Positions 1 through 64,000 of a stretch of 64,000 nt of DNA are shown piece after piece. The notes below the pieces were generated by a model. The model had not been told where the DNA came from. It ran no database searches and worked only from the letters and a program-made list of their open reading frames with translations. This stretch comes from an uncultured Rhodospirillales bacterium. Lineage in GTDB: Bacteria; Pseudomonadota; Alphaproteobacteria; ATCC43930; CGMCC-115725. The position numbers and the translations under genes are program-made. The stretch covers positions 1 to 64,000 of the forward strand of contig CAIXXC010000476.1 in NCBI GenBank assembly GCA_903923205.1, written 5' to 3'. How positions within the stretch are numbered: position 1 is the stretch's first letter; each line of letters starts with the position of its first letter.

Positions 1-1236
1 GCGGCGGGTGCGGCTGCGGCACTGGTTGAGGCTCGTCCAGGCGCAGGTTACCCGCTGGCAACGATCGCCGTGGCTGATACCCAGGCCGGCCTGGAGCGAC
101 TAGGCCGTGCGGCGCGGGCGCGGACCGATGCACGAGTCGTCGCCGTCACGGGGAGTGTCGGCAAGACATCGACCAAGGAAATGCTCGCGGCGGCCTTGGC
201 AAGCATTGGCGAGACCCATTGGTCCGGCGGGAGCCTCAATAATCACTGGGGTGTGCCGCTCAGTCTATCGCGGATGCCAGCGGGCGCACGCTTTGGGGTC
301 TTTGAGTTGGGCATGAACCATGCCGGCGAAATCGCGGGTCTGACGACCCAGGTCCGTCCCCATGTCGCCGTGATCACGACGGTCGAAGCGGTCCATCTTG
401 AATTCTTCGCCTCGGTCGAGGCCATCGCCGACGCGAAGGCTGAGATTTTTCGTGGGGTCGAGCCTGATGGGGTAGCGATCATCAACGGCGACAATGTCCA
501 TGTCGATCGCCTCGCCGCGGCGGCGCGCGCTGAAGGGCTCTCCCGGATCATCCGGTTCGGCAGCGGTGCCGATGCCGATGCCCGGCTCCTTTCCGTGGCG
601 GCTGACGGCCCCGGCAGCGTCATCGAAGCCAGCCTGTTTGGCCAAAGCCTGCGATATCGTCTTGGTCTTGCCGGTCGCCACATGGCCCTTAACAGCCTCG
701 CCGTCCTGGCTGCGGTCGAGGCAGCGGGCGCTGACCCCGTCGCGGCTTCGGCGGCGTTGGCAGCACTTTCGGGCCTTGCCGGTCGCGGCAAGCGGGTGCC
801 GATCCCGGTCATCGGCGGGGAAGCCTTGCTGATCGACGAAAGTTACAACGCGAGCCCTGCCTCCGTCCGCGCCGCCATTGCCGTTCTCGCCTCAACGCCG
901 GTTCGAGCCGAAGGCCGCCGCATCGCCGTCCTGGGCGACATGCGCGAACTGGGTGCGGAAGGTCCGGCCCTGCATGAGGGGCTGGCCGACTCCTTGGCGA
1001 TGGCGGGAATCGATCTGGTCTTCGCCGTGGGCCCCCTGATGCGCACCCTCGCCGACGCGCTGCCCGCTGCACAACGGGGCGGCTGGAGCGAGACTGCCGC
1101 ACGGATGGTACCGCATCTCGCGTCGGCATTGCTGCCGGGTGACGTGATTATGGTCAAAGGGTCGTTCGGTATCCGGATGGCTGATATCGTCCAACCCTTG
1201 ATTGCCGGCCTCGCGGTCGGAGGTGTCGAATGCTGA
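1..1236 (+). CDS. murF: MurF, UDP-MurNAc-tripeptide--D-Ala-D-Ala ligase (5' end missing)
   Basis: Adds D-Ala-D-Ala to UDP-MurNAc-tripeptide, the last cytoplasmic step in making the UDP-linked pentapeptide. The reading frame is open from base 1, so the true start lies left of the window; 411 residues are visible. The Mur-ligase ATP-binding P-loop GSVGKTS follows about 50 residues into the visible part. A Mur-type central-domain stretch ([12 protein letters not shown]) and a C-terminal-domain motif ([10 protein letters not shown]) come after it. The stop overlaps the mraY start by 7 bases, so the two are translationally coupled at the head of the dcw operon. Only the N-terminal substrate-binding domain is truncated, by the window edge rather than by mutation. 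Confidence 0.96.
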
Positions 1237-2315
1237 ACCTGCTGGCGCCACTCGGCGACCATTTCATCGTCTTCAACCTGTTCCGCTACATCACGTTCCG
1301 GACAGGCGGCGCGATGATGACCGCCCTGTTCATCAGCTTCATGGCGGGCCCTCGGGTGATCGCCTGGCTCAAGAGCAAGCAGGGTGCAGGCCAGCCCATT
1401 CGGTCGGACGGGCCGGAATCGCACCTGTTGACCAAGAAAGGCACGCCCACGATGGGCGGCTTCCTCATCCTGCTCGCGGTCATTTCATCGACCCTTCTCT
1501 GGGCCGAATTGTCGAACGGTTTCGTCTGGGTGACCCTGTTTGTGACCCTCGGGTTTGGTGCGGTCGGCTTTATGGATGATTACCGGAAGCTGACGCGACG
1601 GTCTTCAAAGGGCGTACCCGGTCGCGTCCGCCTTGCCATCGAATTCGCCATCGCAATTACTGCCGCCATCGTGGTGGTGCGGCTGACCGGCGACGGCATC
1701 GGAACCAAGCTGGCCCTGCCATTCCTGAAGAATGTCCTGCTCGAACTCGGCTGGTTCTATGTCCTGTTCGCGGGCTTCGTCATCGTCGGCGCGTCGAACG
1801 CGGTCAACCTGACTGACGGGCTTGACGGCTTGGCGATCGTTCCATCGATGATCGCTGCAGCTTCCTTTGGACTAATCGCATATCTTGTGGGTAATCTGCA
1901 TTTTGCCAACTATCTGCAGATTCACCATGTCGCTGGCGCCGGTGAACTGACCGTCTTTTGCGGAGCGCTCGTGGGGGCAGGACTGGGATTCCTTTGGTAT
2001 AACGCGCCACCGGCGATGGTCTTCATGGGCGATACCGGGTCGCTCGCGATCGGTGCCGCGCTGGGCGCGATCAGTGTCATCACGCGCAACGAACTGGTGT
2101 TGGCGATCATCGGCGGTGTCTTCGTACTTGAGACCGTATCGGTGATCGTCCAGGTCGCAAGCTTCAAATTAACGGGTAAGCGCGTGTTCCGGATGGCGCC
2201 GATCCATCATCATTTCGAGAAAAAGGGTTGGCACGAGCCAACCATCGTCATCCGCTTCTGGATCATCGCGGTCGTCCTCGCCGTGATCGGCCTGTCGACG
2301 TTGAAGCTGCGATGA
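1230..2315 (+). CDS. mraY: MraY, phospho-MurNAc-pentapeptide translocase
   Basis: Integral inner-membrane enzyme that transfers phospho-MurNAc-pentapeptide from UDP to undecaprenyl phosphate, giving lipid I. It has 361 residues, a normal length for the family, with about ten hydrophobic segments. The conserved Asp-rich motifs are visible: GFMDDYRK near residue 112, [13 protein letters not shown] near 190 and FMGDTGSLA near 265. The HHHFEKKGW motif is near 331. It overlaps murF by 7 bases, and its stop overlaps the murD ATG (ATGA). Confidence 0.98.
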
Positions 2316-3694
2316 TTGACCTGGGGCACTATAGCGGTCGCCGCGTTGCCGTTCTGGGTCTTGCGAAATCTGGCAAGGTGGCAGCGGAGGCCTTGCTGGC
2401 GGCGGGGGCGGATCTCTGCGCATGGGATGACTCTTCTGCCGCGCGCGAGGCCGCCGCCGCAGTCGGGATCCCGATTATGGACCTGAGCCGTGACGATGCG
2501 AGCCTTTGGGGCGCGCTGGTCATAAGCCCGGGCATTCCCTTGACCCATCCCAAGCCGCACCCGCAGGCGCAACGCGCCCAGAGGGCAGGCGTGCCTGTCA
2601 TCGGCGATATTGAGCTGCTCTGGGAGGGCAATGCCGGGGCCGGTTTCATCGGTATTACCGGAACCAATGGCAAATCGACAACGACGGCGCTGATCGGCCA
2701 TATTTTGGCTGCTGCAGGCCTTCCTGTCGCGGTTGGCGGCAATCTCGGGACACCGGTCCTTGCCCTGCCGCCACTGGGGGCCGATGGGCGCTATGTGATC
2801 GAGACCAGTTCCTATCAGCTCGACCTGATTCATGAGACCCGGTTCACGATCGCCGTATTACTCAATCTGACGCCCGATCATCTCGACCGCCATGGCGATA
2901 TGGCAGGGTATGCCGCAGCCAAGCGGCGGATCTTTCGGCGCCAGCAGGTTGGCGATACCGCCGTTGTCGGCGTCGATGACGATCACGGGCGGAGCCTTGT
3001 CGCTGAACTTGCTTCCGAGCCTGCGGATGTGGTGCCGATCTCATCCGAATCCGTGCCGGTTGGCGGGGTTGGAGTGGCGGCTGGCCAATTGGTCGATCAC
3101 CTTGGGCCAACGCCGGTGGCGGTGATGGACCTGCGTAATGTAGCGACCTTGCCGGGCGCCCATAATTGGCAGAATGCTGCCGCTGCCTATGCCGCCTGCC
3201 GCGCTGCCGGGCTGGATATCGCAACAATCGCGGCTGCGATTGCGACCTATCCAGGTCTTGCCCACCGTCAGGAATTGGTGGCGACCATCGGCAATGTCCG
3301 CTTCGTGAATGATTCCAAGGCAACCAACGCCGATGCGGCCGCCAAGGCACTGGGTTGTTATGACCGGATTTATTGGATCGCGGGCGGTAAGCCGAAGGCG
3401 GGCGGCATTGCCTCGTTGGCGCCCTATTTCGATCGTATCGTCCACGCCTATCTGATTGGTACGGCAGCGGAAGAATTTGCGGCAACTCTGGATGGCAAGG
3501 TCGCGGTGACGCAGGCGGGTGAGCTGAAAACGGCGGTGGCCGGGGCTGCCCGCGCGGCGGCGGCGGATGCTACGGGTCGTGCGGTTGTCCTGCTATCTCC
3601 AGCCTGCGCCTCGTTCGATCAATTCACGAGCTTCGAGGCTCGGGGCGAGAGATTCCGGGACCTCGTCGCCGCCTTGCCGAAGGAGGCCGCGTAA
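2312..3694 (+). CDS. murD: MurD, UDP-MurNAc-L-Ala--D-Glu ligase
   Basis: Cytoplasmic Mur ligase that adds D-glutamate to UDP-MurNAc-L-Ala. I start it at the ATG at 2312, which shares ATGA with the mraY stop; the frame is open further upstream but lies inside mraY. This gives 460 residues. The Rossmann-like N-terminus ([12 protein letters not shown]) is followed by the ATP loop [16 protein letters not shown] near residue 113. [15 protein letters not shown] and NDSKATN motifs follow, all typical of MurD. Its TAA overlaps the ftsW ATG by one base. Confidence 0.97.
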
Positions 3695-4818
3695 TGGCTA
3701 TCGCGCGCACTGACCAATCGGCAATGGGGCGTTGGTGGTGGACTGTCGATCGCTGGACCGTGCTGGCGCTGGTCGTGCTGTGCGGATTTGGCGCGCTGAT
3801 GGCAATGGCGGCAAGCCCGGCGGTCGCCCAACGGATCGGGGCTGACAGCTTTCATTTCGTCCATCACCAGTTGGCGTTGCTGCCGGCGACCATGGTCATC
3901 ATGTTTGCCGTCTCCTTGCAATCGCCCCGCTCGATCCGGCGGACGGCGGCGATAACCCTCGCGATCTCCCTCGTGCTGCTGGCCTTGACCTTTGTGATCG
4001 GGACCGAGGTAAAAGGCGCGCGGCGTTGGATCGGCATGGGCGCACTCTCGATCCAGCCCTCGGAATTCGTCAAACCCGCCTTTGCCGTGATCTGCGCCTG
4101 GCTGCTGGCCGAACAGAAGAACCCCTCGAGCCGAATTCCTGGCAATGCGATCGTCATGGGGTTGTTTCTGCTGATCGTGGCGATGCTGATCAAGCAACCC
4201 GATCTTGGCCAGACGATCGTGATCTCTGCGATTGTCTTTGCTGAAGCCTTTCTCGCCGGCCTGCCGGTGATCCTGGTCGCCGTCGGGGCCATGGTAGGGG
4301 TCGGTGGCTTAGCCGCCGCCTATTTTCTCCTGCCTCATGTTCATTCCCGCATCGATCGCTTTCTCGATCCATCCGGCGGTGGCGGTTATCAGGTGACCCG
4401 GTCGCTTGAAGCCTTCTCGAATGGTGGGCTCTGGGGTCGTGGTCCCGGCGAAGGCACGGTTAAGAACTATCTGCCCGATGCCCATGCCGATTTCGTCTTT
4501 GCCGTTGCCGGTGAGGAATTCGGGCTGATCGTTTGTCTGGTGATCGTGCTCCTGTTCGGCTTTGTTGTCCTGCGTGGCTTTGCCCGCCTGATGCAGGAGC
4601 AGAACCTCTACGTCGTCCTTGCTGGCGCCGGACTGCTGGTCCAGTTCGGGCTCCAGGCCGTCATCAACATGGCGTCGACGCTCCATCTTATCCCGACAAA
4701 GGGCATGACCTTGCCGTTCCTGTCCTATGGTGGCTCCTCATTGCTTGCGCTTGGCCTTGGCATGGGCATGGTCCTGGGACTTACCCGCAAGCGCTTCGGC
4801 ACCGGTGAATTGACATGA
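3694..4818 (+). CDS. ftsW: FtsW, SEDS-family septal peptidoglycan glycosyltransferase
   Basis: Polytopic membrane protein (374 residues, about ten membrane segments) that polymerises lipid II at the septum with the cognate class B penicillin-binding protein. SEDS signatures are visible: KGARRWIG near residue 108, IQPSEFVKPAF just after it, KQPDLGQT near 167, and the C-terminal PFLSYGGSSLLAL. An AGGAGG Shine-Dalgarno lies at 3681-3686 inside the end of murD. The gene sits between murD and murG, the usual dcw place for ftsW rather than rodA. Confidence 0.96.
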   Translation: MAIARTDQSAMGRWWWTVDRWTVLALVVLCGFGALMAMAASPAVAQRIGADSFHFVHHQLALLPATMVIMFAVSLQSPRSIRRTAAITLAISLVLLALTFVIGTEVKGARRWIGMGALSIQPSEFVKPAFAVICAWLLAEQKNPSSRIPGNAIVMGLFLLIVAMLIKQPDLGQTIVISAIVFAEAFLAGLPVILVAVGAMVGVGGLAAAYFLLPHVHSRIDRFLDPSGGGGYQVTRSLEAFSNGGLWGRGPGEGTVKNYLPDAHADFVFAVAGEEFGLIVCLVIVLLFGFVVLRGFARLMQEQNLYVVLAGAGLLVQFGLQAVINMASTLHLIPTKGMTLPFLSYGGSSLLALGLGMGMVLGLTRKRFGTGELT

Positions 4819-5909
4819 GCCGCTACGTGATCCTGGCTGCGGGCGGTACCGGTGGGCATTTGTTCCCGGCAGAAGCGCTGGCGCGGGAATTCCTGAAGCG
4901 GGGTCGGCCCGTCGCGCTGATCACCGATCGTCGCGGGGGCAATTTTCCGGTCTCCGGTGTTGAGACCTTCCGCATCCCCGCAGGGCAGTTCGGCGCGGGG
5001 CTTCTGGCCAAACTGCGCGGTGTTTACGATCTTGCCCGCGGCTTCATGGCGGCAAGCCGGTTGTTGCGCCGGCTCAATCCCGGCGCGGTTGTCGGTTTTG
5101 GCGGCTATCCGTCGATGCCGACGATGCTTGCTGCCCAACAACTCGGGATGGCCACGATCATTCACGAACAGAATGCCGTGCTCGGTCGGGCCAATGCGAT
5201 GCTGGCGCCGCGGGTCGATCGGATTGCAACCCATTTCGCCACGGCCGAGGGCCTGGCCGGTCGGTTGCGGGACAAGATATCGCCGACCGGCAATCCGGTG
5301 CGGCCGGCGATCTCGGTACTTCGCGAAACACCCTACGTCCCACCCAACGCGGAAGGGGCGTTCCGGATTCTGGTGATCGGGGGCAGCCAGGGCGCGCGGA
5401 TTTTATCGGCGGTGGTGCCGGATGCGCTGTTGTCCCTTTCACCGGCACTGCTGGCCCGGATCGAGTTGAGCCAGCAGGCGCGGCCTGAAGATCTCGACGC
5501 TGTCGCCGCGCGCTATGCGTCGGCTGGGCTCAAGGCCGAGGTCAAACGTTTCTTCGACGATATGCCGCAGCGACTTGGTGGCGCACATCTTGTGATCGGT
5601 CGGGCCGGGGGCTCCACGACGGCTGAACTCACTGTCGCAGGGCGGCCGGCAATTCTGGTTCCCTATGCCGCTGCAATCGCGGACGAGCAGACGGCGAATG
5701 CCCGGAACCTGGTTGCAGGCGGTGCCGCCTGGTTGCTGACGGAGGCGGAATTCACGGCACCTGCGCTCGCGGCACTGGTCGAGCGACTGGCGTCCTCCCC
5801 GGAATTGCTGGCGGTGGCCGCTGCTGCCGCTCTGTCCATGGGCGAACCGGATGCCGCCATGAGGCTCGCTGATTTGGTTGAACGCGTCGAACGGGAGCGC
5901 GCCGCATGA
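4815..5909 (+). CDS. murG: MurG, lipid II synthase (GlcNAc transferase)
   Basis: Membrane-associated GT-B glycosyltransferase that adds GlcNAc to lipid I to make lipid II. Its 364 residues start with the donor-fold glycine loop [19 protein letters not shown] near residue 95, [11 protein letters not shown] near 116 and GGSQGAR near 193 follow. The C-terminal UDP-GlcNAc site motif [11 protein letters not shown] is also present. It overlaps ftsW and murC by ATGA on each side. Confidence 0.98.
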
Positions 5910-7327
5910 GAGCCCTTCCTCTTACCATCGGCACGGTTCATTTCGTCGGCATCGGCGGTATCGGCATGAGTGGAATCGCCGAAATTTTGCATAACCTCGG
6001 CTATTCCGTGCAGGGCAGCGACGTCGCCGAGAGCGGCAACACCCTGCGGCTCATCAATCTCGGTATTCCGGTTCATATCGGTCATCGGGCGGAGAATATA
6101 GATCAGGCTCAGGTGATCGTTGTGTCGTCGGCCATCAAATCCGACAACCCCGAACTTCTGGCCGCGCGGCAAAGACTATTGCCCGTCGTCCGACGTGCCG
6201 AGATGCTGGGCGAGTTGATGCGGCTGAAATGGTCGATCGCGGTTGCCGGGACCCACGGCAAGACCACGACGACGTCGCTGATCAGCGCGATGCTCGAGGC
6301 TGCCAAGTTCGACCCAACGGTCATCAACGGCGGCATCATCAACGCCTATGGCACAAATGCCCGGCTCGGCAGTGGTGAGTGGTTGGTGGCCGAGGCCGAT
6401 GAGAGCGACGGCACCTTTACCAAATTGCCGGCAACGATTGGCATCGTGACGAATATCGACCCCGAACATCTCGATTTCTATGGTTCGGTCGAGGCGCTTC
6501 ATGCCGCCTTCGAGAGTTTTGTCTCCAATATCCCGTTTTACGGCTTCGCCGGGCTTTGCATCGACCATCCGGTGGTCCAGGGCATGATCGCGCGCGTCCC
6601 CGATCGTCGCATCATCACCTATGGATTAACGCCGCAGGCCGATGTCCGCGCGGTCGATATCACCTTCGGCAGCGATGGTGCGAAGTTCGATGTGGTTGTC
6701 ACCGACCGCGCCCAGCAGGAAAGCCGGGTCATTCCACGCTTTCGTCTACCGATGTTCGGCCTGCACAATGTCCAGAACGCCCTCGCGGCGATCCTCGTCG
6801 GTATCGAAATGGGCGTCGACGATGCCGTGCTGCGTGCCGGACTTGCCAGCTTCAAGGGCGTCAAGCGCCGCTTCACCAAGACGGGTGAGTCGGGTGGAAT
6901 CACCGTGATCGACGATTATGGTCATCACCCCGTCGAAATCGCGGCGGTGCTGCGCGCGGCGCGACAGGCGACGACAGGCAATGTCATTGCCGTCGTCCAA
7001 CCGCACCGTTTCTCACGCGTAGCCCATCTGTTCGAGGATTTCTGCCGCTGCTTCAACGATGCCGATGCCGTCCTGGTGGCTGATATCTATGCTGCAGGCG
7101 AAGCGCCGATTGCCGGCATCGATCGCGATTCCCTGGTTGCCGGTCTGGTGTCCCACGGTCATCGCCATGCCGAGGCGATGAAGGATCCGGCGCATCTCCC
7201 CGATATCGTCAGCCGCCTCGCGCGGCCGGGTGATTTTGTCGTTTGCCTTGGTGCTGGCTCGATCACCCATTGGGCCAATGCGCTGCCGCAGGGGCTTGAC
7301 CGCGTGAAGGCCGGTGGTGGGTCATGA
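5906..7327 (+). CDS. murC: MurC, UDP-MurNAc--L-alanine ligase
   Basis: First amino-acid ligase of the pathway, adding L-Ala to UDP-MurNAc in the cytoplasm. The 473 residues open with the MurC-type [16 protein letters not shown] dinucleotide-like loop. The ATP P-loop [13 protein letters not shown] is near residue 116, EADESDGTF near 162, and [10 protein letters not shown] and QPHRFSR lie in the C-terminal domain. Start and stop both overlap the neighbours by ATGA. Confidence 0.98.
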
Positions 7328-8262
7328 ACAAGGCGACCCTTATCCCCCGCCTTGTCGATCGTCTGCCGAAGGTTCGCGGTCGCCTGGTCGAGAACGCGCC
7401 GCTGGCGCCGCTTAGTTGGTTTCGCGCCGGTGGCCCCGCAGAGGTGCTCTTCAAGCCGGCGGATATTGGTGACCTGACCGCATTCCTGACGGCCAAACCG
7501 ACGGATATCCCTGTAACGATATTGGGGGTTGGCTCTAATCTGCTGATCCGCGATGGCGGTGTGAAGGGCGTCGTGATCAGGCTTGGCAAGGCCTTTGCCG
7601 AGGTCACGATCCACGACGACATCATCTTCGCCGGTGCGGGCGCGCTTGATACGACGGTTGCGCTGGCTGCGGCAGAGGCTGGCCTTGGCGGGCTTGAGTT
7701 CCTGTCGGGAATTCCGGGGACGATCGGTGGCGGCCTGCGCATGAACGCCGGCGCTTATGGTCGCGAGTTCCGCGACGTACTGCTTGCGGCGACAGCGATC
7801 GACGGCGCCGGCCAACATTTCGAAATCACGGGCGCCGAAATGGGCCTGAGCTATCGCCACTGCGACGCGCCTGAGGACTGGGTCTTTCTTCATGCGACCC
7901 TGGCGGCGACAACTGCCGATCCCGTCGAGATTCGCGCCCGCATGGCCGAGATCAAGGCCAAACGCGAAGAGAGCCAGCCGATCCGCACGCGCACCGGGGG
8001 CTCCACCTTTGCCAATCCGCCGGGGGCGAAGGCCTGGGAACTGATTGATCGTGCCGGTTGCCGTGGCTTGACCCGGGGCGGCGCGATGGTGTCGGAGCTT
8101 CATACCAATTTCCTGGTCAATCTTGGTGGCGCCACGGCGGCCGATATCGAGGGGCTGGGAGAAGAGGTGCGCCGTCGCGTGTTCGAGATGTCGGGAATCC
8201 GGCTCGAATGGGAAATCCGGCGTATCGGCAGTCCGATTCCCGATTTGCGGGAGGCGCTGTGA
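7324..8262 (+). CDS. murB: MurB, UDP-N-acetylenolpyruvylglucosamine reductase
   Basis: FAD-dependent reductase that turns UDP-GlcNAc-enolpyruvate into UDP-MurNAc. It has 312 residues, the short type II-like length. Flavin-binding motifs are seen at [12 protein letters not shown] (near 68) and [20 protein letters not shown] (near 131). The catalytic-region GGSTFANP near 221 and a C-terminal [12 protein letters not shown] are also present. The stop overlaps the ddl start by one base. Confidence 0.97.
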
Positions 8263-9173
8263 TGATGCGTCGTGTTGCCGTGCTGATGGGAGGCTGGTCT
8301 GCCGAGCGAGAGGTCTCGCTTTCCAGCGGTCGGGGCTGTGCCGAGGCCCTGCGGTTGGCAGGATACGAGGTGACGATGATCGATGTCGGCCGCGACCCGG
8401 CCGCGTTGTTGGCCGCGCTCACACCGCGGCCGGATGTTGTGTTCAATGCCTTGCACGGACGCGGCGGCGAGGATGGCACCATTCAGGCGATCCTGAACAT
8501 GCTGCACATACCCTATACCCACTCAGGACTACTTGCGTCGGCCGTCGCGATGGACAAGCCGATGGCAAAATGCGTGTTCCACGATGCCGGTCTACCCGTT
8601 GCCGAAGGCCGCGTTGCCAGCCGGGAAGAGATTGTGGCGGGATCAGTGATGGCTGTGCCGTACGTCGTGAAGCCGACCAACGAAGGCTCTTCTGTTGGCG
8701 TGATCATCGTCCGGGATGGTGAGAACCGGGTCATCCGCGACGATGAGGTGAATGACGAGATGTTGGTCGAACGGTTCATTCCGGGCCGCGAGTTGACCGT
8801 CGCGGTTATGGGCGATCGTGCCTTGGGTGTTATCGAGATCGTCTCCCGCGGGACCTGGTACGATTACGACTCCAAATATGCCACCGGAGGCTCGGAGCAT
8901 CTCTATCCGGCACCGATCCATCCGGCCGTCTACGAAGAAGCGTGCCAGATCGGCGTGACGGCGCACCGGTCGCTGGGATGCAGAGGGGTCAGCCGATCCG
9001 ATCTGCGTTATGACGACACCGATGGTGAGCCAGGGCGGCTCTATTTGCTTGAGGTAAACACCCAACCCGGTATGACCCCAACCTCGTTGGTACCCGATCT
9101 TGCCGCCGCGAATGGGATCAGTTTCGGCAGCCTTGTCACCTGGCTTGTGGAGAACGCCCGATGCGACGCTTGA
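8262..9173 (+). CDS. ddl: D-alanine--D-alanine ligase
   Basis: ATP-grasp ligase that makes the D-Ala-D-Ala substrate of MurF; 303 residues. The frame is open further upstream inside murB, but the protein clearly begins [17 protein letters not shown], so I use the ATG at 8262, which shares a base with the murB stop; 8265 is an equal alternative. HGRGGEDGTIQ near 62, KPTNEGSSVGV near 136, and the metal/ATP motif LGCRGVSRSD near 238 then EVNTQPGMTPTSL near 267 are intact. Its 3' end overlaps ftsQ by 13 bases. Confidence 0.97.
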   Translation: MMRRVAVLMGGWSAEREVSLSSGRGCAEALRLAGYEVTMIDVGRDPAALLAALTPRPDVVFNALHGRGGEDGTIQAILNMLHIPYTHSGLLASAVAMDKPMAKCVFHDAGLPVAEGRVASREEIVAGSVMAVPYVVKPTNEGSSVGVIIVRDGENRVIRDDEVNDEMLVERFIPGRELTVAVMGDRALGVIEIVSRGTWYDYDSKYATGGSEHLYPAPIHPAVYEEACQIGVTAHRSLGCRGVSRSDLRYDDTDGEPGRLYLLEVNTQPGMTPTSLVPDLAAANGISFGSLVTWLVENARCDA

Positions 9174-10096
9174 CACCAGCCACCGCCGCTGGCCGCCCGA
9201 TCAATCAAGGACCGCGTCGGGGGCCAAGCGACGCTCAACTGTTGATGAAGCGCCGTCTCGCCCGCTGGACGCCGCGCCATTTGGGGCGGCTGTTCAGCGG
9301 CTTGCTCGTTTCTGCTCTGGTCGGCATCGCGGTTGCGGGTACCGCGAACCTGCTGAGCCGTCACTCGGCGATTGGCCGCATTGCCTTGGCGACCACGGCG
9401 GAACTCGGACTCTCGGTGCAGAGTGTCGAGGTCGAAGGCCGCGTCATGACGGCACCTGCCGATATCCTGAAGGCGATCGGGGTGGAGCGTGGCACCCCGA
9501 TACTCGGGATCAATCCGGCGCAGGCGAAGAACCGGATCGAAGGCCTGCCCTGGGTGCGCGCCGCCACGATCGAGCGTCGCCTGCCAGGAACGATTCACAT
9601 CCACCTGATCGAGCGGCAGCCATTGGCGCTGTGGCAGTATCACGGCCAGATGATGCTGATCGATCGCGACGGTGTGATCGTGACCACAGAAAATCTTGGC
9701 CGCTTTGCATCGTTATTGCTGGTCGTCGGTGAGAACGCGCCCAATCATACGACCGATCTCCTGGCGCTGCTTGATCAAGAGCCGACGCTCGCCAAGCAGT
9801 CACAATCTGCGGTCTGGGTCTCCAATCGCCGCTGGGACATCCATCTTGCCAACGGCACGAACGTGATGCTGCCCGAGGTCAATCCTGCTGCAGCCTGGTC
9901 ACATCTGGCCCGGTTAGAGCATGACCACGGTCTGATGGCGCGCAAGATCGATATGATCGACCTGCGCCTGCCAGACCGGGTCGTCGTCCACCTCGTTCCC
10001 GAACCGACGAAGACGCCGATCAAAGTCGCCAAAATTCCGGCAAAGCCAGTCAAGGGGCATGGCCATCACGCCAAGCCGGTGGCGCGCCCGGCATGA
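9161..10096 (+). CDS. ftsQ: FtsQ, divisome bitopic membrane protein
   Basis: Divisome scaffold that links early and late division proteins. The 311-residue protein has a basic cytoplasmic tail of about 45 residues and one membrane span near residues 47-65. A POTRA domain follows (about 80-150: VQSVEVEGR...GTPILGINPAQAKNRIEGLPWV, then IERRLPGTIHIHLIERQPLALW), then the FtsQ beta domain. The C-terminus is Lys/Pro/His-rich. GGAG about nine bases before the ATG at 9161 supports this start. It overlaps ddl by 13 bases and ftsA by ATGA. Confidence 0.93.
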   Translation: MRRLTPATAAGRPINQGPRRGPSDAQLLMKRRLARWTPRHLGRLFSGLLVSALVGIAVAGTANLLSRHSAIGRIALATTAELGLSVQSVEVEGRVMTAPADILKAIGVERGTPILGINPAQAKNRIEGLPWVRAATIERRLPGTIHIHLIERQPLALWQYHGQMMLIDRDGVIVTTENLGRFASLLLVVGENAPNHTTDLLALLDQEPTLAKQSQSAVWVSNRRWDIHLANGTNVMLPEVNPAAAWSHLARLEHDHGLMARKIDMIDLRLPDRVVVHLVPEPTKTPIKVAKIPAKPVKGHGHHAKPVARPA

Positions 10097-11346
10097 GGAA
10101 GTCGACCGCCAGACCTCGGGGCGCCCTGATCGCCGCGATTGATATCGGCACCACCAAGGTGTGCTGTTTCATAGCGCGCAACGAAGATGGCGGGCCCCGA
10201 ATTCTGGGTATCGGCCATCAGGTTTCCCGCGGAGTCCGCAAGGGCCAGATCGTCGATCTCGACGCGGTCTCGACATCGCTGCTGAAAGCGGTGCACGCGG
10301 CAGAACAGATGGCCGGTGAAACCATTGTCGAGGTCGTGGTCAATCTCTCTGGCGGCTTTCCTGCGTCGCGCATTGTGCCGGTCGAAATCGGTATCGGCGG
10401 GCGCGAGGTGACTGAAACCGATATGCGCCGCGTCCTCGGCCAGGGCCACGCCTATCGCGAGCCTGTCGATCGCCAGATGATCCACTCGATCCCGGTCGGA
10501 TTCTCCATCGATGGCAGTCGCGGCATACGGGACCCGCGTGGCATGGCGGGTGAACGTCTCGGCGTCAACATGCATGTCGTCTCGGCGTCCTCTGCGGCTG
10601 TGCGCAATGTGCTCGCCGCTCTCGGCCGGTGTCATATCGAGGTCAGCGGCATGGTTGTCTCCCCCTACGCGGCAGGTCTGGCCGCGCTGGTCGAGGACGA
10701 GATGGACCTCGGCGTGACCGTGATCGACATGGGTGGCGGGACGACCACGATCGGCGTTTTTTATGACGGCTCCATCGTCTATGCCGATACGGTCCCGATA
10801 GGCGGCGCCCATGTCACCAACGACATCGCCCGGGGACTGTCGACGACGGTGGTGGCGGCGGAGCGCATGAAGACGCTCTACGGCAACGCCATACCGTCGC
10901 TGGCCGACGAGCGCGAGACGGTCGGCGTCCCCCAGGTTGGCGAGCGTGATGACGGCAATGTCAACCAGGTGCCGAAATCCCATCTCATTGGCATCATCTC
11001 GCCGCGACTCGAAGAGACCTTCGAGATGGTGCGCAGCCGCATCGAGACATCGGGCTTCGATAAGCTCGCCGGACGGCAGGTGGTGCTCACCGGTGGTGCC
11101 TGCCAGTTGCCGGGGGTGCGTGAACTTGCCGGGCTCATTCTCGACAAACAAGTCCGCATCGGCCGGCCCATGCGGGTGGCTGGATTGGCGGAATCGACGG
11201 GCGGTCCGGCCTTTTCGACCGCAATCGGCCTGCTCCATTTCGCGGCTTCGGAACGCCCGGAGAAGCATGGGCGCAATTTTAACCCGTCGGATACGCCCAA
11301 AGGGCTGCTTGCCCGGGTTGGCTATTGGCTGAAAGAGTATCTCTAG
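10093..11346 (+). CDS. ftsA: FtsA, actin-like FtsZ membrane tether
   Basis: Actin-fold ATPase that anchors FtsZ filaments to the membrane and recruits later division proteins. It has 417 residues: phosphate-1 motif AAIDIGTTKVCCFIA near 15, the FtsA-specific 1C subdomain (VVVNLSGGFPASR onward), VIDMGGGTTTIGVF near 212 and VVLTGGACQLPGV near 334. The extreme C-terminus (LLARVGYWLKEYL) is the expected amphipathic membrane-targeting helix. A 69-base gap separates it from ftsZ. Confidence 0.97.
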   Translation: MRKSTARPRGALIAAIDIGTTKVCCFIARNEDGGPRILGIGHQVSRGVRKGQIVDLDAVSTSLLKAVHAAEQMAGETIVEVVVNLSGGFPASRIVPVEIGIGGREVTETDMRRVLGQGHAYREPVDRQMIHSIPVGFSIDGSRGIRDPRGMAGERLGVNMHVVSASSAAVRNVLAALGRCHIEVSGMVVSPYAAGLAALVEDEMDLGVTVIDMGGGTTTIGVFYDGSIVYADTVPIGGAHVTNDIARGLSTTVVAAERMKTLYGNAIPSLADERETVGVPQVGERDDGNVNQVPKSHLIGIISPRLEETFEMVRSRIETSGFDKLAGRQVVLTGGACQLPGVRELAGLILDKQVRIGRPMRVAGLAESTGGPAFSTAIGLLHFAASERPEKHGRNFNPSDTPKGLLARVGYWLKEYL

Positions 11347-11370
11347 TGGGTCTAGCGCGGCGAACCCACT
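11345..11370 (+). other. Small hairpin at the ftsA stop
   Basis: AGTGGGT (11345-11351) and ACCCACT (11364-11370) can form a 7-base-pair stem around a 12-base loop, starting within the ftsA stop codon. There is no T-run, so it is not a full terminator. It may tune ftsA/ftsZ ratio or mRNA stability, but a chance stem cannot be excluded. Confidence 0.25.
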
Positions 11371-11415
11371 ACTGTTAGACTAAAAATTAGCCCGCTTGGC
11401 ACCCAGGAGACCGGT

Positions 11416-12972
11416 ATGACCCTCAATCTTAGCATCCCCAAGGAATTCAGCGATCTGAAGCCCCGCATCACCGTGGTCGGTGTCGGCGGCGCAGGTGGTA
11501 ACGCCGTCAACAATATGATTCGCGCCAATCTGGTGGGCTGCGAGTTTGTTGCGTGCAACACCGATGCACAGGCGCTCCAGCATTCCCTGGCGGAGCGTAA
11601 AATTCAGCTGGGTCAGGCGGTTACGCGTGGTCTTGGCGCTGGGTCCCGCCCCGATGTCGGGCGCGCGGCCGCGGAGGAAGTGATCGATGAAATCCTCGGC
11701 CATCTCCAGGGATCGAACCTGGTCTTTATCACCGCAGGCATGGGGGGTGGTACCGGCACCGGCGCTGCGCCGGTCATCGCTCGGGCGGCGCGCGAGAATG
11801 GGATTTTAACGGTAGGCGTGGTCACCAAGCCGTTCCATTTCGAAGGAACGCATCGGATGCGACTCGCCGATTCGGGCATTGAGGAGTTGCAAAAGTTTGT
11901 CGATACCTTGCTCATCATTCCGAACCAGAATCTGTTCCGAATCGCGTCAGAGCGCACTACCTTTGCCGACGCCTTCAAGATGGCTGATGACGTCCTGCAT
12001 TCCGGTGTGCGCGGTGTTACCGATCTGATGGTCATGCCTGGCCTGATCAACCTCGATTTCTCCGACATTCGCACCGTCATGAGCGAGATGGGCAAGGCGA
12101 TGATGGGCACCGGCGAGGCCGAGGGTGAGGATCGTGCCCTCCAGGCTGCCGAGGCCGCAATCTCTAACCCCCTGCTCGACGATGTTTCGATGAAGGGCGC
12201 GCGCGGCGTTCTCATCAATATTACCGGTGGCATGGATATGACCCTGTTCGAGGTCGACGAGGCCGCAAATCGGATCCGCGAGGAAGTGGACCCCGAAGCC
12301 AATATCATCTTTGGCTCGACGTTCGACGAGAAACTGTCGGGCAAAATTCGCATTTCCGTCGTCGCAACCGGTATCGACGCCGAGACGATGGTGGTCCCGA
12401 GCGGCGTCACCAATGTTCGTCAGGCGGCCCCGCCGACACTGACCGTAATTGAGACCGCGCGACAGCAGCAAGAGCCGAGCTTCACGCCAGTGATCGCTCA
12501 GACGTCGCGCCGCGATGCCGAGCCGGCACCACTCAACACCTTCATTACCCCGCGCCCACCGCTTGCGTCGGATGCACCGCGTGCGCCGGTCGCCGAGTCG
12601 CCGGTTGAGGAGGCGCCCGTGGCACCAGCCGCCGATGCGCGGCTTGCCGGCCAGGTCCAGAACGATAGCTTCATTCCCCCGCGTCCGATCGCGGCGGCGC
12701 CCGGTGCGTTCGTCAATCGCGCCAATGCTGCTCCGGTCGAGCCTGCGCAGGCGGCCAAGCCGGTTCAGCGGGCGCAGCCGAGTCTCCTGCAACGGATTAT
12801 CGGTGCTGGTCGAGCAACGCCTGCGCCGCAGGCAGCCGTGGCCCCGCGCGGCCCGGCGCAGCAGACCGCGCCGCGTTTCGATGCGCCGAGTGTGAGCCCG
12901 AATCCTGTCGGGGATACCTACGAGGAAGATCTTCACGATATCCCTGCCTTCCTGCGTCGCCAGGCGAACTGA
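11416..12972 (+). CDS. ftsZ: FtsZ, tubulin-like division GTPase
   Basis: Forms the Z ring. The start at 11416 has an AGGAG Shine-Dalgarno eight bases upstream. The 518 residues comprise a GTPase core to about residue 330, with [12 protein letters not shown] near 22 and the tubulin signature [10 protein letters not shown] near 109. A long Ala/Pro/Gln-rich disordered linker of about 170 residues follows. A conserved C-terminal peptide ([12 protein letters not shown]) binds FtsA and other partners. The long linker is typical of alphaproteobacteria. An intrinsic terminator lies 18 bases after the stop. Confidence 0.98.
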
Positions 12973-12990
12973 CCATCCTCCTTACCGCAT

Positions 12991-13025
12991 GGGGCGGCAG
13001 GCAGAGATGCCTGCCGCCCCTTTTT
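12991..13025 (+). terminator. Rho-independent terminator after ftsZ
   Basis: A perfect 13-base-pair GC-rich stem (arms 12991-13003 and 13008-13020) closes a GAGA tetraloop and is followed by TTTTT at 13021-13025. It ends the dcw operon, so lpxC needs its own promoter in 13026-13212. Confidence 0.93.
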
Positions 13026-13212
13026 GTTACGCCCGCGCGTTAACTATTTTCTCAGATCCCTTGCGGGAGACGGCGGACAGGCCCTTGTGATCAAACGAAC
13101 TTCGGTCACAGGTGCGTTGCAATAAATTGTAACAAAGAGTGATTTGTCCTTGTTGCTCTCCAGCCGGTATTGGTAAGGCGCGTGAAAAGCGCGGTAACGA
13201 GTCGGAGAGACT

Positions 13213-14154
13213 ATGCATAAATCCGGTTTTGCTGCTCAGCATACGCTGAAGGCCCCGATCCATTGCTCTGGGGTTGGCCTGCATACGGGTATTAGCGCAA
13301 CTGTCACGCTGGAGCCGGCCGCGATCGATACCGGTATCATCTTCCGGGTCGCGAATGACCAAGGACGCACGATCGATATCCCTGCCCATTGGTCGAATGT
13401 CGTTGAGTCGCCGTTGTGCACGACATTGACGGACCGCAATGGCGCCACTGTGATGACGATCGAGCATTTGATGGCTGCGCTCAATGGCTGCGGTATCGAC
13501 AACGCCATCGTCTCTGTCGCCGGTCCGGAAGTGCCGATTATGGACGGGTCGGCTGCACCTTTCGTGTTTCTGATCGAATGCGCCGGCAGCGTGCCGCAGA
13601 CCGCGCCACGGCGGGCGCTTCGCGTGTTGAAGGCAGTACGTGTCGGGGATGATCTTTCCTGGGCCTCGCTTGAGCCCGCGGATACGCCGTCGGTGGAATG
13701 TTCCATTGACTTTGACAGCAAGGCAATTGCGCGCCAGTCGGGTGTCGTCAGCGTGGATGCTGCGGCGTTCAAGACCGAAGTCAGTCGCGCCCGGACATTC
13801 GGCTTTCTGAAGGATGTTGATCGCCTGCGTGCCGCCGGGCGAGCGCTTGGCGGTTCGCTCGACAACGTTGTCGTGATCGACGGTGATACGGTCATGAACG
13901 AAGGCGGACTGCGTTATGATGACGAGTTTGTTCGCCACAAGCTGCTCGATGCCATTGGCGATCTCTACCTTGCTGGTGGTCCACTGATCGGCAAGTTCCG
14001 CTCAAGCCGTCCGAGCCATGCGCTTACCCGGCGTCTGTTGGAAGCGGTCTTCACCAGTCACGCCGTCGCCAAAACGGAGGCGGTCGATCTGTTCGACGTG
14101 TCCGGACCTGTGCAACTGGATTGGTATCCTGTCAACCGCGCCATGTCGGCCTGA
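13213..14154 (+). CDS. lpxC: LpxC, UDP-3-O-acyl-GlcNAc deacetylase
   Basis: Zinc enzyme that catalyses the committed step of lipid A synthesis in the cytoplasm; 313 residues. GGAGA lies four bases before the ATG. Zinc ligands are recognisable in IEHLMAAL (His) and in RHKLLDAIGD (His and Asp), and SVAGPEVPIMDGSAAPF is the conserved substrate-tunnel region. It sits alone downstream of the ftsZ terminator, 175 bases before bamD. Confidence 0.97.
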   Translation: MHKSGFAAQHTLKAPIHCSGVGLHTGISATVTLEPAAIDTGIIFRVANDQGRTIDIPAHWSNVVESPLCTTLTDRNGATVMTIEHLMAALNGCGIDNAIVSVAGPEVPIMDGSAAPFVFLIECAGSVPQTAPRRALRVLKAVRVGDDLSWASLEPADTPSVECSIDFDSKAIARQSGVVSVDAAAFKTEVSRARTFGFLKDVDRLRAAGRALGGSLDNVVVIDGDTVMNEGGLRYDDEFVRHKLLDAIGDLYLAGGPLIGKFRSSRPSHALTRRLLEAVFTSHAVAKTEAVDLFDVSGPVQLDWYPVNRAMSA

Positions 14155-14329
14155 CGGCCTGCGGGACGGGCGTCAATCGCGATGAGCGCGCGCTCGGCGC
14201 TGCCAGAAGCTAGGCGTCCGGTTTGCCTGCGATAAGGAAGTTCGCCCCAGCGCCGAATCTTGTGCTAAGAGACCGGGATAGGCTGCCCGCGACAACGGGC
14301 TCGCACGACTGCATGGGACGAGGAATCGT

Positions 14330-15187
14330 TTGAAGCGTATGGCTCAGTATCGTTTTGGCCGTTCGGCCGGCTGGCTTTCGGTAAGCCGTCTGGGAGCGCT
14401 TGCGTTCTCACTCCTCCTCGTGTTCGGGCAGACCGCCTGTCATCATGCTGCGGAACCAAGCCTCGACGATCTTCCTGTCGAAAAGCTCTATAATCAGGGC
14501 GTCGATATGATGGGGAAGAAGTTCTACAAACGCGCCGCGGAAGTCTTTGACCGGGTCGATGCCAATTACCCCTATTCGGTATGGGCAACGCGCGCGCAGT
14601 TGATGATCGGCTTCTCGAAGTACCAGGATTCGGATTATGACGGTGCCGTTGTCGCGCTCGATCATTTCATCCAATTGCACCCTGGCAATCGTGACACACC
14701 CTATGCCTATTATCTGAAGGCGATTTGCTACTACGAGCAGATCACGGATATCGGTCGCGATCAGGGTGCCACTGAAGACGCCCAGAAGTCCCTGCAGGCG
14801 GTTATCGACCGCTTTCCGGATACCGAGTACGCCCGTGACGCGCGTATCAAGCTCAGCCTTGCTCGCGACCATCTCGCCGGCAAGGAGATGGAGATCGGCC
14901 GCTATTATGAGAAGCACGGCATGTATGTCGCCGCTATCAATCGGTATCGTACGGTGATCAGCAATTATCAGACAACGACCCATGTTCCCGAGGCATTGGC
15001 GCGTCTTGTCGAGAGCTATGTCGCCATCGGTCTGCCCGACGAGGCGCGCAAGAATGCAGCCGTCCTCGGCTATAATTATCCCAACAGCAGCTGGTATAGG
15101 GATTCCTATGATCTGCTGATTCACAAGCACGTACTGAACGCCGAAGCCACGGCCAAGGAACCCTGGTACAAGCGCGCGGTCGAATAA
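14330..15187 (+). CDS. bamD: BamD, outer-membrane assembly lipoprotein
   Basis: TPR-type periplasmic lipoprotein of the Bam complex that inserts outer-membrane proteins. I start it at the TTG at 14330, because a GAGGA Shine-Dalgarno sits about six bases upstream; the ATG at 14339 is spaced too far from it. The 285 residues have a hydrophobic signal ending QTAC, which puts the lipidated Cys at 37. Gln at position -3 is an unusual lipobox residue. Repeated TPR-like helices follow (YNQGVDMMGKKFYKRAAEVFD, YDGAVVALDHFIQLHPGN). Confidence 0.95.
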   Translation: MKRMAQYRFGRSAGWLSVSRLGALAFSLLLVFGQTACHHAAEPSLDDLPVEKLYNQGVDMMGKKFYKRAAEVFDRVDANYPYSVWATRAQLMIGFSKYQDSDYDGAVVALDHFIQLHPGNRDTPYAYYLKAICYYEQITDIGRDQGATEDAQKSLQAVIDRFPDTEYARDARIKLSLARDHLAGKEMEIGRYYEKHGMYVAAINRYRTVISNYQTTTHVPEALARLVESYVAIGLPDEARKNAAVLGYNYPNSSWYRDSYDLLIHKHVLNAEATAKEPWYKRAVE

Positions 15188-15296
15188 TCCCGAGTTTCGG
15201 GTATACTCGTCCCAGGGCGGGCGCAAAGGGCGGGCGCGAACATGGCGCCTTCCCATGCTGGCATCCCTCGCGGTTCGGCGGTATTGTCTGGGTCCC

Positions 15297-19102
<3,806 letters not shown>

Positions 19103-19241
19103 GACACGATGAACCGGAACCCATCCCGTCGAGACGAGAGACTTTCGCCGAGGTGACCTAGGGAGCAGGTACCCGATGTGGTATATTCCTGGCGTCGTGC
19201 AATGGCCGTTCCTTAGCGTCATTCCTATGAGGATGGAAATA

Positions 19242-20132
19242 ATGTCCGAGGCGAAGAGCCTATTTTGTTTCGGGCTTGGCTATTCCGCCCTTGCCCTTGC
19301 GCATCGTCTGAAACGGCAAGGCTGGGCCGTGGGCGGCACCTGTCGCAGCGTCGAGAGCCAAGCTGAACTGGTAACCCAAGGGTTCCCTGTCACACGCTCA
19401 TCACGGGGACAAACGCCTATTGATCCGGAAGGTGAGATTGCGGCGGCGACACATCTACTGATCTCCGTGCCGCCGGATGAAATCGGCGATCCGGTGATCG
19501 CGCTTTATGGTGATGCGATGCGGGCGCGACAGGCGATGGGCAAGCCCTTTGACTGGGTTGGCTACCTGTCCACGACAGGGGTTTATGGTGATCGTGGCGG
19601 CGGTTGGGTTGATGAAGCCGATGCTCTTGTGCCGACCGGTGAGCGCGGGCAGCGCCGGGTCGATGCCGAGCACGCCTGGCTTGATCTGCTGGAACAGGAC
19701 GGCATGCCGGTTCATCTGTTCCGCCTCGCTGGTATCTATGGTCCGGGTCGCAGCGCTCTCGACACGATCCGTTCTGGGCGCGCGCAGCGCGTCGTCAAAC
19801 CGGGTCAGGTCTTCTCGCGCATCCATGTCGAGGATATTGCGACCATTCTCGAGGCCTCTATCTCGCGCCCGAACCCCGGAGCAGCCTATAATGTCTGCGA
19901 CGATGACCCGGCCCCCCCCGATGAGGTCCTGGCCTTTGCCGCGACATTGCTGGGGCAGACACCGCCGCCTGCGATAGCCTTTGAAGACGCGCTGCTCTCG
20001 CCCATGGCACGCAGCTTTTATGCCGATAACAAGCGCGTCCTCAACATCCGGATAAAGGACGAATTAGGCGTGAAGCTGGCCCATCCGAGCTACAAGGACG
20101 GCTTGAAAGCATTGCTCGCGGCGGGTGCCTAG
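19242..20132 (+). CDS. NAD-dependent epimerase-like SDR protein
   Basis: Extended/atypical SDR related to nucleoside-sugar epimerases of the YeeZ type. The start at 19242 (MSEAKSLFCFGLGYSA) has AGGATGG just upstream; the frame opens earlier without a good ribosome site. The 296 residues show the Rossmann loop FGLGYSALALAHRL. A conserved LSTTGVYGDRGG segment, RLAGIYGPGRS and the C-terminal YNVCDDDPAPP block follow. A catalytic YxxxK is not obvious, so the reaction is unknown. It lies 139 bases after ligA and converges with the next gene. Confidence 0.75.
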   Translation: MSEAKSLFCFGLGYSALALAHRLKRQGWAVGGTCRSVESQAELVTQGFPVTRSSRGQTPIDPEGEIAAATHLLISVPPDEIGDPVIALYGDAMRARQAMGKPFDWVGYLSTTGVYGDRGGGWVDEADALVPTGERGQRRVDAEHAWLDLLEQDGMPVHLFRLAGIYGPGRSALDTIRSGRAQRVVKPGQVFSRIHVEDIATILEASISRPNPGAAYNVCDDDPAPPDEVLAFAATLLGQTPPPAIAFEDALLSPMARSFYADNKRVLNIRIKDELGVKLAHPSYKDGLKALLAAGA

Positions 20133-20185
20133 AACCAGATCGCGACCTGACAGATTTGCCTGGCCGCGATCAAGGCACGCGAGGT

Positions 20186-21172
20186 TTACTGCGCTTCGGT
20201 AAGCGAAGGATCGATATAGCTCTCCAAATCCTGCGGGGTCTTGTAGACGCCGTTGCGGACGTTGAACTCGTCGGCGACGACATCCGAGCCATAGAGCGAG
20301 GACAGCTTGGCGCTCTTGACGAAGGCCTTCTTGGCTTCCGCCAGGCTGAGGATATGAGTTCCCTTGACGAAGGGGATGTAAGTCTTGGTATCGACGCCAT
20401 CGCGCGCGGACATGATCTTCAGGGCATCCGGGCGGGTCTTCGGATCATTGATATAGGCCTGGACGCGATACCAGACCTTGATGACCTTATCCCAATCGGC
20501 GCGACGTTCCTTGAAACTTTGCGGCGACACGGCGAGGCCGTCATAGATCAGGCCCGGCGCCTTTGCCGATGTGAAGATAGGCCGCGCGCCTGGCGACATC
20601 TTCATCGCCTGGCCCGATATCGGCTGCCATACCGCTACTGCAGCGACGGCGCCTGATGACAAAACCTGAGGCAACTGATCGGACTTGGAATTCACCAAGG
20701 TAACGTCGGTGATCTTGAGGCCGGCCTGCTTCAGCCCGTTTTCCAGCAGGAGGTGATCGACGAGGCCAACCTCAACGCCTACCTTCTGGCCTTTCAACTC
20801 CTTGATGCTTTTGATCCCAGGCTTGCCGATAACCTGATCATTGCCGCTGGAATAATCGGTCAGCATGATGATGACATTTTTCGCACCCGCGGCGCCGATG
20901 CTCAATGAGTCACCAGTTGCGAGAAAATCGGCATCGAGCTTGCCGGCCGAAAATGCGTCGAGCGATGCCGAATAATCGAACCACGACATGACCACATCGA
21001 CGCCGGCTTCCTTGAACCAACCCTTATCGACGGCGATCTGCATGCCGGTAAAGCCCGGCCAGTCGCTGAAACCGATACGCAGCGGAGCCGCGGCCTTTGC
21101 TTGGCTGACGACGGACAGCAGGCAAACGCCTGCGACGGCGGCCGCGTTAAAGATCTTGGCGAAACTCTTCAT
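20186..21172 (-). CDS. ABC transporter substrate-binding protein (SsuA/TauA/NMT1-like)
   Basis: Periplasmic binding protein of the family that captures sulfonates, taurine, urea or thiamine precursors. I start at ATG 21172 (MKSFAKIFN), which gives 328 residues with a clean signal peptide ending near AKA-APLRIG. The mature part begins LRIGFSDWPGFTGMQIAVDKGWFKEAGVDV, the standard lobe-1 opening, and GQKVGVEVGLVDHLLLENGLKQAG follows. No permease or ATPase gene is in the window, so the transporter partner must be elsewhere. Ligand cannot be deduced. Confidence 0.85.
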   Translation of the reverse strand: MKSFAKIFNAAAVAGVCLLSVVSQAKAAAPLRIGFSDWPGFTGMQIAVDKGWFKEAGVDVVMSWFDYSASLDAFSAGKLDADFLATGDSLSIGAAGAKNVIIMLTDYSSGNDQVIGKPGIKSIKELKGQKVGVEVGLVDHLLLENGLKQAGLKITDVTLVNSKSDQLPQVLSSGAVAAVAVWQPISGQAMKMSPGARPIFTSAKAPGLIYDGLAVSPQSFKERRADWDKVIKVWYRVQAYINDPKTRPDALKIMSARDGVDTKTYIPFVKGTHILSLAEAKKAFVKSAKLSSLYGSDVVADEFNVRNGVYKTPQDLESYIDPSLTEAQ

Positions 21173-21261
21173 GATGCGATCCTGTTGCAATGGAGTTCTG
21201 CGGCAAGGGCGCAGAAGCGAGATACAGGATGTTGCAGCGCAAGAATGATGCCGCGCCTTGC

Positions 21262-22047
21262 CTAGGCTTCTGCCAAGTTTGAAAGTTCCAGCACCATGGC
21301 ATCGAGTCTGGTGAGATTCGCGTCGTCCGAGAGACGATGATCACCGTTCTTGACGAGGGTCACCAAGACGTCGTCATGGTCGATCGCCTCTGCCAGACGG
21401 ATTGCGTGTTGCCAAGGGACATCCGGGTCGGCTGTGCCCTGAAGGATGCGGACAGGACAGCCGAGTGCGATCGGGGCGTCGAGCAGGCAATGGCGTTTGC
21501 CGTCCTCGAACAACGCGCGGGTGAGGAGATAGCCGGCAGGATCATAGGACGAGGCCAAGCGCGTCATGCCCTTATTCATAATCTCCTCACGCGCCGCCGC
21601 CGGCAATCGCGGCCACATCAGGGCTTGGGTGAAATCAGGGGCAGGCGCAACACAGGCAAGGCCGACGACGCGCTCGGGCCGTGCCAGTGTCAGCAGCAGC
21701 GCAAGCCAACCGCCCATGCTGGAGCCGACCAGAATCTGGGGGCCGGATGTCAACGCATCGAACACCGCGACCGCGTCGTCGCGCCATTGGCCGATCGTGC
21801 CATCCTCGAAACGCCCGGAAGACTGGCCGTGACCCTGATAGTCGAAACGCAGGAAGGACTGATCGCGGGCCGAACAGAAACGCTCCAGCGCGACCGCCTT
21901 TGTTCCCGTCATATCGGAGTTGAAACCACCCAGGAAGATAACGCCGGGCAGATCGCTCTTGCCTTCAAAGCGCTGGTAGGCGATGGAAACTCCCCCGTGC
22001 CGTGTAAAAATCCGAGGTGGCGGGGCCTGAGCCAACTCGTCCGTCAT
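21262..22047 (-). CDS. Alpha/beta hydrolase, ABHD10-like
   Basis: Serine hydrolase of 261 residues. The nucleophile elbow GSSMGG is near residue 108, the oxyanion-region FLGGFNSDMTGTKA near 38 and FDYQGHGQSS near 68. An acidic residue follows in GTADPDVPW near 210, and the catalytic His is probably in NGDHRLSD near 238. The order resembles the carboxylesterase/thioesterase group that includes mitochondrial ABHD10. The substrate is unknown. It is divergent from the glycosyltransferase gene at 22075, with only 27 bases between the starts. Confidence 0.8.
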   Translation of the reverse strand: MTDELAQAPPPRIFTRHGGVSIAYQRFEGKSDLPGVIFLGGFNSDMTGTKAVALERFCSARDQSFLRFDYQGHGQSSGRFEDGTIGQWRDDAVAVFDALTSGPQILVGSSMGGWLALLLTLARPERVVGLACVAPAPDFTQALMWPRLPAAAREEIMNKGMTRLASSYDPAGYLLTRALFEDGKRHCLLDAPIALGCPVRILQGTADPDVPWQHAIRLAEAIDHDDVLVTLVKNGDHRLSDDANLTRLDAMVLELSNLAEA

Positions 22048-22074
22048 TCGCGTTTCTCCTTAATCGGTTGATTC

Positions 22075-23307
22075 ATGCCTTCTAGCACCGAGCGTCGCGC
22101 CTTCGAAACCGAGCATGCCGGGCGTCCCCCAGCTGTTTTGCAGGTGGCCCCCGCGCTGGTGACCGGTGGGGTGGAGCGTGGTACTGTCGAGATCGCGGCT
22201 GCGCTCGTCAAGGCCGGATGGCGGGCCATTGTGGCGTCGAGCGGTGGTCCTATGGTCCATGAGATCGAACGAGCCGGCGCTGAGCATGTTACCCTGCCCC
22301 TCGCGTCGAAAAATCCGATTGTCATCTATCGCAATATTGCCCGCTTGGCACGATTGATCAGGGACGAGTCAATCGATCTCGTTCATGCCCGCAGTCGTGC
22401 ACCGGCGTGGAGCGCTTATTTTGCCGCCAATCGAACCGGACGCCCCTTTGTGACGACCCTTCATAATATTTACGGAGGGCGATCAGCAGCCAAGCGGCTC
22501 TATAATTCGGTCATGATGAAAGGCGACAGGGTCATCGCCATTTCGCAATTCGTGGCGGATCATGCGATCGCAACCTATGGCCTCGATCCCGCACGGGTTA
22601 CTGTCATTCATCGCGGCGTCGATCTCGCACGGTTTGATCCGAGCGCGATCCATCCTTCACGCCTGATCGCCCTCGCCAAGGAGTGGCGACTCGACGATGG
22701 TGCGCCGGTCATTATGCTGCCGGGCAGGATGTCGCGCTGGAAGGGTCATTTTGACCTGATCGAGGCGGTTTCCGTCTTGAATCGGCGCGACCTCCAGGTG
22801 CTGTTCGTCGGCAACGACCAACAGCATCCCGGCTTCCGCAAGGAGTTGGAAGCCAGAATTGCGACGCTTGATCTTGGTGGTATCGTCCATATGGTCGGGG
22901 ATGCCCGCGATATGCCCGCAGCCTTCATGCTGGCCGACGTTGTTGTGTCGGCATCGACCGAACCCGAAGGCTTCGGCCGGATTTCGGTCGAGGCGCAGGC
23001 GATGGGGCGGCCTGTGATCGCGACCGATCACGGTGGCTCACGCGAGACGGTGGTTTCCGGGGAGACCGGCTGGTTGGTTCCGCCGAGTGACCCGGCGGCG
23101 CTGGCTGCAGCCCTGACGACCGCGCTGTCCCTGTCGCCGCGTGACCGGGTCATGCTGGCAGCGCGCAGCCGAGCGGCGATGGTGGAAAAATTCGACGCGC
23201 GACAAATGGCAGACGCTACGCTTGATCTTTACACCGGACTGCTGTTCCCGGATCAGGCACCAAGCCATCGCGACCTGGATAATGCTGATGTCGCCGCCGA
23301 GTCCTGA
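22075..23307 (+). CDS. Glycosyltransferase family 4
   Basis: Retaining GT-B glycosyltransferase (410 residues), probably acting on a lipopolysaccharide core or other envelope glycan. Features are an N-terminal ALVTGGVERGTVEIA glycine loop, LVHARSRAPAWSAYFA, IAISQFVADHA, HRGVDLARFDP near 180, and PGRMSRWKGH near 220. The C-terminal donor-site E-x7-E motif is STEPEGFGRISVEA near 302. It overlaps the following GT9 gene by about 26 bases, so the two are coupled. The acceptor is not deducible. Confidence 0.88.
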   Translation: MPSSTERRAFETEHAGRPPAVLQVAPALVTGGVERGTVEIAAALVKAGWRAIVASSGGPMVHEIERAGAEHVTLPLASKNPIVIYRNIARLARLIRDESIDLVHARSRAPAWSAYFAANRTGRPFVTTLHNIYGGRSAAKRLYNSVMMKGDRVIAISQFVADHAIATYGLDPARVTVIHRGVDLARFDPSAIHPSRLIALAKEWRLDDGAPVIMLPGRMSRWKGHFDLIEAVSVLNRRDLQVLFVGNDQQHPGFRKELEARIATLDLGGIVHMVGDARDMPAAFMLADVVVSASTEPEGFGRISVEAQAMGRPVIATDHGGSRETVVSGETGWLVPPSDPAALAAALTTALSLSPRDRVMLAARSRAAMVEKFDARQMADATLDLYTGLLFPDQAPSHRDLDNADVAAES

Positions 23308-24229
23308 ACGGATTCTGATCATCAAGCTTGGCGCGCTTGGCGACATGATTCAGGCCATGGGGCCGGCACAGGCTATAAGGCAGCACCATCCAAACGCGCA
23401 GATAACGCTGTTGACGACATCGCCATTCGAGAAATTGGCGCATGCCGCACCCTATTTCGATACTGTCTGGATCGATCCGCGGCCGTCGTTTTGGCGCAAT
23501 CCCGGGGCGTTGTGGCAGTTCCGCCTGAAGCTTCGCGCGGCCCGTTTCGATCGCGTCTACGATCTCCAGACCTCGGATCGGTCAAGCTTCTATCGCCTGC
23601 TGTTCTTGCCGGGGCCGATGCCGGAATGGTCTGGGATCGCGCGTGGGGCATCCCACCCTCATGCCAATCCGCTGCGCGATTTCGTCCACACCATCGAACG
23701 ACAACGCGATCAGCTCAAATATGCGGGAATCGACGATGTTCCCATGACAGACCTGTCGTGGCTTGACGCCGATCTGTCCGGACTGGCCTTGGCGGATTCC
23801 GGTCAGGTGCTGCTTGTTCCCGGCGGCGCTGCTCATCGCCCGGAAAAGCGTTGGCCGGCTGCGTCCTACGCGGCGCTGGCGGCGCATGTGGTGGGGCGGG
23901 GATTGCAACCGGTGATCCTGGGCGGCGCCATCGAAACAGCGTTGGCGCAGGAAATCTACGCGACAGTGCCGCAGGCCCTCGATCTGACTGGCAGGACCGA
24001 TTTCGGCATGATCGCGGCCCTGGCCCGCAAGGCTCGTTGCGCCATTGGCAACGATACGGGCCCCATGCATCTGATCGCGGCAATCGGGTGTCCGGCAACG
24101 GTGCTGTTCTCGTCGGCGTCCGATCCGGCGATCACGCGACCACGCGGGCCCGAAGTCACGGTGCTAAAGCGAGAACGCTTGGCGGATCTGTCGCCAGCCG
24201 AGGTTGCGGCGAGCCTTCCGCTGGGCTAA
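23282..24229 (+). CDS. Glycosyltransferase family 9 (heptosyltransferase-like)
   Basis: ADP-heptose:LPS-heptosyltransferase-like protein of about 315 residues. I start at ATG 23282; ATG 23288 is an equal alternative, and both lie within the end of the GT4 gene. The N-terminus ILIIKLGALGDMIQA is the family hallmark. VLLVPGGAAHRPEKRWP, the LTGRTDFGMIAALARKARCAIGNDTGPMHLIAAIG block and the terminal SASDP loop are also present. With the GT4 neighbour it suggests LPS core assembly. Confidence 0.87.
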   Translation: MLMSPPSPERILIIKLGALGDMIQAMGPAQAIRQHHPNAQITLLTTSPFEKLAHAAPYFDTVWIDPRPSFWRNPGALWQFRLKLRAARFDRVYDLQTSDRSSFYRLLFLPGPMPEWSGIARGASHPHANPLRDFVHTIERQRDQLKYAGIDDVPMTDLSWLDADLSGLALADSGQVLLVPGGAAHRPEKRWPAASYAALAAHVVGRGLQPVILGGAIETALAQEIYATVPQALDLTGRTDFGMIAALARKARCAIGNDTGPMHLIAAIGCPATVLFSSASDPAITRPRGPEVTVLKRERLADLSPAEVAASLPLG

Positions 24230-24277
24230 ACCTGCACCAGTTTTCTGTTCGTTCAGCTTTAGCGAGGATATCATTCC

Positions 24278-26224
24278 GTGGCCGCTTCTTCTGCCGCCGA
24301 GAGCCCGATCACCCTGACTTTGCCGGATGGCGCGACGCGCATGTTCGACGGGCCGGTGACGGGTGCCGCCGTCGCGGCCTCGATTGGTGCCGGTCTCGCC
24401 AAGGCAGCGCTCGCCATTAAGATCGACGGACAATTGCGCGACCTGTCGCGGGTAATCGACCGTGATGCCCGGATCGCGATCATCACTCGCGAGCAGCCCG
24501 AGGGTATCGAACTGCTGCGTCACGACGCCGCCCATGTCATGGCCCAGGCGGTCAAAACATTGTTCCCGGAAACGCAGGTAACGATCGGCCCGTCGATCGA
24601 CACCGGTTTCTATTACGATTTTGCCCGCGATCAGCCCTTTGCCCTCGATGATCTGGCCAAGATCGAAGAGAAGATGCGCGAGATCGTTCGGGCTGATCAG
24701 CCTTTCGTCCGCGAGGAATGGCCGCGCGATCAGGCAATCGCCCATTTCGAAAATCTGGGCGAGCATTACAAGGCCGAGATCATCCGCGATCTGCCGGAGG
24801 GCGAGATCATCTCGATCTACCGCCAGGGTGAGTTCCTTGATCTTTGTCTCGGGCCGCACGCGCCGAGCACCGGCAAGATCGGAATGGGATTCAAGCTGAC
24901 GAAGCTGGCCGGGGCGTATTGGCGGGGCGACAGCCGCAATCCGATGCTGCAGAGGGTCTACGGGACCGCCTGGGCGTCGGAAAAGGAATTGGCGCATTAC
25001 CTGTTCCAGCTTGAGGAAGCGGAGAAGCGCGACCACCGCCGCATCGGTCGCGAGTTGGACCTGTTTCACCTTCAGGAAGAAGCGCCCGGCCAGGTGTTCT
25101 GGCATCCCAAGGGCTGGACGATGTTCCGGATCCTGGAGAATTTCATTCGCAGCAGGCTTGAGCCCGCCGGGTATGACGAGGTCAAGACGCCCCAACTGGT
25201 CGACCAATCGCTGTTCAAGGCGTCAGGACACTGGGACATGTACGGCGCCAACATGTTCAAGGTCGAACATGACGAGGGCGCCCGCGTTGCCGGTATCAAG
25301 CCGATGAATTGCCCGGGCCATGTCCAGATTTTCCGCCAGGGCCTGAAGAGCTATCGCGATCTGCCGTTGCGTTATTCGGAATTCGGGGCCTGCCATCGCA
25401 ACGAGCCGTCGGGCGCGCTGCACGGCATCATGCGGGTTCGCGCCTTCACCCAGGACGACGCCCATATCTTCTGCACAGAGGATCAGGTCGTTTCCGAATG
25501 CGAGGCCTATATCCGCCTCCAACTCGGCGTCTACGAGGCGCTCGGCTTCGACAAGATCGACGTCAAGCTGGCCCTGCGCCCCGAGGAGCGTTACGGAACC
25601 GACGCGATCTGGGATCGCGCGGAGGGTTCCTTGCGCTCGGCGCTGGAGCGGGCGGGGTTGAGTTATACCGACCTTCCCGGCGAAGGTGCGTTTTACGGCC
25701 CCAAGATCGAATTTCATCTGCATGACGCGATCGGCCGAACCTGGCAGTGCGGCACCCTGCAGTTTGATGGCGTGCTCCCTGAGCGACTCGACGCCAGTTA
25801 TATCGGCGAGGATGGCCAGCGGCATCGCCCGGTCATGCTGCATCGGGCAATCCTGGGCTCGCTGGAGCGCTTCCTCGGGATTCTGATCGAGCAATATGCC
25901 GGCAAGTTCCCGTTGTGGCTGGCGCCGGTGCAGGCCGTCGTCGCGACCATCACTTCTGACGCAGATGATTATGCCCGCGAGATCCAGAAAGCCTGCATTG
26001 CCGTCGGTTTGCGGGTCGAAGCGGACCTTCGCAACGAGAAGATCAACCTGAAAGTCCGCGAGCATAGCCTGGCCAAAGTGCCCGTCATGCTGGTGGTCGG
26101 CAAGCGCGAGGCCGAGACCGGGATGGTTGCATTGCGTCGTCTCGGCGGCAAGGATCAGGAAATCGTCGCCCTCAACGATGTGATCCATAGATTGTCAATC
26201 GAAAGCGCGGTACCATCCGCGTGA
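24278..26224 (+). CDS. thrS: ThrS, threonyl-tRNA synthetase
   Basis: Charges tRNA-Thr in the cytoplasm. It starts at GTG 24278 with AGGA nine bases upstream; 648 residues. Domains in order are N-terminal TGS (about 1-65), the editing domain with [12 protein letters not shown] near 82, and the class II catalytic core with zinc-site motifs [10 protein letters not shown] near 345 and [12 protein letters not shown] near 373. The [17 protein letters not shown] block near 522 and a C-terminal anticodon-binding domain follow. infC follows at 82 bases. Confidence 0.98.
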
Positions 26225-26235
26225 TTTTTTAACCA

Positions 26236-26251
26236 CCACCGGAACCGGTGG
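26236..26251 (+). other. Short inverted repeat between thrS and infC
   Basis: CCACCGG (26236-26242) and CCGGTGG (26245-26251) are exact reverse complements separated by AA, next to a second GGTGGG/CCCACC pair (26248-26269). They could form alternative hairpins in the infC leader. No T-run follows on the plus strand, so they are not a clear terminator. Confidence 0.3.
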
Positions 26252-26295
26252 GTGCCGACGGTGCCCACCCCCATTTCGTTTCGTTTGGAACTGTT

Positions 26296-26309
26296 GGAGG
26301 CCGTACATA
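26296..26309 (+). promoter_or_regulatory. Ribosome-binding site setting an AUA start for infC
   Basis: GGAGG (26296-26300) is followed by six bases and then ATA (26307-26309), in frame with infC. The first ATG (26322) is 21 bases from this Shine-Dalgarno, too far for normal initiation. Confidence 0.65.
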
Positions 26310-26849
26310 GCCAGACCACCGATGAACACCCCCAGTCCGCCGTCCCGAGAGGGGCCGCGAGTCAATGAGGAAATCAATGTCCCGCGCGTTCGACTGGTAG
26401 ACCAGAACGGCACCATGGTGGGTGTCGTACCGCGCAATGAAGCCCTGGTGATGGCAGCTCAAGCCGGACTCGACCTTGTCGAAGTCGCCTCTGCCGCCGA
26501 TCCGCCGGTCTGCAAGATCCTCGATTACGGCAAGTTCAAGTACGAGGAGCAGAAAAAGCGCAACGAGGCCCGTAAGAAGCAGAAGGTCATCGAGATCAAG
26601 GAGATCAAACTCCGTCCCGGGATCGACGAGCATGATTACGAGGTCAAGCGGCGCAGCATGGTCAAGTTCGTGGAGGAAGGCGACAAGGTGAAGGTCACCA
26701 TGCGTTTCCGTGGCCGCGAACTCGCGCACCAGGAGATTGGCATGAATGTGCTGATGCGGGTACGTGACGATCTCGATGAGATCGCCAAGATCGAGCAGCA
26801 TCCCAAGATGGAAGGCCGCCAGATGATCATGGTGCTGACGCCACGTTAG
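26307..26849 (+). CDS. infC: InfC, translation initiation factor IF-3
   Basis: IF-3 binds the 30S subunit and proofreads start codons and initiator tRNA. With the ATA start at 26307 the protein has 180 residues; from the ATG at 26322 it would have 175 and no Shine-Dalgarno at proper distance. The N-domain signature [20 protein letters not shown] is followed by a Lys-rich linker ([16 protein letters not shown]) and the C-domain ([32 protein letters not shown]). In E. coli infC starts at AUU, which IF-3 itself discriminates against; an AUA here would allow the same self-control (inference). rpmI and rplT do not follow. Confidence 0.95.
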
Positions 26850-26923
26850 AGCAAAATCTGGCGTGGTTGGTCTATCCAGTCGAGTTATAGGAACTTCGTT
26901 CTGCCGCTATGCGACGAAATAAA

Positions 26924-26952
26924 GGCTCGGAACTCCGGTTCCGGGCCTTTTT
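26924..26952 (+). terminator. Rho-independent terminator after infC
   Basis: GGCTCGGAAC (26924-26933) pairs with GTTCCGGGCC (26938-26947), ten pairs with one T-G wobble, around a TCCG loop, followed by TTTTT (26948-26952). It ends the thrS-infC unit. Confidence 0.88.
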
Positions 26953-27022
26953 CGCGGCTAATTTATTGCGAGCGGCATGGTTGTAGAGTCAAGAGCCATA
27001 AAATCGGTCGCGGGAGGTCGGG

Positions 27023-28621
27023 GTGAACGTCAGAACAGGGGCCATTGCCGTGGGACTCGTCGTCATTGTGACGGGAGGCGCACTGATGCTGGGCGACAGG
27101 ATCGCCAGTCAGCGTGTCGCCGCCTTGGCCGATCGCGGCATTGCCCTTCTTCCCCCTGGTATCGAGGCAAAATACCAAGGGGTTTCCTGTTCATTGCTGA
27201 CGGACGTTGCGACCGTCACGGGCTTGAACTTGACGTCCCGGTACAACGGGGTGACCGGAACGGAGACGATCGACCGTATCGAGATTGCGGGTGTCCCGTG
27301 GTCTCTTGCCGATCAGATCGCCCTGATATCGACGGCGCCCCAGATACTGACCCGCGATACCGTGTTTCGCCTCGCTGATCGTGTCACGTTTACGGGAATC
27401 CGCGCTAAGACACCCAAACTCGATCTCAGGCTGCAAAGACTGACGATCGCCGGGATTCGTTTGCACCCATACGCGCTGGTCCAGCCTGCTGTCCCAACCG
27501 TGTTGCAGATCATCAAGCAGGTCACGTTGCCGCCGCCGAACCTAGATGGAGCCAATGGCGAGGCGGTCGCGATCGCACAGGCGACGACGCTGCTGCGATT
27601 CAGCGCCGCCGTGGCACTGGCGCTAGAGTACGACAACGCGGCAGAGACGGGACTAGAAGAGGACCTCACGATCCCCGCGACCCCTGACGAGTCCGAGGAG
27701 CAACAGCATTTCTCGCTTGCGCGCGCCGATCTGCCCCACGGGCTCCATAATGGCGTGATTGGACCGGCATATGACGAGGACTTTCGCGAAGCCGGGAGCG
27801 ATCACGTTCAATTCGGCTTCAAGCACCTCGATCTCGGGGGCTTTGACGTTCACGCACCAGCAGAGCGCCTTGTCGGCGGTGCCGCATTCTCCAGCGCTCT
27901 GGTTGAAGGGCTGAAAGTCGGTAATCTCAGTATCTCTGGGATCACGGCGGAAATCCCGACCGCAGGGCATGTGACAATCTCGCGGATTGGTGTTGATGGC
28001 ATTGATTTTGGCCATGGAGTTCTGCAGGCGGCACATATGGGTGTCGAGCAGTTGCACCTGACCGAGGCAGCCTTTACGCAAACGCCGGCGACGGCGGCCG
28101 CGATGCAGAATCTCGGCCTCCATGCGTTGACAATCAGCGCATCTGCCGGCTATCGCTGGGATGTGGAGCATCAGGCTGTGACTTTCGATCGTACCGCACT
28201 GCGTATCGACGAACTTGGTGAACTCGACTTTGATGGGCAGGTCGAGGGTGTTTCGCCCGCAATCGATCTGCAGCGCCTAGAGAATGAGATTGTCCTGCGA
28301 GAAGCGCGGGTGCGATATCGCGACGCATCATTGGCGCGGCGCCTCATCGCTGCGAGCGCGGCAAAGGCTCAGGTCGACGTCGCCGCCATGCGCCAACACC
28401 TTATCGACACGGTCGAACTGCGTGCCCTCGCTTTTGGCTCTGGTCCCGCCCTCACTAATGTCGTTAGTGCGGTGACCAGCTTCATCCAAGCCCCGAACTC
28501 GTTGAATGTGGTGATCAAACCACCGGTCCCGCTACCGATTTCCGACTTGCTCATGCAGCAGGACGAAGACCCGCAGAAAATGCTCGATAGGCTGGGCGTT
28601 ACCGTCCTCGCGAATCAATAG
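27023..28621 (+). CDS. Exported or membrane-anchored protein of unknown function
   Basis: I do not recognise this 532-residue protein. It starts at GTG 27023 with GGGAGG upstream. One N-terminal hydrophobic segment (about residues 6-24) looks like an uncleaved anchor or signal; the rest is hydrophilic and would be periplasmic. The body alternates short beta-like stretches ending in Gly/Asp (GLKVGNLSISGITAEI, ISRIGVDGIDFG, MGVEQLHLTEAAF, LGLHALTISASAGYRWD). This recalls AsmA/DUF945-type repetitive beta proteins, but that is only a resemblance. It ends 16 bases before the convergent hemerythrin-like gene. Confidence 0.7.
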   Translation: MNVRTGAIAVGLVVIVTGGALMLGDRIASQRVAALADRGIALLPPGIEAKYQGVSCSLLTDVATVTGLNLTSRYNGVTGTETIDRIEIAGVPWSLADQIALISTAPQILTRDTVFRLADRVTFTGIRAKTPKLDLRLQRLTIAGIRLHPYALVQPAVPTVLQIIKQVTLPPPNLDGANGEAVAIAQATTLLRFSAAVALALEYDNAAETGLEEDLTIPATPDESEEQQHFSLARADLPHGLHNGVIGPAYDEDFREAGSDHVQFGFKHLDLGGFDVHAPAERLVGGAAFSSALVEGLKVGNLSISGITAEIPTAGHVTISRIGVDGIDFGHGVLQAAHMGVEQLHLTEAAFTQTPATAAAMQNLGLHALTISASAGYRWDVEHQAVTFDRTALRIDELGELDFDGQVEGVSPAIDLQRLENEIVLREARVRYRDASLARRLIAASAAKAQVDVAAMRQHLIDTVELRALAFGSGPALTNVVSAVTSFIQAPNSLNVVIKPPVPLPISDLLMQQDEDPQKMLDRLGVTVLANQ

Positions 28622-28637
28622 TGTCTTAGACCCATCC

Positions 28638-29258
28638 TCAGCTTTGATGGGGTTGCGCGGTATGGCCGCTACCGGCAGCCGGCTTGGCGCGTCCTGCCGA
28701 GCCGTCGAGTTCGCTCTGCCAGTTTATGATCGTCTTGGCCAAGGCATCGTAACCCGCCAAGCTCGCGCTCTGGGCCGAGGTCAGGTGGTGTTCGGCGATC
28801 TCACGCCCGAGGTCGGTCCAGTCAGCCTCGGTCAGTTTCAGCTCTGCTGCGGGGAAAAAGATCCGTTCTTCGAGCATCATGTGGTCGCGCTGGAGATCGA
28901 TGAATGCCCGCGCCCAACGGACCAATGCATCCCTGGGAACGATGGCGTCGCCGAGGACGGCGTCGAGCGCCGCGGCGAAGTCGCGTGACTTCTGGGCGAG
29001 AACGAGGTGCTCGCGGGCAAGATCACCGATCGCGGCTGTCTCCTGTGGCGCGCGGGCGCAGAGCTGAACGTAGAGGCGATCCTCTTTCGGATGATGCGAG
29101 ATGTCGGGGAAGCCGACGAAATAGTCGAGCGCTGCCCGGATCAAGTCGTAGTCGGCCGTTGCACCCTGCTCGAGGCGGGTGACGTGCCAGTCGAGAGCGT
29201 CGAGGAGGCGGCCAAGCTGTCCATGTTCCTGGCGGAGAACGCGTAAGACTTCCGGCAT
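28638..29258 (-). CDS. Hemerythrin-like HHE-domain protein
   Basis: Four-helix-bundle protein expected to bind a di-iron centre and sense or scavenge O2 or NO. The start at ATG 29258 follows an AGAGGAAGG Shine-Dalgarno and gives 206 residues. Candidate iron ligands are His12 (RQEHGQL), His55/56-x-x-Glu59 (SHHPKED), His84 (REHLVL) and His126-x3-Glu130 (RDHMMLEER), the spacing of the DUF/HHE group close to YtfE/RIC. It diverges from the cytochrome bd operon, whose expression is usually linked to low O2 or NO. Confidence 0.88.
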   Translation of the reverse strand: MPEVLRVLRQEHGQLGRLLDALDWHVTRLEQGATADYDLIRAALDYFVGFPDISHHPKEDRLYVQLCARAPQETAAIGDLAREHLVLAQKSRDFAAALDAVLGDAIVPRDALVRWARAFIDLQRDHMMLEERIFFPAAELKLTEADWTDLGREIAEHHLTSAQSASLAGYDALAKTIINWQSELDGSAGRAKPAAGSGHTAQPHQS

Positions 29259-29603
29259 GACAACCTTCCTCTTGATCGTGACGATACCCTGAGGCTGCGG
29301 CAACCGGGCGCGCGGCACCATGATTCAAGTCAAGCCGAGAAATCCCTGGCCCCAAAATTTGGGTGCGCCGCGTCATCAGGTGGGCGCGGTATCGGGGAGT
29401 GTAGTGCCCTTGATTTGTATCAATGTGATCCTTGTTTTTTCAGCCTAGTTTCAAACTCGGACGGGACCGACGCGCCGGATATTCATATTGCAGCGCGGTG
29501 CGGATTTCCGACCTCCGGCATTGCCGGTGCTCTGGGGAGCATCGGCCCCTGTCGGGCGACCAGCGGTGGGTTCCGCCACCATTTCCAGAGGTAGGGATCG
29601 TCG
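29259..29603. other. Divergent intergenic region, hemerythrin / cyd operon
   Basis: These 345 bases hold no credible gene. They contain a CCCAAA-A-TTTGGG palindrome (29351-29363), an FNR-type box (29410-29423) and a possible -10 element TAGTTT (29446-29451) for the cyd operon. The segment 29452-29603 looks like an ordinary leader, ending in the Shine-Dalgarno AGAGGTAGGG before cydP. Confidence 0.7.
29410..29423 (+). promoter_or_regulatory. FNR/FixK/Anr-type binding site upstream of cydPABX
   Basis: TTGAT-N4-ATCAA is an exact match to the FNR-family consensus. If TAGTTT at 29446-29451 is the -10 box, transcription starts near 29458 and the site is centred at about -41.5, the class II activator position. 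On the opposite strand no AT-rich -10 lies at the matching place, so activation of cyd is the better reading. Confidence 0.75.
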
Positions 29604-29810
29604 ATGTCTGCACGCTCCTTAGGCATCCGGGGTCGTCTCGGATGGGAGGTTTTCGCCGTTCTGGTCCTGAAGATTTTCGGCCTGACGACACTCTACGTCC
29701 TGTTTTTCACGCCGGCGTTACGTCCGAACATCACCGATCAGGGCGTCGCCTGGCACTTGTTTACGGCGTCGGCTGCGCCGGCGATCGCCCATGATGGAGG
29801 TGCGCGATGA
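29604..29810 (+). CDS. cydP: CydP, small cytochrome bd-associated membrane protein
   Basis: 68-residue single-span membrane protein starting MSARSLGIRG with a strong AGAGGTAGGG ribosome site. The membrane segment covers about residues 14-36 (EVFAVLVLKIFGLTTLYVLFF). Small CydP-type proteins precede cydA in many proteobacteria and are thought to be part of the oxidase or aid its assembly. Its stop overlaps the cydA start by ATGA. The name is by family resemblance and position. Confidence 0.78.
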   Translation: MSARSLGIRGRLGWEVFAVLVLKIFGLTTLYVLFFTPALRPNITDQGVAWHLFTASAAPAIAHDGGAR

Positions 29811-31378
29811 TCGATCCAACACTCGTCGAACTGTCTCGAGCGCAGTTTGGCATTACTGCTCTCTACCACTTCCTGTTCGTCCCCTTGACGCTCGGCCTGT
29901 CGGTCCTGCTCGGTATCATGGAGAGCGTCTATGTCATGACCGGCCGACCTATCTGGCGCGAGATGACCCGTTATTGGGGCGTGCTGTTCGGCATCAATTT
30001 CGTCATGGGCGTCTCTACCGGGATTACCATGGAGTTCCAGTTCGGCACCAACTGGGCCTATTACTCGCATTATGTGGGCGATATCTTCGGCGCCCCGCTG
30101 GCGATTGAAGGGCTGATGGCCTTCTTCCTCGAAGCGACCTTCGTGGGCATGTTCTTCTTTGGCTGGGACCGGATGTCAAAGGTCGCACATTTGTGCGCCA
30201 CCTGGCTGCTGGCGCTTGGCACGAACCTCTCTGCGCTTTGGATCCTGATCGCCAATGGCTGGATGCAGAATCCTGTAGGGGCAGTCTTCAATGCGCAATC
30301 GATGCGGATGGAGGTCTCGTCGTTCAGTGACGTGCTGTTCAACCCTGTCGCTCAATCCAAATTCGTCCATACGGTAAGCGCCGGCTATGTGACCGGATCG
30401 ATGTTCGTGATGGCGATCAGCGCCTGGTTCCTGTTGGTGGGGCGGAATCGCGAATTTGCCCGCCGTTCAATGACGGTCGCCGCAAGTTTCGGTCTTGCTT
30501 CCGCCCTTTCTGTCGTCGTGCTCGGCGATGAAAGTGGCTACACCGCGTCGCAGAACCAACGCATGAAGATTGCCGCGATCGAGGCAATGTGGGTAACGGA
30601 GCCCGCGCCTGCAGGCTTCACCTTGTTCGGCTTTCCGGATCTGGACGCGCGCGAGACCCATATGAAGATCGAGATACCTTGGCTGCTTGGTCTGATCGCG
30701 ACGCGTTCAACCACGGAGGAAGTACCCGGCATCGAGAACCTGGTGCAGGAGAACAAAGGTCGTATCGAAAGCGGCATGCTGGCCTATGGCTCGCTTCTCA
30801 CCCTGCGCAGTCATCCCAACGACGCCGAGGCGAAGTCCCTGTTCGACACCCATGTCGGCGATCTCGGCTATGGCATGCTGCTGCGCAAATATACCGATCA
30901 CGTCCTCGATGCAACGCCCGCGCAGATCGAGAAGGCGGCATGGGATACTGTGCCCGACGTTCTGCCGCTGTTCTGGTCGTTCCGCCTGATGGTTGCGCTT
31001 GGCATGTTCTTCATCGGCTTTTTCGCCTATGCCTTCAGGCTTTCGGCCAAGCGCCAGCTCGACAAACATCGCTGGTTCCTCAAGCTCGCCCTGGTGTCGC
31101 TGCCATTGCCGTGGCTCTCGTCCGAGCTGGGTTGGGTGGTCGCCGAGTACGGGCGCCAGCCCTGGACGATCGACGGCGTCCTGCCGACCTTCATGTCGGT
31201 CTCAAGCGTTCCGGCGACCAATGTCTGGCTCAGCCTCATCGGCTTCATCGTATTCTACAGCGTGCTCGCGGTTGTCGAGCTCTATCTGATGATCAAATAC
31301 GTCAAGCTCGGGCCGGAGGGTGCCTATGGCCTGCCGGAACTGGGTCGCGACGACCGCGCCGCCGCGCTTGGCGAATAG
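29807..31378 (+). CDS. cydA: CydA, cytochrome bd ubiquinol oxidase subunit I
   Basis: Quinol-oxidising, haem-bearing subunit of the high-affinity terminal oxidase in the inner membrane; 523 residues. The long E. coli-like Q-loop is present: GDESGYTASQNQRMKIAAIEAMW from about residue 240, then TEPAPAGFTLFGFPD and the C-terminal Q-loop half. This separates it from the short-loop cyanide-insensitive oxidases. Haem-ligand candidates are His in ALYHFLFVPLTLG (near 20), His in QSKFVHTVSAGY (near 187) and Met in SFRLMVALGMFF (near 394). Confidence 0.97.
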   Translation: MIDPTLVELSRAQFGITALYHFLFVPLTLGLSVLLGIMESVYVMTGRPIWREMTRYWGVLFGINFVMGVSTGITMEFQFGTNWAYYSHYVGDIFGAPLAIEGLMAFFLEATFVGMFFFGWDRMSKVAHLCATWLLALGTNLSALWILIANGWMQNPVGAVFNAQSMRMEVSSFSDVLFNPVAQSKFVHTVSAGYVTGSMFVMAISAWFLLVGRNREFARRSMTVAASFGLASALSVVVLGDESGYTASQNQRMKIAAIEAMWVTEPAPAGFTLFGFPDLDARETHMKIEIPWLLGLIATRSTTEEVPGIENLVQENKGRIESGMLAYGSLLTLRSHPNDAEAKSLFDTHVGDLGYGMLLRKYTDHVLDATPAQIEKAAWDTVPDVLPLFWSFRLMVALGMFFIGFFAYAFRLSAKRQLDKHRWFLKLALVSLPLPWLSSELGWVVAEYGRQPWTIDGVLPTFMSVSSVPATNVWLSLIGFIVFYSVLAVVELYLMIKYVKLGPEGAYGLPELGRDDRAAALGE

Positions 31379-31392
31379 AGGGAACGACGATC

Positions 31393-32532
31393 ATGACACT
31401 CGATTATGAGAGCCTTCGCGTTATCTGGTGGCTGCTGCTGGGCGTGCTGCTGACCGGATTTGCCGTCATGGATGGCTTTGATCTCGGCACCGGCATCCTG
31501 TTACCGTTTGTCGGTCGCAACGATGCCGAACGTCGCGTCGTCATCAATACCGTCGGCCCGGTCTGGGAAGGCAACCAAGTCTGGCTGATTCTCGGTGCCG
31601 GGGCGATCTTCGCCGCGTGGCCCTTGATCTACGCCGTTGCCTTTTCGGGTTTCTATCTGGCGATGTTCCTGGTGCTGTGTTCGCTCATCCTGCGCCCGGT
31701 TGGCTTCAAATATCGCAGCAAGATGCCGGGCAAGACATGGCGGTCGAGTTGGGATTGGCTGCTGTTTGTTGGCGGATTCGTGCCGGCGTTGATCTTTGGG
31801 GTCGCGATGGGCAACGCGCTCGAAGGGGCGCCCTTTCGCTTCGATGAGACCATGCGGATGAGCTACGATGGTAATCTGTTTGGCTTGCTCAGCCCCTACG
31901 CCCTTGTCTGTGGGCTGGTGTCGGTTGCGATGTTGACGCTCCATGGCGGTGCGTATCTTGCGCTCAAGACCGAGGGCATTGTCGCGGCCCGCGCCAGCCG
32001 GCTTGGTGCGTTCGCGGGGATCGCCTTGATCGTGCTGTTCGCTACGGCCGGTGCCTGGACTGCCTATGGCATCGAGGGGTATCGCATCGTTGGCACGCTG
32101 GCGCACGATGCCGCCTCGAACCCACTTGCGAAGACGGTCTCGCGCGCCACGGGAGCCTGGCTTGATAATTATTCGACCATGCCGCTGACGCTAGCCGCAC
32201 CGGCCCTGGGTTTCATCGGTGCCATGCTGGGTGTTTTCGGCCTTGGCTCGGCCAAGCCGATCATCGGCTTTATCGGCAGCACCACAGCGGTTGTTGGTGT
32301 TGTCGCGACGGCGGGTGTCAGCATGTTCCCGTTCATCCTGCCGTCCTTCCTTGATCTGAGCAGCAGTCTGACTGTCTGGGATGCGTCGTCGAGCAAGACG
32401 ACGCTGGTCATTATGCTGGTCGCGGCGCTGATCTTCGTCCCGATCATCCTGGCCTACACGGCGTATGTCTACAACGTGGTCTGGGGCAAGGTGACGACGA
32501 AGACGGTCGAAGCCGATCACATGAGCTATTGA
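31393..32532 (+). CDS. cydB: CydB, cytochrome bd ubiquinol oxidase subunit II
   Basis: Second membrane subunit, 379 residues, about eight spans. I start at ATG 31393 (MTLDYESLRVIWWLLLG), because upstream codons in this frame lie inside cydA. Family motifs are GFAVMDGFDLGTGILLPF near 22, NTVGPVWEGNQVWLI near 52 and FGVAMGNALEGAPF near 135. The C-terminal stretch SMFPFILPSFLDLSSSLTVWDASSS is also conserved. The gene is 14 bases after cydA and 18 before cydX. Confidence 0.97.
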   Translation: MTLDYESLRVIWWLLLGVLLTGFAVMDGFDLGTGILLPFVGRNDAERRVVINTVGPVWEGNQVWLILGAGAIFAAWPLIYAVAFSGFYLAMFLVLCSLILRPVGFKYRSKMPGKTWRSSWDWLLFVGGFVPALIFGVAMGNALEGAPFRFDETMRMSYDGNLFGLLSPYALVCGLVSVAMLTLHGGAYLALKTEGIVAARASRLGAFAGIALIVLFATAGAWTAYGIEGYRIVGTLAHDAASNPLAKTVSRATGAWLDNYSTMPLTLAAPALGFIGAMLGVFGLGSAKPIIGFIGSTTAVVGVVATAGVSMFPFILPSFLDLSSSLTVWDASSSKTTLVIMLVAALIFVPIILAYTAYVYNVVWGKVTTKTVEADHMSY

Positions 32533-32550
32533 GCCTAAGGGAGATCGAGA

Positions 32551-32670
32551 ATGTGGTACTTTAGCTGGATCCTCGGCGTCGGTCTCGCCGCCGCCTTCGC
32601 CATCCTCAACGCGATGTGGTTCGAGGTTGTCGATATCGATGATCGCCTCAGGAACCCGAGGCAGGAGTAA
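32551..32670 (+). CDS. cydX: CydX, small subunit of cytochrome bd
   Basis: A 39-residue gene too short for most ORF callers. It starts MWYFSWILGVGLAAAFAILN, the CydX/YbgT family signature, with one membrane span and a C-terminal amphipathic acidic tail (FEVVDIDDRLR). AAGGGAGA precedes the ATG at good distance. CydX is needed for stable haem insertion and activity in E. coli. It closes the cydPABX operon. Confidence 0.95.
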   Translation: MWYFSWILGVGLAAAFAILNAMWFEVVDIDDRLRNPRQE

Positions 32671-32700
32671 AACGGGTCGCGATGGCCCTCCGCTGCCCGC

Positions 32701-32749
32701 TAGAGCGGGTCGCGTTCGACGGAAGCGTCGAACGCGTGAATCCGCTCTA
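32701..32749. repeat. First hairpin of a REP-like pair
   Basis: TAGAGCGG (32701-32708) pairs with CCGCTCTA (32742-32749). Inside it CGCGTTCGAC (32711-32720) pairs with GTCGAACGCG (32727-32736), leaving an unpaired internal bulge. The TAGAGC...GCTCTA ends match those of the next hairpin, which suggests a repeated element family. Confidence 0.7.
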
Positions 32750-32763
32750 TAACTATATGATTT

Positions 32764-32811
32764 TAGAGCAAAATGTGATTTGATGATTCCATCGAATCAC
32801 ATTTTGCTCTA
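32764..32811. repeat. Second hairpin of a REP-like pair, overlapping a stop codon
   Basis: A 17-base perfect inverted repeat starting TAGAGCAAAATG (32764-32780 / 32795-32811) continues through a T-G pair and GATG/CATC to a four-base loop, about 22 pairs in all. Its right end contains the stop codon of the minus-strand desaturase fusion. It could act as a two-way transcription stop between convergent genes or be a mobile palindrome; part of the same arm (TTAGAGCAAAAT) also occurs at 26846-26857 after infC. Confidence 0.75.
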
Positions 32812-34674
32812 GAGGTCCAGAACCAGGCGCTGCGATACCGCCCGCGACACGCAGACTGTCATCTGGCTGTTTAGGTCACGCTCTGCGTCGCTGAGCACTG
32901 AGTCCCGGTGCTCGGGCACGCCGGCAAGCACCGGGGTCAGGCACGAGCCGCAGATCCCTTGCGTGCAGGTGCAGATCACGGCCACGTTGTTGGCATGGAG
33001 GACGTCCAGCAGGTTCTCGTCCGCAGCCACGGTCAGTACCCGCTTGCTGCGTGCCAGTTCGACTTCGAAGGGACGGTTCTCGGTCTTTGTGCTGGCACGG
33101 GGGATGAACGTCTCGGAAAAGATGGATTTATCCGGCCATCCGAGGCGACGGGCTCCCTCGATCACACAAGCCATGAATCCGGTCGGGCCACAAACATAGA
33201 GCGCCGCGCCGGGGCTGCATTCCCTGGCGATCGCCGCTGCCCGCGCGCGGTTGCTGCCGTCGCCATGATCGAGATGGATTTGCACCTGATCGCCGAACCA
33301 TCCCTCAAGCTGCTTGTGGAATGGCACGCGCGCGTGATCGCGGGCAAATGCGTGCAGAATAAAGGGCTGCTTGCCGTGGTTCAGTGCATGCGCCATGGCC
33401 AGCAGTGGGGTCAGTCCGATTCCACCGGCGATCAGCACGTGACGGGTATGGCTCGGTGACAGCGGAAAGTGATTGCGTGGCGCACTGACCCGCAACGGGC
33501 TGCCGATCTTGACCTCCTCATGCAACCGCCGCGATGCGCCGCGGCCATTGGCCTCGCGTTTGACCGCGATCCGGTACCGATTGCGCTCGGTCGGGTGGTT
33601 GCAGAGCGAGTATTGCCGGACCAGACCAGGTGCGATCTCGACGTCGATATGGGCGCCTGCGGTGAAGTCGGGCCAGACCTTCTGTCCGCTCGGCTCGAGA
33701 TCGAAGGCGATGATATCAGTGGCAACCGGGGTCAATGCAGTCACGCGGGCATCGAGCCAGGTTGCGGCCTCGCCACGGTCCGGCAGGACAAGATCACGGG
33801 TTTCCGTGAAGAGCGTGCGTGTCGGAATACCTTGCGCCTCGAACAGATGACGTCCGATCTGCCAGGCCTCGTGATAGCGATAGAACGGCAGGGACGGGGC
33901 AAAGTGGTGGACACAATGCTTGGCCTGACCCAGCAGCAGTACACGCAACCAGGGTGGCGCCAGCAATCGTACGGTCGTCTGAAACGGCGCTTCCTCCCAG
34001 GTGACATGGGCCGGGTGCTGAATGTGGGCAAACAGGAACGCGACGCCGAACATGCCAAGGCGTTGCGGGATCAGCCAGCACAGCAGGAATTCGCGCCAGT
34101 AAGGCGAACTCAGCCACACCACGTGCAGCAGGACATAGAACGCAACGGAAGCGGCAAAGACGCGGCGCTCGCTTTTGGGGCGTTGTGACCAGCGTGCGGC
34201 GTACCACCGGATCCAGACGACATCGATCCCGCCCAGAATGAACGGTAACTGCCAGAACGGTGCCGTCACCATGATATCGTCGGGGTCCCGTGTCGGTGAA
34301 CCGGTGTGGCGATGATGTTCGAGATGAAGGTAGCGATAGCTTCCCGTCGTGATCCCCGGGATCAGCAGGAGACAGGATATCGACCCCAGAACATCGTTGA
34401 GCATCCGGTTGCCCGAGAGCGACCGGTGGGTAGCGTCGTGCAACGGCGTGAACGAGAGATAGACAGCGAAGCCATTGATCAACATCATCGCCGGCCAGGG
34501 CAGGAGTCCGTGGAGAAATCCCGCCGTGCCCAGCCCGAACAAGGCGAAGGCCGCGATGATAAGACCGATCTCCAGCGGCGCTATCACGGGAATAGTCGTC
34601 AGCGGGCGAAAGCGCGGGTCGCGGACCACCTGCTCCAGAACTTCCCGGGTCGATGTGCTGAACGCGAAACCCAT
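32809..34674 (-). CDS. Fatty-acid-desaturase / oxidoreductase / ferredoxin fusion
   Basis: Single 621-residue polypeptide carrying an oxygenase and its own electron chain. Residues about 1-290 form a membrane desaturase/hydroxylase domain with three His boxes: HDATH (79-83), HLEHH (117-121) and HCVHH (253-257), plus four or so membrane stretches. Residues about 305-520 form a flavin reductase with RQYS (353-356), the NAD(P) loop GGIGLTPL (417-424) and CGPTGF (495-500). Residues about 535-621 form a plant-type ferredoxin with Cys570, 575, 578 and 608 as 2Fe-2S ligands. ATG 34674 has GGGAG upstream; upstream in-frame codons run through the promoter. Substrate (acyl chain, alkane or other lipid) is unknown. 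Confidence 0.9.
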   Translation of the reverse strand: MGFAFSTSTREVLEQVVRDPRFRPLTTIPVIAPLEIGLIIAAFALFGLGTAGFLHGLLPWPAMMLINGFAVYLSFTPLHDATHRSLSGNRMLNDVLGSISCLLLIPGITTGSYRYLHLEHHRHTGSPTRDPDDIMVTAPFWQLPFILGGIDVVWIRWYAARWSQRPKSERRVFAASVAFYVLLHVVWLSSPYWREFLLCWLIPQRLGMFGVAFLFAHIQHPAHVTWEEAPFQTTVRLLAPPWLRVLLLGQAKHCVHHFAPSLPFYRYHEAWQIGRHLFEAQGIPTRTLFTETRDLVLPDRGEAATWLDARVTALTPVATDIIAFDLEPSGQKVWPDFTAGAHIDVEIAPGLVRQYSLCNHPTERNRYRIAVKREANGRGASRRLHEEVKIGSPLRVSAPRNHFPLSPSHTRHVLIAGGIGLTPLLAMAHALNHGKQPFILHAFARDHARVPFHKQLEGWFGDQVQIHLDHGDGSNRARAAAIARECSPGAALYVCGPTGFMACVIEGARRLGWPDKSIFSETFIPRASTKTENRPFEVELARSKRVLTVAADENLLDVLHANNVAVICTCTQGICGSCLTPVLAGVPEHRDSVLSDAERDLNSQMTVCVSRAVSQRLVLDL

Positions 34675-34690
34675 GTGGCACTCCCAGGCC

Positions 34691-34730
34691 GTCGAATTCT
34701 TATAGTGTGAGTACACAATAAGAATTCGAC
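34691..34730. promoter_or_regulatory. 40-base palindromic operator of the desaturase fusion gene
   Basis: GTCGAATTCTTAT (34691-34703) and ATAAGAATTCGAC (34718-34730) are perfect reverse complements. Between them, GTGT and ACAC add four more pairs around GAGT, with one A-A mismatch on each side. It covers the predicted -10 box of the fusion gene, the usual placing for a repressor such as a TetR-family protein. Confidence 0.75.
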
Positions 34731-34742
34731 CCTGTTTGTCAA
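34715..34742 (-). promoter_or_regulatory. Sigma70-type promoter of the desaturase fusion gene
   Basis: Read on the minus strand: TTGACA (34742-34737), 16 bases, TATTGT (34720-34715). The predicted start of transcription is about 30-35 bases before the ATG at 34674. Confidence 0.6.
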
Positions 34743-34779
34743 TCATGCCTGCCTATTATCGAGACAGACGCGAACTATC

Positions 34780-35343
34780 TCAGCGGGTGAGTGCTGCCTC
34801 GATAGCAGCGGTCAGTCGGGACGATGTTGGCCCTACCATCGATGGATACCAGGCGATAAGCCGGCCATCTCGACCAATCAGATATTTGTGGAAATTCCAG
34901 GCTGGCGCCCCGCCCGGTCCGGAGGCACCTCTCGCCCAGTGAAAGAGCGCGTGGGCCTCGTCGCCGCTGACGACTTGCTTGGCCAGAAGAGGGAAGGTGA
35001 CCCCATAGCGGACCTGGCAGAAATTCTGGATGTCCGCGTTTGGTTTGGGGTCCTGGCCGCCGAAATCATTGGAGGGCACCCCCAAGACGACGAGGCCGCG
35101 ATCCTTGAAGCGATCCGAGAGTTCCTGCAGCCCCGCGTACTGGCCTGTGAAGCCGCAGGCGGATGCCGTATTGACCACCAAAACGACCTTGCCGCGCAGG
35201 CTCTCAGGGGCGATCTGGGAGCCGTCGATCGCGGGCAGAGGCAGACTGGCCCAGTCGATTGGCGCCGCGCCAGCCTCGACGCCGGGTTTTGCGAGTCCAG
35301 CCGAAACCGCCAGGGTGCTGATGAGATCAAGAAGCTTTGCCAT
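34780..35343 (-). CDS. Glutathione peroxidase-like thiol peroxidase
   Basis: Reduces hydroperoxides with glutathione or thioredoxin. The ATG at 35343 with GAGG upstream gives 187 residues. A hydrophobic N-terminus (about 1-20, LLDLISTLAVSAGLA) could be a signal or anchor, so location is uncertain. Peroxidatic Cys63 sits in NTASACGFTGQY; GVPSNDFGGQDP and the C-terminal WNFHKYLIGRDG, with the Trp/Asn partners, are conserved. The residue at the selenocysteine site is Cys. It lies 16 bases downstream of gspK on the same strand and may be read through from it. Confidence 0.88.
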   Translation of the reverse strand: MAKLLDLISTLAVSAGLAKPGVEAGAAPIDWASLPLPAIDGSQIAPESLRGKVVLVVNTASACGFTGQYAGLQELSDRFKDRGLVVLGVPSNDFGGQDPKPNADIQNFCQVRYGVTFPLLAKQVVSGDEAHALFHWARGASGPGGAPAWNFHKYLIGRDGRLIAWYPSMVGPTSSRLTAAIEAALTR

Positions 35344-35359
35344 CAAAGGCCTCAAATTG

Positions 35360-36370
35360 TCATTGTCTGCGTTGTACGCGTTCTTCATCGCGCAAGATCA
35401 CGTAGACCGGATCATCCGTTCCCACGATGCGGACAACGGACCGGCGGATGGCTTCGCGGCCCTTGTCAAGTTCGACGACTGCCGTGATCGAGAGGGCATG
35501 GCCGATGATGCCGCCGGTAACTGGAGGACCGCCGGGGCCGGCGCCCGCCGCAGGTGCCGCAGGTGTCGCTGGCGCGCCGGGGCTCGCGCTTGATCCGATG
35601 GTGGTCTGGCCTGGTGGCGGCGAATAGGGAATGCCCTTGTCACGCCCCGCGATGACATCGATGGCTTTCTGGCGGTCGAGACCCGGCAGGGTCATCAACG
35701 CAGCAAGCGGGGCCGTGGCGGGATCGATATCTTTTCGGCCGGAATAGACGGTGATACCCGACGCAATCTGGTCGTAGACCTCAGCCGTCATGCCATCGAC
35801 AAGACGCAACTCATCGATGGTCTGAAACGGTCCATGACGACTATGATAGGCGTAGCCAAGTCCCACGTATTCAACCGGAACGATATTGTCCTTGGCGGAA
35901 ACCTTGGGGTTCGAGCGCCAGTCGATGATGTGGTTCGTCAGATCCTCGATATCGGCGCCGCTGAGATCGGTCGTCTTCAACAAGGCTGTCAGCGTATCCT
36001 TGCTGGCGAGGTTGATATCGACCTTGCCCGTCTCGTCCTGGATCGAAACGGTGATGACATGTCCATCGAAGCGAATGTTTTCCGGGGTGCCGTCGCGGCG
36101 CCAATGCGATTTCCTGGGCTCGGCCAGGGCGTCAGCCCCGGGTTTCTTGGCGATGTCGACGCTAGCAAAGGCGCCGGCCACCGCTCGCGCCAATGCAGCA
36201 TCCTCGATTGCGTTACGGCGCAACGTATCGACCCCGTCATAGGCCTGTCGCTGGGACGCCTTCGAGCCCGCCAGCATCGCCGCTGCGACCACGCCGAGGA
36301 TCATGACCGCCCACAGCACAAGGAGCAGCGCGAAGCCCCGTTGCTGCGGTGCTGCCGCTGTGTCGGTCAC
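35360..36370 (-). CDS. gspK: GspK, type II secretion minor pseudopilin
   Basis: Tip pseudopilin with GspI and GspJ. It has a GTG start at 36370 and 336 residues. The prepilin leader and hydrophobic helix are at RGFALLLVLWAVMILGVVAAA (cleavage after Gly12, mature Phe13; the GspK +5 position is not Glu, as usual). The body has the DKVDINLAS-like KVDINLASKDTL motif and SAM-like GLDRQKAIDVIAGRD. Residues about 255-295 are a Pro/Ala/Gly-rich insertion (PGAPATPAAPAAGAGPGGPP). Here gspK is last in the operon, after gspD, rather than after gspJ. Confidence 0.93.
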   Translation of the reverse strand: MTDTAAAPQQRGFALLLVLWAVMILGVVAAAMLAGSKASQRQAYDGVDTLRRNAIEDAALARAVAGAFASVDIAKKPGADALAEPRKSHWRRDGTPENIRFDGHVITVSIQDETGKVDINLASKDTLTALLKTTDLSGADIEDLTNHIIDWRSNPKVSAKDNIVPVEYVGLGYAYHSRHGPFQTIDELRLVDGMTAEVYDQIASGITVYSGRKDIDPATAPLAALMTLPGLDRQKAIDVIAGRDKGIPYSPPPGQTTIGSSASPGAPATPAAPAAGAGPGGPPVTGGIIGHALSITAVVELDKGREAIRRSVVRIVGTDDPVYVILRDEERVQRRQ

Positions 36371-36380
36371 GGCTGTGAGC

Positions 36381-38672
36381 CTATGGGTTGCGCACGATCG
36401 GCGCTGTCGCCGCCATTTCGCGTCGGAGATCGGTCGTCACGTCGCGCATCCGCTGAACACTCTGGATGATGTGCGGCGTGATCAGGACGAGCAATTCCGT
36501 CCGCGTTCCGTTATTACTGGTCGACCGGAAGAAATTTCCAACCACGGGCAGGTTCTGAACATAGGGGATGCCATAATGCTCATTCGTGGTGTGGTTCTGG
36601 ATAAGGCCGCCAAGCGCGACGGTCTCACCATCCTGGACGGCAACCGTCGTATTGATGCGGCGATCGGAAATCGTCGGTGACGCTGCGGACGCCGCAGTGA
36701 CGCTTGCCGAAGACCCGACCGAGCTGACCTCTTGGCTGATATCCATGGTTACCAGACCACCTTCATTGACACGCGGTGTGACCTTCAGAATGACACCGGT
36801 CGATTGATAGGAGATCGAGTTGATCACCGGCGCGTTGCTGGCAATCGTGCTTTGCGACGAGGCAGTGGCAATTGGCACCTGATCACCGACGAGGAGTTGA
36901 GCGGTCTGGTTGCTCAAAACCAGCAATTTCGGCGACGACACGACATTGACCTTGGTGATGTCGGACAGGGCGTGCAGGATCACCTGGATATTGCCACCGC
37001 CACCGAAGGCATAGCCGAAGCCGGGGAATGTCGGATAGGCGGAGGCACCGAAAGCGCTAAGCGCGCTTACTGCCGTGGTGTTCTGGCCAGCATTGCCGAG
37101 CTGTACCTGGTTCTGCGTGCTGTTCGCCCCACCATGGGCGAAATAATACTGCAGGCCATATTGAAGATCGTTCGTCAACGTGACTTCCGCTACGGCCGCT
37201 TCAAGCATGACTTGAAGCGGTGCGATATCAAGTTTCCCCAAGGCAGAGGCGATCGTTTTGTACTGTCGATCACTTGCGAGGATGAGCAGCGAGTTGGTCG
37301 ATTCATCGGCGGTGATGCGAAGGCCCGCTTCACCGCTGGGCTCACTATTGCCGGACGACATCTCGGCGCTTGCCGGATTAACGGCGTTGAGAAGGCCGGC
37401 CTGCGGCGAGGCGCCTCCCGAAAGGCTGTCCGGGCTCGGTGAGGTACCCCCGCCACCCGGGGTGCCAAAGCCGCCGCCGCCGGAAGATGAGCCCGGGAGG
37501 CCAGATGAGGCACCGCCCCCAGTTCCACCGCCGCCCGCTGACGGCGAGGAAAAGCCGGAATCCATGCTCGTATTCGATGGCGCCTGTTGGCTTTGCGGTT
37601 GTTGGCCGGCAGAACCCGTCAGGATACGGTTGAGCACGCTGGCGAGATCGGTGGCCCTGCCGTTCTTGACGTAATAGACGAAAAGATGTGGTTCAGTCGT
37701 GCTCTGCCCCTTGTCGAGCCGCTGAATCCAGTCTTCCATTTCCGAGATGTACTTGCGCTGCGGCGAGATCACGAGAACGGCGTTCAGCCGGGCAATCGGC
37801 ATGATGCGAAGAACACCCCCGAGCGGGCCATCCTTGCCGCCGGAGATCGAGGACAGCTCCTGCGCCATGGTATTGGCATCAGCGGATTGCAGGGTGAACA
37901 GGCCGAACGACATGCCGGCCATCCAGTCGACGTCGAACACCCGCACATTGTCGCTGATGGCCTGGCGATCCTGCGTGCTGCCGCCAATGACCAGCAAATT
38001 GCGCGAACTATCGAATTTCAGAATTGCTCCCGGTGGGCTGATCGGGGTCAGCAGGCGTTGGATGTCGTCGGCGCTGACGTAGCGCAAGGGGACGATTTCA
38101 ACGCCGTAGCCCGCCTGGCTCTGCCCTATCATTTCAGCGGTCTGTGCCGCCTGGGGGGCGGGCTGCACGATATACATATTGCCGTGGCGAACGATCGCCA
38201 CGCTGCTCATGTGGAAGACCTGCTCAAGTGCGGGCAGGATACTGTTCTTCGGCAGTGGCGCGGAAGTCTGGAACGTGACCGTGCCCACGACACCCGGATC
38301 TATGGCGAAATTTTTGTGCAGGATATCGCCCAGGACTGCCTTGACGACCTGGCCGATATCGGCGTTGACGAAATTCAGTGAAATGCCGTCATTGGCATCC
38401 GACAGGGGCGCCTCACTCGGCACGCGCATGGCGCCGATCACGTTCCCGGTCCCGGGCCTGATAATCTTGTCTGCGATTTGATTGTAGCTCTCATCGGGCG
38501 ATATCAGGCCGTTTTGGAGCGCGCTCGAGGGTTGAAGAGGGGTAGGCGATGCGGCTGGACGCTCGGTCTCCGCGATCTGTTCTGGGCTGCGAGGTTCAGT
38601 ACAGGAAGGGATCGCCAAAGTGGCGATCACCAGTCCTGATATGCTCGCAAGGTGCCGTGCCGATACACCCAT
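36381..38672 (-). CDS. gspD: GspD, type II secretion secretin (lipoprotein)
   Basis: Outer-membrane channel of the secretion system; 763 residues. AGGAA precedes the ATG. The signal ends AIPSC with Cys24, so the protein is probably lipidated and may need no pilotin. N0 (about 95-165), N1 and N2 follow, then N3 interrupted near 355-415 by a Gly/Ser-rich loop. The secretin domain runs from about 450, with VNVVSSPKLLVLSNQTAQLLVGDQVPI and the terminal LLVLITPHII. It is separated from gspC by 130 bases that carry a possible promoter. Confidence 0.95.
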   Translation of the reverse strand: MGVSARHLASISGLVIATLAIPSCTEPRSPEQIAETERPAASPTPLQPSSALQNGLISPDESYNQIADKIIRPGTGNVIGAMRVPSEAPLSDANDGISLNFVNADIGQVVKAVLGDILHKNFAIDPGVVGTVTFQTSAPLPKNSILPALEQVFHMSSVAIVRHGNMYIVQPAPQAAQTAEMIGQSQAGYGVEIVPLRYVSADDIQRLLTPISPPGAILKFDSSRNLLVIGGSTQDRQAISDNVRVFDVDWMAGMSFGLFTLQSADANTMAQELSSISGGKDGPLGGVLRIMPIARLNAVLVISPQRKYISEMEDWIQRLDKGQSTTEPHLFVYYVKNGRATDLASVLNRILTGSAGQQPQSQQAPSNTSMDSGFSSPSAGGGGTGGGASSGLPGSSSGGGGFGTPGGGGTSPSPDSLSGGASPQAGLLNAVNPASAEMSSGNSEPSGEAGLRITADESTNSLLILASDRQYKTIASALGKLDIAPLQVMLEAAVAEVTLTNDLQYGLQYYFAHGGANSTQNQVQLGNAGQNTTAVSALSAFGASAYPTFPGFGYAFGGGGNIQVILHALSDITKVNVVSSPKLLVLSNQTAQLLVGDQVPIATASSQSTIASNAPVINSISYQSTGVILKVTPRVNEGGLVTMDISQEVSSVGSSASVTAASAASPTISDRRINTTVAVQDGETVALGGLIQNHTTNEHYGIPYVQNLPVVGNFFRSTSNNGTRTELLVLITPHIIQSVQRMRDVTTDLRREMAATAPIVRNP

Positions 38673-38711
38673 CTAATTGGCTTCCTGCTGATTTACCTCA
38701 GTATCGAGGTG

Positions 38712-38739
38712 TAAATAATAGATAACGAATCGTTGACAA
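38712..38739 (-). promoter_or_regulatory. Possible internal promoter before gspD
   Basis: Minus strand TTGTCA (38739-38734), 16 bases, TATTTA (38717-38712), about 40 bases before the gspD start. The gap 38673-38802 is the only real break in an otherwise overlapped operon. Confidence 0.4.
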
Positions 38740-38802
38740 AATCCTAAATATCCAAGGTTTGGTTTACAGGACGTTATTTTCATGACTGTCGCCTTTGTGC
38801 CA

Positions 38803-39327
38803 TCAATACGTATGGACACCAGGCGCTGTCACCGTCCCCGTGCCGGGCATGCCGCCACCGGGTGCGACACGTGCTGGGAAACGCAGTTCCTGGGATTCAC
38901 CGTTGCTGCTGATGACCACATGATCTGGCGCGATCTCCTTGATCAGCCAACTCGATACGGTGTCGCCTTCGTGCGCGACTACGAGATCCTTTTGATCGGG
39001 GGTTCGAATAAGGGCGACCCTCTTGCCCGAGCCAACCAGCAATCCGGCCAGCACCAGGGTGGGCGGCGGCGCCGTCGCTACATTCTGTTGCGGCGGTATC
39101 GCCATTGCTGCTCGACGGGTCGGATCAAAAATCGGACGGCCGGTAAGATTGTCGGTGGCGCTCATCGGCGGCGCGGCTTTGATCGCGACCGGGCCGGGAT
39201 CGACCGGTGCGATCGCGGCGACATTGCTCCAACCCTCATCGACAGGAATTGCCCATAGGCCGACAAGGACGAGGAGCGCGATGCTCAGAAGCAGCAGCAA
39301 GATACGATTGAGGGGCGAGATAGGCAT
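38803..39327 (-). CDS. gspC: GspC-type inner-membrane protein of type II secretion
   Basis: Inner-membrane coupling protein expected to contact the secretin N0 domain. Its 174 residues have one membrane span (about 8-27), a Pro-rich spacer and a homology-region domain (LVLAGLLVGSGKRVALIRTPDQKDLVVAHEGDTV, about 92-150). No PDZ or coiled coil follows, which is short for classical GspC, so a GspN/PilP-like name is also possible. The start shares TGATG with the gspM stop. Confidence 0.7.
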   Translation of the reverse strand: MPISPLNRILLLLLSIALLVLVGLWAIPVDEGWSNVAAIAPVDPGPVAIKAAPPMSATDNLTGRPIFDPTRRAAMAIPPQQNVATAPPPTLVLAGLLVGSGKRVALIRTPDQKDLVVAHEGDTVSSWLIKEIAPDHVVISSNGESQELRFPARVAPGGGMPGTGTVTAPGVHTY

Positions 39328-39881
39328 CAGCCGGCCCTGCAGTAACCGGCGAGATTGACCTCTACCGTCAGGCTAGATGCATTACTGCCATCCGCCGTGG
39401 TGACCTTCAGGTCATCGGCGAAGAGGTACGGCATGTGCGCCTCTAGAGCGGCCATGAATGCCGGAAAATTATTTGCCGGGATCGACATGCTGTAGCGGAT
39501 CGAGACACGTTCCAGGCCGCCCTGGCGTTCCGGCGGCACGGCTTCAGCGCTTGAGATCGCACCGCCATTCTGTTCCAGCACGGCCTTGACCTCGTCCTGT
39601 AGGCTCGCCTGCGCTGCTGCTGGCGACCTTCCGGTCAGCAGATAGGGCAGACTGCCATAGACTTGCTTGATCCGCCGGAGATTGGCCTCAGCGATCGCGC
39701 TTCCCTGTGCCACGATCGTATATTGCTGGATTTGCTGCTGTGTCCCTTCCGCATCCGCGCTGACGGAATCGGCAAAGCTGGCTGCCAGCGTGGTGCAGAG
39801 ATAGACGGGAATCGCGATGACGATGAACAGGATCGCCAGCGCCGCGGCCCGAAGCAGGATGTGGCCCTGATTCGGGTTCAT
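39327..39881 (-). CDS. gspM: GspM, inner-membrane assembly protein of type II secretion
   Basis: 184-residue bitopic protein that partners GspL at the inner membrane. It has one membrane span near residues 8-32, a short coiled coil, and a ferredoxin-like periplasmic domain (VSIRYSMSIPANNFPAFMAALEAHMPYLF). ATGA overlap with gspL upstream. The subtype resembles GspMb. Confidence 0.8.
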   Translation of the reverse strand: MNPNQGHILLRAAALAILFIVIAIPVYLCTTLAASFADSVSADAEGTQQQIQQYTIVAQGSAIAEANLRRIKQVYGSLPYLLTGRSPAAAQASLQDEVKAVLEQNGGAISSAEAVPPERQGGLERVSIRYSMSIPANNFPAFMAALEAHMPYLFADDLKVTTADGSNASSLTVEVNLAGYCRAG

Positions 39882-40981
39882 TTGCCGCCCCGGATCTTGT
39901 GGTTCGTCATCGCCGGCAGGTAATCGACGGCCATGTCGAAACGGTCGGCCGGGTCACCATTCTGATGTTGTACCGGGCCGAGCAGGCGGGCATTGCCGAA
40001 TATACCCGATGCATTGAATGTCGCCGGTAGCTTGAATGCGCTATTCGAAAAGCCGGCAAGAGTAATCGTCGCGCCGTTGATCTCGAAACCGTTCAGCCAT
40101 GAATCATCCGGAAGGACCCGGGCGATCGCTTCAAGCTCTGGGGTCAGGGCGGCATCGATCCGCTGCTTCTCAAGGCCGTGGAGATCGCGTTCAAGCGCGG
40201 CCTGCTTGTGGCTCAGCGCCTCGATCCGGCTGGCCTTTTCCTGAACAGTCTGAAGCTGTTCCTGCAGTGAATCGTTGAGACGATCTTCACGCGCCGAGTA
40301 ACTCCATGCCGTTGCAGCAACCATCAGCACCACGGCCGCCGCGAGAAACGCGGTGACGCGACCGTGGTGGTCAAGGTGGATCGCAGGAAGCTGGGCCCCG
40401 AACACCGGCATTTCGACATCGCTGCCGTCGGGTGCGAGCGCGGTCAGTTTGGCGATCCGAAGCCCGCGGTCCTGCGCCGCCTCTGCTGCCCGATTAACCG
40501 TGCGCAGTTTGGCGACATAGAGATCGACACGCATCCGGCCAGTCATACGATCACGACCGAGCACCCGATAACCGAAGCAGGTGTCGGACAATGCCAATGG
40601 TGTCTGCCGCTCGATCTCGAACTTCAACAGATTGGGCAACACGCGCGCTGTTACGGTCGGCAGCTCGAGCTGTGTGTGCAGGAACATTGGCGGCGACAGT
40701 CGCAGTGTAACCGGACGCGCTAGTGCCTGTCGCCCCATCAGCGAGGCCACGCCAGGAATGCGCGCAAATATTTCCGCGATTTTACGGCTGGGCATGACTG
40801 GCGGTTCCTGCAGAACATTGTCAGCAGAAAGGGTGAGGATCGGATGTTCCGCCTCTTTACCGAAATCACGCAGCCAGGAGCTGTCCCAGATGCCCCGTAA
40901 TTCTTCGACCCACCAACGCCACGCGCCCTCGCCAAGAGCGGCGATGTCGAGCTTCATGAGATCGGGACTAATCACGGCCAT
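39878..40981 (-). CDS. gspL: GspL, cytoplasm-to-periplasm linker of type II secretion
   Basis: Recruits the GspE ATPase to the membrane. I start at ATG 40981, two bases from the gspJ stop; GTG 40993 inside gspJ is possible. The 367 residues have a PilM/actin-like cytoplasmic half (LTLRL... FEIERQTPL). A membrane span follows near 235-255 (FLAAAVVLMVAATAWSYSA), then a coiled coil (QEQLQTVQEKASRIEALSHKQAALERDLHGLEKQR) and a PilN-like domain. Position between gspJ and gspM fits. Confidence 0.85.
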   Translation of the reverse strand: MAVISPDLMKLDIAALGEGAWRWWVEELRGIWDSSWLRDFGKEAEHPILTLSADNVLQEPPVMPSRKIAEIFARIPGVASLMGRQALARPVTLRLSPPMFLHTQLELPTVTARVLPNLLKFEIERQTPLALSDTCFGYRVLGRDRMTGRMRVDLYVAKLRTVNRAAEAAQDRGLRIAKLTALAPDGSDVEMPVFGAQLPAIHLDHHGRVTAFLAAAVVLMVAATAWSYSAREDRLNDSLQEQLQTVQEKASRIEALSHKQAALERDLHGLEKQRIDAALTPELEAIARVLPDDSWLNGFEINGATITLAGFSNSAFKLPATFNASGIFGNARLLGPVQHQNGDPADRFDMAVDYLPAMTNHKIRGGK

Positions 40982-40982
40982 G

Positions 40983-41678
40983 CTAACGTCCACTACAAGT
41001 CATAGATCCCGGATCCAGTGTACAACTGGCGTCAATCGCCACCCGGGGCGCGATTGTCACGTCTGGCCATTTGAACCCCGGGAATACGACACTCATCCGG
41101 ATAAGCTTCGGTAGCATTGCCTGATGTTCCCAGTGCTTGAGCCACTTCGGTGACACTGACGAGTCTATATTACCAGTGTAGTATGAGAAAAGGATTTCTT
41201 TTGCGTGATCAAGAATACTACTCGTGATCCATTGATCAGGGGTATTTGTCAATTCAGGTTGGGCACGCATGATCAAACTATAACCAACCGCATTCTCGCT
41301 CGGAGTCACCCGTAGCTGGAATCTGGTCATACCTCCACCACCCAAAGATTGCGGGGTCGGCGCAAGAAATTGAATCGCGCTCGGTGTCCCGATAAATGCA
41401 ATCCCAGGTTTTTCTTGCCGAGACGCTGCCGTGATCCCGGCCGAAGGCGATTTTTCGGCGCCGAGATAAAGTGGGTAGGCCCGGCCCAGCGCCTGTTCAA
41501 GCGCGTGGCGCACGATGGTCATATCATCCGCGCGCTCGTCGAATACTGTGGCGCGGTGCCATGTCTGCAGTCCGTACCAGAGCCCGCCGAACATGACCAC
41601 GCCCAAGCCGCCAAGAAGCGTCAACGAAATCAGCAATTCCAATAAGGTAAAGCCGCCTTCGCGGTGATGCCGCAACAT
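40983..41678 (-). CDS. gspJ: GspJ, type II secretion minor pseudopilin
   Basis: 231-residue pseudopilin with a leader ending EGG and mature start FTLLELLISLTLLG including the invariant Glu at +5. The long C-terminal globular domain matches GspJ. TAATG overlap with gspI upstream. Base composition between about 41100 and 41330 is visibly more AT-rich than in the neighbours. Confidence 0.9.
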   Translation of the reverse strand: MLRHHREGGFTLLELLISLTLLGGLGVVMFGGLWYGLQTWHRATVFDERADDMTIVRHALEQALGRAYPLYLGAEKSPSAGITAASRQEKPGIAFIGTPSAIQFLAPTPQSLGGGGMTRFQLRVTPSENAVGYSLIMRAQPELTNTPDQWITSSILDHAKEILFSYYTGNIDSSVSPKWLKHWEHQAMLPKLIRMSVVFPGFKWPDVTIAPRVAIDASCTLDPGSMTCSGR

Positions 41679-42121
41679 TATTGTGGCCGATCCTTGAGAC
41701 CCACGCGAAGGCTGCGCACGGTCAGGAACCAGGGATGTCGAGATTCGTACCAGGCGACCTCGACGACGACGGCGGAAGCCTTAACCGTCGTATTGTCCCC
41801 GAGTTTCTTGAGGTTATAGGGCGCTAGATCGACCCGCCAACGAAATTTAGGGTCCATTCCGCTGACACTTTTTAATTGAGGGTCCTCGCTTTTTATTGGT
41901 GTCTTCTTGGTCGGAATAGTATTGCCGATCTGGTCCAAAACGGCCTGAGCGATCCCCGCGGCCTCCGCTTCCATCGCCGCATGGCGCGAGCGTGACAAGG
42001 AATCGCTGAACACCGAAATTGACGAGCCCAGTGCCATCCCCAAAATGGCGAGTGCCACCAACGTCTCCAGCAGGGTGAACCCTTCTGCGCCCAGGCGGCG
42101 GGGCGCGTCGTGCCTAGTCAT
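41678..42121 (-). CDS. gspI: GspI, type II secretion minor pseudopilin
   Basis: 147 residues. Leader ends GAEG, mature FTLLETLVALAILGMALG with Glu at +5, then the short GspI globular domain ending in WFLTVRSLRVGL. It overlaps gspH by eight bases and gspJ by one. Confidence 0.92.
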   Translation of the reverse strand: MTRHDAPRRLGAEGFTLLETLVALAILGMALGSSISVFSDSLSRSRHAAMEAEAAGIAQAVLDQIGNTIPTKKTPIKSEDPQLKSVSGMDPKFRWRVDLAPYNLKKLGDNTTVKASAVVVEVAWYESRHPWFLTVRSLRVGLKDRPQ

Positions 42122-42557
42122 TCAAGGTCACCCGGCTGGTAAGCCAGTCGACCGTGATATGAAAACTGCGCCCACCCGCCGTGAACACGATCTCTCCACC
42201 CGCAGCGCTGCCATCGGGGAAGAAACGAACGCCGGGCAGTTTGGTCGGAAGGAAGGAATCGGGGGTGAAGGAAAGGCTGGTCCCCGATGGTAGCGTCGTC
42301 GCGTCACCCCCTGGTTCAACAAGATAGGTGCCAGAACTTGACGAAATCGCAACCGTCACCGGCGTGCCGTCGGTAACTGCCGTTGCCTGGGCGGTGCGCA
42401 GGGCGTCGGCGAGGCGCTGGGCTGCGCTCTTCAGTTTTGTGCCGGGCATCGATTGGGTGCTGTACGAGGCAACGCCGGCCATGACGAAGCCGGCAACCGC
42501 GAGGACGACCAGCAATTCGAGCAGGGTGTAGCCGCTAGCTGCCGACCGCCGCAACAT
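42114..42557 (-). CDS. gspH: GspH, type II secretion minor pseudopilin
   Basis: 147 residues. Leader ends AASG, mature YTLLELLVVLAVAGFVMAG with Glu at +5 (Tyr in place of Phe at +1), then a beta-rich GspH domain (RLADALRTAQATAVTDGTPVTV, VRFFPDGSAAGGEIVF). It shares a base with gspF. Confidence 0.92.
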   Translation of the reverse strand: MLRRSAASGYTLLELLVVLAVAGFVMAGVASYSTQSMPGTKLKSAAQRLADALRTAQATAVTDGTPVTVAISSSSGTYLVEPGGDATTLPSGTSLSFTPDSFLPTKLPGVRFFPDGSAAGGEIVFTAGGRSFHITVDWLTSRVTLND

Positions 42558-43771
42558 TATCCGGCAACATCGTTGATTTTCAGGATCGCGAGCATCACCG
42601 AGCCGATGATCCCCGCGACGGTCACGCCCAGAAAGATGGTGATCGCCGGGGTAAAGGCGGTGAACAACCGCTCGATCGTGCGACCGACATCGCGCTCGAA
42701 CAGGTCGGCCTGATGCAGCAGCATCTCATCCATGCGGCCCGTTTCCTCACCGACCCGCATCAACTGAGTTGCCAGCGGCGGGAAGACCTTGGTTCGGGTG
42801 AGCAGGGCAGCAAGGTTGCCACCTTCGCGGAGGCTGGTGACGGCATTTCGCAGAGCCTCGATCATGGCCTGGTTCGTGACGGTCTCGGTCGCCAGGGTGA
42901 GCGCGGTCGGCAGGGGCAGCCCGCCCTTTGCCAGTGTACCGAGCGTGCGGGAAAAACGTGCGGTCTCGGATTTCGAGATCAGGGGCCCGATCACCGGAAG
43001 GGTCAGCGATTTTCGATCCCACCACAGTCGGATTGCAGGTTGTTTCAAGGCGTAGGAAACCGCCGCAATCGTGATCCCCACCGAGAGCAGCATCAGCCAC
43101 CACCAGGCGCCGACGAAATCGCCGAGCGCCATGACGAACGCGGTCGGTCCCGGCAGTTGCGCCCCGGACGAGGCGAAGAACGGTTTGAACTGCGGTAGAA
43201 CGACGGTCAGGATGAAGCCCAGGGCCAGGACCGAGGCGCTGAGAAGCAGGACGGGGTAGATCAGGGCCGACTTTACCTGATCGCGCGTCGCCTGCGCCCG
43301 CTGCAGGTAATCGCCGAGCTGAATCAGGGTGCTTTCAAGGCTGCCGCTGGCCTCGCCGGAGCGGACCAGGCTGATATAGAGCTTCGAGAATACGTTGGGC
43401 GCGGTCTCCAGGGCGTCGCCAAGCGCGGTGCCACCCTTGACCTTGTCCGTGACGCTGCGCAAAACCTCTTTCAAGACTTTGTCGTCTGTCAACTGAATGA
43501 CGAGTTCAAGCGATCGGTCGAGCGGTAGACCTGCCGGCAGCAGCGATGCCAGCTCATGGGTGGCAATGCCCAGCGCGGCACGACCTGGGCGCTTCGCCGG
43601 GAAGATATTTTTTAGAAAATCCCCGCCACCCTGACCCGCGAGTACCGTTTTAAGGGGGAAATTGCCCTCTCTCTGGATCGCGAGAACGGCTTCAGCGGTG
43701 CTTGCGGCTTCGAGTTCGCCGGTGACGGTGTCGCCCCGGTCATTGATCGCGGAATAACGGAAACGCGGCAT
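42557..43771 (-). CDS. gspF: GspF, inner-membrane platform protein of type II secretion
   Basis: 404 residues with two repeated GspF domains (about 68-190 and 270-392), each followed by a membrane span, plus a third span near 165-190. Motifs seen are FTRELASLL-like IATHELASLLPAGLPL, VRSGEASGSLESTL near 132 and MRVGEETGRMDEML near 337. It lies six bases after gspE. Confidence 0.96.
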   Translation of the reverse strand: MPRFRYSAINDRGDTVTGELEAASTAEAVLAIQREGNFPLKTVLAGQGGGDFLKNIFPAKRPGRAALGIATHELASLLPAGLPLDRSLELVIQLTDDKVLKEVLRSVTDKVKGGTALGDALETAPNVFSKLYISLVRSGEASGSLESTLIQLGDYLQRAQATRDQVKSALIYPVLLLSASVLALGFILTVVLPQFKPFFASSGAQLPGPTAFVMALGDFVGAWWWLMLLSVGITIAAVSYALKQPAIRLWWDRKSLTLPVIGPLISKSETARFSRTLGTLAKGGLPLPTALTLATETVTNQAMIEALRNAVTSLREGGNLAALLTRTKVFPPLATQLMRVGEETGRMDEMLLHQADLFERDVGRTIERLFTAFTPAITIFLGVTVAGIIGSVMLAILKINDVAG

Positions 43772-43777
43772 GGTTCT

Positions 43778-45520
43778 TTATGTGTCCTGCGTGACGCGCA
43801 AGACCTCTTCGACCGTTGTCAATCCGGCGATGGCCTTGGCCATGCCGTCGACATAGATCGGCATCATGCCTTCGGCGACCGCTTGCTTGGCGATCGCACC
43901 CGCGTCGGCCTTCGATAGGATCAGCTTGCGTATCGGATCGCTGAGGATCAGCAATTCCATCACGGTCAATCGACCGGTAAAGCCACCGCCGCCGCACTCC
44001 GCACAGCCTTCGGCGCGCCAGAGCACAAGGTCTTCGAAATTCGTGACGAGGCCACTTCGGCGCAACGGCTCGATCTGCTCAGCGACTGGTTTGTGCGGCG
44101 CTTTGCAACTCTGACAAAGCCGCCGTACGAGGCGCTGGTTGATGATGCCGTTAATCGTCGAGGTTAGCAGGTAATCTTCGACACCCATGTCGAGCAAGCG
44201 GCCAATGGCGCCGGCGGCGTCGTTGGTGTGCAAGGTCGAGAGCACAAGATGGCCGGTCAGGGCGGCCTGCACCGCGATTTCGGCGGTCTCCAGATCGCGG
44301 ATTTCGCCGATCATCATGATATCGGGATCCTGACGCAGGAACGAGCGCAGGGCAGACGCGAAGGTCAACCCGATCGACGGTTTGACCGCGACCTGATTGA
44401 CCCCATCCATCTGGTACTCGATCGGGTCTTCGATCGTCAGGATCTTGACGTCAGTCTGATTCAACTCGGTCAAAGCGGTGTAAAGCGAGGTTGTCTTGCC
44501 GGAGCCGGTCGGGCCGGTCACCAGAATGATGCCATAGGGACGATGCAGGACCTCACGGAACTGCCTGATCATGTCCTCGGTGTAGCCGAGTGCCTCGAAC
44601 GCCAGTGTCACCCCGCTCTTGTCCAGGATACGCATGACGATGCCCTCGCCATGAATCGTGGGCGTCGTCGAGATACGCAGATCAATCTCATGGCCGCGGA
44701 CGGGCACGCGGATGCGCCCATCCTGAGCGAGTCTGCGCTCCGCAATATTGAGCTTCGCCATGACTTTGATACGGGAGGCAATCGCCGATTTCAGGCGCTC
44801 GGGAAGTTGCTCACCCTCTTGCAACAAGCCATCGACGCGATAACGCAGGCGGAGGCGGCCCGGCATCGGCTCGAGATGAATGTCAGAGGCGCGCAATTCA
44901 ATTGAGCGGCCAATAATCTGGTTCACGAGACGAACAACGGGCGCCTCGCTCGCCATGTCCTTCAGGCGATCGACGTCTTCTTCAGCGTCGTCTTCCTGAC
45001 GTTGCTCGGCATTCGTGGCCTCCTGACTGCCGAAAAAACGGTCCCACGCGGCTTCGACGTCGGAGGCACAGCCGACCTGCCGCCCGACCGGGCGCTCAAG
45101 CGCGAAATTGATGGCCGCCATCGTGGCATCATCGGTAGGGTCAGCCATCACGGCAGCGATCTTGCCAGGGCCTTCATCAACCAGGATCACGCGATGCTGC
45201 TTCAGGAATTTGCCGCTGAGACGCTGATTGAAGGGCGACGCCTCAAGCGCCCGCCCCGTCGCCGCGACGGTCAGTCCGAGTTCTTCGGCCAGAACATGCG
45301 CGAGTTCGGCTTCTGCTATAAGACCGAGTCTGGTCAAGACAAGGTCGAACGGTTCTTCATTTTCGCGCGATAGTCTGTAAGCGCGCTCAATCATCAACTT
45401 ATCAAGGCGGCCACTGCGCAGTAACAGCTTGCCGATCGCCGGGTAGGGCGATTTGTCGATCTCGGCTCGGTCAAGGGCCGCCATTACCGGTTTCTCGGCT
45501 TGAAGGGCTTGAGACGACAT
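43778..45520 (-). CDS. gspE: GspE, type II secretion assembly ATPase
   Basis: Cytoplasmic hexameric ATPase that drives pseudopilus growth; 580 residues. GAGGAAG precedes the ATG. Order of domains: N1E/MshEN-like (about 20-160), then the ATPase core with Walker A TGPTGSGKTTSLY near 341, the Asp box and Walker B (DPDIMMIGEIRD) near 400, the His box (TGHLVLSTLHTND) near 425, and a zinc site of two CxxC pairs (CQSC, CAEC). First gene of the minus-strand operon. Confidence 0.97.
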   Translation of the reverse strand: MSSQALQAEKPVMAALDRAEIDKSPYPAIGKLLLRSGRLDKLMIERAYRLSRENEEPFDLVLTRLGLIAEAELAHVLAEELGLTVAATGRALEASPFNQRLSGKFLKQHRVILVDEGPGKIAAVMADPTDDATMAAINFALERPVGRQVGCASDVEAAWDRFFGSQEATNAEQRQEDDAEEDVDRLKDMASEAPVVRLVNQIIGRSIELRASDIHLEPMPGRLRLRYRVDGLLQEGEQLPERLKSAIASRIKVMAKLNIAERRLAQDGRIRVPVRGHEIDLRISTTPTIHGEGIVMRILDKSGVTLAFEALGYTEDMIRQFREVLHRPYGIILVTGPTGSGKTTSLYTALTELNQTDVKILTIEDPIEYQMDGVNQVAVKPSIGLTFASALRSFLRQDPDIMMIGEIRDLETAEIAVQAALTGHLVLSTLHTNDAAGAIGRLLDMGVEDYLLTSTINGIINQRLVRRLCQSCKAPHKPVAEQIEPLRRSGLVTNFEDLVLWRAEGCAECGGGGFTGRLTVMELLILSDPIRKLILSKADAGAIAKQAVAEGMMPIYVDGMAKAIAGLTTVEEVLRVTQDT

Positions 45521-45731
45521 CGCTCGCTATCTTCCTCCATCCGCCGTGGCAAGAAACCGAGGCAAGGACTCGCCTGGCAGAAAAAAACAATGCGTCCGGA
45601 AATGATATTGGACGCGCTCTCCAACTTCGAATATGGTTACAAACAGACTGAATATGCTTAAATTCGACAAGAATTACCATAGAAGTTCTACACCGCTGAG
45701 AACTTATCTCATCAACGGACCCTTCCAGCCC

Positions 45732-46196
45732 ATGGCATTCCTTTCTAAGACCATCTCGAACGCCCTTAATAAGCGATGCACTCGCCGCGAAGCGGGCTTT
45801 ACATTGCTTGAGCTGCTTGTCGTGCTCGCGATCCTCGCGCTTCTGATCGGCATGGTGGCGCCTGCTGTTCTGAAGCAGCTTGGCGGTGCCAAGCACAAGA
45901 TTGCGCAGCAGTCGATTGAGCGCCTGACCGGCATCCTCGATCTCTACAAGCTTGATGTCGGGTCCTACCCGACGACCGACCAGGGCCTTCAGGCTCTGAT
46001 CTCCAAGCCTGATGGTGTTGAAGGCTGGAATGGGCCGTACCTCAAGGATGGCAACGTTCCGAGTGATCCTTGGAACAAGACGTTCGTCTATCGCTCGCCA
46101 AGCTCGCGACCAGGACATGATTATGACCTGTTCAGCCTCGGCGCAGATGGTCGCGAGGGTGGTACCGGCGAGAACGAAGACATTTATAATAAATAG
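45732..46196 (+). CDS. gspG: GspG, major pseudopilin of type II secretion
   Basis: Major subunit of the pseudopilus. I start at ATG 45732 (MAFLSKTISN), which gives 154 residues with a 20-residue basic leader; the frame is open further up without a good ribosome site. Leader ends EAG, mature FTLLELLVVLAILALLIGMVAP with Glu at +5. The family core LDLYKLDVGSYPTTDQGLQALI and the calcium-loop ending DLFSLGADGREGGTGENEDI are complete. It is divergent from gspE, away from its usual place between gspF and gspH. Confidence 0.95.
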   Translation: MAFLSKTISNALNKRCTRREAGFTLLELLVVLAILALLIGMVAPAVLKQLGGAKHKIAQQSIERLTGILDLYKLDVGSYPTTDQGLQALISKPDGVEGWNGPYLKDGNVPSDPWNKTFVYRSPSSRPGHDYDLFSLGADGREGGTGENEDIYNK

Positions 46197-46235
46197 CGGC
46201 CGTTCGGCGGTAACGCCGTCGGTGCCACGATTTTG

Positions 46236-47045
46236 ATGGTCGAAGCCATGGCGCCCCCGCTGGGGGATGTGATCCGATTAGCGCCGGTCATGGTGGCGCC
46301 ATTCATCGGCAGCTTTCTCGGTCTTGTCGTTCGCCGTCTGCCGGTGGGTGGCAAGATTGTTACTGGTCGATCCTGCTGTTCCAATTGCGGCAAGACGCTT
46401 TCTCCCGTCGAGTTGATGCCGGTCATAAGCTGGCTGGCCCAGGGGGGCAAATGCCGCGGCTGCGGTTCTGCGCTTGGCGCATTCTATCCGGCGATTGAAT
46501 TGTCGGCGACGACGATAGCCCTCCTCGCTGTGTTGTTGACGGATGGACCCGGTTCAGCCTGGCTGGGAAGCGGGTTTGGTTGGACGCTCCTCACCCTGTC
46601 TTGGATCGATGCCGAGACAATGTTGCTGCCAGATGTGTTGACGCTGCCTTTGGTGCTCGCCGGGTTGATCGTCTCGATCGCCGGTGGCAGTGACGCGATG
46701 CTTACCTCGGGAATTGGGGCGGCGCTTGGATACGGGCTCATCTGGATGGTGGCCCGACTTTACGCGGTGCTTGCAAAACGGCCCGGCCTCGGCGAGGGCG
46801 ATCTCAAGCTGTTCGCGGCGGCTGGCGCCTGGCTCGGTTGGCAAGCCCTGCCAACGGTGATTTTTACGTCAAGCATTATCGGGATTGTCGGTGCGCTCGC
46901 TGGGATGGCGTTGGGCAAAACACTGACACGAGAGACCCGAATTCCCTTCGGTCCCTTCATTGCCGCCGCGACCTGGCTTGGCTTCGTCGCCGAACATGGC
47001 AATGACGATCTGTCGGCGCTGATTTCCGCCTTCGCCCCGTTTTGA
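46236..47045 (+). CDS. gspO: GspO, prepilin leader peptidase/N-methylase
   Basis: Inner-membrane aspartyl protease that trims and methylates GspG-K. The start at ATG 46236 gives 269 residues (TTG 46233 is possible). Two CxxC pairs (48-51 and 73-76) form the zinc loop of the methylase domain. Catalytic Asp candidates are Asp125 (SWIDAETMLLPD) and Asp189 (GLGEGDLKLF). About seven spans follow the loop. It lies 39 bases after gspG and so is probably cotranscribed with its substrate. Confidence 0.95.
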   Translation: MVEAMAPPLGDVIRLAPVMVAPFIGSFLGLVVRRLPVGGKIVTGRSCCSNCGKTLSPVELMPVISWLAQGGKCRGCGSALGAFYPAIELSATTIALLAVLLTDGPGSAWLGSGFGWTLLTLSWIDAETMLLPDVLTLPLVLAGLIVSIAGGSDAMLTSGIGAALGYGLIWMVARLYAVLAKRPGLGEGDLKLFAAAGAWLGWQALPTVIFTSSIIGIVGALAGMALGKTLTRETRIPFGPFIAAATWLGFVAEHGNDDLSALISAFAPF

Positions 47046-47054
47046 CGTCAAGAT

Positions 47055-48440
47055 TTAGCCGGCATCCTCGTAGCCTACATAGCTCATCATGCCGGTCACC
47101 ATGTGATACAGGTGATGACAATGCAGCGGCCAATGGCCGGGATTATCGGCATCGAAAGCCACGGTGACGCGCGCCATTGCCGGTACGATCACGGTGTCGC
47201 GCACGGCGCCCTTTATCGATGTGCCATTGATCGCGACGACTTGGAAGCTGTGGCCATGAAGATGGATCGGATGCGTCATCATTGACGCGTTTTCCAGCAC
47301 GATTTCGACCCTCTCCCCCGATTTCACCCGCAAGGGGCGATCGCTGACCATCGCCCAGGAATAGGGAGCCATCGACCCGGTAAGCTTCAGTGCGAAGCGC
47401 CGATCTGCCGGCTTTGGGACCAGAGGGAATCGCGCCCGCAGAAGGCGTTCAACGTCGAGCCCGACAACAGCGCCCCGGGTAGCGCCGCGCACGGGCAGCT
47501 TGCCGATGGCAGCGCCGGCCGTCGCCAGGACGATACCTCCACGCTCCCGCCCACCTTCACGAAGGGCAAGGATTGGGAAGGACCCTCCTCCACTCGGTAA
47601 ATCCACAACGACATCGATCCGCTGCCCCATCGCGATCGGGAACATGTGGCCATTCAGGGGTTCGACGGGGTGGCCGTCGACCGCGACCAGGGTTCCGATT
47701 GGTTTGCCGGTCGTGATGGTGAACGCGGTACCGGTCGCGCCGTTGATGATTCTCAGGCGGACGCGCCCGCGCTTCTCAACACGGACAATCTGAGGATCGG
47801 CCAATGTTCGGTCGTTGGCGAGATAGGCATCGTAATCAATGTCGTTGAGATCGGTGCCCGACATGCTCATCCCCGACATGTCCATCCCCGACATGTCCAT
47901 CCCACCTGATGTCGGCTTGCCTATGAGAGTCGCCAGAAGTTGTGGGGCGGGGGTGAACGAGAAGTCGTGAAGCAGGATGACAATCTCCTGCTCATCGCGC
48001 GTCCGGTCTTCGGAGGTGTGGATGATCAGCGGCGCCGCTAGCAGGTTCTGCTCCTGAAGGGTGTGGGCATGCATCCAGTTCGTGCCACCGCGCGCAAGCG
48101 GAAAGCTGTAGGCGCGCTTTTCTCCTGGTTGGAGCATTGGCTTGGGATTATCCGGCACCCCATCCATCGGCCAGGGGGGTGTCAGGCCGTGCCAGTGAAT
48201 AAGGGTCGCTTGATCCAGGCGATTGGCGAGCCTGAGGTTGAAACCGCTAGCGGCATCAAGGATGAGCCCCTGCGTCCCGTCAGGCTGGGTAAGGCCGAAG
48301 ACTTTGGCCGCCTTGCCGTTGATATCCAGCGTGCGGCTGACAATATCGAGGCGCCTTGCGGCTTCGCCCGCGAGAACGGCAGGTGCCACGAGGGCGGCAG
48401 CACCGGCTGCCAGAGACCTCAGGAAATCGCGACGCCTCAT
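47055..48440 (-). CDS. Multicopper oxidase, Tat-exported
   Basis: Periplasmic or secreted laccase/CopA/CueO-like oxidase. I start at ATG 48440 because MRRRDFLRSLAAGAAALVAPAVLA is a textbook twin-arginine signal; 461 residues. Copper ligands are HWHGLTPP, HAHTLQEQ, HPIHLHGHSFQV and HCHHLYHM in the expected order. A Met-rich stretch GMDMSGMDMSGMSMSG (about residues 180-195), encoded by a 15-base tandem repeat, may bind copper. Convergent with gspO, nine bases apart. Confidence 0.92.
   Translation of the reverse strand: MRRRDFLRSLAAGAAALVAPAVLAGEAARRLDIVSRTLDINGKAAKVFGLTQPDGTQGLILDAASGFNLRLANRLDQATLIHWHGLTPPWPMDGVPDNPKPMLQPGEKRAYSFPLARGGTNWMHAHTLQEQNLLAAPLIIHTSEDRTRDEQEIVILLHDFSFTPAPQLLATLIGKPTSGGMDMSGMDMSGMSMSGTDLNDIDYDAYLANDRTLADPQIVRVEKRGRVRLRIINGATGTAFTITTGKPIGTLVAVDGHPVEPLNGHMFPIAMGQRIDVVVDLPSGGGSFPILALREGGRERGGIVLATAGAAIGKLPVRGATRGAVVGLDVERLLRARFPLVPKPADRRFALKLTGSMAPYSWAMVSDRPLRVKSGERVEIVLENASMMTHPIHLHGHSFQVVAINGTSIKGAVRDTVIVPAMARVTVAFDADNPGHWPLHCHHLYHMVTGMMSYVGYEDAG
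47857..47901. repeat. Three 15-base tandem repeats in the multicopper oxidase gene
   Basis: Units CCCGACATGCTCATC, CCCGACATGTCCATC and CCCGACATGTCCATC run head to tail, coding the Met-rich SGMDM/SGMSM stretch on the minus strand. The in-frame unit length suggests slippage could change the number of Met groups. Confidence 0.85.
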
Positions 48441-48462
48441 GCCCTCTGCTCCGCTATTTGGG

Positions 48463-49239
48463 TCAACTCGCCGATAGCCCGCCATCCAGCTTCAGCTCCG
48501 ATCCTGTCATGAAACGACTTTCGTCCGAAGCAAGGTATATCGCCGCATGGCCGACATCCGACGGGTCGCCGAGGCGGCCCAAGGGCACCTGCTTTGCCAA
48601 TTTCTCGTAAAGCTCCTCCGTGGCCCCCTTGGGCGAAAGGTCGTTCAGGATCGGTGTCTTGATGAAGGCCGGATGGATGGAGTTGCTGCGAATATCCAGC
48701 CGCAGCCGGGCGCAGTGCAGGGCAACGGATTTGCTCAACAGCCACACTGCCGCCTTGGAGGCATTATAGGCGGCAAGGTTGTGGCCGGCGACGAGGCCCG
48801 AGATGGACGAGATATTGATGATCGAGCCCGGCTGATGATCGCGCATCACGCGCAAGGCCGACTTGATGCCGAAGAACACGCTGTCGCTGTTCACTTTCAT
48901 GCAGCGGTCCCAGTCGTCGAGTGACAGGGACTCAACCGACCCCATCACCGCGATCCCGGCATTATTGACCAGCACATTGATGCCGCTCATCGCCGCATCC
49001 GCCGCGCTGACGACCTCGTCCCAGCGCGCGGCATCGGTGACGTCATGGCCGAAGGCGAAGGCAATCTCGCGCCCGTGTTCGGCATTGAGGGCGGCGGCGG
49101 TTGCGCGGGCACCTTCCTCATTGCGGTCGGTCAGGGTGACGATGGCACCCTCGGCGGCCATCATTCGCCCGATCGTCGCGCCCAGCCCCTGCGCGCCGCC
49201 CGTGATCAATGCCTTTTTGCCCTTCAACCGATCCACCAT
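48463..49239 (-). CDS. Classical SDR oxidoreductase
   Basis: NAD(P)-dependent dehydrogenase of 258 residues; GGGAGA precedes the ATG. Cofactor loop ITGGAQGLGATIG near 12, NNAGIAV near 90, the catalytic Ser in ISSISG near 142 and YNASK near 156 are intact. It is close to the 3-hydroxysteroid/3-alpha,20-beta dehydrogenase type, but the substrate is unknown. Its stop is 22 bases upstream of the multicopper oxidase start. Confidence 0.88.
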   Translation of the reverse strand: MVDRLKGKKALITGGAQGLGATIGRMMAAEGAIVTLTDRNEEGARATAAALNAEHGREIAFAFGHDVTDAARWDEVVSAADAAMSGINVLVNNAGIAVMGSVESLSLDDWDRCMKVNSDSVFFGIKSALRVMRDHQPGSIINISSISGLVAGHNLAAYNASKAAVWLLSKSVALHCARLRLDIRSNSIHPAFIKTPILNDLSPKGATEELYEKLAKQVPLGRLGDPSDVGHAAIYLASDESRFMTGSELKLDGGLSAS

Positions 49240-49406
49240 GCCCTTGATCTCCCGTTATCAGTGCCCCGGCGCTTGCCACGCCTTGGGCCGTTTCTGTCCG
49301 GCGCAGAGCTTAGCGCCGTCAGGGGGCGGGCGGAAAGGGGCATCAACGCGCACCAAATCTTGCTAGGATCGACACAACCGCCCGTCTGTCCAAACCGGAT
49401 TTTCCG

Positions 49407-50339
49407 ATGACCTCCATTCCCATCGCCATCCCTCAACTGCCTGACGCGATGCGTGCGCGCTGGCCATATCGGCCATTGTTTGCCGCGGTCAACGGCTGGC
49501 GCATGCATTATGTCGATGAAGGCGATCCTTCGGACGACCCCATCGTCCTGCTGCACGGCAATCCAACCTGGGGGTTCCTCTATCGCGACATCATCCCGCC
49601 CCTGGTTGCGGCCGGATTCAGGGTGATCGTCCCCGATATGATCGGCTTCGGGCTGTCGGAAAAGCCTGTGCGCGAACAGGCGCATTCGCTTGACGGCCAT
49701 ATCGCCAATCTGACCGGTCTCATGCGTCAGCTTGGCCTCTCCCGCATCAACCTCGTCTGTCACGATTGGGGCGGACCGACGGGGCTGGGCTTCGCGCTTT
49801 CCAATCTGGCGATGATGCGTTCCCTGGTCATCATGAGCACCTGGGCATGGCCGACGCCGCCCGCCGAATTCCACACTCGAATCTTTCCGTGGCGAACAAT
49901 GCATGCCCCGCTGGTCGGACCCTATCTGCTGGGCCGACACGGCGCATTGGTGGGACGCGGCATGTATCTTTCCGTCGTCGATCGACAGAAATTCCGCGCC
50001 GAGGCGCAGCTGGCTTATGAGAGCATGCTGCCCGATCCCGCGACACGGCTGCTGACCTGGGCATGGCCGCGCTGGATCCCGCTCGACGATCAGGCCCGTG
50101 CCTATGATCGCTTCACCTGGCTGGAGCAGGAGCTTGGCAAATGCAGTTTGCCAGCCTTGATCATCTGGGGCCGTGAGGATGATGTCTTCGATGCCGCGAC
50201 CTTTTCCGCCCGCTTCAAGACGCTGCTGCCCCATGCCGAGGGGCCGTTGCTGGTAACGGGCCGACATTTTGTTCAAGAAGATTCCAGCCCGGAGATCGCC
50301 GCCGCCGTGCTTGATTTTATCGGAAGGTTGCCCGCATGA
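49407..50339 (+). CDS. Haloalkane dehalogenase-like alpha/beta hydrolase
   Basis: 310-residue hydrolase whose nucleophile is Asp120 in CHDWGG, as in haloalkane dehalogenases and epoxide hydrolases. Asn52 in HGNPTW and Trp121 after the nucleophile match the pair that holds the halide in haloalkane dehalogenases, which favours that activity. The base His is in TGRHFVQED near 289. The Shine-Dalgarno is weak. It diverges from the SDR at 49239 and shares ATGA with the next gene. Confidence 0.82.
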   Translation: MTSIPIAIPQLPDAMRARWPYRPLFAAVNGWRMHYVDEGDPSDDPIVLLHGNPTWGFLYRDIIPPLVAAGFRVIVPDMIGFGLSEKPVREQAHSLDGHIANLTGLMRQLGLSRINLVCHDWGGPTGLGFALSNLAMMRSLVIMSTWAWPTPPAEFHTRIFPWRTMHAPLVGPYLLGRHGALVGRGMYLSVVDRQKFRAEAQLAYESMLPDPATRLLTWAWPRWIPLDDQARAYDRFTWLEQELGKCSLPALIIWGREDDVFDAATFSARFKTLLPHAEGPLLVTGRHFVQEDSSPEIAAAVLDFIGRLPA

Positions 50340-50734
50340 GCACGCTGCGCATCATCCCGCCACCGCCGCTTGACGAGACCCGCCTTGCCTACCTTCTGGC
50401 AGAGGACCGGCTTGGCCATTATCCCGAGTTCCGCGAATTCTTCTCCAGCGCCTTCGATCTTGAGCGTATCGGTCTTGCACAGCCGGGTTATGTTGAGGCC
50501 ACTTCGGGTGCGATCTACGCTCTCGTCTTCATTGGCAGGAGTGGTGAGGCTTTTCCTGCCGGGGTGGAGATATATGCCGTGGTCCCCGCGCTGGAGCCGC
50601 TTGACGAGATGCAGGTGGATCGCGACCTGTGGGCGATATTGCGCTGGATGATGGAAGGCATCGGCGGCGCTTGGTCCGCCGCAAAACTCGACGCGACGGG
50701 CAAGCTCTACAAGCTTGCCGTCGCAGAACAGTAA
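50336..50734 (+). CDS. Uncharacterised 132-residue protein
   Basis: No family recognised. It is a soluble, acidic-to-neutral protein with no signal or membrane span. An N-terminal IIPPPPLDETRLAYLLAEDRLGHYPEFREFF is followed by a hydrophobic middle (IYALVFIGRSGEAFPAGVEIYAVVP) and a helical end (LWAILRWMMEGIGGAWSAAKLDATGKLYKLAV). The ATGA overlap with the dehalogenase-like gene implies joint translation and a shared function. Confidence 0.75.
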   Translation: MSTLRIIPPPPLDETRLAYLLAEDRLGHYPEFREFFSSAFDLERIGLAQPGYVEATSGAIYALVFIGRSGEAFPAGVEIYAVVPALEPLDEMQVDRDLWAILRWMMEGIGGAWSAAKLDATGKLYKLAVAEQ

Positions 50735-50746
50735 TCGCGCTTTCTA

Positions 50747-52273
50747 TTATCGCGAGGCGTTGCGTTGCGCAATGAAGCGGGCGGCGACGTGGCTCGCCCA
50801 GGCGGCGATGGTCAGCGACGGCGGGCCGCCCGGTTCGGCTGGCAGAGCAGCGGCGTCCGCGACGTAAAGGCCGGGATGATCGAAGACCTCGCCATTGCCA
50901 TCGACAACGGCGGTTGCGATGCTGTCGCCCATGCAGGCACCGCCGGTCGGGTGCACGGTAATCGGGTTCTTCGTGTAATGGATGCGCTTGCCGGTCAGCT
51001 CGACGAGGGCGCGGACCCCGGCCTTGATGCGGGCAAAGACGGGGCTGTTGTCGCCGTTGAAATCGACCCGCAAGCCGCCGCCCGTCCAGCGTGCGACGCC
51101 GTCCATCGCATCGACGCCGATGCCGGCGATCCATTGCACCCGTCGCAGGCGCTGTTTCAGGAAATGCGGCAGCGGATAGCGGTCGATGGCCGGAAAGGCA
51201 CCGCCGCCAAGCACGGGGAAGTCTTCCGGTCCACGGGCGCGAAACGGCCCCCGGGCCGGTAGTCCGGCGGTGATATCGCCATATTCAGCCTGATCCCACC
51301 AGCCCATGAAATCGCCGTTGCAGCCGAAACGCCGACCAAGGTTGGGCATGCCCGACAGGGTTTTCGTGCCGTCGCGGCTGCGCAGCAGCAGGCGCAGAGT
51401 GTTGAGGCCGCCTGCGGCGATAATGACATTGGCGGCGAGCAGGCGTTGTTTTGCCCCGCTGTGATGGTCGATGACATGAACGGCATAGCGCGCCGGGCTT
51501 TGATCGCCGAGCGCTTCGATCGATTGAACCTCGCAGAGGTCGCGGATTTTGAGCCCTTTGCGCATCGCCGGTATCAGATACGCGATATCGAGCGAGGTCT
51601 TGCCGCCGCCGGGAGAGCCGAGGAATCCGTCGTCGTTGGCGGCGACATCGACCTGATTGCGGGTAATGCCGTTGGCATCGATGATTGTCTGCGGTTTGCC
51701 GGGTTCCGCGGGAAAGAGAAACCCGAGCCAGGTCGGCCCTTCCGGCGATGGTGTTTCGATCACGTTGGAATTGGCGTAACGCTGATATGTTGTGTTCGGC
51801 AAGCCGAGGGCCGGGCTTGCCATGGGTGAGCCCATATCCGCCAGGACCGCCTCATAATGCTGCTGCAGGCTGGCGGTTGAGACATCCTTGGCATGGCCAT
51901 CCCAGAAATTGGCGACATGGGGTAGTCGTTGCAGGCCGGAATAAACGTGGCTGCCGCCGCCGACATTGGACGAGCAGATGATGCTGACGCCGCGATCGAC
52001 ATGAATGTCGAACAGGCCATGCCTGTTCAAGGTCAGACGGGGACTGCCGGGCAGGCGAAGGCTGCGCAGGAGCCGCGTGAACAGCGAGAGATCACGCGGG
52101 AAGGGCGTTGTTCGGGCGATTCCGGCTGAGCGCGTGGCCACCGTGTCGCGCCACGGGCCACGCTCCAGGAGTGTCACCGCAATCCCGGCATCGGTCAGGC
52201 GTGACGCGGCGACGGCACCGCCAAAGCCGCTGCCGATCACGATGACATCGATTACGGCGGATGTTTCGTCCAC
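50747..52273 (-). CDS. GMC-family FAD oxidoreductase (cholesterol oxidase-like)
   Basis: FAD enzyme that oxidises an alcohol, perhaps a sterol-type one. I start at GTG 52273 because a strong GGGAGAGGG lies just upstream; a TTG at 52318 extends the frame but has no ribosome site. 508 residues. FAD loop VIVIGSGFGGAVAASRL near residue 10, GGGSHVYSGL near 105, IIAAGGLNTLRLLLRS near 285, and the C-terminal HPTGGACMG and DAAALPAEPGGPPSLTIAA blocks. No signal peptide is visible. Convergent with the 132-residue gene. Confidence 0.85.
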   Translation of the reverse strand: MDETSAVIDVIVIGSGFGGAVAASRLTDAGIAVTLLERGPWRDTVATRSAGIARTTPFPRDLSLFTRLLRSLRLPGSPRLTLNRHGLFDIHVDRGVSIICSSNVGGGSHVYSGLQRLPHVANFWDGHAKDVSTASLQQHYEAVLADMGSPMASPALGLPNTTYQRYANSNVIETPSPEGPTWLGFLFPAEPGKPQTIIDANGITRNQVDVAANDDGFLGSPGGGKTSLDIAYLIPAMRKGLKIRDLCEVQSIEALGDQSPARYAVHVIDHHSGAKQRLLAANVIIAAGGLNTLRLLLRSRDGTKTLSGMPNLGRRFGCNGDFMGWWDQAEYGDITAGLPARGPFRARGPEDFPVLGGGAFPAIDRYPLPHFLKQRLRRVQWIAGIGVDAMDGVARWTGGGLRVDFNGDNSPVFARIKAGVRALVELTGKRIHYTKNPITVHPTGGACMGDSIATAVVDGNGEVFDHPGLYVADAAALPAEPGGPPSLTIAAWASHVAARFIAQRNASR

Positions 52274-52414
52274 GCGACCCTCTCCCCCCCCTGCCGGCCT
52301 GGATGCGTCCGGTTTCAACTCGCTTGACTATGGCGTTCAGGCATCGACCCGTCAACGCGAGGGCTTGCAGGTAGAAGTCATTGAAATCATAGTGCTTGCC
52401 GCATCACGGGAAAA

Positions 52415-52428
52415 CTTGATTAATCAAG
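52415..52428. promoter_or_regulatory. Perfect 14-base palindrome in the GMC/HbpS divergent gap
   Basis: CTTGATTAATCAAG lies 38 bases before the HbpS/GlcG gene start and 142 bases before the GMC start. Its length and position suit a dimeric regulator; no regulator gene is adjacent. Confidence 0.4.
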
Positions 52429-52465
52429 ACTGAAGAAGTCGGCAGAGCCCGAGGGGAGGGAAACG

Positions 52466-52909
52466 ATGCGCGAGATCACGCTCAAGGAAATTCGTAAAAT
52501 GCTGAAGGCGGCAAACAAGACCGCCGAGAAGGCCGGTAAGCCGAGCACGATCGCCATCGTCGATTTCGGCGGGCATCTGCGCGGGCTGGAGCGCCCGGAA
52601 GGCGGGCGCATCGCGAATGTCGATATCGCCACCAAGAAAGCCTGGACTGCGATCGCGTTCAAGCGTCCAACCGAGATGGTCCGTGCCATGACCTTGCCCG
52701 ATGGTCCCGCCTATGGTTTGCAGCACACGGATGAACGGATCTGCATCGTCGCAGGCGGGTTCCCGATTGTGGAAAAGGGTGCCTTCCTCGGCGGCATCGG
52801 CACGAGCGGCGGAACCCTGCAGGAAGATATCGACTGCTGCCTCGACGCCCTGAAGGCCGCAGGCTTCGACACCGAATTCGCCAATCCGAACCCGGTTGCG
52901 ACGAAGTAG
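52466..52909 (+). CDS. HbpS/GlcG-type small protein
   Basis: 147-residue protein of the GlcG/HbpS fold, whose members bind haem or cobalamin or accompany oxidoreductases. GGGGAGGGAAA precedes the ATG. Signature parts are STIAIVDFGGHLRGLER, IATKKAWTAIAFKRPT and VAGGFPIVEKGAFLGGIGTSGGTLQEDIDCC near 92-125. No signal peptide. It stands alone between the GMC and Rieske genes, convergent with the latter. Confidence 0.88.
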   Translation: MREITLKEIRKMLKAANKTAEKAGKPSTIAIVDFGGHLRGLERPEGGRIANVDIATKKAWTAIAFKRPTEMVRAMTLPDGPAYGLQHTDERICIVAGGFPIVEKGAFLGGIGTSGGTLQEDIDCCLDALKAAGFDTEFANPNPVATK

Positions 52910-52922
52910 CTTCGTGGATGTA

Positions 52923-52951
52923 GCCCTCCCTCCCTTGGTGGCAGGGAGGGC
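52923..52951. terminator. Possible two-way hairpin between HbpS-like and Rieske genes
   Basis: GCCCTCCCT (52923-52931) and AGGGAGGGC (52943-52951) form a nine-pair GC-rich stem with an 11-base loop between convergent genes. No T-run follows on either strand, so termination is only suggested. Confidence 0.4.
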
Positions 52952-52967
52952 GCTTATCTCACCGGCG

Positions 52968-54230
52968 CTAAGCCAGCGCCTCGGCCACCGTCCTTGCCTT
53001 CACCCATTTATCGACGTGGTGAAGGCTGTGGCGGATCATGACTTCGCCGTCCTGCAACTGCATGAAGGGAAACGCACCGGATTCGATGCCGCGCTGGGTG
53101 CGTTCGGTGTTGGTCACGTCTTCCAGCAGGATTTCGGCGATCCGGGCGACATAGAGTTCCTGCTGCAGGCGCTCGCGGGCGGTGGTGGCGTCCGGGATGT
53201 GGAATTCGGCTTCCCAGCGGGTTGAATTCGGGCTCACGGGCCAGAAGCGATGCGACCAGAAACCACCCGGTGATAGGTCGATCTGGAAGTTCGGGAAGGC
53301 CCAGGTGACGTCGACGGCCCAATGCTGCGAGCGGCTCGGGTTGACGGCGGGATGGGCAAGGAATGCCTCCATCGCGCCCTTCTGCGCCGCGCCCAGCACG
53401 TTGCCGGTATCGATATTGGCATAGGCCATCTGCTCGACCCTGGCGTGGGTCGGCGGCGCGTAATCGGGATTGCCGAAGGTCGAGACCTGGCGATGCGGCC
53501 CCCAGAATTCGGCGCTGATCGGACGCGAGAACGGGTTGACCCGGTTTGCGAAGGTTGAACCGATCGTCGCCGGGTGGATGCAGGGGATGTGGTAGGTCTC
53601 GGCGAAGGCGTCGGCGATGACCTTCCAGTTGGCGTTGAGATGAGCCTCGAACAGGATCGACTTGGTGGCGTTGCCCCAGACCATGTTGGTAAAGGCCTGA
53701 CCAAAACCGCCCAGGTACGTCTCCAGCGAAACCTCCGGCTCGGGCTGGTGGTTGATGAAAATCCAGCCCTCCCAGACCGCCGTCGCGATCGGCCTCAGGC
53801 CGCATGTCTTTTTGTTAACAGAGAAGAAATTGGCCTCGTCCGGGATGCCGAGCAAGCCGCCATCATTGCGATAGGTCCAGCCGTGATAGCCGCAGGAAAA
53901 CCGCGCTGCCTTGCCCTTGGCCTCAAGCACGACCTGGTTCCCGCGATGGGCGCAGACATTGTAGAAGGCCTGGATATGGTCTTTGCTGTCGCGCGTGACG
54001 ACGATGGGCGCGTTCCAGATTTCGATGTTCTTGGTGACGAAACTGCCGGGCTCAGGCAGTTGCTCGACCCGGCCGATCGTCAGCCAAGCGCGTTTGAAAA
54101 GATTTTCGCGCTCAAGTTCGAAATATTCCGGCGAATAATAGGGGTAGGAGGGCACAGGGCCTGTGTCGAGGCCGGCCATGCGGGTGATATCGCTGGCGCA
54201 GATATCCGTGATCTTGGGCATGTCGTTCAT
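52968..54230 (-). CDS. Rieske ring-hydroxylating oxygenase alpha subunit, copy 1
   Basis: Oxygenase component with a Rieske 2Fe-2S centre and a mononuclear iron site. I start at ATG 54230 (MNDMPKITDI), 420 residues; ATG 54221 is an alternative. Cluster ligands are Cys93-x-His95 (CAHRGN) and Cys113-x2-His116 (CGYHGW). Iron ligands are His213 and His218 in ETYHIPCIHP with the acid probably further along; Glu210 takes the place of the bridging Asp. It ends the minus-strand operon FAH-monooxygenase-SDR-small protein-Rieske, and is paralogous along its whole length to the gene at 58202. No reductase or ferredoxin is in the operon. Confidence 0.93.
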   Translation of the reverse strand: MNDMPKITDICASDITRMAGLDTGPVPSYPYYSPEYFELERENLFKRAWLTIGRVEQLPEPGSFVTKNIEIWNAPIVVTRDSKDHIQAFYNVCAHRGNQVVLEAKGKAARFSCGYHGWTYRNDGGLLGIPDEANFFSVNKKTCGLRPIATAVWEGWIFINHQPEPEVSLETYLGGFGQAFTNMVWGNATKSILFEAHLNANWKVIADAFAETYHIPCIHPATIGSTFANRVNPFSRPISAEFWGPHRQVSTFGNPDYAPPTHARVEQMAYANIDTGNVLGAAQKGAMEAFLAHPAVNPSRSQHWAVDVTWAFPNFQIDLSPGGFWSHRFWPVSPNSTRWEAEFHIPDATTARERLQQELYVARIAEILLEDVTNTERTQRGIESGAFPFMQLQDGEVMIRHSLHHVDKWVKARTVAEALA

Positions 54231-54246
54231 GGCGTCACACTGTCCT

Positions 54247-54630
54247 TCAAGCAACGGGCTGAGGCCCGCGAAGGATGCGGATCTTGTGCGGGTAGGGAGA
54301 GCGCGGCGCGCGGGGCATGCGGTGCAACTCGACCGCCATCGCCGCCTGGGCAAGGGCGAGGAGCAGTTGATAAAGCCGCAATGTCGGCCCCGGCAGGGCG
54401 GTCAGCGAATGCTGATCGACATGGCTCAGGATAGCTTCCGAGCGGACGAGCATCTTGTCGTAGAAATACTGGATTTCGGCCATGCCGTGGCGGGCGCGGA
54501 TGTCCCAGCGCGCGTCGGCGCTCTCGCCAAGCCAGTCGGGGATGAATTCCAGCAGGTCCTCGAACCCGGCGGGCAGGATCGGCTCATCCGTCGTTTCGCT
54601 GGTCCGCTTGATCGCGGCGGATGTCACCAT
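54247..54630 (-). CDS. Small protein partnered with Rieske oxygenase, copy 1
   Basis: 127 residues, no family recognised. TAGGAGA stands before the ATG at 54630. After a polar N-terminus of about 20 residues, the protein looks wholly helical: GFEDLLEFIPDWLGE, MAEIQYFYDKMLVRSEAIL, LRLYQLLLALAQAAMAVELHRMP. It ends in a Pro/Arg tail (RAPRSPYPHKIRILRGPQP). It aligns without gaps to the protein at 59455-59802; by hand I count 46 identities in 108 positions. It is not an NTF2-fold beta subunit by length or pattern. It lies 16 bases before the Rieske gene. Confidence 0.85.
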   Translation of the reverse strand: MVTSAAIKRTSETTDEPILPAGFEDLLEFIPDWLGESADARWDIRARHGMAEIQYFYDKMLVRSEAILSHVDQHSLTALPGPTLRLYQLLLALAQAAMAVELHRMPRAPRSPYPHKIRILRGPQPVA

Positions 54631-54640
54631 CTCGGGTCTC

Positions 54641-55399
54641 CTATTTCGCGGTATAGCCGCCATCGACCGGGATCGCGGCACCGGTGATGAACGAGGCGTG
54701 ATCCGACAGCAGCCAGACGGCTGCCGTTGCAATTTCCGGCGGGGCGGCGAGGCGGCCGATCGGTTGCTGATCGATCAGGTATTGCTCCAGCCCCGGCGCG
54801 TTCGCCATCGCGCCAACCAGCATAGGCGTCAATGTCGCGCCGGGCAGGATCGCGTTGACGCGGATACCACGGGTACCGTAGTCGAGCGCGCCCGCCTTGG
54901 TCAGGCCGATAACGGCATGCTTGCTGGTGACGTATTCCGCTGCGGCGGGAAAGGCGGTAACGCCCGCCGCCGAGGAAGTGTTGACGATCGAGCCGCCGCC
55001 GGTTTTCAGCATGGCGGCGATCTCATGTTTCATGCAGAAGAACGTCCCCGTCACGTTGATGTCCAGCGCGCGGCGAAAGGTCTCGGCGGTCAATTCGTGC
55101 AGGATGGCGCTGCTTTGCGGGATGGCGGCGTTGTTGAAGGCACCATCGAGCCGACCATAGGCTCTGACGGCGGCTTCCACCATCGCCTCGACCTCGGCTT
55201 CGACCGCGATGTTGGTGCGGATGAATTGCGCGATTCCGCCGGTCTGACCAATCAGGCCGACGGTCTCCTCGCCGCCGGGGATGCCGATATCGGCGATCGT
55301 GATCAGGGCACCCGCCTTGGCCGCCAGCAACGCGGCCTCACGACCCATGCCGCTGCCGCCGCCGGTAACGATGATCGACTTACCCTTGAGATCGTACAT
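54641..55399 (-). CDS. SDR oxidoreductase of Rieske module 1
   Basis: 252-residue NAD(P)-dependent dehydrogenase. VTGGGSGMGREAA near 11, NNAAIPQ near 88, the catalytic NTSSAAG near 140, YVTSK near 156 and PVDGGYTAK at the end. In Rieske pathways an SDR usually rearomatises the cis-dihydrodiol; that role is inferred here. It lies 10 bases before the small protein gene. Confidence 0.88.
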   Translation of the reverse strand: MYDLKGKSIIVTGGGSGMGREAALLAAKAGALITIADIGIPGGEETVGLIGQTGGIAQFIRTNIAVEAEVEAMVEAAVRAYGRLDGAFNNAAIPQSSAILHELTAETFRRALDINVTGTFFCMKHEIAAMLKTGGGSIVNTSSAAGVTAFPAAAEYVTSKHAVIGLTKAGALDYGTRGIRVNAILPGATLTPMLVGAMANAPGLEQYLIDQQPIGRLAAPPEIATAAVWLLSDHASFITGAAIPVDGGYTAK

Positions 55400-55426
55400 C
55401 CCGCGTTTCCTCGTGTTTTCTTATGG

Positions 55427-57052
55427 TCAAAGAGCCGCGCCGGTCACGCGGGCCAGCAGGGCGTCGAGATCGCCGGGCAGATCATCGCCGCGCCACGCGA
55501 CATGCTGATCCGGGCGCACCAGCAACAGGTTGCGTTCATAGATCGGTCGCAAATCGGGTCGGTCGAGGCGAAGCACGCTGAGCGGCACACCGCGCTTGGT
55601 CGCGGTCGCTTCGATTGCTGCGGTGTCGGAATCGCCAAGCACCACCAGGGTAAAGTACAGGCCGAGCCGGTCATGGATGCGTATCCCATCGGCGAGGAAG
55701 ACATGGGGCAGCCGCGCGCCCGGCCAGGTCGACGGGCGATAGGTGATCGGATCGACGGGGGGCGGGGAATCCTCCGCGACGATGATCGGCGAGCCGTCAT
55801 AGCGATAGCCAAGCTCGACGCCCCAGGATTCGTTTTCGATATTGCCGAGCGCCGCGATTTTCCGCCCCGCTTCCGCGCGCCTGGCCTCGGCCTCAGGCCC
55901 CAGGCCGTCAAGATCACCGGCTTGGGCGAAAACGCCGCCGATCTCCATGCGCACGCCCATGTGACGCTGCGACGCCTGGAGATGCCACCACGCGGTCGGG
56001 CGGCGCTCCAGATCATGGGCGATGAGCAAATTTTTGCCGCCCCATCCCTCGATCCGGGCGGTCAGCATCCAGGCAAGGCCGATGGCGTCGGCAATCCCGG
56101 AATTCATGCCGTAGCCGCCTGTGGGCACGAACTGGTGGGCGGCGTCCCCCGCAAGAATTACCCGGTCCCTGCCATAGGATTGGGCGACGACGAAATGCGC
56201 GGCCCAGGGGTTGGCCTGGAGAATTTCATACTCGAACTTGGTCCCGGCCCAATCTTCAAGCAGGTCTTCGGGGCGCAACTGCGCCGGGTCCATGCCGGGG
56301 AAAAGCCAGCGCTGTAGGGTCCAGGTATCCTTGTCGTTCTGGGCGATCAAGGTGCCGGTGGCGCTCTGGTAGTGCCAGGCGATACCCCAGCGGTTGAGCA
56401 CGTCAAGCGCGGTTGAGCGGAAATGCACCATATAGGCACCGGCGACTTCAAACTGGCCGTCCATCTCGATGCCCAGTTCACGGCGCACGGTGCTGCCGCC
56501 GCCATCGCAACCGGCGAGGAACTGACTGCGCACCAGGATCGGCGCGCCATCGCGCGCGCGGATTTCCGAGGTCACCCCGCTCTCGTCCTGCTCGACGATC
56601 CGCTCGAACGCGGTGCCGAAGCGGACATCGATCAGCGTATTGGCGTCGACCGCAGTTTTCAGCACCGGCTCTATGACGATCTGGCTCACGCGAAGGCCGG
56701 GCTCGCTGGCCTGGCTGCCATCATTGCGCAAGGCGATCCGGGTGCGGGCATCGTTGGCCGAGGGGTAGTTGAAGCGATGCAACTCGTGGCCGGCAAAGCT
56801 GGTGATCCAGGAGATATCGAAGCAATTCTCCCTCGGGACACCGACATCCCGTAACTTGCTCTCAAGCCCCAGGCGATGGAATAACTCCATCGAACGGCCA
56901 TTGGTCAGGTCCATCTTGGGATGGCGCGTCGTGGTCGGGTTGCGCTCGACCAGGATCGAGCGCACGCCGTAGCGTGCGAGCTCAAGCGCGAGGGTCATGC
57001 CGACAGGCCCTGCACCGGAAATCAGGACGGGGGTCTGGAGCGTCTCGGTCAT
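55427..57052 (-). CDS. FAD-dependent aromatic hydroxylase (MhpA/PheA-TfdB type)
   Basis: Flavoprotein monooxygenase of 541 residues. The FAD GxGxxG loop VLISGAGPVGMTLALELARYG starts near residue 9, the DG motif FLAGCDGGGSTVRRELGI is near 182, and the GD motif RVILAGDAAHQFVPTGGYGMNSGIADA near 295. The C-terminal thioredoxin-like extension, with DRPDLRPIYERNLLLVRPDQHVAWRG, matches phenol and 3-(3-hydroxyphenyl)propionate hydroxylases, whose last lines read VLVRPDGHVAWR. It should hydroxylate a phenolic ring. 27 bases upstream of the SDR. Confidence 0.9.
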   Translation of the reverse strand: MTETLQTPVLISGAGPVGMTLALELARYGVRSILVERNPTTTRHPKMDLTNGRSMELFHRLGLESKLRDVGVPRENCFDISWITSFAGHELHRFNYPSANDARTRIALRNDGSQASEPGLRVSQIVIEPVLKTAVDANTLIDVRFGTAFERIVEQDESGVTSEIRARDGAPILVRSQFLAGCDGGGSTVRRELGIEMDGQFEVAGAYMVHFRSTALDVLNRWGIAWHYQSATGTLIAQNDKDTWTLQRWLFPGMDPAQLRPEDLLEDWAGTKFEYEILQANPWAAHFVVAQSYGRDRVILAGDAAHQFVPTGGYGMNSGIADAIGLAWMLTARIEGWGGKNLLIAHDLERRPTAWWHLQASQRHMGVRMEIGGVFAQAGDLDGLGPEAEARRAEAGRKIAALGNIENESWGVELGYRYDGSPIIVAEDSPPPVDPITYRPSTWPGARLPHVFLADGIRIHDRLGLYFTLVVLGDSDTAAIEATATKRGVPLSVLRLDRPDLRPIYERNLLLVRPDQHVAWRGDDLPGDLDALLARVTGAAL

Positions 57053-57124
57053 GCTGTGGGCCTTCTTTGAGCGGGTTCAGCGATCCGGTGATCGCGGGCT
57101 TGGATAATCGCCCTGTTCTCTATC

Positions 57125-57138
57125 GAACCATCTGGTCA
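57125..57138. promoter_or_regulatory. Candidate operator F, upstream of the FAD hydroxylase
   Basis: GAACC-ATCT-GGTCA; the inner part ACCA-TC-TGGT is palindromic. It matches the site at 61758 (GAACCA-N2-TGGTCA). Confidence 0.45.
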
Positions 57139-57143
57139 GGAAC

Positions 57144-57989
57144 TCAGAGCCGACTGACTTCCGCCGCGACCCGGTTTTCAATGGCACCGATCCCGGCAAT
57201 CTCAACCTTCACGATATCGCCTTCGACCAGCCATTTCGGCGGCTTCATCACGGCACCGACGCCTGCCGGGGTACCGGTGAAGATCAGGTCGCCGGGCTCA
57301 AGCGTCATGACCTTGGAGAGGTGTTCGATGATCGCGGCGCAATCGAAGATGAAATACTTGGTATTCGAATGCTGCCGTCGCTCGCCATTGACGTAGGAGC
57401 TGATCTCCAGCGATGACGGGTCAATGGCGTCGCCGGTCACAATCCAGGGGCCGACGGGCGCATGCGTGTCGAAGGATTTGCCCAGGATGAACTGGCTGGT
57501 TTTGAACTGCCAGTCCCGTACTGTCACGTCGTTGCCGACGGCATAGCCGAAGATGACCGAGGCGGCGTCAGCCCGGCTGACATGGCGGCAGCGCTTGCCG
57601 ATGACGATGACCAACTCGGCCTCGTAATCAAGCGCAGTCGAGACTTTCGGCAGGTCAATGGGATCGAACGGGCCGTTGATGGCCGTTGCTGCCTTGGCGA
57701 ACCAAAGCTGCTCGGTCGGCAGTTCCATTGCCGCCTCTGCGGCGTGATCGGCATAGTTCAAGCCAATGGCCATGATCTTGCCGGGACGCTCGACCGGCGA
57801 CAGCAGCTTGACCTCGGCGAGCGGAATGCCGCCTGATGCTGATACAAGCCCGGCGATCCGATCATTCCAGGCGGCGAAGTCGGTGATCAACGCGATCATG
57901 CCGGGCGCATCGGGGATTGGATGAACCGTCTCGCCGGTCACGAGACCGATCCCGGTCTTCCCCTTGTGGCTGTAGCGCGCGACCTTCAT
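57144..57989 (-). CDS. Fumarylacetoacetate hydrolase-family protein
   Basis: 281-residue FAH-superfamily enzyme: cleaves C-C bonds in diketo acids, or hydrates/isomerises ring-cleavage products. GLNYADHAAEA near 72, LDYEAELVIVIGKR near 118 (metal-binding Glu residues), FGYAVGNDVTVRDWQ near 150, KSFDTHAPVGPWIV near 172, and GDLIFTGTPAGVGA near 243. First gene of the minus-strand operon; its promoter overlaps candidate operator B. Confidence 0.93.
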   Translation of the reverse strand: MKVARYSHKGKTGIGLVTGETVHPIPDAPGMIALITDFAAWNDRIAGLVSASGGIPLAEVKLLSPVERPGKIMAIGLNYADHAAEAAMELPTEQLWFAKAATAINGPFDPIDLPKVSTALDYEAELVIVIGKRCRHVSRADAASVIFGYAVGNDVTVRDWQFKTSQFILGKSFDTHAPVGPWIVTGDAIDPSSLEISSYVNGERRQHSNTKYFIFDCAAIIEHLSKVMTLEPGDLIFTGTPAGVGAVMKPPKWLVEGDIVKVEIAGIGAIENRVAAEVSRL

Positions 57990-58047
57990 GACGTCTCTCC
58001 CGTTGCGGCGTTGAGCCTTGTTTTTTGCTGCGGTTTATAGCCTCTGG

Positions 58048-58075
58048 TTTCTAGCCATCCTGAACATTTGGTCAA
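58048..58075 (-). promoter_or_regulatory. Predicted promoter of the FAH-led operon
   Basis: Minus strand TTGACC (58075-58070), 16 bases, TAGAAA (58053-58048). The -35 box lies within operator B. Confidence 0.45.
58061..58074. promoter_or_regulatory. Candidate operator B (FAH side)
   Basis: TGAAC-ATTT-GGTCA, one mismatch from a perfect TGACC-N4-GGTCA palindrome, followed by AGG. Confidence 0.5.
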
Positions 58076-58096
58076 GGCAAAAGCTCCGGGCCGATA

Positions 58097-58125
58097 TTGA
58101 CCACGCGGTCAGTATCAATTAGCTT
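58097..58125 (+). promoter_or_regulatory. Predicted promoter of Rieske module 2
   Basis: TTGACC (58097-58102), 17 bases, TAGCTT (58120-58125), about 75 bases before the start codon at 58202. The -35 box lies within operator C. Confidence 0.4.
58098..58111. promoter_or_regulatory. Candidate operator C (Rieske module 2 side)
   Basis: TGACC-ACGC-GGTCA is a perfect inverted repeat. It is the best copy of the recurrent site. Confidence 0.55.
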
Positions 58126-58201
58126 CCGGCAAAATCTGAAAATTGGCCGGGGCTGCCAGCCCTGCGCGTTGCGTGATCGCGACACCGAAGGGAAACGCTT
58201 A

Positions 58202-59458
58202 ATGGCCCAGGATGCGACAGGGGCAGCCGCCACCAACTTTACCCGTGGCATCGGCCTTCATACCAAGCCCGTCCCGCTTGAGCCCTATCGCTCTGCGAGT
58301 TTCTTTGCCGCTGAACGCGACCGGGTTTTCGCGCGTGCCTGGCTGATGCTGGCGCGGGTCGAGGAATTGCCCGCTCCCGGCGATTATGTCGTCAAATCGA
58401 TCCCGACCAATGGTGTCTCGGTAATCCTGAGCCACGCCAAGGATGGCAGGATCAGGGGCTTCTACAATTCCTGCTCTCATCGGGGCAGCGAGGTTGTGGC
58501 CGGTCCCCGAGGCAACGCTGCTCGCTTCACCTGTCCTTATCACAGCTGGACCTACGCCAATGATGGTAGGCTTGTCGGCATTCCCGACGAGCCGAGTTTC
58601 TTCGCGGTGGACAAGGCGAATTGCGGCCTGACCCCAATCGCGACGGAAACCTGGGAGGGCTGGATTTTTGTTAATCTCCAGCGCCGGCCGGAAGTATCGC
58701 TGGCGATGTTCCTCGGGCCGTTCGCCGTGCACCTGGCTGGGCTGAAATACCAGGCGGCGTCGACCCCCGTCGTGCTGACCGCCGATCTCGACGCCAACTG
58801 GAAGGTCGTCATGGACGCCTTCGTCGAGACCTATCACATCCCGGTGATCCACCCGAAGACCATCGGCACGACGTTTTCGTCCAAGATGAATCCCTTCGCC
58901 CGCCTGCTCGATGCGCGGAAACTTGGCATTCATCAAGCCGTCTCGATGTACGGCAATCCCGAATATGTCGCCAATCCCGATAACCGGGTGGAGGCTCTGG
59001 CTTACAGCGCTGCGGCGACAGGCAGCGTCATCGCGGCGGCGACGACGGAGGGCGCACGGGCCTTTCTTGAGCACCCTTCGGTCAACCCCACCGGATCGGG
59101 AACCTGGTCGATGGATGTCAATCATCTGTTCCCGCACACCCATATCGATTGTGGACCGGGCGGGTTCTGGACCCATCAATTCTGGCCGACCTCCCCCAAT
59201 ACCTGCCGCTACGAGGTTCGCTTTTACGTACCGCAGGCGCAGAATGTCTATGAGCGATTCCAGCAGGAACTCTACGTCGGGCGGGTGGCCGAAATCGTGC
59301 TTGAAGACCTCAACAATGTGGCGCGCACCCAGCGCGGGATCGATACCGGCGGCAAGGATTTCATGCAGATTCAGGACAGCGAAATCGGCATCCGTCACAC
59401 GATGGAACAACTGATGAAATGGGTTGATGCCGACACCGTCGCGGAGGCCATGGCATGA
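58202..59458 (+). CDS. Rieske ring-hydroxylating oxygenase alpha subunit, copy 2
   Basis: 418-residue paralogue of the gene at 52968. AAGGGAAA precedes the ATG at 58202; the frame is open above it without a ribosome site. Rieske ligands Cys91-x-His93 (CSHRGS) and Cys111-x2-His114 (CPYHSW); iron ligands His212 and His217 (ETYHIPVIHP). Shared blocks with copy 1 include PIAT-x2-WEGWIF, NWKV-x2-DAF, the GPGGFW/SPGGFW region and the end RTQRGI...FMQ-x-QD...TVAEA. Differences concentrate around residues 160-195 and 235-300, so the two probably have different substrates. Shares ATGA with the small protein gene. Confidence 0.93.
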   Translation: MAQDATGAAATNFTRGIGLHTKPVPLEPYRSASFFAAERDRVFARAWLMLARVEELPAPGDYVVKSIPTNGVSVILSHAKDGRIRGFYNSCSHRGSEVVAGPRGNAARFTCPYHSWTYANDGRLVGIPDEPSFFAVDKANCGLTPIATETWEGWIFVNLQRRPEVSLAMFLGPFAVHLAGLKYQAASTPVVLTADLDANWKVVMDAFVETYHIPVIHPKTIGTTFSSKMNPFARLLDARKLGIHQAVSMYGNPEYVANPDNRVEALAYSAAATGSVIAAATTEGARAFLEHPSVNPTGSGTWSMDVNHLFPHTHIDCGPGGFWTHQFWPTSPNTCRYEVRFYVPQAQNVYERFQQELYVGRVAEIVLEDLNNVARTQRGIDTGGKDFMQIQDSEIGIRHTMEQLMKWVDADTVAEAMA

Positions 59459-59802
59459 GCGTGCGGACGACCTTGCCGCTCGGCTTTGCCGATCTTGAGC
59501 CTTTTGTCGAGCAATGGGCCGGTGCGACTGTGGACGCGCGGATGTATGCCCGCGCGAGCGCCGACATGGCGGGCATCCGCCGCTTTTATGAGGTCGCGGT
59601 CGCGCGCGGCGCTGAGGCGCTCGAATACTGCGCCCAATTCCCGCTCGACGCGATGCCGGATGACGCGGCTCTGCTGTTTCGCCTCATGCTCGGCCTGGCC
59701 CAGGCGTCGATTGCGGTCGAAATCCACGGCCAGCCGCGTGCGCCCGGCACGCCCTGGCCCAACTCAATCACCCTGCAGCGCGGCCCCAGCCCCTTCGGCT
59801 GA
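59455..59802 (+). CDS. Small protein partnered with Rieske oxygenase, copy 2
   Basis: 115 residues, no family recognised; about 43 percent identical by hand count to the protein at 54247, without gaps. Conserved points shared by both: GF-x-DL, W-x-G, DAR, M-A-x-I-x2-FY, a LGLAQ/LALAQ-A-x2-AVE-x-H helix and the tail P-x-RAP-x2-P-x-P...RGP-x-P. No signal, no cysteine cluster, no obvious metal site beyond the invariant Glu-x-His in AVExH. It overlaps the Rieske gene by ATGA, so one-to-one synthesis with the alpha subunit is likely. Confidence 0.87.
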   Translation: MSVRTTLPLGFADLEPFVEQWAGATVDARMYARASADMAGIRRFYEVAVARGAEALEYCAQFPLDAMPDDAALLFRLMLGLAQASIAVEIHGQPRAPGTPWPNSITLQRGPSPFG

Positions 59803-59830
59803 TCCGATCCTTCTAAGAGAGAACAATAAA

Positions 59831-60640
59831 ATGAAGAATTTGGCAGGCAAGGTGGCGATGATCACCGGTGCCGGATCAGGGATCGGTCGCGCCACGGCAC
59901 AGGTCATGGCGGCGCGCGGGGCGCTTGTCGCGGTCGCGGATATCAACATGATCACCGCGCAGGAAACGGTTGATCTGATCGCGGACGCCGGCGGTACCGC
60001 CCATGCCGTCTCCATCGATATCACCTCGGAAGCGGCGATCAAGACCGCGATTGAGCAGGTGGCGCATGACTTCGGTCGGCTTGACGTGCTGCACAACAAC
60101 GCCGCCTTCGCGCCCTTCGACGTGATCGCCAACGATACCGATATCCTGGGCATCACGACCGAGAACTGGGACCGGGTGATGCAGGGGACGCTGCGCGGGA
60201 CCATGCTGTGCTGCCGCTACGGCGTGATCGAAATGCTGAAGACCGGCGGCGGCAGCATCGTCAACACATCGTCCATGTACGGGATGAGCGCGTTCAACCT
60301 GATGCCGGCCTACAGCGTCTCCAAGGCCGGGATCAACATGCTGACGCAGAATGTCGCCACGGCGTTCGGGCGCAAGGGTATCCGCTGCAATGCCGTCGCC
60401 CCGTCCATGATCCATACGCCGATGCTGGAAGGGGCGATCCCGGCACCCTTCATCGAGATGAATATCGATGCGACCCTGGTGGGCTATCTGGGCTCGCCGG
60501 ACGACGTCGCGCAGGTCGTCGCCTGGCTGGCATCCGATGATTCCCGCTATATTACCGGCCAGATCATCCGCGCCGATGGCGGCTCGACCGCGCATCTGCC
60601 CACATATGCCGACGCCCGACGCTTCTTCGGCGCGGTTTAG
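59831..60640 (+). CDS. SDR oxidoreductase of Rieske module 2
   Basis: 269-residue SDR, third gene of module 2. ATG 59831 with AGAGAGAA upstream. ITGAGSGIGRATAQ near 12, NNAAFAP near 88, NTSSMYGMS near 150, YSVSK near 164 and IIRADGGSTAH near the end. Same likely role as the module 1 SDR, but sequence similarity between the two is only that of the superfamily. It is nearly abutting (three bases) the convergent NTF2-like gene. Confidence 0.88.
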   Translation: MKNLAGKVAMITGAGSGIGRATAQVMAARGALVAVADINMITAQETVDLIADAGGTAHAVSIDITSEAAIKTAIEQVAHDFGRLDVLHNNAAFAPFDVIANDTDILGITTENWDRVMQGTLRGTMLCCRYGVIEMLKTGGGSIVNTSSMYGMSAFNLMPAYSVSKAGINMLTQNVATAFGRKGIRCNAVAPSMIHTPMLEGAIPAPFIEMNIDATLVGYLGSPDDVAQVVAWLASDDSRYITGQIIRADGGSTAHLPTYADARRFFGAV

Positions 60641-60643
60641 CCT

Positions 60644-61078
60644 TCAAGCGCGGCTGAAGATCGGCGTGACGGTTCGCTCCGCTATCAGCCAGCCGCCATC
60701 GACCTTCGCATAGACCTCGTCGATATCGGCGACGATGGCGACCCGTGTATCACGGCTGTCATCGTCGGAACGATAAAAGGTCAGGATGCTGTGGACGGCG
60801 ACCTTGCCGTCGGCGGTCGGCGCGAAGGCGAGGTTGGTCATGATGTGGCGGGTGGTGATGTGGGTCTGGGTCTGACGCGCGGCCATCATCGCAGCAATCG
60901 CCGGACCCTCTATCGTCCCCGGATTCGGCGTGCCCGGACCGAACGTCAGGCGGGCATCGGCGGTAAACAGCGCGCCGATCTCGGCAGCGCGGCCATGATC
61001 GACCAGCCAGCAGAAGCGATGGACGACATCGGTGATCGCCAGGCGATCTTCAGCAGATAACACGCTCGGGGCGGCCAT
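60644..61078 (-). CDS. NTF2-like (SnoaL-type) protein A
   Basis: 144-residue cone-shaped-fold protein. GAGGAA precedes the ATG. ITDVVHRFCWLVDHGRAAEIGALFTADARLTFG is the N-terminal helix-strand pattern of SnoaL_4 proteins, and the C-terminal IDEVYAKVDGGWLIAERTVTPIF is the standard last strand. Such proteins are isomerases, dehydratases or oxygenase beta subunits; a small Rieske beta subunit is a possible alternative. It follows the VOC gene by 12 bases. Confidence 0.8.
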   Translation of the reverse strand: MAAPSVLSAEDRLAITDVVHRFCWLVDHGRAAEIGALFTADARLTFGPGTPNPGTIEGPAIAAMMAARQTQTHITTRHIMTNLAFAPTADGKVAVHSILTFYRSDDDSRDTRVAIVADIDEVYAKVDGGWLIAERTVTPIFSRA

Positions 61079-61090
61079 GCGTGCCGTTCC

Positions 61091-61678
61091 TCAAACCAGT
61101 TTGACGTCGGCAAGACCCTTGGCCCCCACGCGGGGCCGTTTCTTCAACTGTGCTTCCGGTTCTCCCGCTCGCAGCCGGGCGATCAGATCCTCCGGGTCGA
61201 ACTCGACGCCGATCGGGTTCTCGGCGAATTCCTCGGAATAGAAGAACTTGGTCGACTCGACCACGCTGTCATAGTTTTCGACCTGGAACTCAAGCTGATT
61301 GCCGTCGGGATCGGCGTAATACATTGAGGTCGTCGGCCCGTGATTGATGACGAAAACCGGCTTGATGCCGTGGTCGCGCAGGCGCTCGTAATGCGCCAGC
61401 AATTCGCTGAGCGAGCCATAGGTGAAGGCGATGTGATGGACGCCCGCGATGCCACCTGTCTGCTGGCCAAGATCGGGGACGTTCAGGATGGCGACACGAT
61501 GATGCTCGTCATCATAGGTCAGGAACGTCAGCAGATCATTGGCAAAGACCGAGCGCATGCCGAGCACGAGTTGATACCAGGCAACGATCTCGGCATAGCG
61601 CGAACTGCGCAGCACGAAATGCGCGAGTTTAACCGGGCGGGCAATACCGTCCGACAGGGTTGTCGCCGAGGCCGCCAT
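61091..61678 (-). CDS. VOC-family protein, extradiol dioxygenase-like
   Basis: 195 residues, with GGGAGA before the ATG. Candidate metal triad is His20 (VKLAHFVLRS), His82 (GVHHIAFTY) and Glu130 (NQLEFQVEN), the 2-His-1-Glu pattern of type I extradiol dioxygenases. The Y-x-DPDGNQLE sequence is typical of that group. A ring-cleaving dioxygenase fits the FAD hydroxylase and FAH enzymes nearby, though glyoxalase-like activity cannot be excluded. The 50-residue C-terminal tail (VVESTKFFYSEEFAENPIGVEFDPEDLIARL) also occurs in gentisate/catechol-type relatives, from memory. Confidence 0.8.
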   Translation of the reverse strand: MAASATTLSDGIARPVKLAHFVLRSSRYAEIVAWYQLVLGMRSVFANDLLTFLTYDDEHHRVAILNVPDLGQQTGGIAGVHHIAFTYGSLSELLAHYERLRDHGIKPVFVINHGPTTSMYYADPDGNQLEFQVENYDSVVESTKFFYSEEFAENPIGVEFDPEDLIARLRAGEPEAQLKKRPRVGAKGLADVKLV

Positions 61679-61757
61679 GATGGTTCTCCCGTTGATTTTG
61701 TAGACACCGCACGGTCTTCACGCCGCGAGCGTGATGCGACGGAGACTGGCTCGAATT

Positions 61758-61771
61758 GAACCAAGTGGTCA
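61758..61771. promoter_or_regulatory. Candidate operator D, upstream of the VOC gene
   Basis: GAACC-AAGT-GGTCA, preceded by ATT and followed by AGAA. The minus-strand TTGACC could serve as a -35 box, but the matching -10 is poor. Confidence 0.45.
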
Positions 61772-61819
61772 AGAATAAGCTGGCCCCGGCGGTGCAACTG
61801 CTGCGCCGGAGCCGCTTGA

Positions 61820-62227
61820 TCAGGCGGCGACGAGCTTTTTGCCGAAAGCAGCGGTCTCAAGCATCGCGGTGTCGAGATGTTCGACGATCTCGGCGAAGCC
61901 ATCGCCCTTCACGGTGACGAAGAAGACATAAAAGGGCTGGGCATAATCGCCTGTCGGGCCGACGCCGGAGCCCGATGCCCGCAAGGCCGCCTTGTCGCCT
62001 TCGACGACGACATCGCCGAATTGCAGGGTGGGCGGGACTTTGAAGGTCGACAGCAGCGGCAGCAGGCGGGCGAACAGGTCGGCGCGACCGTGATAGGTGC
62101 CCGAAGCGGGCGTGGTGCCGATCACGGTATACTTGCCGTCCTCGTTCAGCATGCTGAATGCTTCGACGAAGCGGCTGGCGTGGATATGTTCGATGAAGGT
62201 CTGAACGATCTTGCGGGTATCGGCCAT
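61820..62227 (-). CDS. NTF2-like (SnoaL-type) protein B
   Basis: 135 residues from ATG 62227, which follows AAGGGAGAGACAG. TRKIVQTFIEHIHASRFVEAFSMLNEDGKYTVIGTTPASGTYHGRADLF is the ketosteroid-isomerase-like opening and AEIVEHLDTAMLETAAFGKKL the last strand. The two NTF2-like proteins of the cluster are not close paralogues. Role unknown, perhaps isomerisation or dehydration of an intermediate. Confidence 0.82.
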   Translation of the reverse strand: MADTRKIVQTFIEHIHASRFVEAFSMLNEDGKYTVIGTTPASGTYHGRADLFARLLPLLSTFKVPPTLQFGDVVVEGDKAALRASGSGVGPTGDYAQPFYVFFVTVKGDGFAEIVEHLDTAMLETAAFGKKLVAA

Positions 62228-62323
62228 CTGTCTCTCCCTTGGTTGGCTAAGCCTTTTGATCAAGGCGCTGTTCTCGACCGCAGCCGACGGGCCTCGCGGA
62301 AGCGCCGGCAGGATTGGCCAGAC

Positions 62324-62337
62324 TGACCGAATGATCA
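62324..62337. promoter_or_regulatory. Candidate operator E, between tetR-type and SnoaL genes
   Basis: TGACC-GAAT-GATCA, one mismatch from palindromic, followed by AGGG. Confidence 0.45.
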
Positions 62338-62377
62338 AGGGGAAATCGCCGGGGGGGGTGGGGGGACGGCTCAGCCC

Positions 62378-63112
62378 TCAGACGAACACGATCTCGTAGA
62401 TGAAGGCGATGTTGCGCAGAATCTCGGCTTCGGAGAAAACATCGCGCCCGGTCAGCGCCTTGTATTCCGTCCAGATGGTGAAGGGCGTGCCGCCCGCGCC
62501 GATGATATGGTAATAGAGCCGCGCCGGATCGCATTGCCGCACGCTGCCCTCTTCCTGGCCGCGCCGGATCAGATCGCGCGCCATGGTGAAATGGCCGCGC
62601 AGGAAATGCTCGATCACCCAGTCGAGCCGGGCGGTACCCTGGTTACTCTCCATGGTCAGGATGCGGTGGATTTGCGGTGTTCGCGCCGACATCCGCACGA
62701 ATTGCTCGATGAAGGCGGCCAAGGCCTTGCGTGCGCTGGTCTCATGCGCGCGCTCCAGCGTGACCTTAAGCTCCGCCCCATAACGCTCCAGCGCATGCTC
62801 GACCGTGGCAATCCAGAGCTGGTCCTTGGAATGGAAATGATAAAGCACCAAGGTATGCGTGACCTCGGCGCGCTCGGCGACCGCGCGGGTCGATGTGCCT
62901 TCAAAGCCGAAGGCACCGAAGCATTCGAGTGCTGCCTGCAGCACCCGCCCGCGCACCTCATCACCCCGCCGCACCACCACCATAGATGCGCGCTTGGCCG
63001 GTTTCGCGACAACGCGCAACGACGGCGACGCCGGCCCATCCTTCAGCCGCACAGCGGTCCGCCCGCCGCCGCTTCTCACCTTCTTCGCCCCCTGATCCGC
63101 CACGACGCCCAT
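62378..63112 (-). CDS. TetR-family transcriptional regulator
   Basis: 244-residue repressor-type protein, started at ATG 63112. A basic N-terminal extension of about 45 residues (KKVRSGGGRTAVRLKD, VVAKPAKRAS) precedes the TetR helix-turn-helix, VLQAALECFGAFGFEGTSTRAVAERAEVTHTLVLYHFHSKDQLW (about 57-100). The C-terminal ligand domain is all helical and ends AEILRNIAFIYEIVF. It is the only regulator in the catabolic region and the likely ligand-controlled switch for sites B-F. ATG 62983 would remove the extension but has no ribosome site. Confidence 0.92.
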   Translation of the reverse strand: MGVVADQGAKKVRSGGGRTAVRLKDGPASPSLRVVAKPAKRASMVVVRRGDEVRGRVLQAALECFGAFGFEGTSTRAVAERAEVTHTLVLYHFHSKDQLWIATVEHALERYGAELKVTLERAHETSARKALAAFIEQFVRMSARTPQIHRILTMESNQGTARLDWVIEHFLRGHFTMARDLIRRGQEEGSVRQCDPARLYYHIIGAGGTPFTIWTEYKALTGRDVFSEAEILRNIAFIYEIVFV

Positions 63113-63204
63113 GAACCCCACGCGATGCCCTCTCCACCGATGCAACATCTGCTGGGCGGGCGCAATGGTTCTGTGGGCATGGGGGTGGGGAAGACCGGCT
63201 ACTC

Positions 63205-64000
63205 TCAGCCTGACTTTACAGAAAACTCCCCCAACACCCGCGCCGTATCCGCGCCGAGTTCCCGGCTTGGTACCAGCGGGAGGGGCGGGACGCCGTCGAA
63301 GCGCAGGGGGCTTTGCTGGACGACGATGCGGCCGAGTTGGGGGTGGTCCTGCCATTCAAGCGCGCCGCGGGCGTGCATGTTGGGATCGTTGACCACCTCG
63401 TCCAGGGTCCGCACCGGGGCGCAGGGCACTTTTGCCGCCATCAATCGCCCGAACAAGGCGTCCTTGGTCTGCACCATCGTCCACACACTGACAAGTTCAT
63501 CGACCATGTCGATATGGGAGACACGCGCGGCCAGCGTGGCAAAGCGCGGATCATCGGCCAGATCGGGCCTCGCCATCTCGGTTACCAGCGCGCGCCAGTG
63601 GATTTCGCCGACACAGATGATCGCGATGTACCCGTCCGAGGTCGGGTAGACATTATAGGGTGATTCCGCGAGCCCGCCGTGGCGATTACCGGTGCGCGGC
63701 GGCGGGGCGTGATCGGCCTGCGTCGCCCAATGCATGCCGAGGCTGGACGAGAGCGAGGCATAGACCGCGTCCTGCATCGCGACTTCGACGCGGCGTGCCG
63801 CGCCGGTTCTCTCGCGCTCGAACAATGCGGTCGCGATTGCGCCGTAAAGATGGGTGCCGGCGAAGAAATCCGCCACCGCCGGGCCGGCCTTGACCGGGGG
63901 TCGGTCGGCAAAGCCGGTCGTGTGCATCACCCCGGCCATCGCCTGGATCGTCAGGTCCATCGCCGGATAGCTGCGATAGGGGCCGTCACTGCCGAAGCCG
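63205..64000 (-). CDS. CaiB/BaiF-type CoA-transferase (5' end missing)
   Basis: Family III CoA-transferase that moves CoA between acids. The frame runs off the right edge; 264 residues are visible. The family motif GFGSDGPYRSYPAMDLTIQAMAG opens the visible part. The catalytic Asp is expected in VEVAMQDAVYASLS near residue 72. NRHGGLAESPYNVYPTSDGYIAI and the C-terminal VPCAPVRTLDEVVNDPNMHARGAL are also present. It precedes the TetR gene by 92 bases on the same strand. It may activate an acid substrate of the pathway. Confidence 0.92.
   Translation of the reverse strand, partial: GFGSDGPYRSYPAMDLTIQAMAGVMHTTGFADRPPVKAGPAVADFFAGTHLYGAIATALFERERTGAARRVEVAMQDAVYASLSSSLGMHWATQADHAPPPRTGNRHGGLAESPYNVYPTSDGYIAIICVGEIHWRALVTEMARPDLADDPRFATLAARVSHIDMVDELVSVWTMVQTKDALFGRLMAAKVPCAPVRTLDEVVNDPNMHARGALEWQDHPQLGRIVVQQSPLRFDGVPPLPLVPSRELGADTARVLGEFSVKSG

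Follow-up and report, generated by a model that had tools for sequence, protein, structure and literature searches.

A putative self-sufficient membrane oxygenase that fuses a di-iron domain to a PDR-type reductase and ferredoxin

We find a single gene that encodes a membrane di-iron oxygenase domain, a flavin- and NAD(P)-binding reductase and a ferredoxin in one chain, within the 64,000-nucleotide stretch of DNA analysed here (the window). Its product is probably, at about 65%, a self-sufficient NAD(P)H-driven membrane monooxygenase of a hydrophobic aliphatic or lipidic substrate. 'Self-sufficient' appears to be the best reading of a fusion that is conserved in two genera. We give an even chance to the broader proposal that these proteins form an undescribed class, in which a CrtR-like oxygenase with a C-terminal PDR module serves regulated aliphatic oxidation in two genera of different orders. 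Membrane di-iron desaturases and hydroxylases, which act on unreactive C-H bonds, are hard to study and use, in part because they draw electrons from donors that are proteins apart and often unidentified. A natural one-chain enzyme would offer a defined system in which to measure electron transfer and coupling, and might serve directly as a C-H oxidation biocatalyst.

Architecture of the fusion protein

The coding sequence runs on the minus strand from an ATG at 34674 to a stop at 32809 (621 amino acids) and has no internal stop; read on the plus strand, 32809–34674 is broken by stops. The open reading frame listing also offers an upstream ATG at 34746 that would give 645 amino acids. We rejected this start, as it shows no conservation. 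The position at 34674 was preferred because homology to the sister species begins at this Met, a GGGAG ribosome-binding-like stretch lies just before it, and a promoter-like site sits between the two ATGs, downstream of the one at 34746. The parts of the protein are as follows.

32809–34674, minus strand: coding sequence of the oxygenase-PDR fusion, 621 amino acids plus stop (reading frame, sister homology, ten-protein alignment)
33814–34497, minus strand: membrane di-iron domain of the FA_desaturase superfamily, residues 60–287 (Pfam, E 2.7e-30; CrtR model)
34426–34440, minus strand: His box 1, HDATH, residues 79–83 (both His invariant in 16 sequences)
34312–34326, minus strand: His box 2, HLEHH, residues 117–121 (three His invariant in 16 sequences)
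34015–34017, minus strand: His220, candidate for the ninth di-iron ligand (the same in all fused and free-standing relatives aligned)
33904–33918, minus strand: His box 3, HCVHH, residues 253–257 (three His invariant in 16 sequences)
33460–33756, minus strand: predicted FMN-binding domain, residues 307–405, with RQYS at 353 and GRGxS at 377 (Pfam, 2pia, motifs)
33085–33447, minus strand: predicted NAD(P)-binding domain, residues 410–530, with GGIGLTPL at 417 and CGP at 495 (2pia; invariant in ten proteins)
32812–33069, minus strand: predicted plant-type [2Fe-2S] ferredoxin domain, residues 536–621, with Cys570/575/578/608 (Fer2; Cys invariant; dN/dS)

By alignment, the rear half is a complete PDR/VanB module in the order FMN, NAD and C-terminal plant-type ferredoxin, and it is predicted to carry FMN and a [2Fe-2S] cluster. 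Pfam places FAD_binding_6 at residues 310–403 (E 2e-6) and Fer2 at 540–612 (E 7e-9), and gives the NAD half only a DmmA-like match just under the cut-off. Residues 9–321 of 2pia (phthalate dioxygenase reductase) align unbroken to 307–621 (E 1e-61), which upholds the VanB-type reductase layout proposed in an initial annotation of this DNA. The reductase halves of the CYP116B-type P450s 6laa and 6kbh align from residue 310 (E 1e-56 for 6laa). The RQYS and GGIGLTPL motifs, the three His boxes and the four Cys named in that annotation are likewise all in place.

The same annotation had called the front half desaturase-like. This stands at the level of the superfamily, as the PF00487 gathering score is passed (106.4 bits versus 29.7), while the domain is closer to the CrtR and GntB hydroxylase models than to DesA. 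Homology extends over residues about 18–290. H79, H83, H117, H120, H121, H220, H253, H256 and H257 are invariant across 16 sequences (ten fusions and six free-standing relatives); by analogy with SCD1-type enzymes, we take His220 as the putative ninth ligand. Hydropathy alone, a weak test, gives peaks at 22–75, 90–113, 134–153, 170–192 and 196–216, around the His boxes. The best NCBIfam match is the CrtR model (BCarotHydoxCrtR, NF045688; E 2.5e-28 over 32–294), with 99 bits against a cut-off of 475. GntB is matched over nearly its full length (E 6e-12), and the DesA model NF052548 over 61 residues (E 4e-5; 22.8 bits versus a cut-off of 500). Both hydroxylase models, CrtR and GntB, are matched by every one of the 16 front domains; the scores of the window's protein lie far under the cut-offs. 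AlkB was absent from the NCBIfam and PDB hits of the fusion protein; we therefore rejected an AlkB identity, as neither an AlkB model nor a solved AlkB structure matched. A search of solved structures with a desaturase profile returned nothing relevant, and a structure prediction from a two-row alignment was uninformative (mean pLDDT 39.7). By its model matches, the front half is closest to CrtR/GntB-type hydroxylases and not to DesA or AlkB. Since it lies closer to hydroxylases than to fatty-acid desaturases, hydroxylation is likelier than desaturation. Its family does not give the substrate, because the CrtR and GntB scores fall far under their cut-offs and AlkB is unmatched.

Recurrence, selection and origin

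The same fusion occurs in a sister species (a separate MAG, contig CAIUCF010000800.1) at 84% identity. It also occurs in a second genus (g54) from a different order of the same class, where all six genomes carry it, in eight copies with 39–42% identity over nearly the whole length. An alignment of these ten proteins (window, sister and eight g54 copies) keeps R353/Y355/S356 (RxYS), G417–G420 (GGIG), C495-G496-P497, the four ferredoxin Cys and every His ligand invariant. Because nine further proteins show the same domain order in one frame with invariant ligands, the fusion is neither chance nor an assembly error. It bears out the annotated single frame of oxygenase, reductase and ferredoxin. 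The window assembly is fragmented (541 contigs), which might have let a sequencing or assembly error join two genes; this is vanishingly improbable, since end-to-end alignments show the fusion again in the sister MAG, and eight more times in six other genomes. A frameshift or chimera is ruled out by the single frame recurring in independent genomes, and the reading as two separate genes fails.

Between the window and sister species, dN/dS is 0.085 for the front domain, 0.225 for the FMN/NAD part and 0.04 for the ferredoxin. All domains are thus under purifying selection, and the low values in the FMN/NAD and ferredoxin parts indicate that the electron chain itself is under selection.

The joined oxygenase-PDR form seems rare. 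Sampling of 41 more genomes from the order, some 380 from the class and some 397 from the phylum revealed no other end-to-end fusion; these overlapping sets were searched with one query and E-value cut-offs, and in the two larger ones the top three candidates of each genome were scored. The plasmids searched held no full-length fusion and the viral contigs searched no fusion. Our literature search found no earlier account of the architecture; most subscription journals lay outside its coverage, so an earlier report is conceivable. Proteins related to the front half stand alone in family f20 (genomes of 1–2 Mb), where 14 copies at 32–38% identity occur in 10 genomes and none is fused. As these nearest free-standing relatives have no fused reductase, the clade as a whole does not depend on the fusion.

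The reductase tree, which compares the ten fused halves with 42 other PDR-type reductases, groups the ten in a single branch (support 91/86) and agrees with a single origin of the fusion. The desaturase tree unites the fusions and the f20 solo proteins in one supported clade (100/99). It places the f20 proteins beside the second genus, and one fusion clade is not rejected (AU p 0.19). Given this placement, fission in f20 or two separate fusions would also be possible.

Comparison with known enzymes

The fusion most probably works like CYP116B enzymes (P450RhF type; 6laa, 6kbh) without being a member of that family. In both, the oxygenase is at the N-terminus, the FMN and NAD(P) domains come next and the [2Fe-2S] domain is at the C-terminus, and the reductase aligns end to end. 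The oxygenase of CYP116B is a soluble haem P450, whereas that of the fusion is a membrane di-iron domain, and Pfam finds no P450 domain in the front half, which places the protein outside CYP116B. One such enzyme, CYP116B305, needs no partners: either NADPH or NADH supports the oxidation of its substrate (PMC12126322).

Three-domain AlkB, an active single-chain enzyme made up of ferredoxin, ferredoxin reductase and AlkB (PMC8918992), likewise joins a membrane di-iron oxygenase to both carriers; its carriers are N-terminal, whereas those of the fusion are C-terminal. PDR/VanB (2pia) resembles the whole C-terminal half, with the same cofactor motifs, but exists as a protein of its own, a partner of soluble Rieske oxygenases. 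Among curated models, those of the beta-carotene hydroxylase CrtR and the arginine hydroxylase GntB come nearest to the front half, at nearly full length, although their models include no reductase and the fusion scores far under their cut-offs. Cytochrome b5-fused desaturases are also desaturase-superfamily enzymes with a donor domain of their own (PMC8918992), but they carry haem b5 only and still need a reductase, whereas flavin and [2Fe-2S] in the fusion would complete the chain. A 2022 review, citing work from 2001, states that ferredoxin-fused desaturases had not been found (PMC8918992). Because three-domain AlkB with N-terminal carriers is known and no ferredoxin-fused desaturase is recorded there, we regard the fusion as a variant architecture, one that adds an arrangement reported as missing among desaturases (PMC8918992).

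Gene context, proposed function and alternatives

Three features upstream of the fusion bear on its expression.

34715–34742, minus strand: sigma-70-like promoter, TTGACA (34742–34737), 16 nt, TATTGT (34720–34715) (sequence; same hexamers in the sister)
34691–34730, no strand assigned: probable operator, a palindrome of 40 bp that overlaps the -10, with the core TTCTTATTGTG-N6-CACWATAAGAA (core unique per genome)
34780–35388, minus strand: neighbouring glutathione-peroxidase gene, gpx (adjacency kept in the sister; probably a separate transcript)

The sister species has a 50-bp palindrome with the common core TTCTTATTGTG-N6-CACWATAAGAA, and a search that tolerated up to three mismatches located this core at a single site in the genome of each species. 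The palindrome is probably a dedicated, fusion-specific operator, and the gene in the window genus would have its own promoter, between gpx and the fusion. Immediately downstream of the gene, at 32755–32808 of the window, lies a hairpin-forming palindrome (AGCAAAATGTGATT...AATCACATTTTGCT), which is absent from 200 bases of the corresponding gap in the sister. In both species, cydAB converge on the fusion, and gpx and then type II secretion genes lie behind it. These neighbours say nothing of an alkane. Elsewhere in the window, 47055–63960 is a catabolic-looking cluster with Rieske ring-hydroxylating alpha subunits (52968–54230, minus strand; 58202–59458, plus strand), SDRs, an FAD ring hydroxylase, an FAA hydrolase, a GMC oxidoreductase, a multicopper oxidase and a CoA-transferase; no PDR reductase of its own was seen in it. 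A CYP153-like P450 (56% identity) is encoded in the window's genome on another contig.

In g54, the genes close to type 1 fusions include a CYP153 (7ant, E 3e-206) and a [2Fe-2S] ferredoxin. A GMC alcohol dehydrogenase gene stands in divergent orientation to these fusions, and one copy has an aldehyde dehydrogenase directly downstream. The conserved type 1 neighbourhood also holds an MMPL exporter, DUF1329, DUF1302 and YCF48-like genes (L073, 7071–19501; L075, 2598–13191). The neighbourhood as a whole is suggestive of hydrocarbon uptake and oxidation. Type 2 fusions stand directly behind a TetR gene (loci L072, L074 and L076). A conserved palindrome, ATAACACTGTTAT, separates tetR from them and is a probable TetR operator. 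The CYP153, ferredoxin and dehydrogenases beside type 1 and the TetR beside type 2 thus favour regulated oxidation of an aliphatic, alkane-type compound.

We propose that NAD(P)H would reduce FMN in the PDR-type domain, which would hand on electrons singly to the ferredoxin domain with its [2Fe-2S] cluster. This in turn would reduce the nine-histidine di-iron centre of the N-terminal membrane domain, which would activate O2 and, within the membrane, hydroxylate a hydrophobic aliphatic substrate of alkyl, terpenoid or lipidic type. The gene's own promoter, under its dedicated operator, would drive expression in the window genus. We infer the FMN and cluster content, this electron path, hydroxylation over desaturation, the substrate class, the regulation and the activity. 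In favour of this proposal are the single frame with its domains, the ten fusions in two genera of different orders, the invariant ligands, dN/dS, the reductase branch, the CYP116B module order, the hydroxylase-like front and, in g54, the CYP153 and TetR contexts. Against it count the lack of a fused reductase in the nearest f20 relatives, the fact that the CYP153 context belongs to the second genus and not to the window, and the uninformative structure prediction.

Glutathione peroxidases related to gpx can reduce lipid hydroperoxides in other organisms. The conserved gpx neighbour and cydAB suggest an O2 or stress setting, and together with the FA_desaturase superfamily match they leave a minor but real chance that the protein is a fatty-acid or membrane-lipid desaturase, or an UndB-like decarboxylase, whose built-in donor serves membrane adaptation and not hydrocarbon breakdown. 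This fits poorly with the short DesA match set against a CrtR match across the whole domain, with the patchy distribution of the fusion, and with g54 copies that accompany CYP153 and dehydrogenases or follow TetR, unlike housekeeping lipid genes. PDR modules serve Rieske oxygenases, and two Rieske alpha subunits lie 18–25 kb from the fusion (53–59 kb of the window). The reductase half might then mainly serve such oxygenases in trans, with the desaturase-like domain incidental; a CYP116B reductase domain can pass electrons between molecules (PMC12126322). We consider this improbable, because the fusion has its own unique promoter palindrome, its nine His are invariant and dN/dS is low in the front domain as well as in the ferredoxin.

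The CrtR model, as the best NCBIfam match and one shared by 16 of 16 family members, raises the idea of a beta-carotene ring hydroxylase with a fused donor. Beta-carotene hydroxylation by the fusion is very unlikely: the score is far below the cut-off, the crt cluster found in the window genus is of the acyclic, spirilloxanthin type, and the six g54 genomes have no crtI above the cut-off. The window-genus genes concerned are crtI, crtB, crtC and crtD together with a polyprenyl synthase, next to bch genes; the window's genome has pufL/M near a crtI, and the sister has crtI, crtB, crtC and crtD with bch genes. As a separate observation, gene content marks the host genus as phototrophic, with pufL/M, bchI/D/O and spirilloxanthin-type crt (L102, G000:C481; L103, G018:C595).

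Follow-up and report, generated by a model that had tools for sequence, protein, structure and literature searches.

The window, that is, the whole 64,000-nucleotide stretch of DNA analysed here, carries on opposite strands two modules in which the genes for a Rieske oxygenase alpha subunit, a small protein and an SDR dehydrogenase lie together, presumably for the attack on aromatic-type compounds (Table 1). We consider it likely that each module specifies an oxygenase built of a catalytic alpha and a dedicated helical subunit, with oxidation by the SDR as the next step, and that the two modules were separately inherited. In our reading, these Rieske oxygenases probably have in the small protein a subunit that has so far escaped notice. 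With less assurance, we also favour on balance the broader reading that it represents a third kind of Rieske subunit (helical, cofactor-free, clade-wide, non-NTF2 and giving an unlisted quaternary form), and that linC was recruited after IS6100 destroyed its oxygenase.

The six genes, which the initial annotation had described as a minus-strand SDR-small-Rieske set (55399-52968) and a plus-strand Rieske-small-SDR set (58202-60640), were all found at these positions, with the start of the minus-module Rieske gene taken as ATG 54230. The two Rieske proteins were indeed alike along their whole length (P0003 and P0004: 211/413 identical, 51%, gap-free, E=4e-164), and the small proteins aligned without gaps as claimed (P0001 and P0002: 47/109 identical by computation, 43%, E=9e-31, against 46/108 by hand); the SDRs P0005 and P0006 shared 104 of 257 positions (40%). 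Both alphas scored above the Pfam cut-offs for PF00355 and PF00848, and inspection of their alignment by eye showed that the CxH...CxxH cluster ligands and the ExYHxxxxH...ED iron site are kept in P0003 and P0004, the 2-His-1-carboxylate iron site being read from the sequence in both. In the minus module, 10 bp separate the SDR and small genes and 16 bp the small and Rieske genes, and in the plus module the start of the small gene overlaps the Rieske stop by 4 bp (ATGA).

Because they share one strand and are closely packed, the FAH-family, FAD hydroxylase, SDR, small and Rieske genes on the minus strand probably form one operon, from which the Rieske-small-SDR module on the plus strand runs divergently. 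The modules had been described as lying either side of the FAD hydroxylase and FAH genes; the positions hold, but the two genes are probably no spacer, as they share the strand of the minus module and adjoin it closely. No Rfam matches were found near the two modules. A few kilobases from P0006, the window also contains a haloalkane-dehalogenase-like hydrolase gene (49407-50336, 29% identical to a LinB fragment) and a further SDR gene (48466-49239, 41% identical to LinX), identities too low for a lin pathway to be called. The end of this hydrolase gene is overlapped by a gene for a 132-aa protein (50336-50734) without a Pfam or NCBIfam match.

Table 1. Positions of the genes in and around the two window modules, and of the lindane-plasmid modules compared with them.
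Feature	Position	Strand	Basis
Rieske oxygenase alpha, minus module (P0003 minus its first residue)	52968..54230	-	PF00355 1.2e-15, PF00848 1.2e-29
Small helical partner, 127 aa, minus module (P0001)	54247..54630	-	family A4; 43% to P0002
SDR dehydrogenase, LinC-like, minus module (P0006)	54641..55399	-	PF13561; 56% to LinC over 252 aa
FAD-dependent aromatic-ring hydroxylase	55427..57052	-	PF01494 2e-64, PF21274; NCBIfam NF004780 above cut-off
Fumarylacetoacetate-hydrolase (FAH)-family enzyme, first gene of the probable minus operon	57144..57989	-	PF01557 2.7e-71
Rieske oxygenase alpha, plus module (P0004)	58202..59458	+	PF00355, PF00848
Small helical partner, 115 aa, plus module (P0002)	59455..59802	+	AlphaFold four helices
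SDR dehydrogenase, plus module (P0005)	59831..60640	+	PF13561 2e-61; 38% to LinC
SnoaL_4 (NTF2-fold) protein adjoining the plus module	60644..61078	-	PF13577 1.1e-21
Glyoxalase/extradiol-type (VOC) protein, possible downstream pathway enzyme	61091..61678	-	PF00903 2.9e-17
linC module with cut Rieske gene, pISP4 (L001)	3946-7440		
linC module with cut Rieske gene, pMI1 (L163)	1030-8479		

Neither P0001 nor P0002 matched any entry in Pfam, NCBIfam or the PDB sequences. The family was searched with the small-protein profile alone and its neighbours were read only afterwards, the Rieske genes being counted by HMM. Across all loci, a Rieske alpha gene was located on the same strand and within 184 bp for 56 of the 58 distinct small proteins, upstream in 35 of these pairs and downstream in 21 (median gap, 55 bp), and adjacency by chance would be far lower, with 6-27 alphas per genome in the six genomes searched for all alphas. 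The neighbour count suggested by the initial annotation thus placed homologues next to a Rieske gene almost throughout rather than mostly apart from one. The two exceptions were the lindane-plasmid small gene, whose Rieske gene is interrupted by IS6100, and a true orphan (L016/L062).

Among 43 genomes of the order, the family was found in 7, one of which proved a false positive, and among 387 of the class in 22, with one match weak and doubtful; since the 398 genomes in the phylum added just one more, it appears mainly confined to this class; its matches on plasmids comprised 13 records. Two matches were rejected as false positives, one to an HEPN-type protein (G001, L017, E=4e-4) and one containing two stops (G402, L040). 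A scan of genome contigs seeded with a close pair of members yielded one locus. The window's own genome contains a third small copy beside a third Rieske gene (G000:C104, L157 8794-10423), and this pair adjoins a gene for an XylE-like ring-cleavage enzyme (extradiol dioxygenase). In the decayed locus L070 (G774:C17, 109-1725), pieces of the two genes have been kept together, the front half of the small gene running in frame into Rieske fragments that are followed by an unrelated coding region.

Within the family, Trp21, Arg29, Arg33 and an LP..F..L start are conserved. Cys or His does not predominate in any column (the highest share is 30%), and hence no cofactor site is apparent in the small protein, nor does the family possess the conserved Cys/His cluster ligands of a ferredoxin. 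PF00866, the classical beta subunit family, was matched by no member of the 54-row family alignment.

The alphas were compared in a tree of 81 sequences, and in the reverse search six genomes were screened for all alphas and 23 genomes for PF00866. All 57 small-partnered alphas fell into one clade (SH-aLRT 86) together with only four unpartnered ones, the six tested beta-partnered alphas formed a separate clade (SH-aLRT 98), and when labels were shuffled, none of 500 replicates was as low in the test of partnered-alpha clustering. On these grounds, the partnership between small protein and alpha seems to have arisen once and to have been lost a few times. Among the four unpartnered members, the alphas of L107 and L108 truly lack an adjacent small gene, so an alpha of this clade does not absolutely require the partner; the L089 sequence starts at the edge of a contig, and L030_259 lies head-on against the small gene of another alpha. 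The 23 alphas of G159, assigned by coordinates, comprised 10 with a small protein, 4 with a PF00866 beta, 9 with neither and none with both, and the eight alphas of the window's genome were divided into three, two and three, respectively. With 23 Rieske alphas and ten small genes in a genome of 2.5 Mb (contigs C3, C5, C6, C7 and C9), G159 presents a striking expansion.

Distances among alphas and among small proteins were correlated (r=0.79, permuted maximum 0.115), a correlation that co-inheritance of the two genes alone would also yield. The residue at the bridging position was Glu in all 53 readable partnered alphas and Asp in all six beta-partnered ones; Glu was also present in 14 of 17 readable unpartnered alphas, and therefore the bridging Glu is no marker of the clade.

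P0002 was modelled by AlphaFold from 46 sequences, plasmid-derived rows being left out, as four helices and a tail (mean pLDDT 93), and a PDB fold search with this model gave no match (best E 2.4). As a proxy for the complex we used the small and Rieske genes of N. colocasiae, which lie in frame with a single TGA between them; reading this TGA as Trp gave P0007, a tandem of 543 residues in which five residues form the join. The AlphaFold model of this covalently joined single tandem had a pLDDT of 91.9, with the join below 50, and a pTM of 0.90, and by the standard formula with assumed errors a loosely attached small domain would give a pTM of about 0.7. Residues 108-111 of the small protein formed a strand in the model, and as the small protein contains no other strand, this one can only pair with alpha. 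The model thus predicts a contact in which the tail of the small protein adds to a sheet of alpha, with the proviso that covalent joining itself favours contact and the prediction is not proof. The best structure match of the alpha portion was CntA (TM by target 0.83). The alpha-small complex prediction that had been put forward as a check accordingly came out in favour of contact, and together with the adjacency and the single alpha clade it lends good support to the earlier view of the small protein as an obligate partner of alpha.

In the mechanism we propose, the small protein would carry no cofactor, and its helical body and beta-strand tail, as modelled, would dock on alpha. It would most likely stabilise or assemble the oxygenase, or shape its docking and substrate face, a role resembling by analogy that of the unrelated NTF2-fold beta in classical dioxygenases. 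Judging from the protein families, alpha would add oxygen to a cyclic substrate, and an SDR such as the LinC-like P0006 would oxidise the diol or alcohol so formed; in the two window modules, enzymes encoded nearby may then carry out ring opening and hydrolysis. Both modules would be of old standing within one clade, each having been inherited separately.

A structural or assembly subunit is the most likely role, because the small protein has no cofactor ligands, its link to alpha survives all changes of neighbours, and docking is predicted. The main rival is a chaperone dedicated to assembly or maturation, which would load the cluster or iron or assemble the trimer and be absent from the finished enzyme. 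The near-constant adjacency is explained equally well by such a non-resident protein, and the helical, cofactor-free nature of the small protein, the tight operon spacing and the start-stop overlap are all in keeping with it, but the predicted pairing of the tail strand and the high pTM resemble a stable interface, and a chaperone commonly has more than one client, whereas the small genes of G159 are maintained as ten separate copies, one per alpha; we regard a chaperone as a possible but rather unlikely explanation.

A role in electron transfer, or as an adaptor on which a ferredoxin or reductase docks, appears improbable for the small protein: genes for a Rieske-type ferredoxin or VanB-type reductase do lie close by in several loci (L006, L007, L060, L064, L065, L144 and L147), but most loci have no nearby ferredoxin, those that do have the small protein as well, so that it does not replace the ferredoxin, and without a conserved Cys/His ligand it is not itself a carrier. 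Genes of one pathway may also cluster without any contact between their products, and the small protein could then be a pathway member, for instance in substrate binding or regulation, linked to the Rieske gene by neighbourhood only. We judge this very unlikely, as the other pathway genes vary by locus and the small-Rieske pair persists, all pairs derive from one alpha clade, and a contact is predicted.

The initial annotation had proposed a conserved three-part unit; this did not extend to the SDR, which proved optional, and the other neighbours likewise vary between loci. Among about forty loci surveyed with wider flanks, an SDR gene stood directly alongside only in the window modules, in L161 and in the linC-type loci, in the last with an EthD gene between, and the variable neighbours included genes for a Rieske-type ferredoxin, a SnoaL_4 protein, a VanB-type reductase and an XylE-like ring-cleavage enzyme. 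The SnoaL_4 proteins (PF13577 family) adjoin the small protein in several loci besides the window; they are not PF00866, yet we take them to share the same NTF2 fold class. With such proteins beside some modules, we do not hold that a beta-like subunit is in every case replaced by the small protein, and the earlier premise that Rieske alphas normally pair with an NTF2-fold beta or act alone was incomplete, in that an NTF2-fold SnoaL_4 protein adjoins part of these modules. The order Rieske-small-SnoaL_4 recurs in L007, L057, L060, L064 and L147, often with a Rieske-type ferredoxin, and SnoaL_4 could represent an additional subunit.

The two window modules look to have been inherited or acquired separately, because their nearest relatives are in other genomes and their gene order is lineage-specific. 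In the alpha tree, the plus alpha P0004 grouped with L018 of the same genus and with L004 on the Sphingobium plasmid pRSMS1, the minus alpha with L066 (N. colocasiae) and L003 (N. resinovorum pSA1), and the third copy, L011, away from both; the small gene follows the Rieske gene in the plus lineage and precedes it in the minus lineage. The initial annotation had taken the modules for a duplicated unit whose copies had come to serve two steps or substrates. The presence of paralogues at a single locus would suit a local duplication with divergence for two steps of one pathway, but the tree and the gene order contradict it unless gene conversion has masked the history, and we give it very little credence.

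Compared with the classical alpha3-beta3 dioxygenases for naphthalene and biphenyl, the modules are similar in their adjacent genes for a catalytic alpha and a cofactor-free small subunit and in their pathway position. They differ in that the small protein is all-helical and unrelated to PF00866 (NTF2 fold), and the alphas belong to a different clade with a bridging Glu instead of Asp. Affinity to the alpha-only (alpha3) group V enzymes CntA, GbcA and Stc2 was indicated by CntA as the best structure match and by GbcA as the best NCBIfam match (6.8e-35), the latter with 120 bits, far under the cut-off of 670, and hence below equivalog level. CntA also has Glu at the bridging position (PMC7948474). 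The neighbours here point to ring compounds, in contrast to the quaternary amines of group V (Stc2 being the stachydrine demethylase), for whose three members the available portion of a 2025 review reports no small subunit (PMC12445004). The forms given in that portion are alpha3, alpha3beta3, alpha3alpha'3 and alpha3alpha3, with no helical subunit (PMC12445004).

A search of the open-licence literature for an accessory subunit of Rieske oxygenases returned nothing relevant, and an earlier mention may exist in subscription papers. PdmAB, a phenylurea N-demethylase, was considered as a known example and set aside by size only, the N-demethylases being given as 318-364 aa in a paper that cites the original work, against roughly 420 aa for the present alphas. 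If the proposal is true, the helical subunit would add a form to the listed quaternary types of Rieske oxygenases, enzymes of central importance for biocatalysis and the breakdown of pollutants, and many alphas of this clade may look inactive when expressed without their small partner.

The nearest relatives of P0003 were the N. colocasiae alpha (71% identity) and a Rieske remnant on lindane plasmids (65% over 185 aa). In seven lindane-plasmid records with the order TonB-linC-EthD-small, the small protein is 65% identical to P0001, and its gene is followed by the start and nine further codons of a Rieske gene (MNEMTELASI) and then by the end repeat of IS6100. The Rieske gene is thus cut by IS6100 after ten codons, and its 3' part, about 80% identical at the DNA level to the N. 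colocasiae gene, is located elsewhere, adjoining another IS6100 and followed by a second SDR gene and EthD. N. colocasiae KCTC 32255 (L066) possesses an intact SDR-EthD-small-Rieske set, in which the Rieske protein starts with MNEMTELAGI and the SDR is a LinC ortholog (85% identical); no second SDR gene was found directly after this Rieske gene. The N. colocasiae set resembles the minus module in its small protein (64% to P0001) and its alpha, and differs from it by the EthD gene between the SDR and small genes.

The linC loci of pISP4, pMI1 and pSRL1 likewise resemble the minus module in LinC and the small protein, but differ in the broken Rieske gene beside the latter. With 56% identity to LinC as against 85% for the N. 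colocasiae SDR, P0006 is a distinct member with the same operon partners. The simplest account is that linC stems from a Rieske-small-SDR module whose oxygenase was lost by IS6100 events; linC would thereby have a definite set of ancestral genes. The accessible text of two comparative papers on the lin genes does not address a Rieske origin of linC (PMC4478539, PMC4289293). On pLB1, genes for Tn3-type transposition separate the Rieske remnant, which they directly follow, from the second SDR gene.
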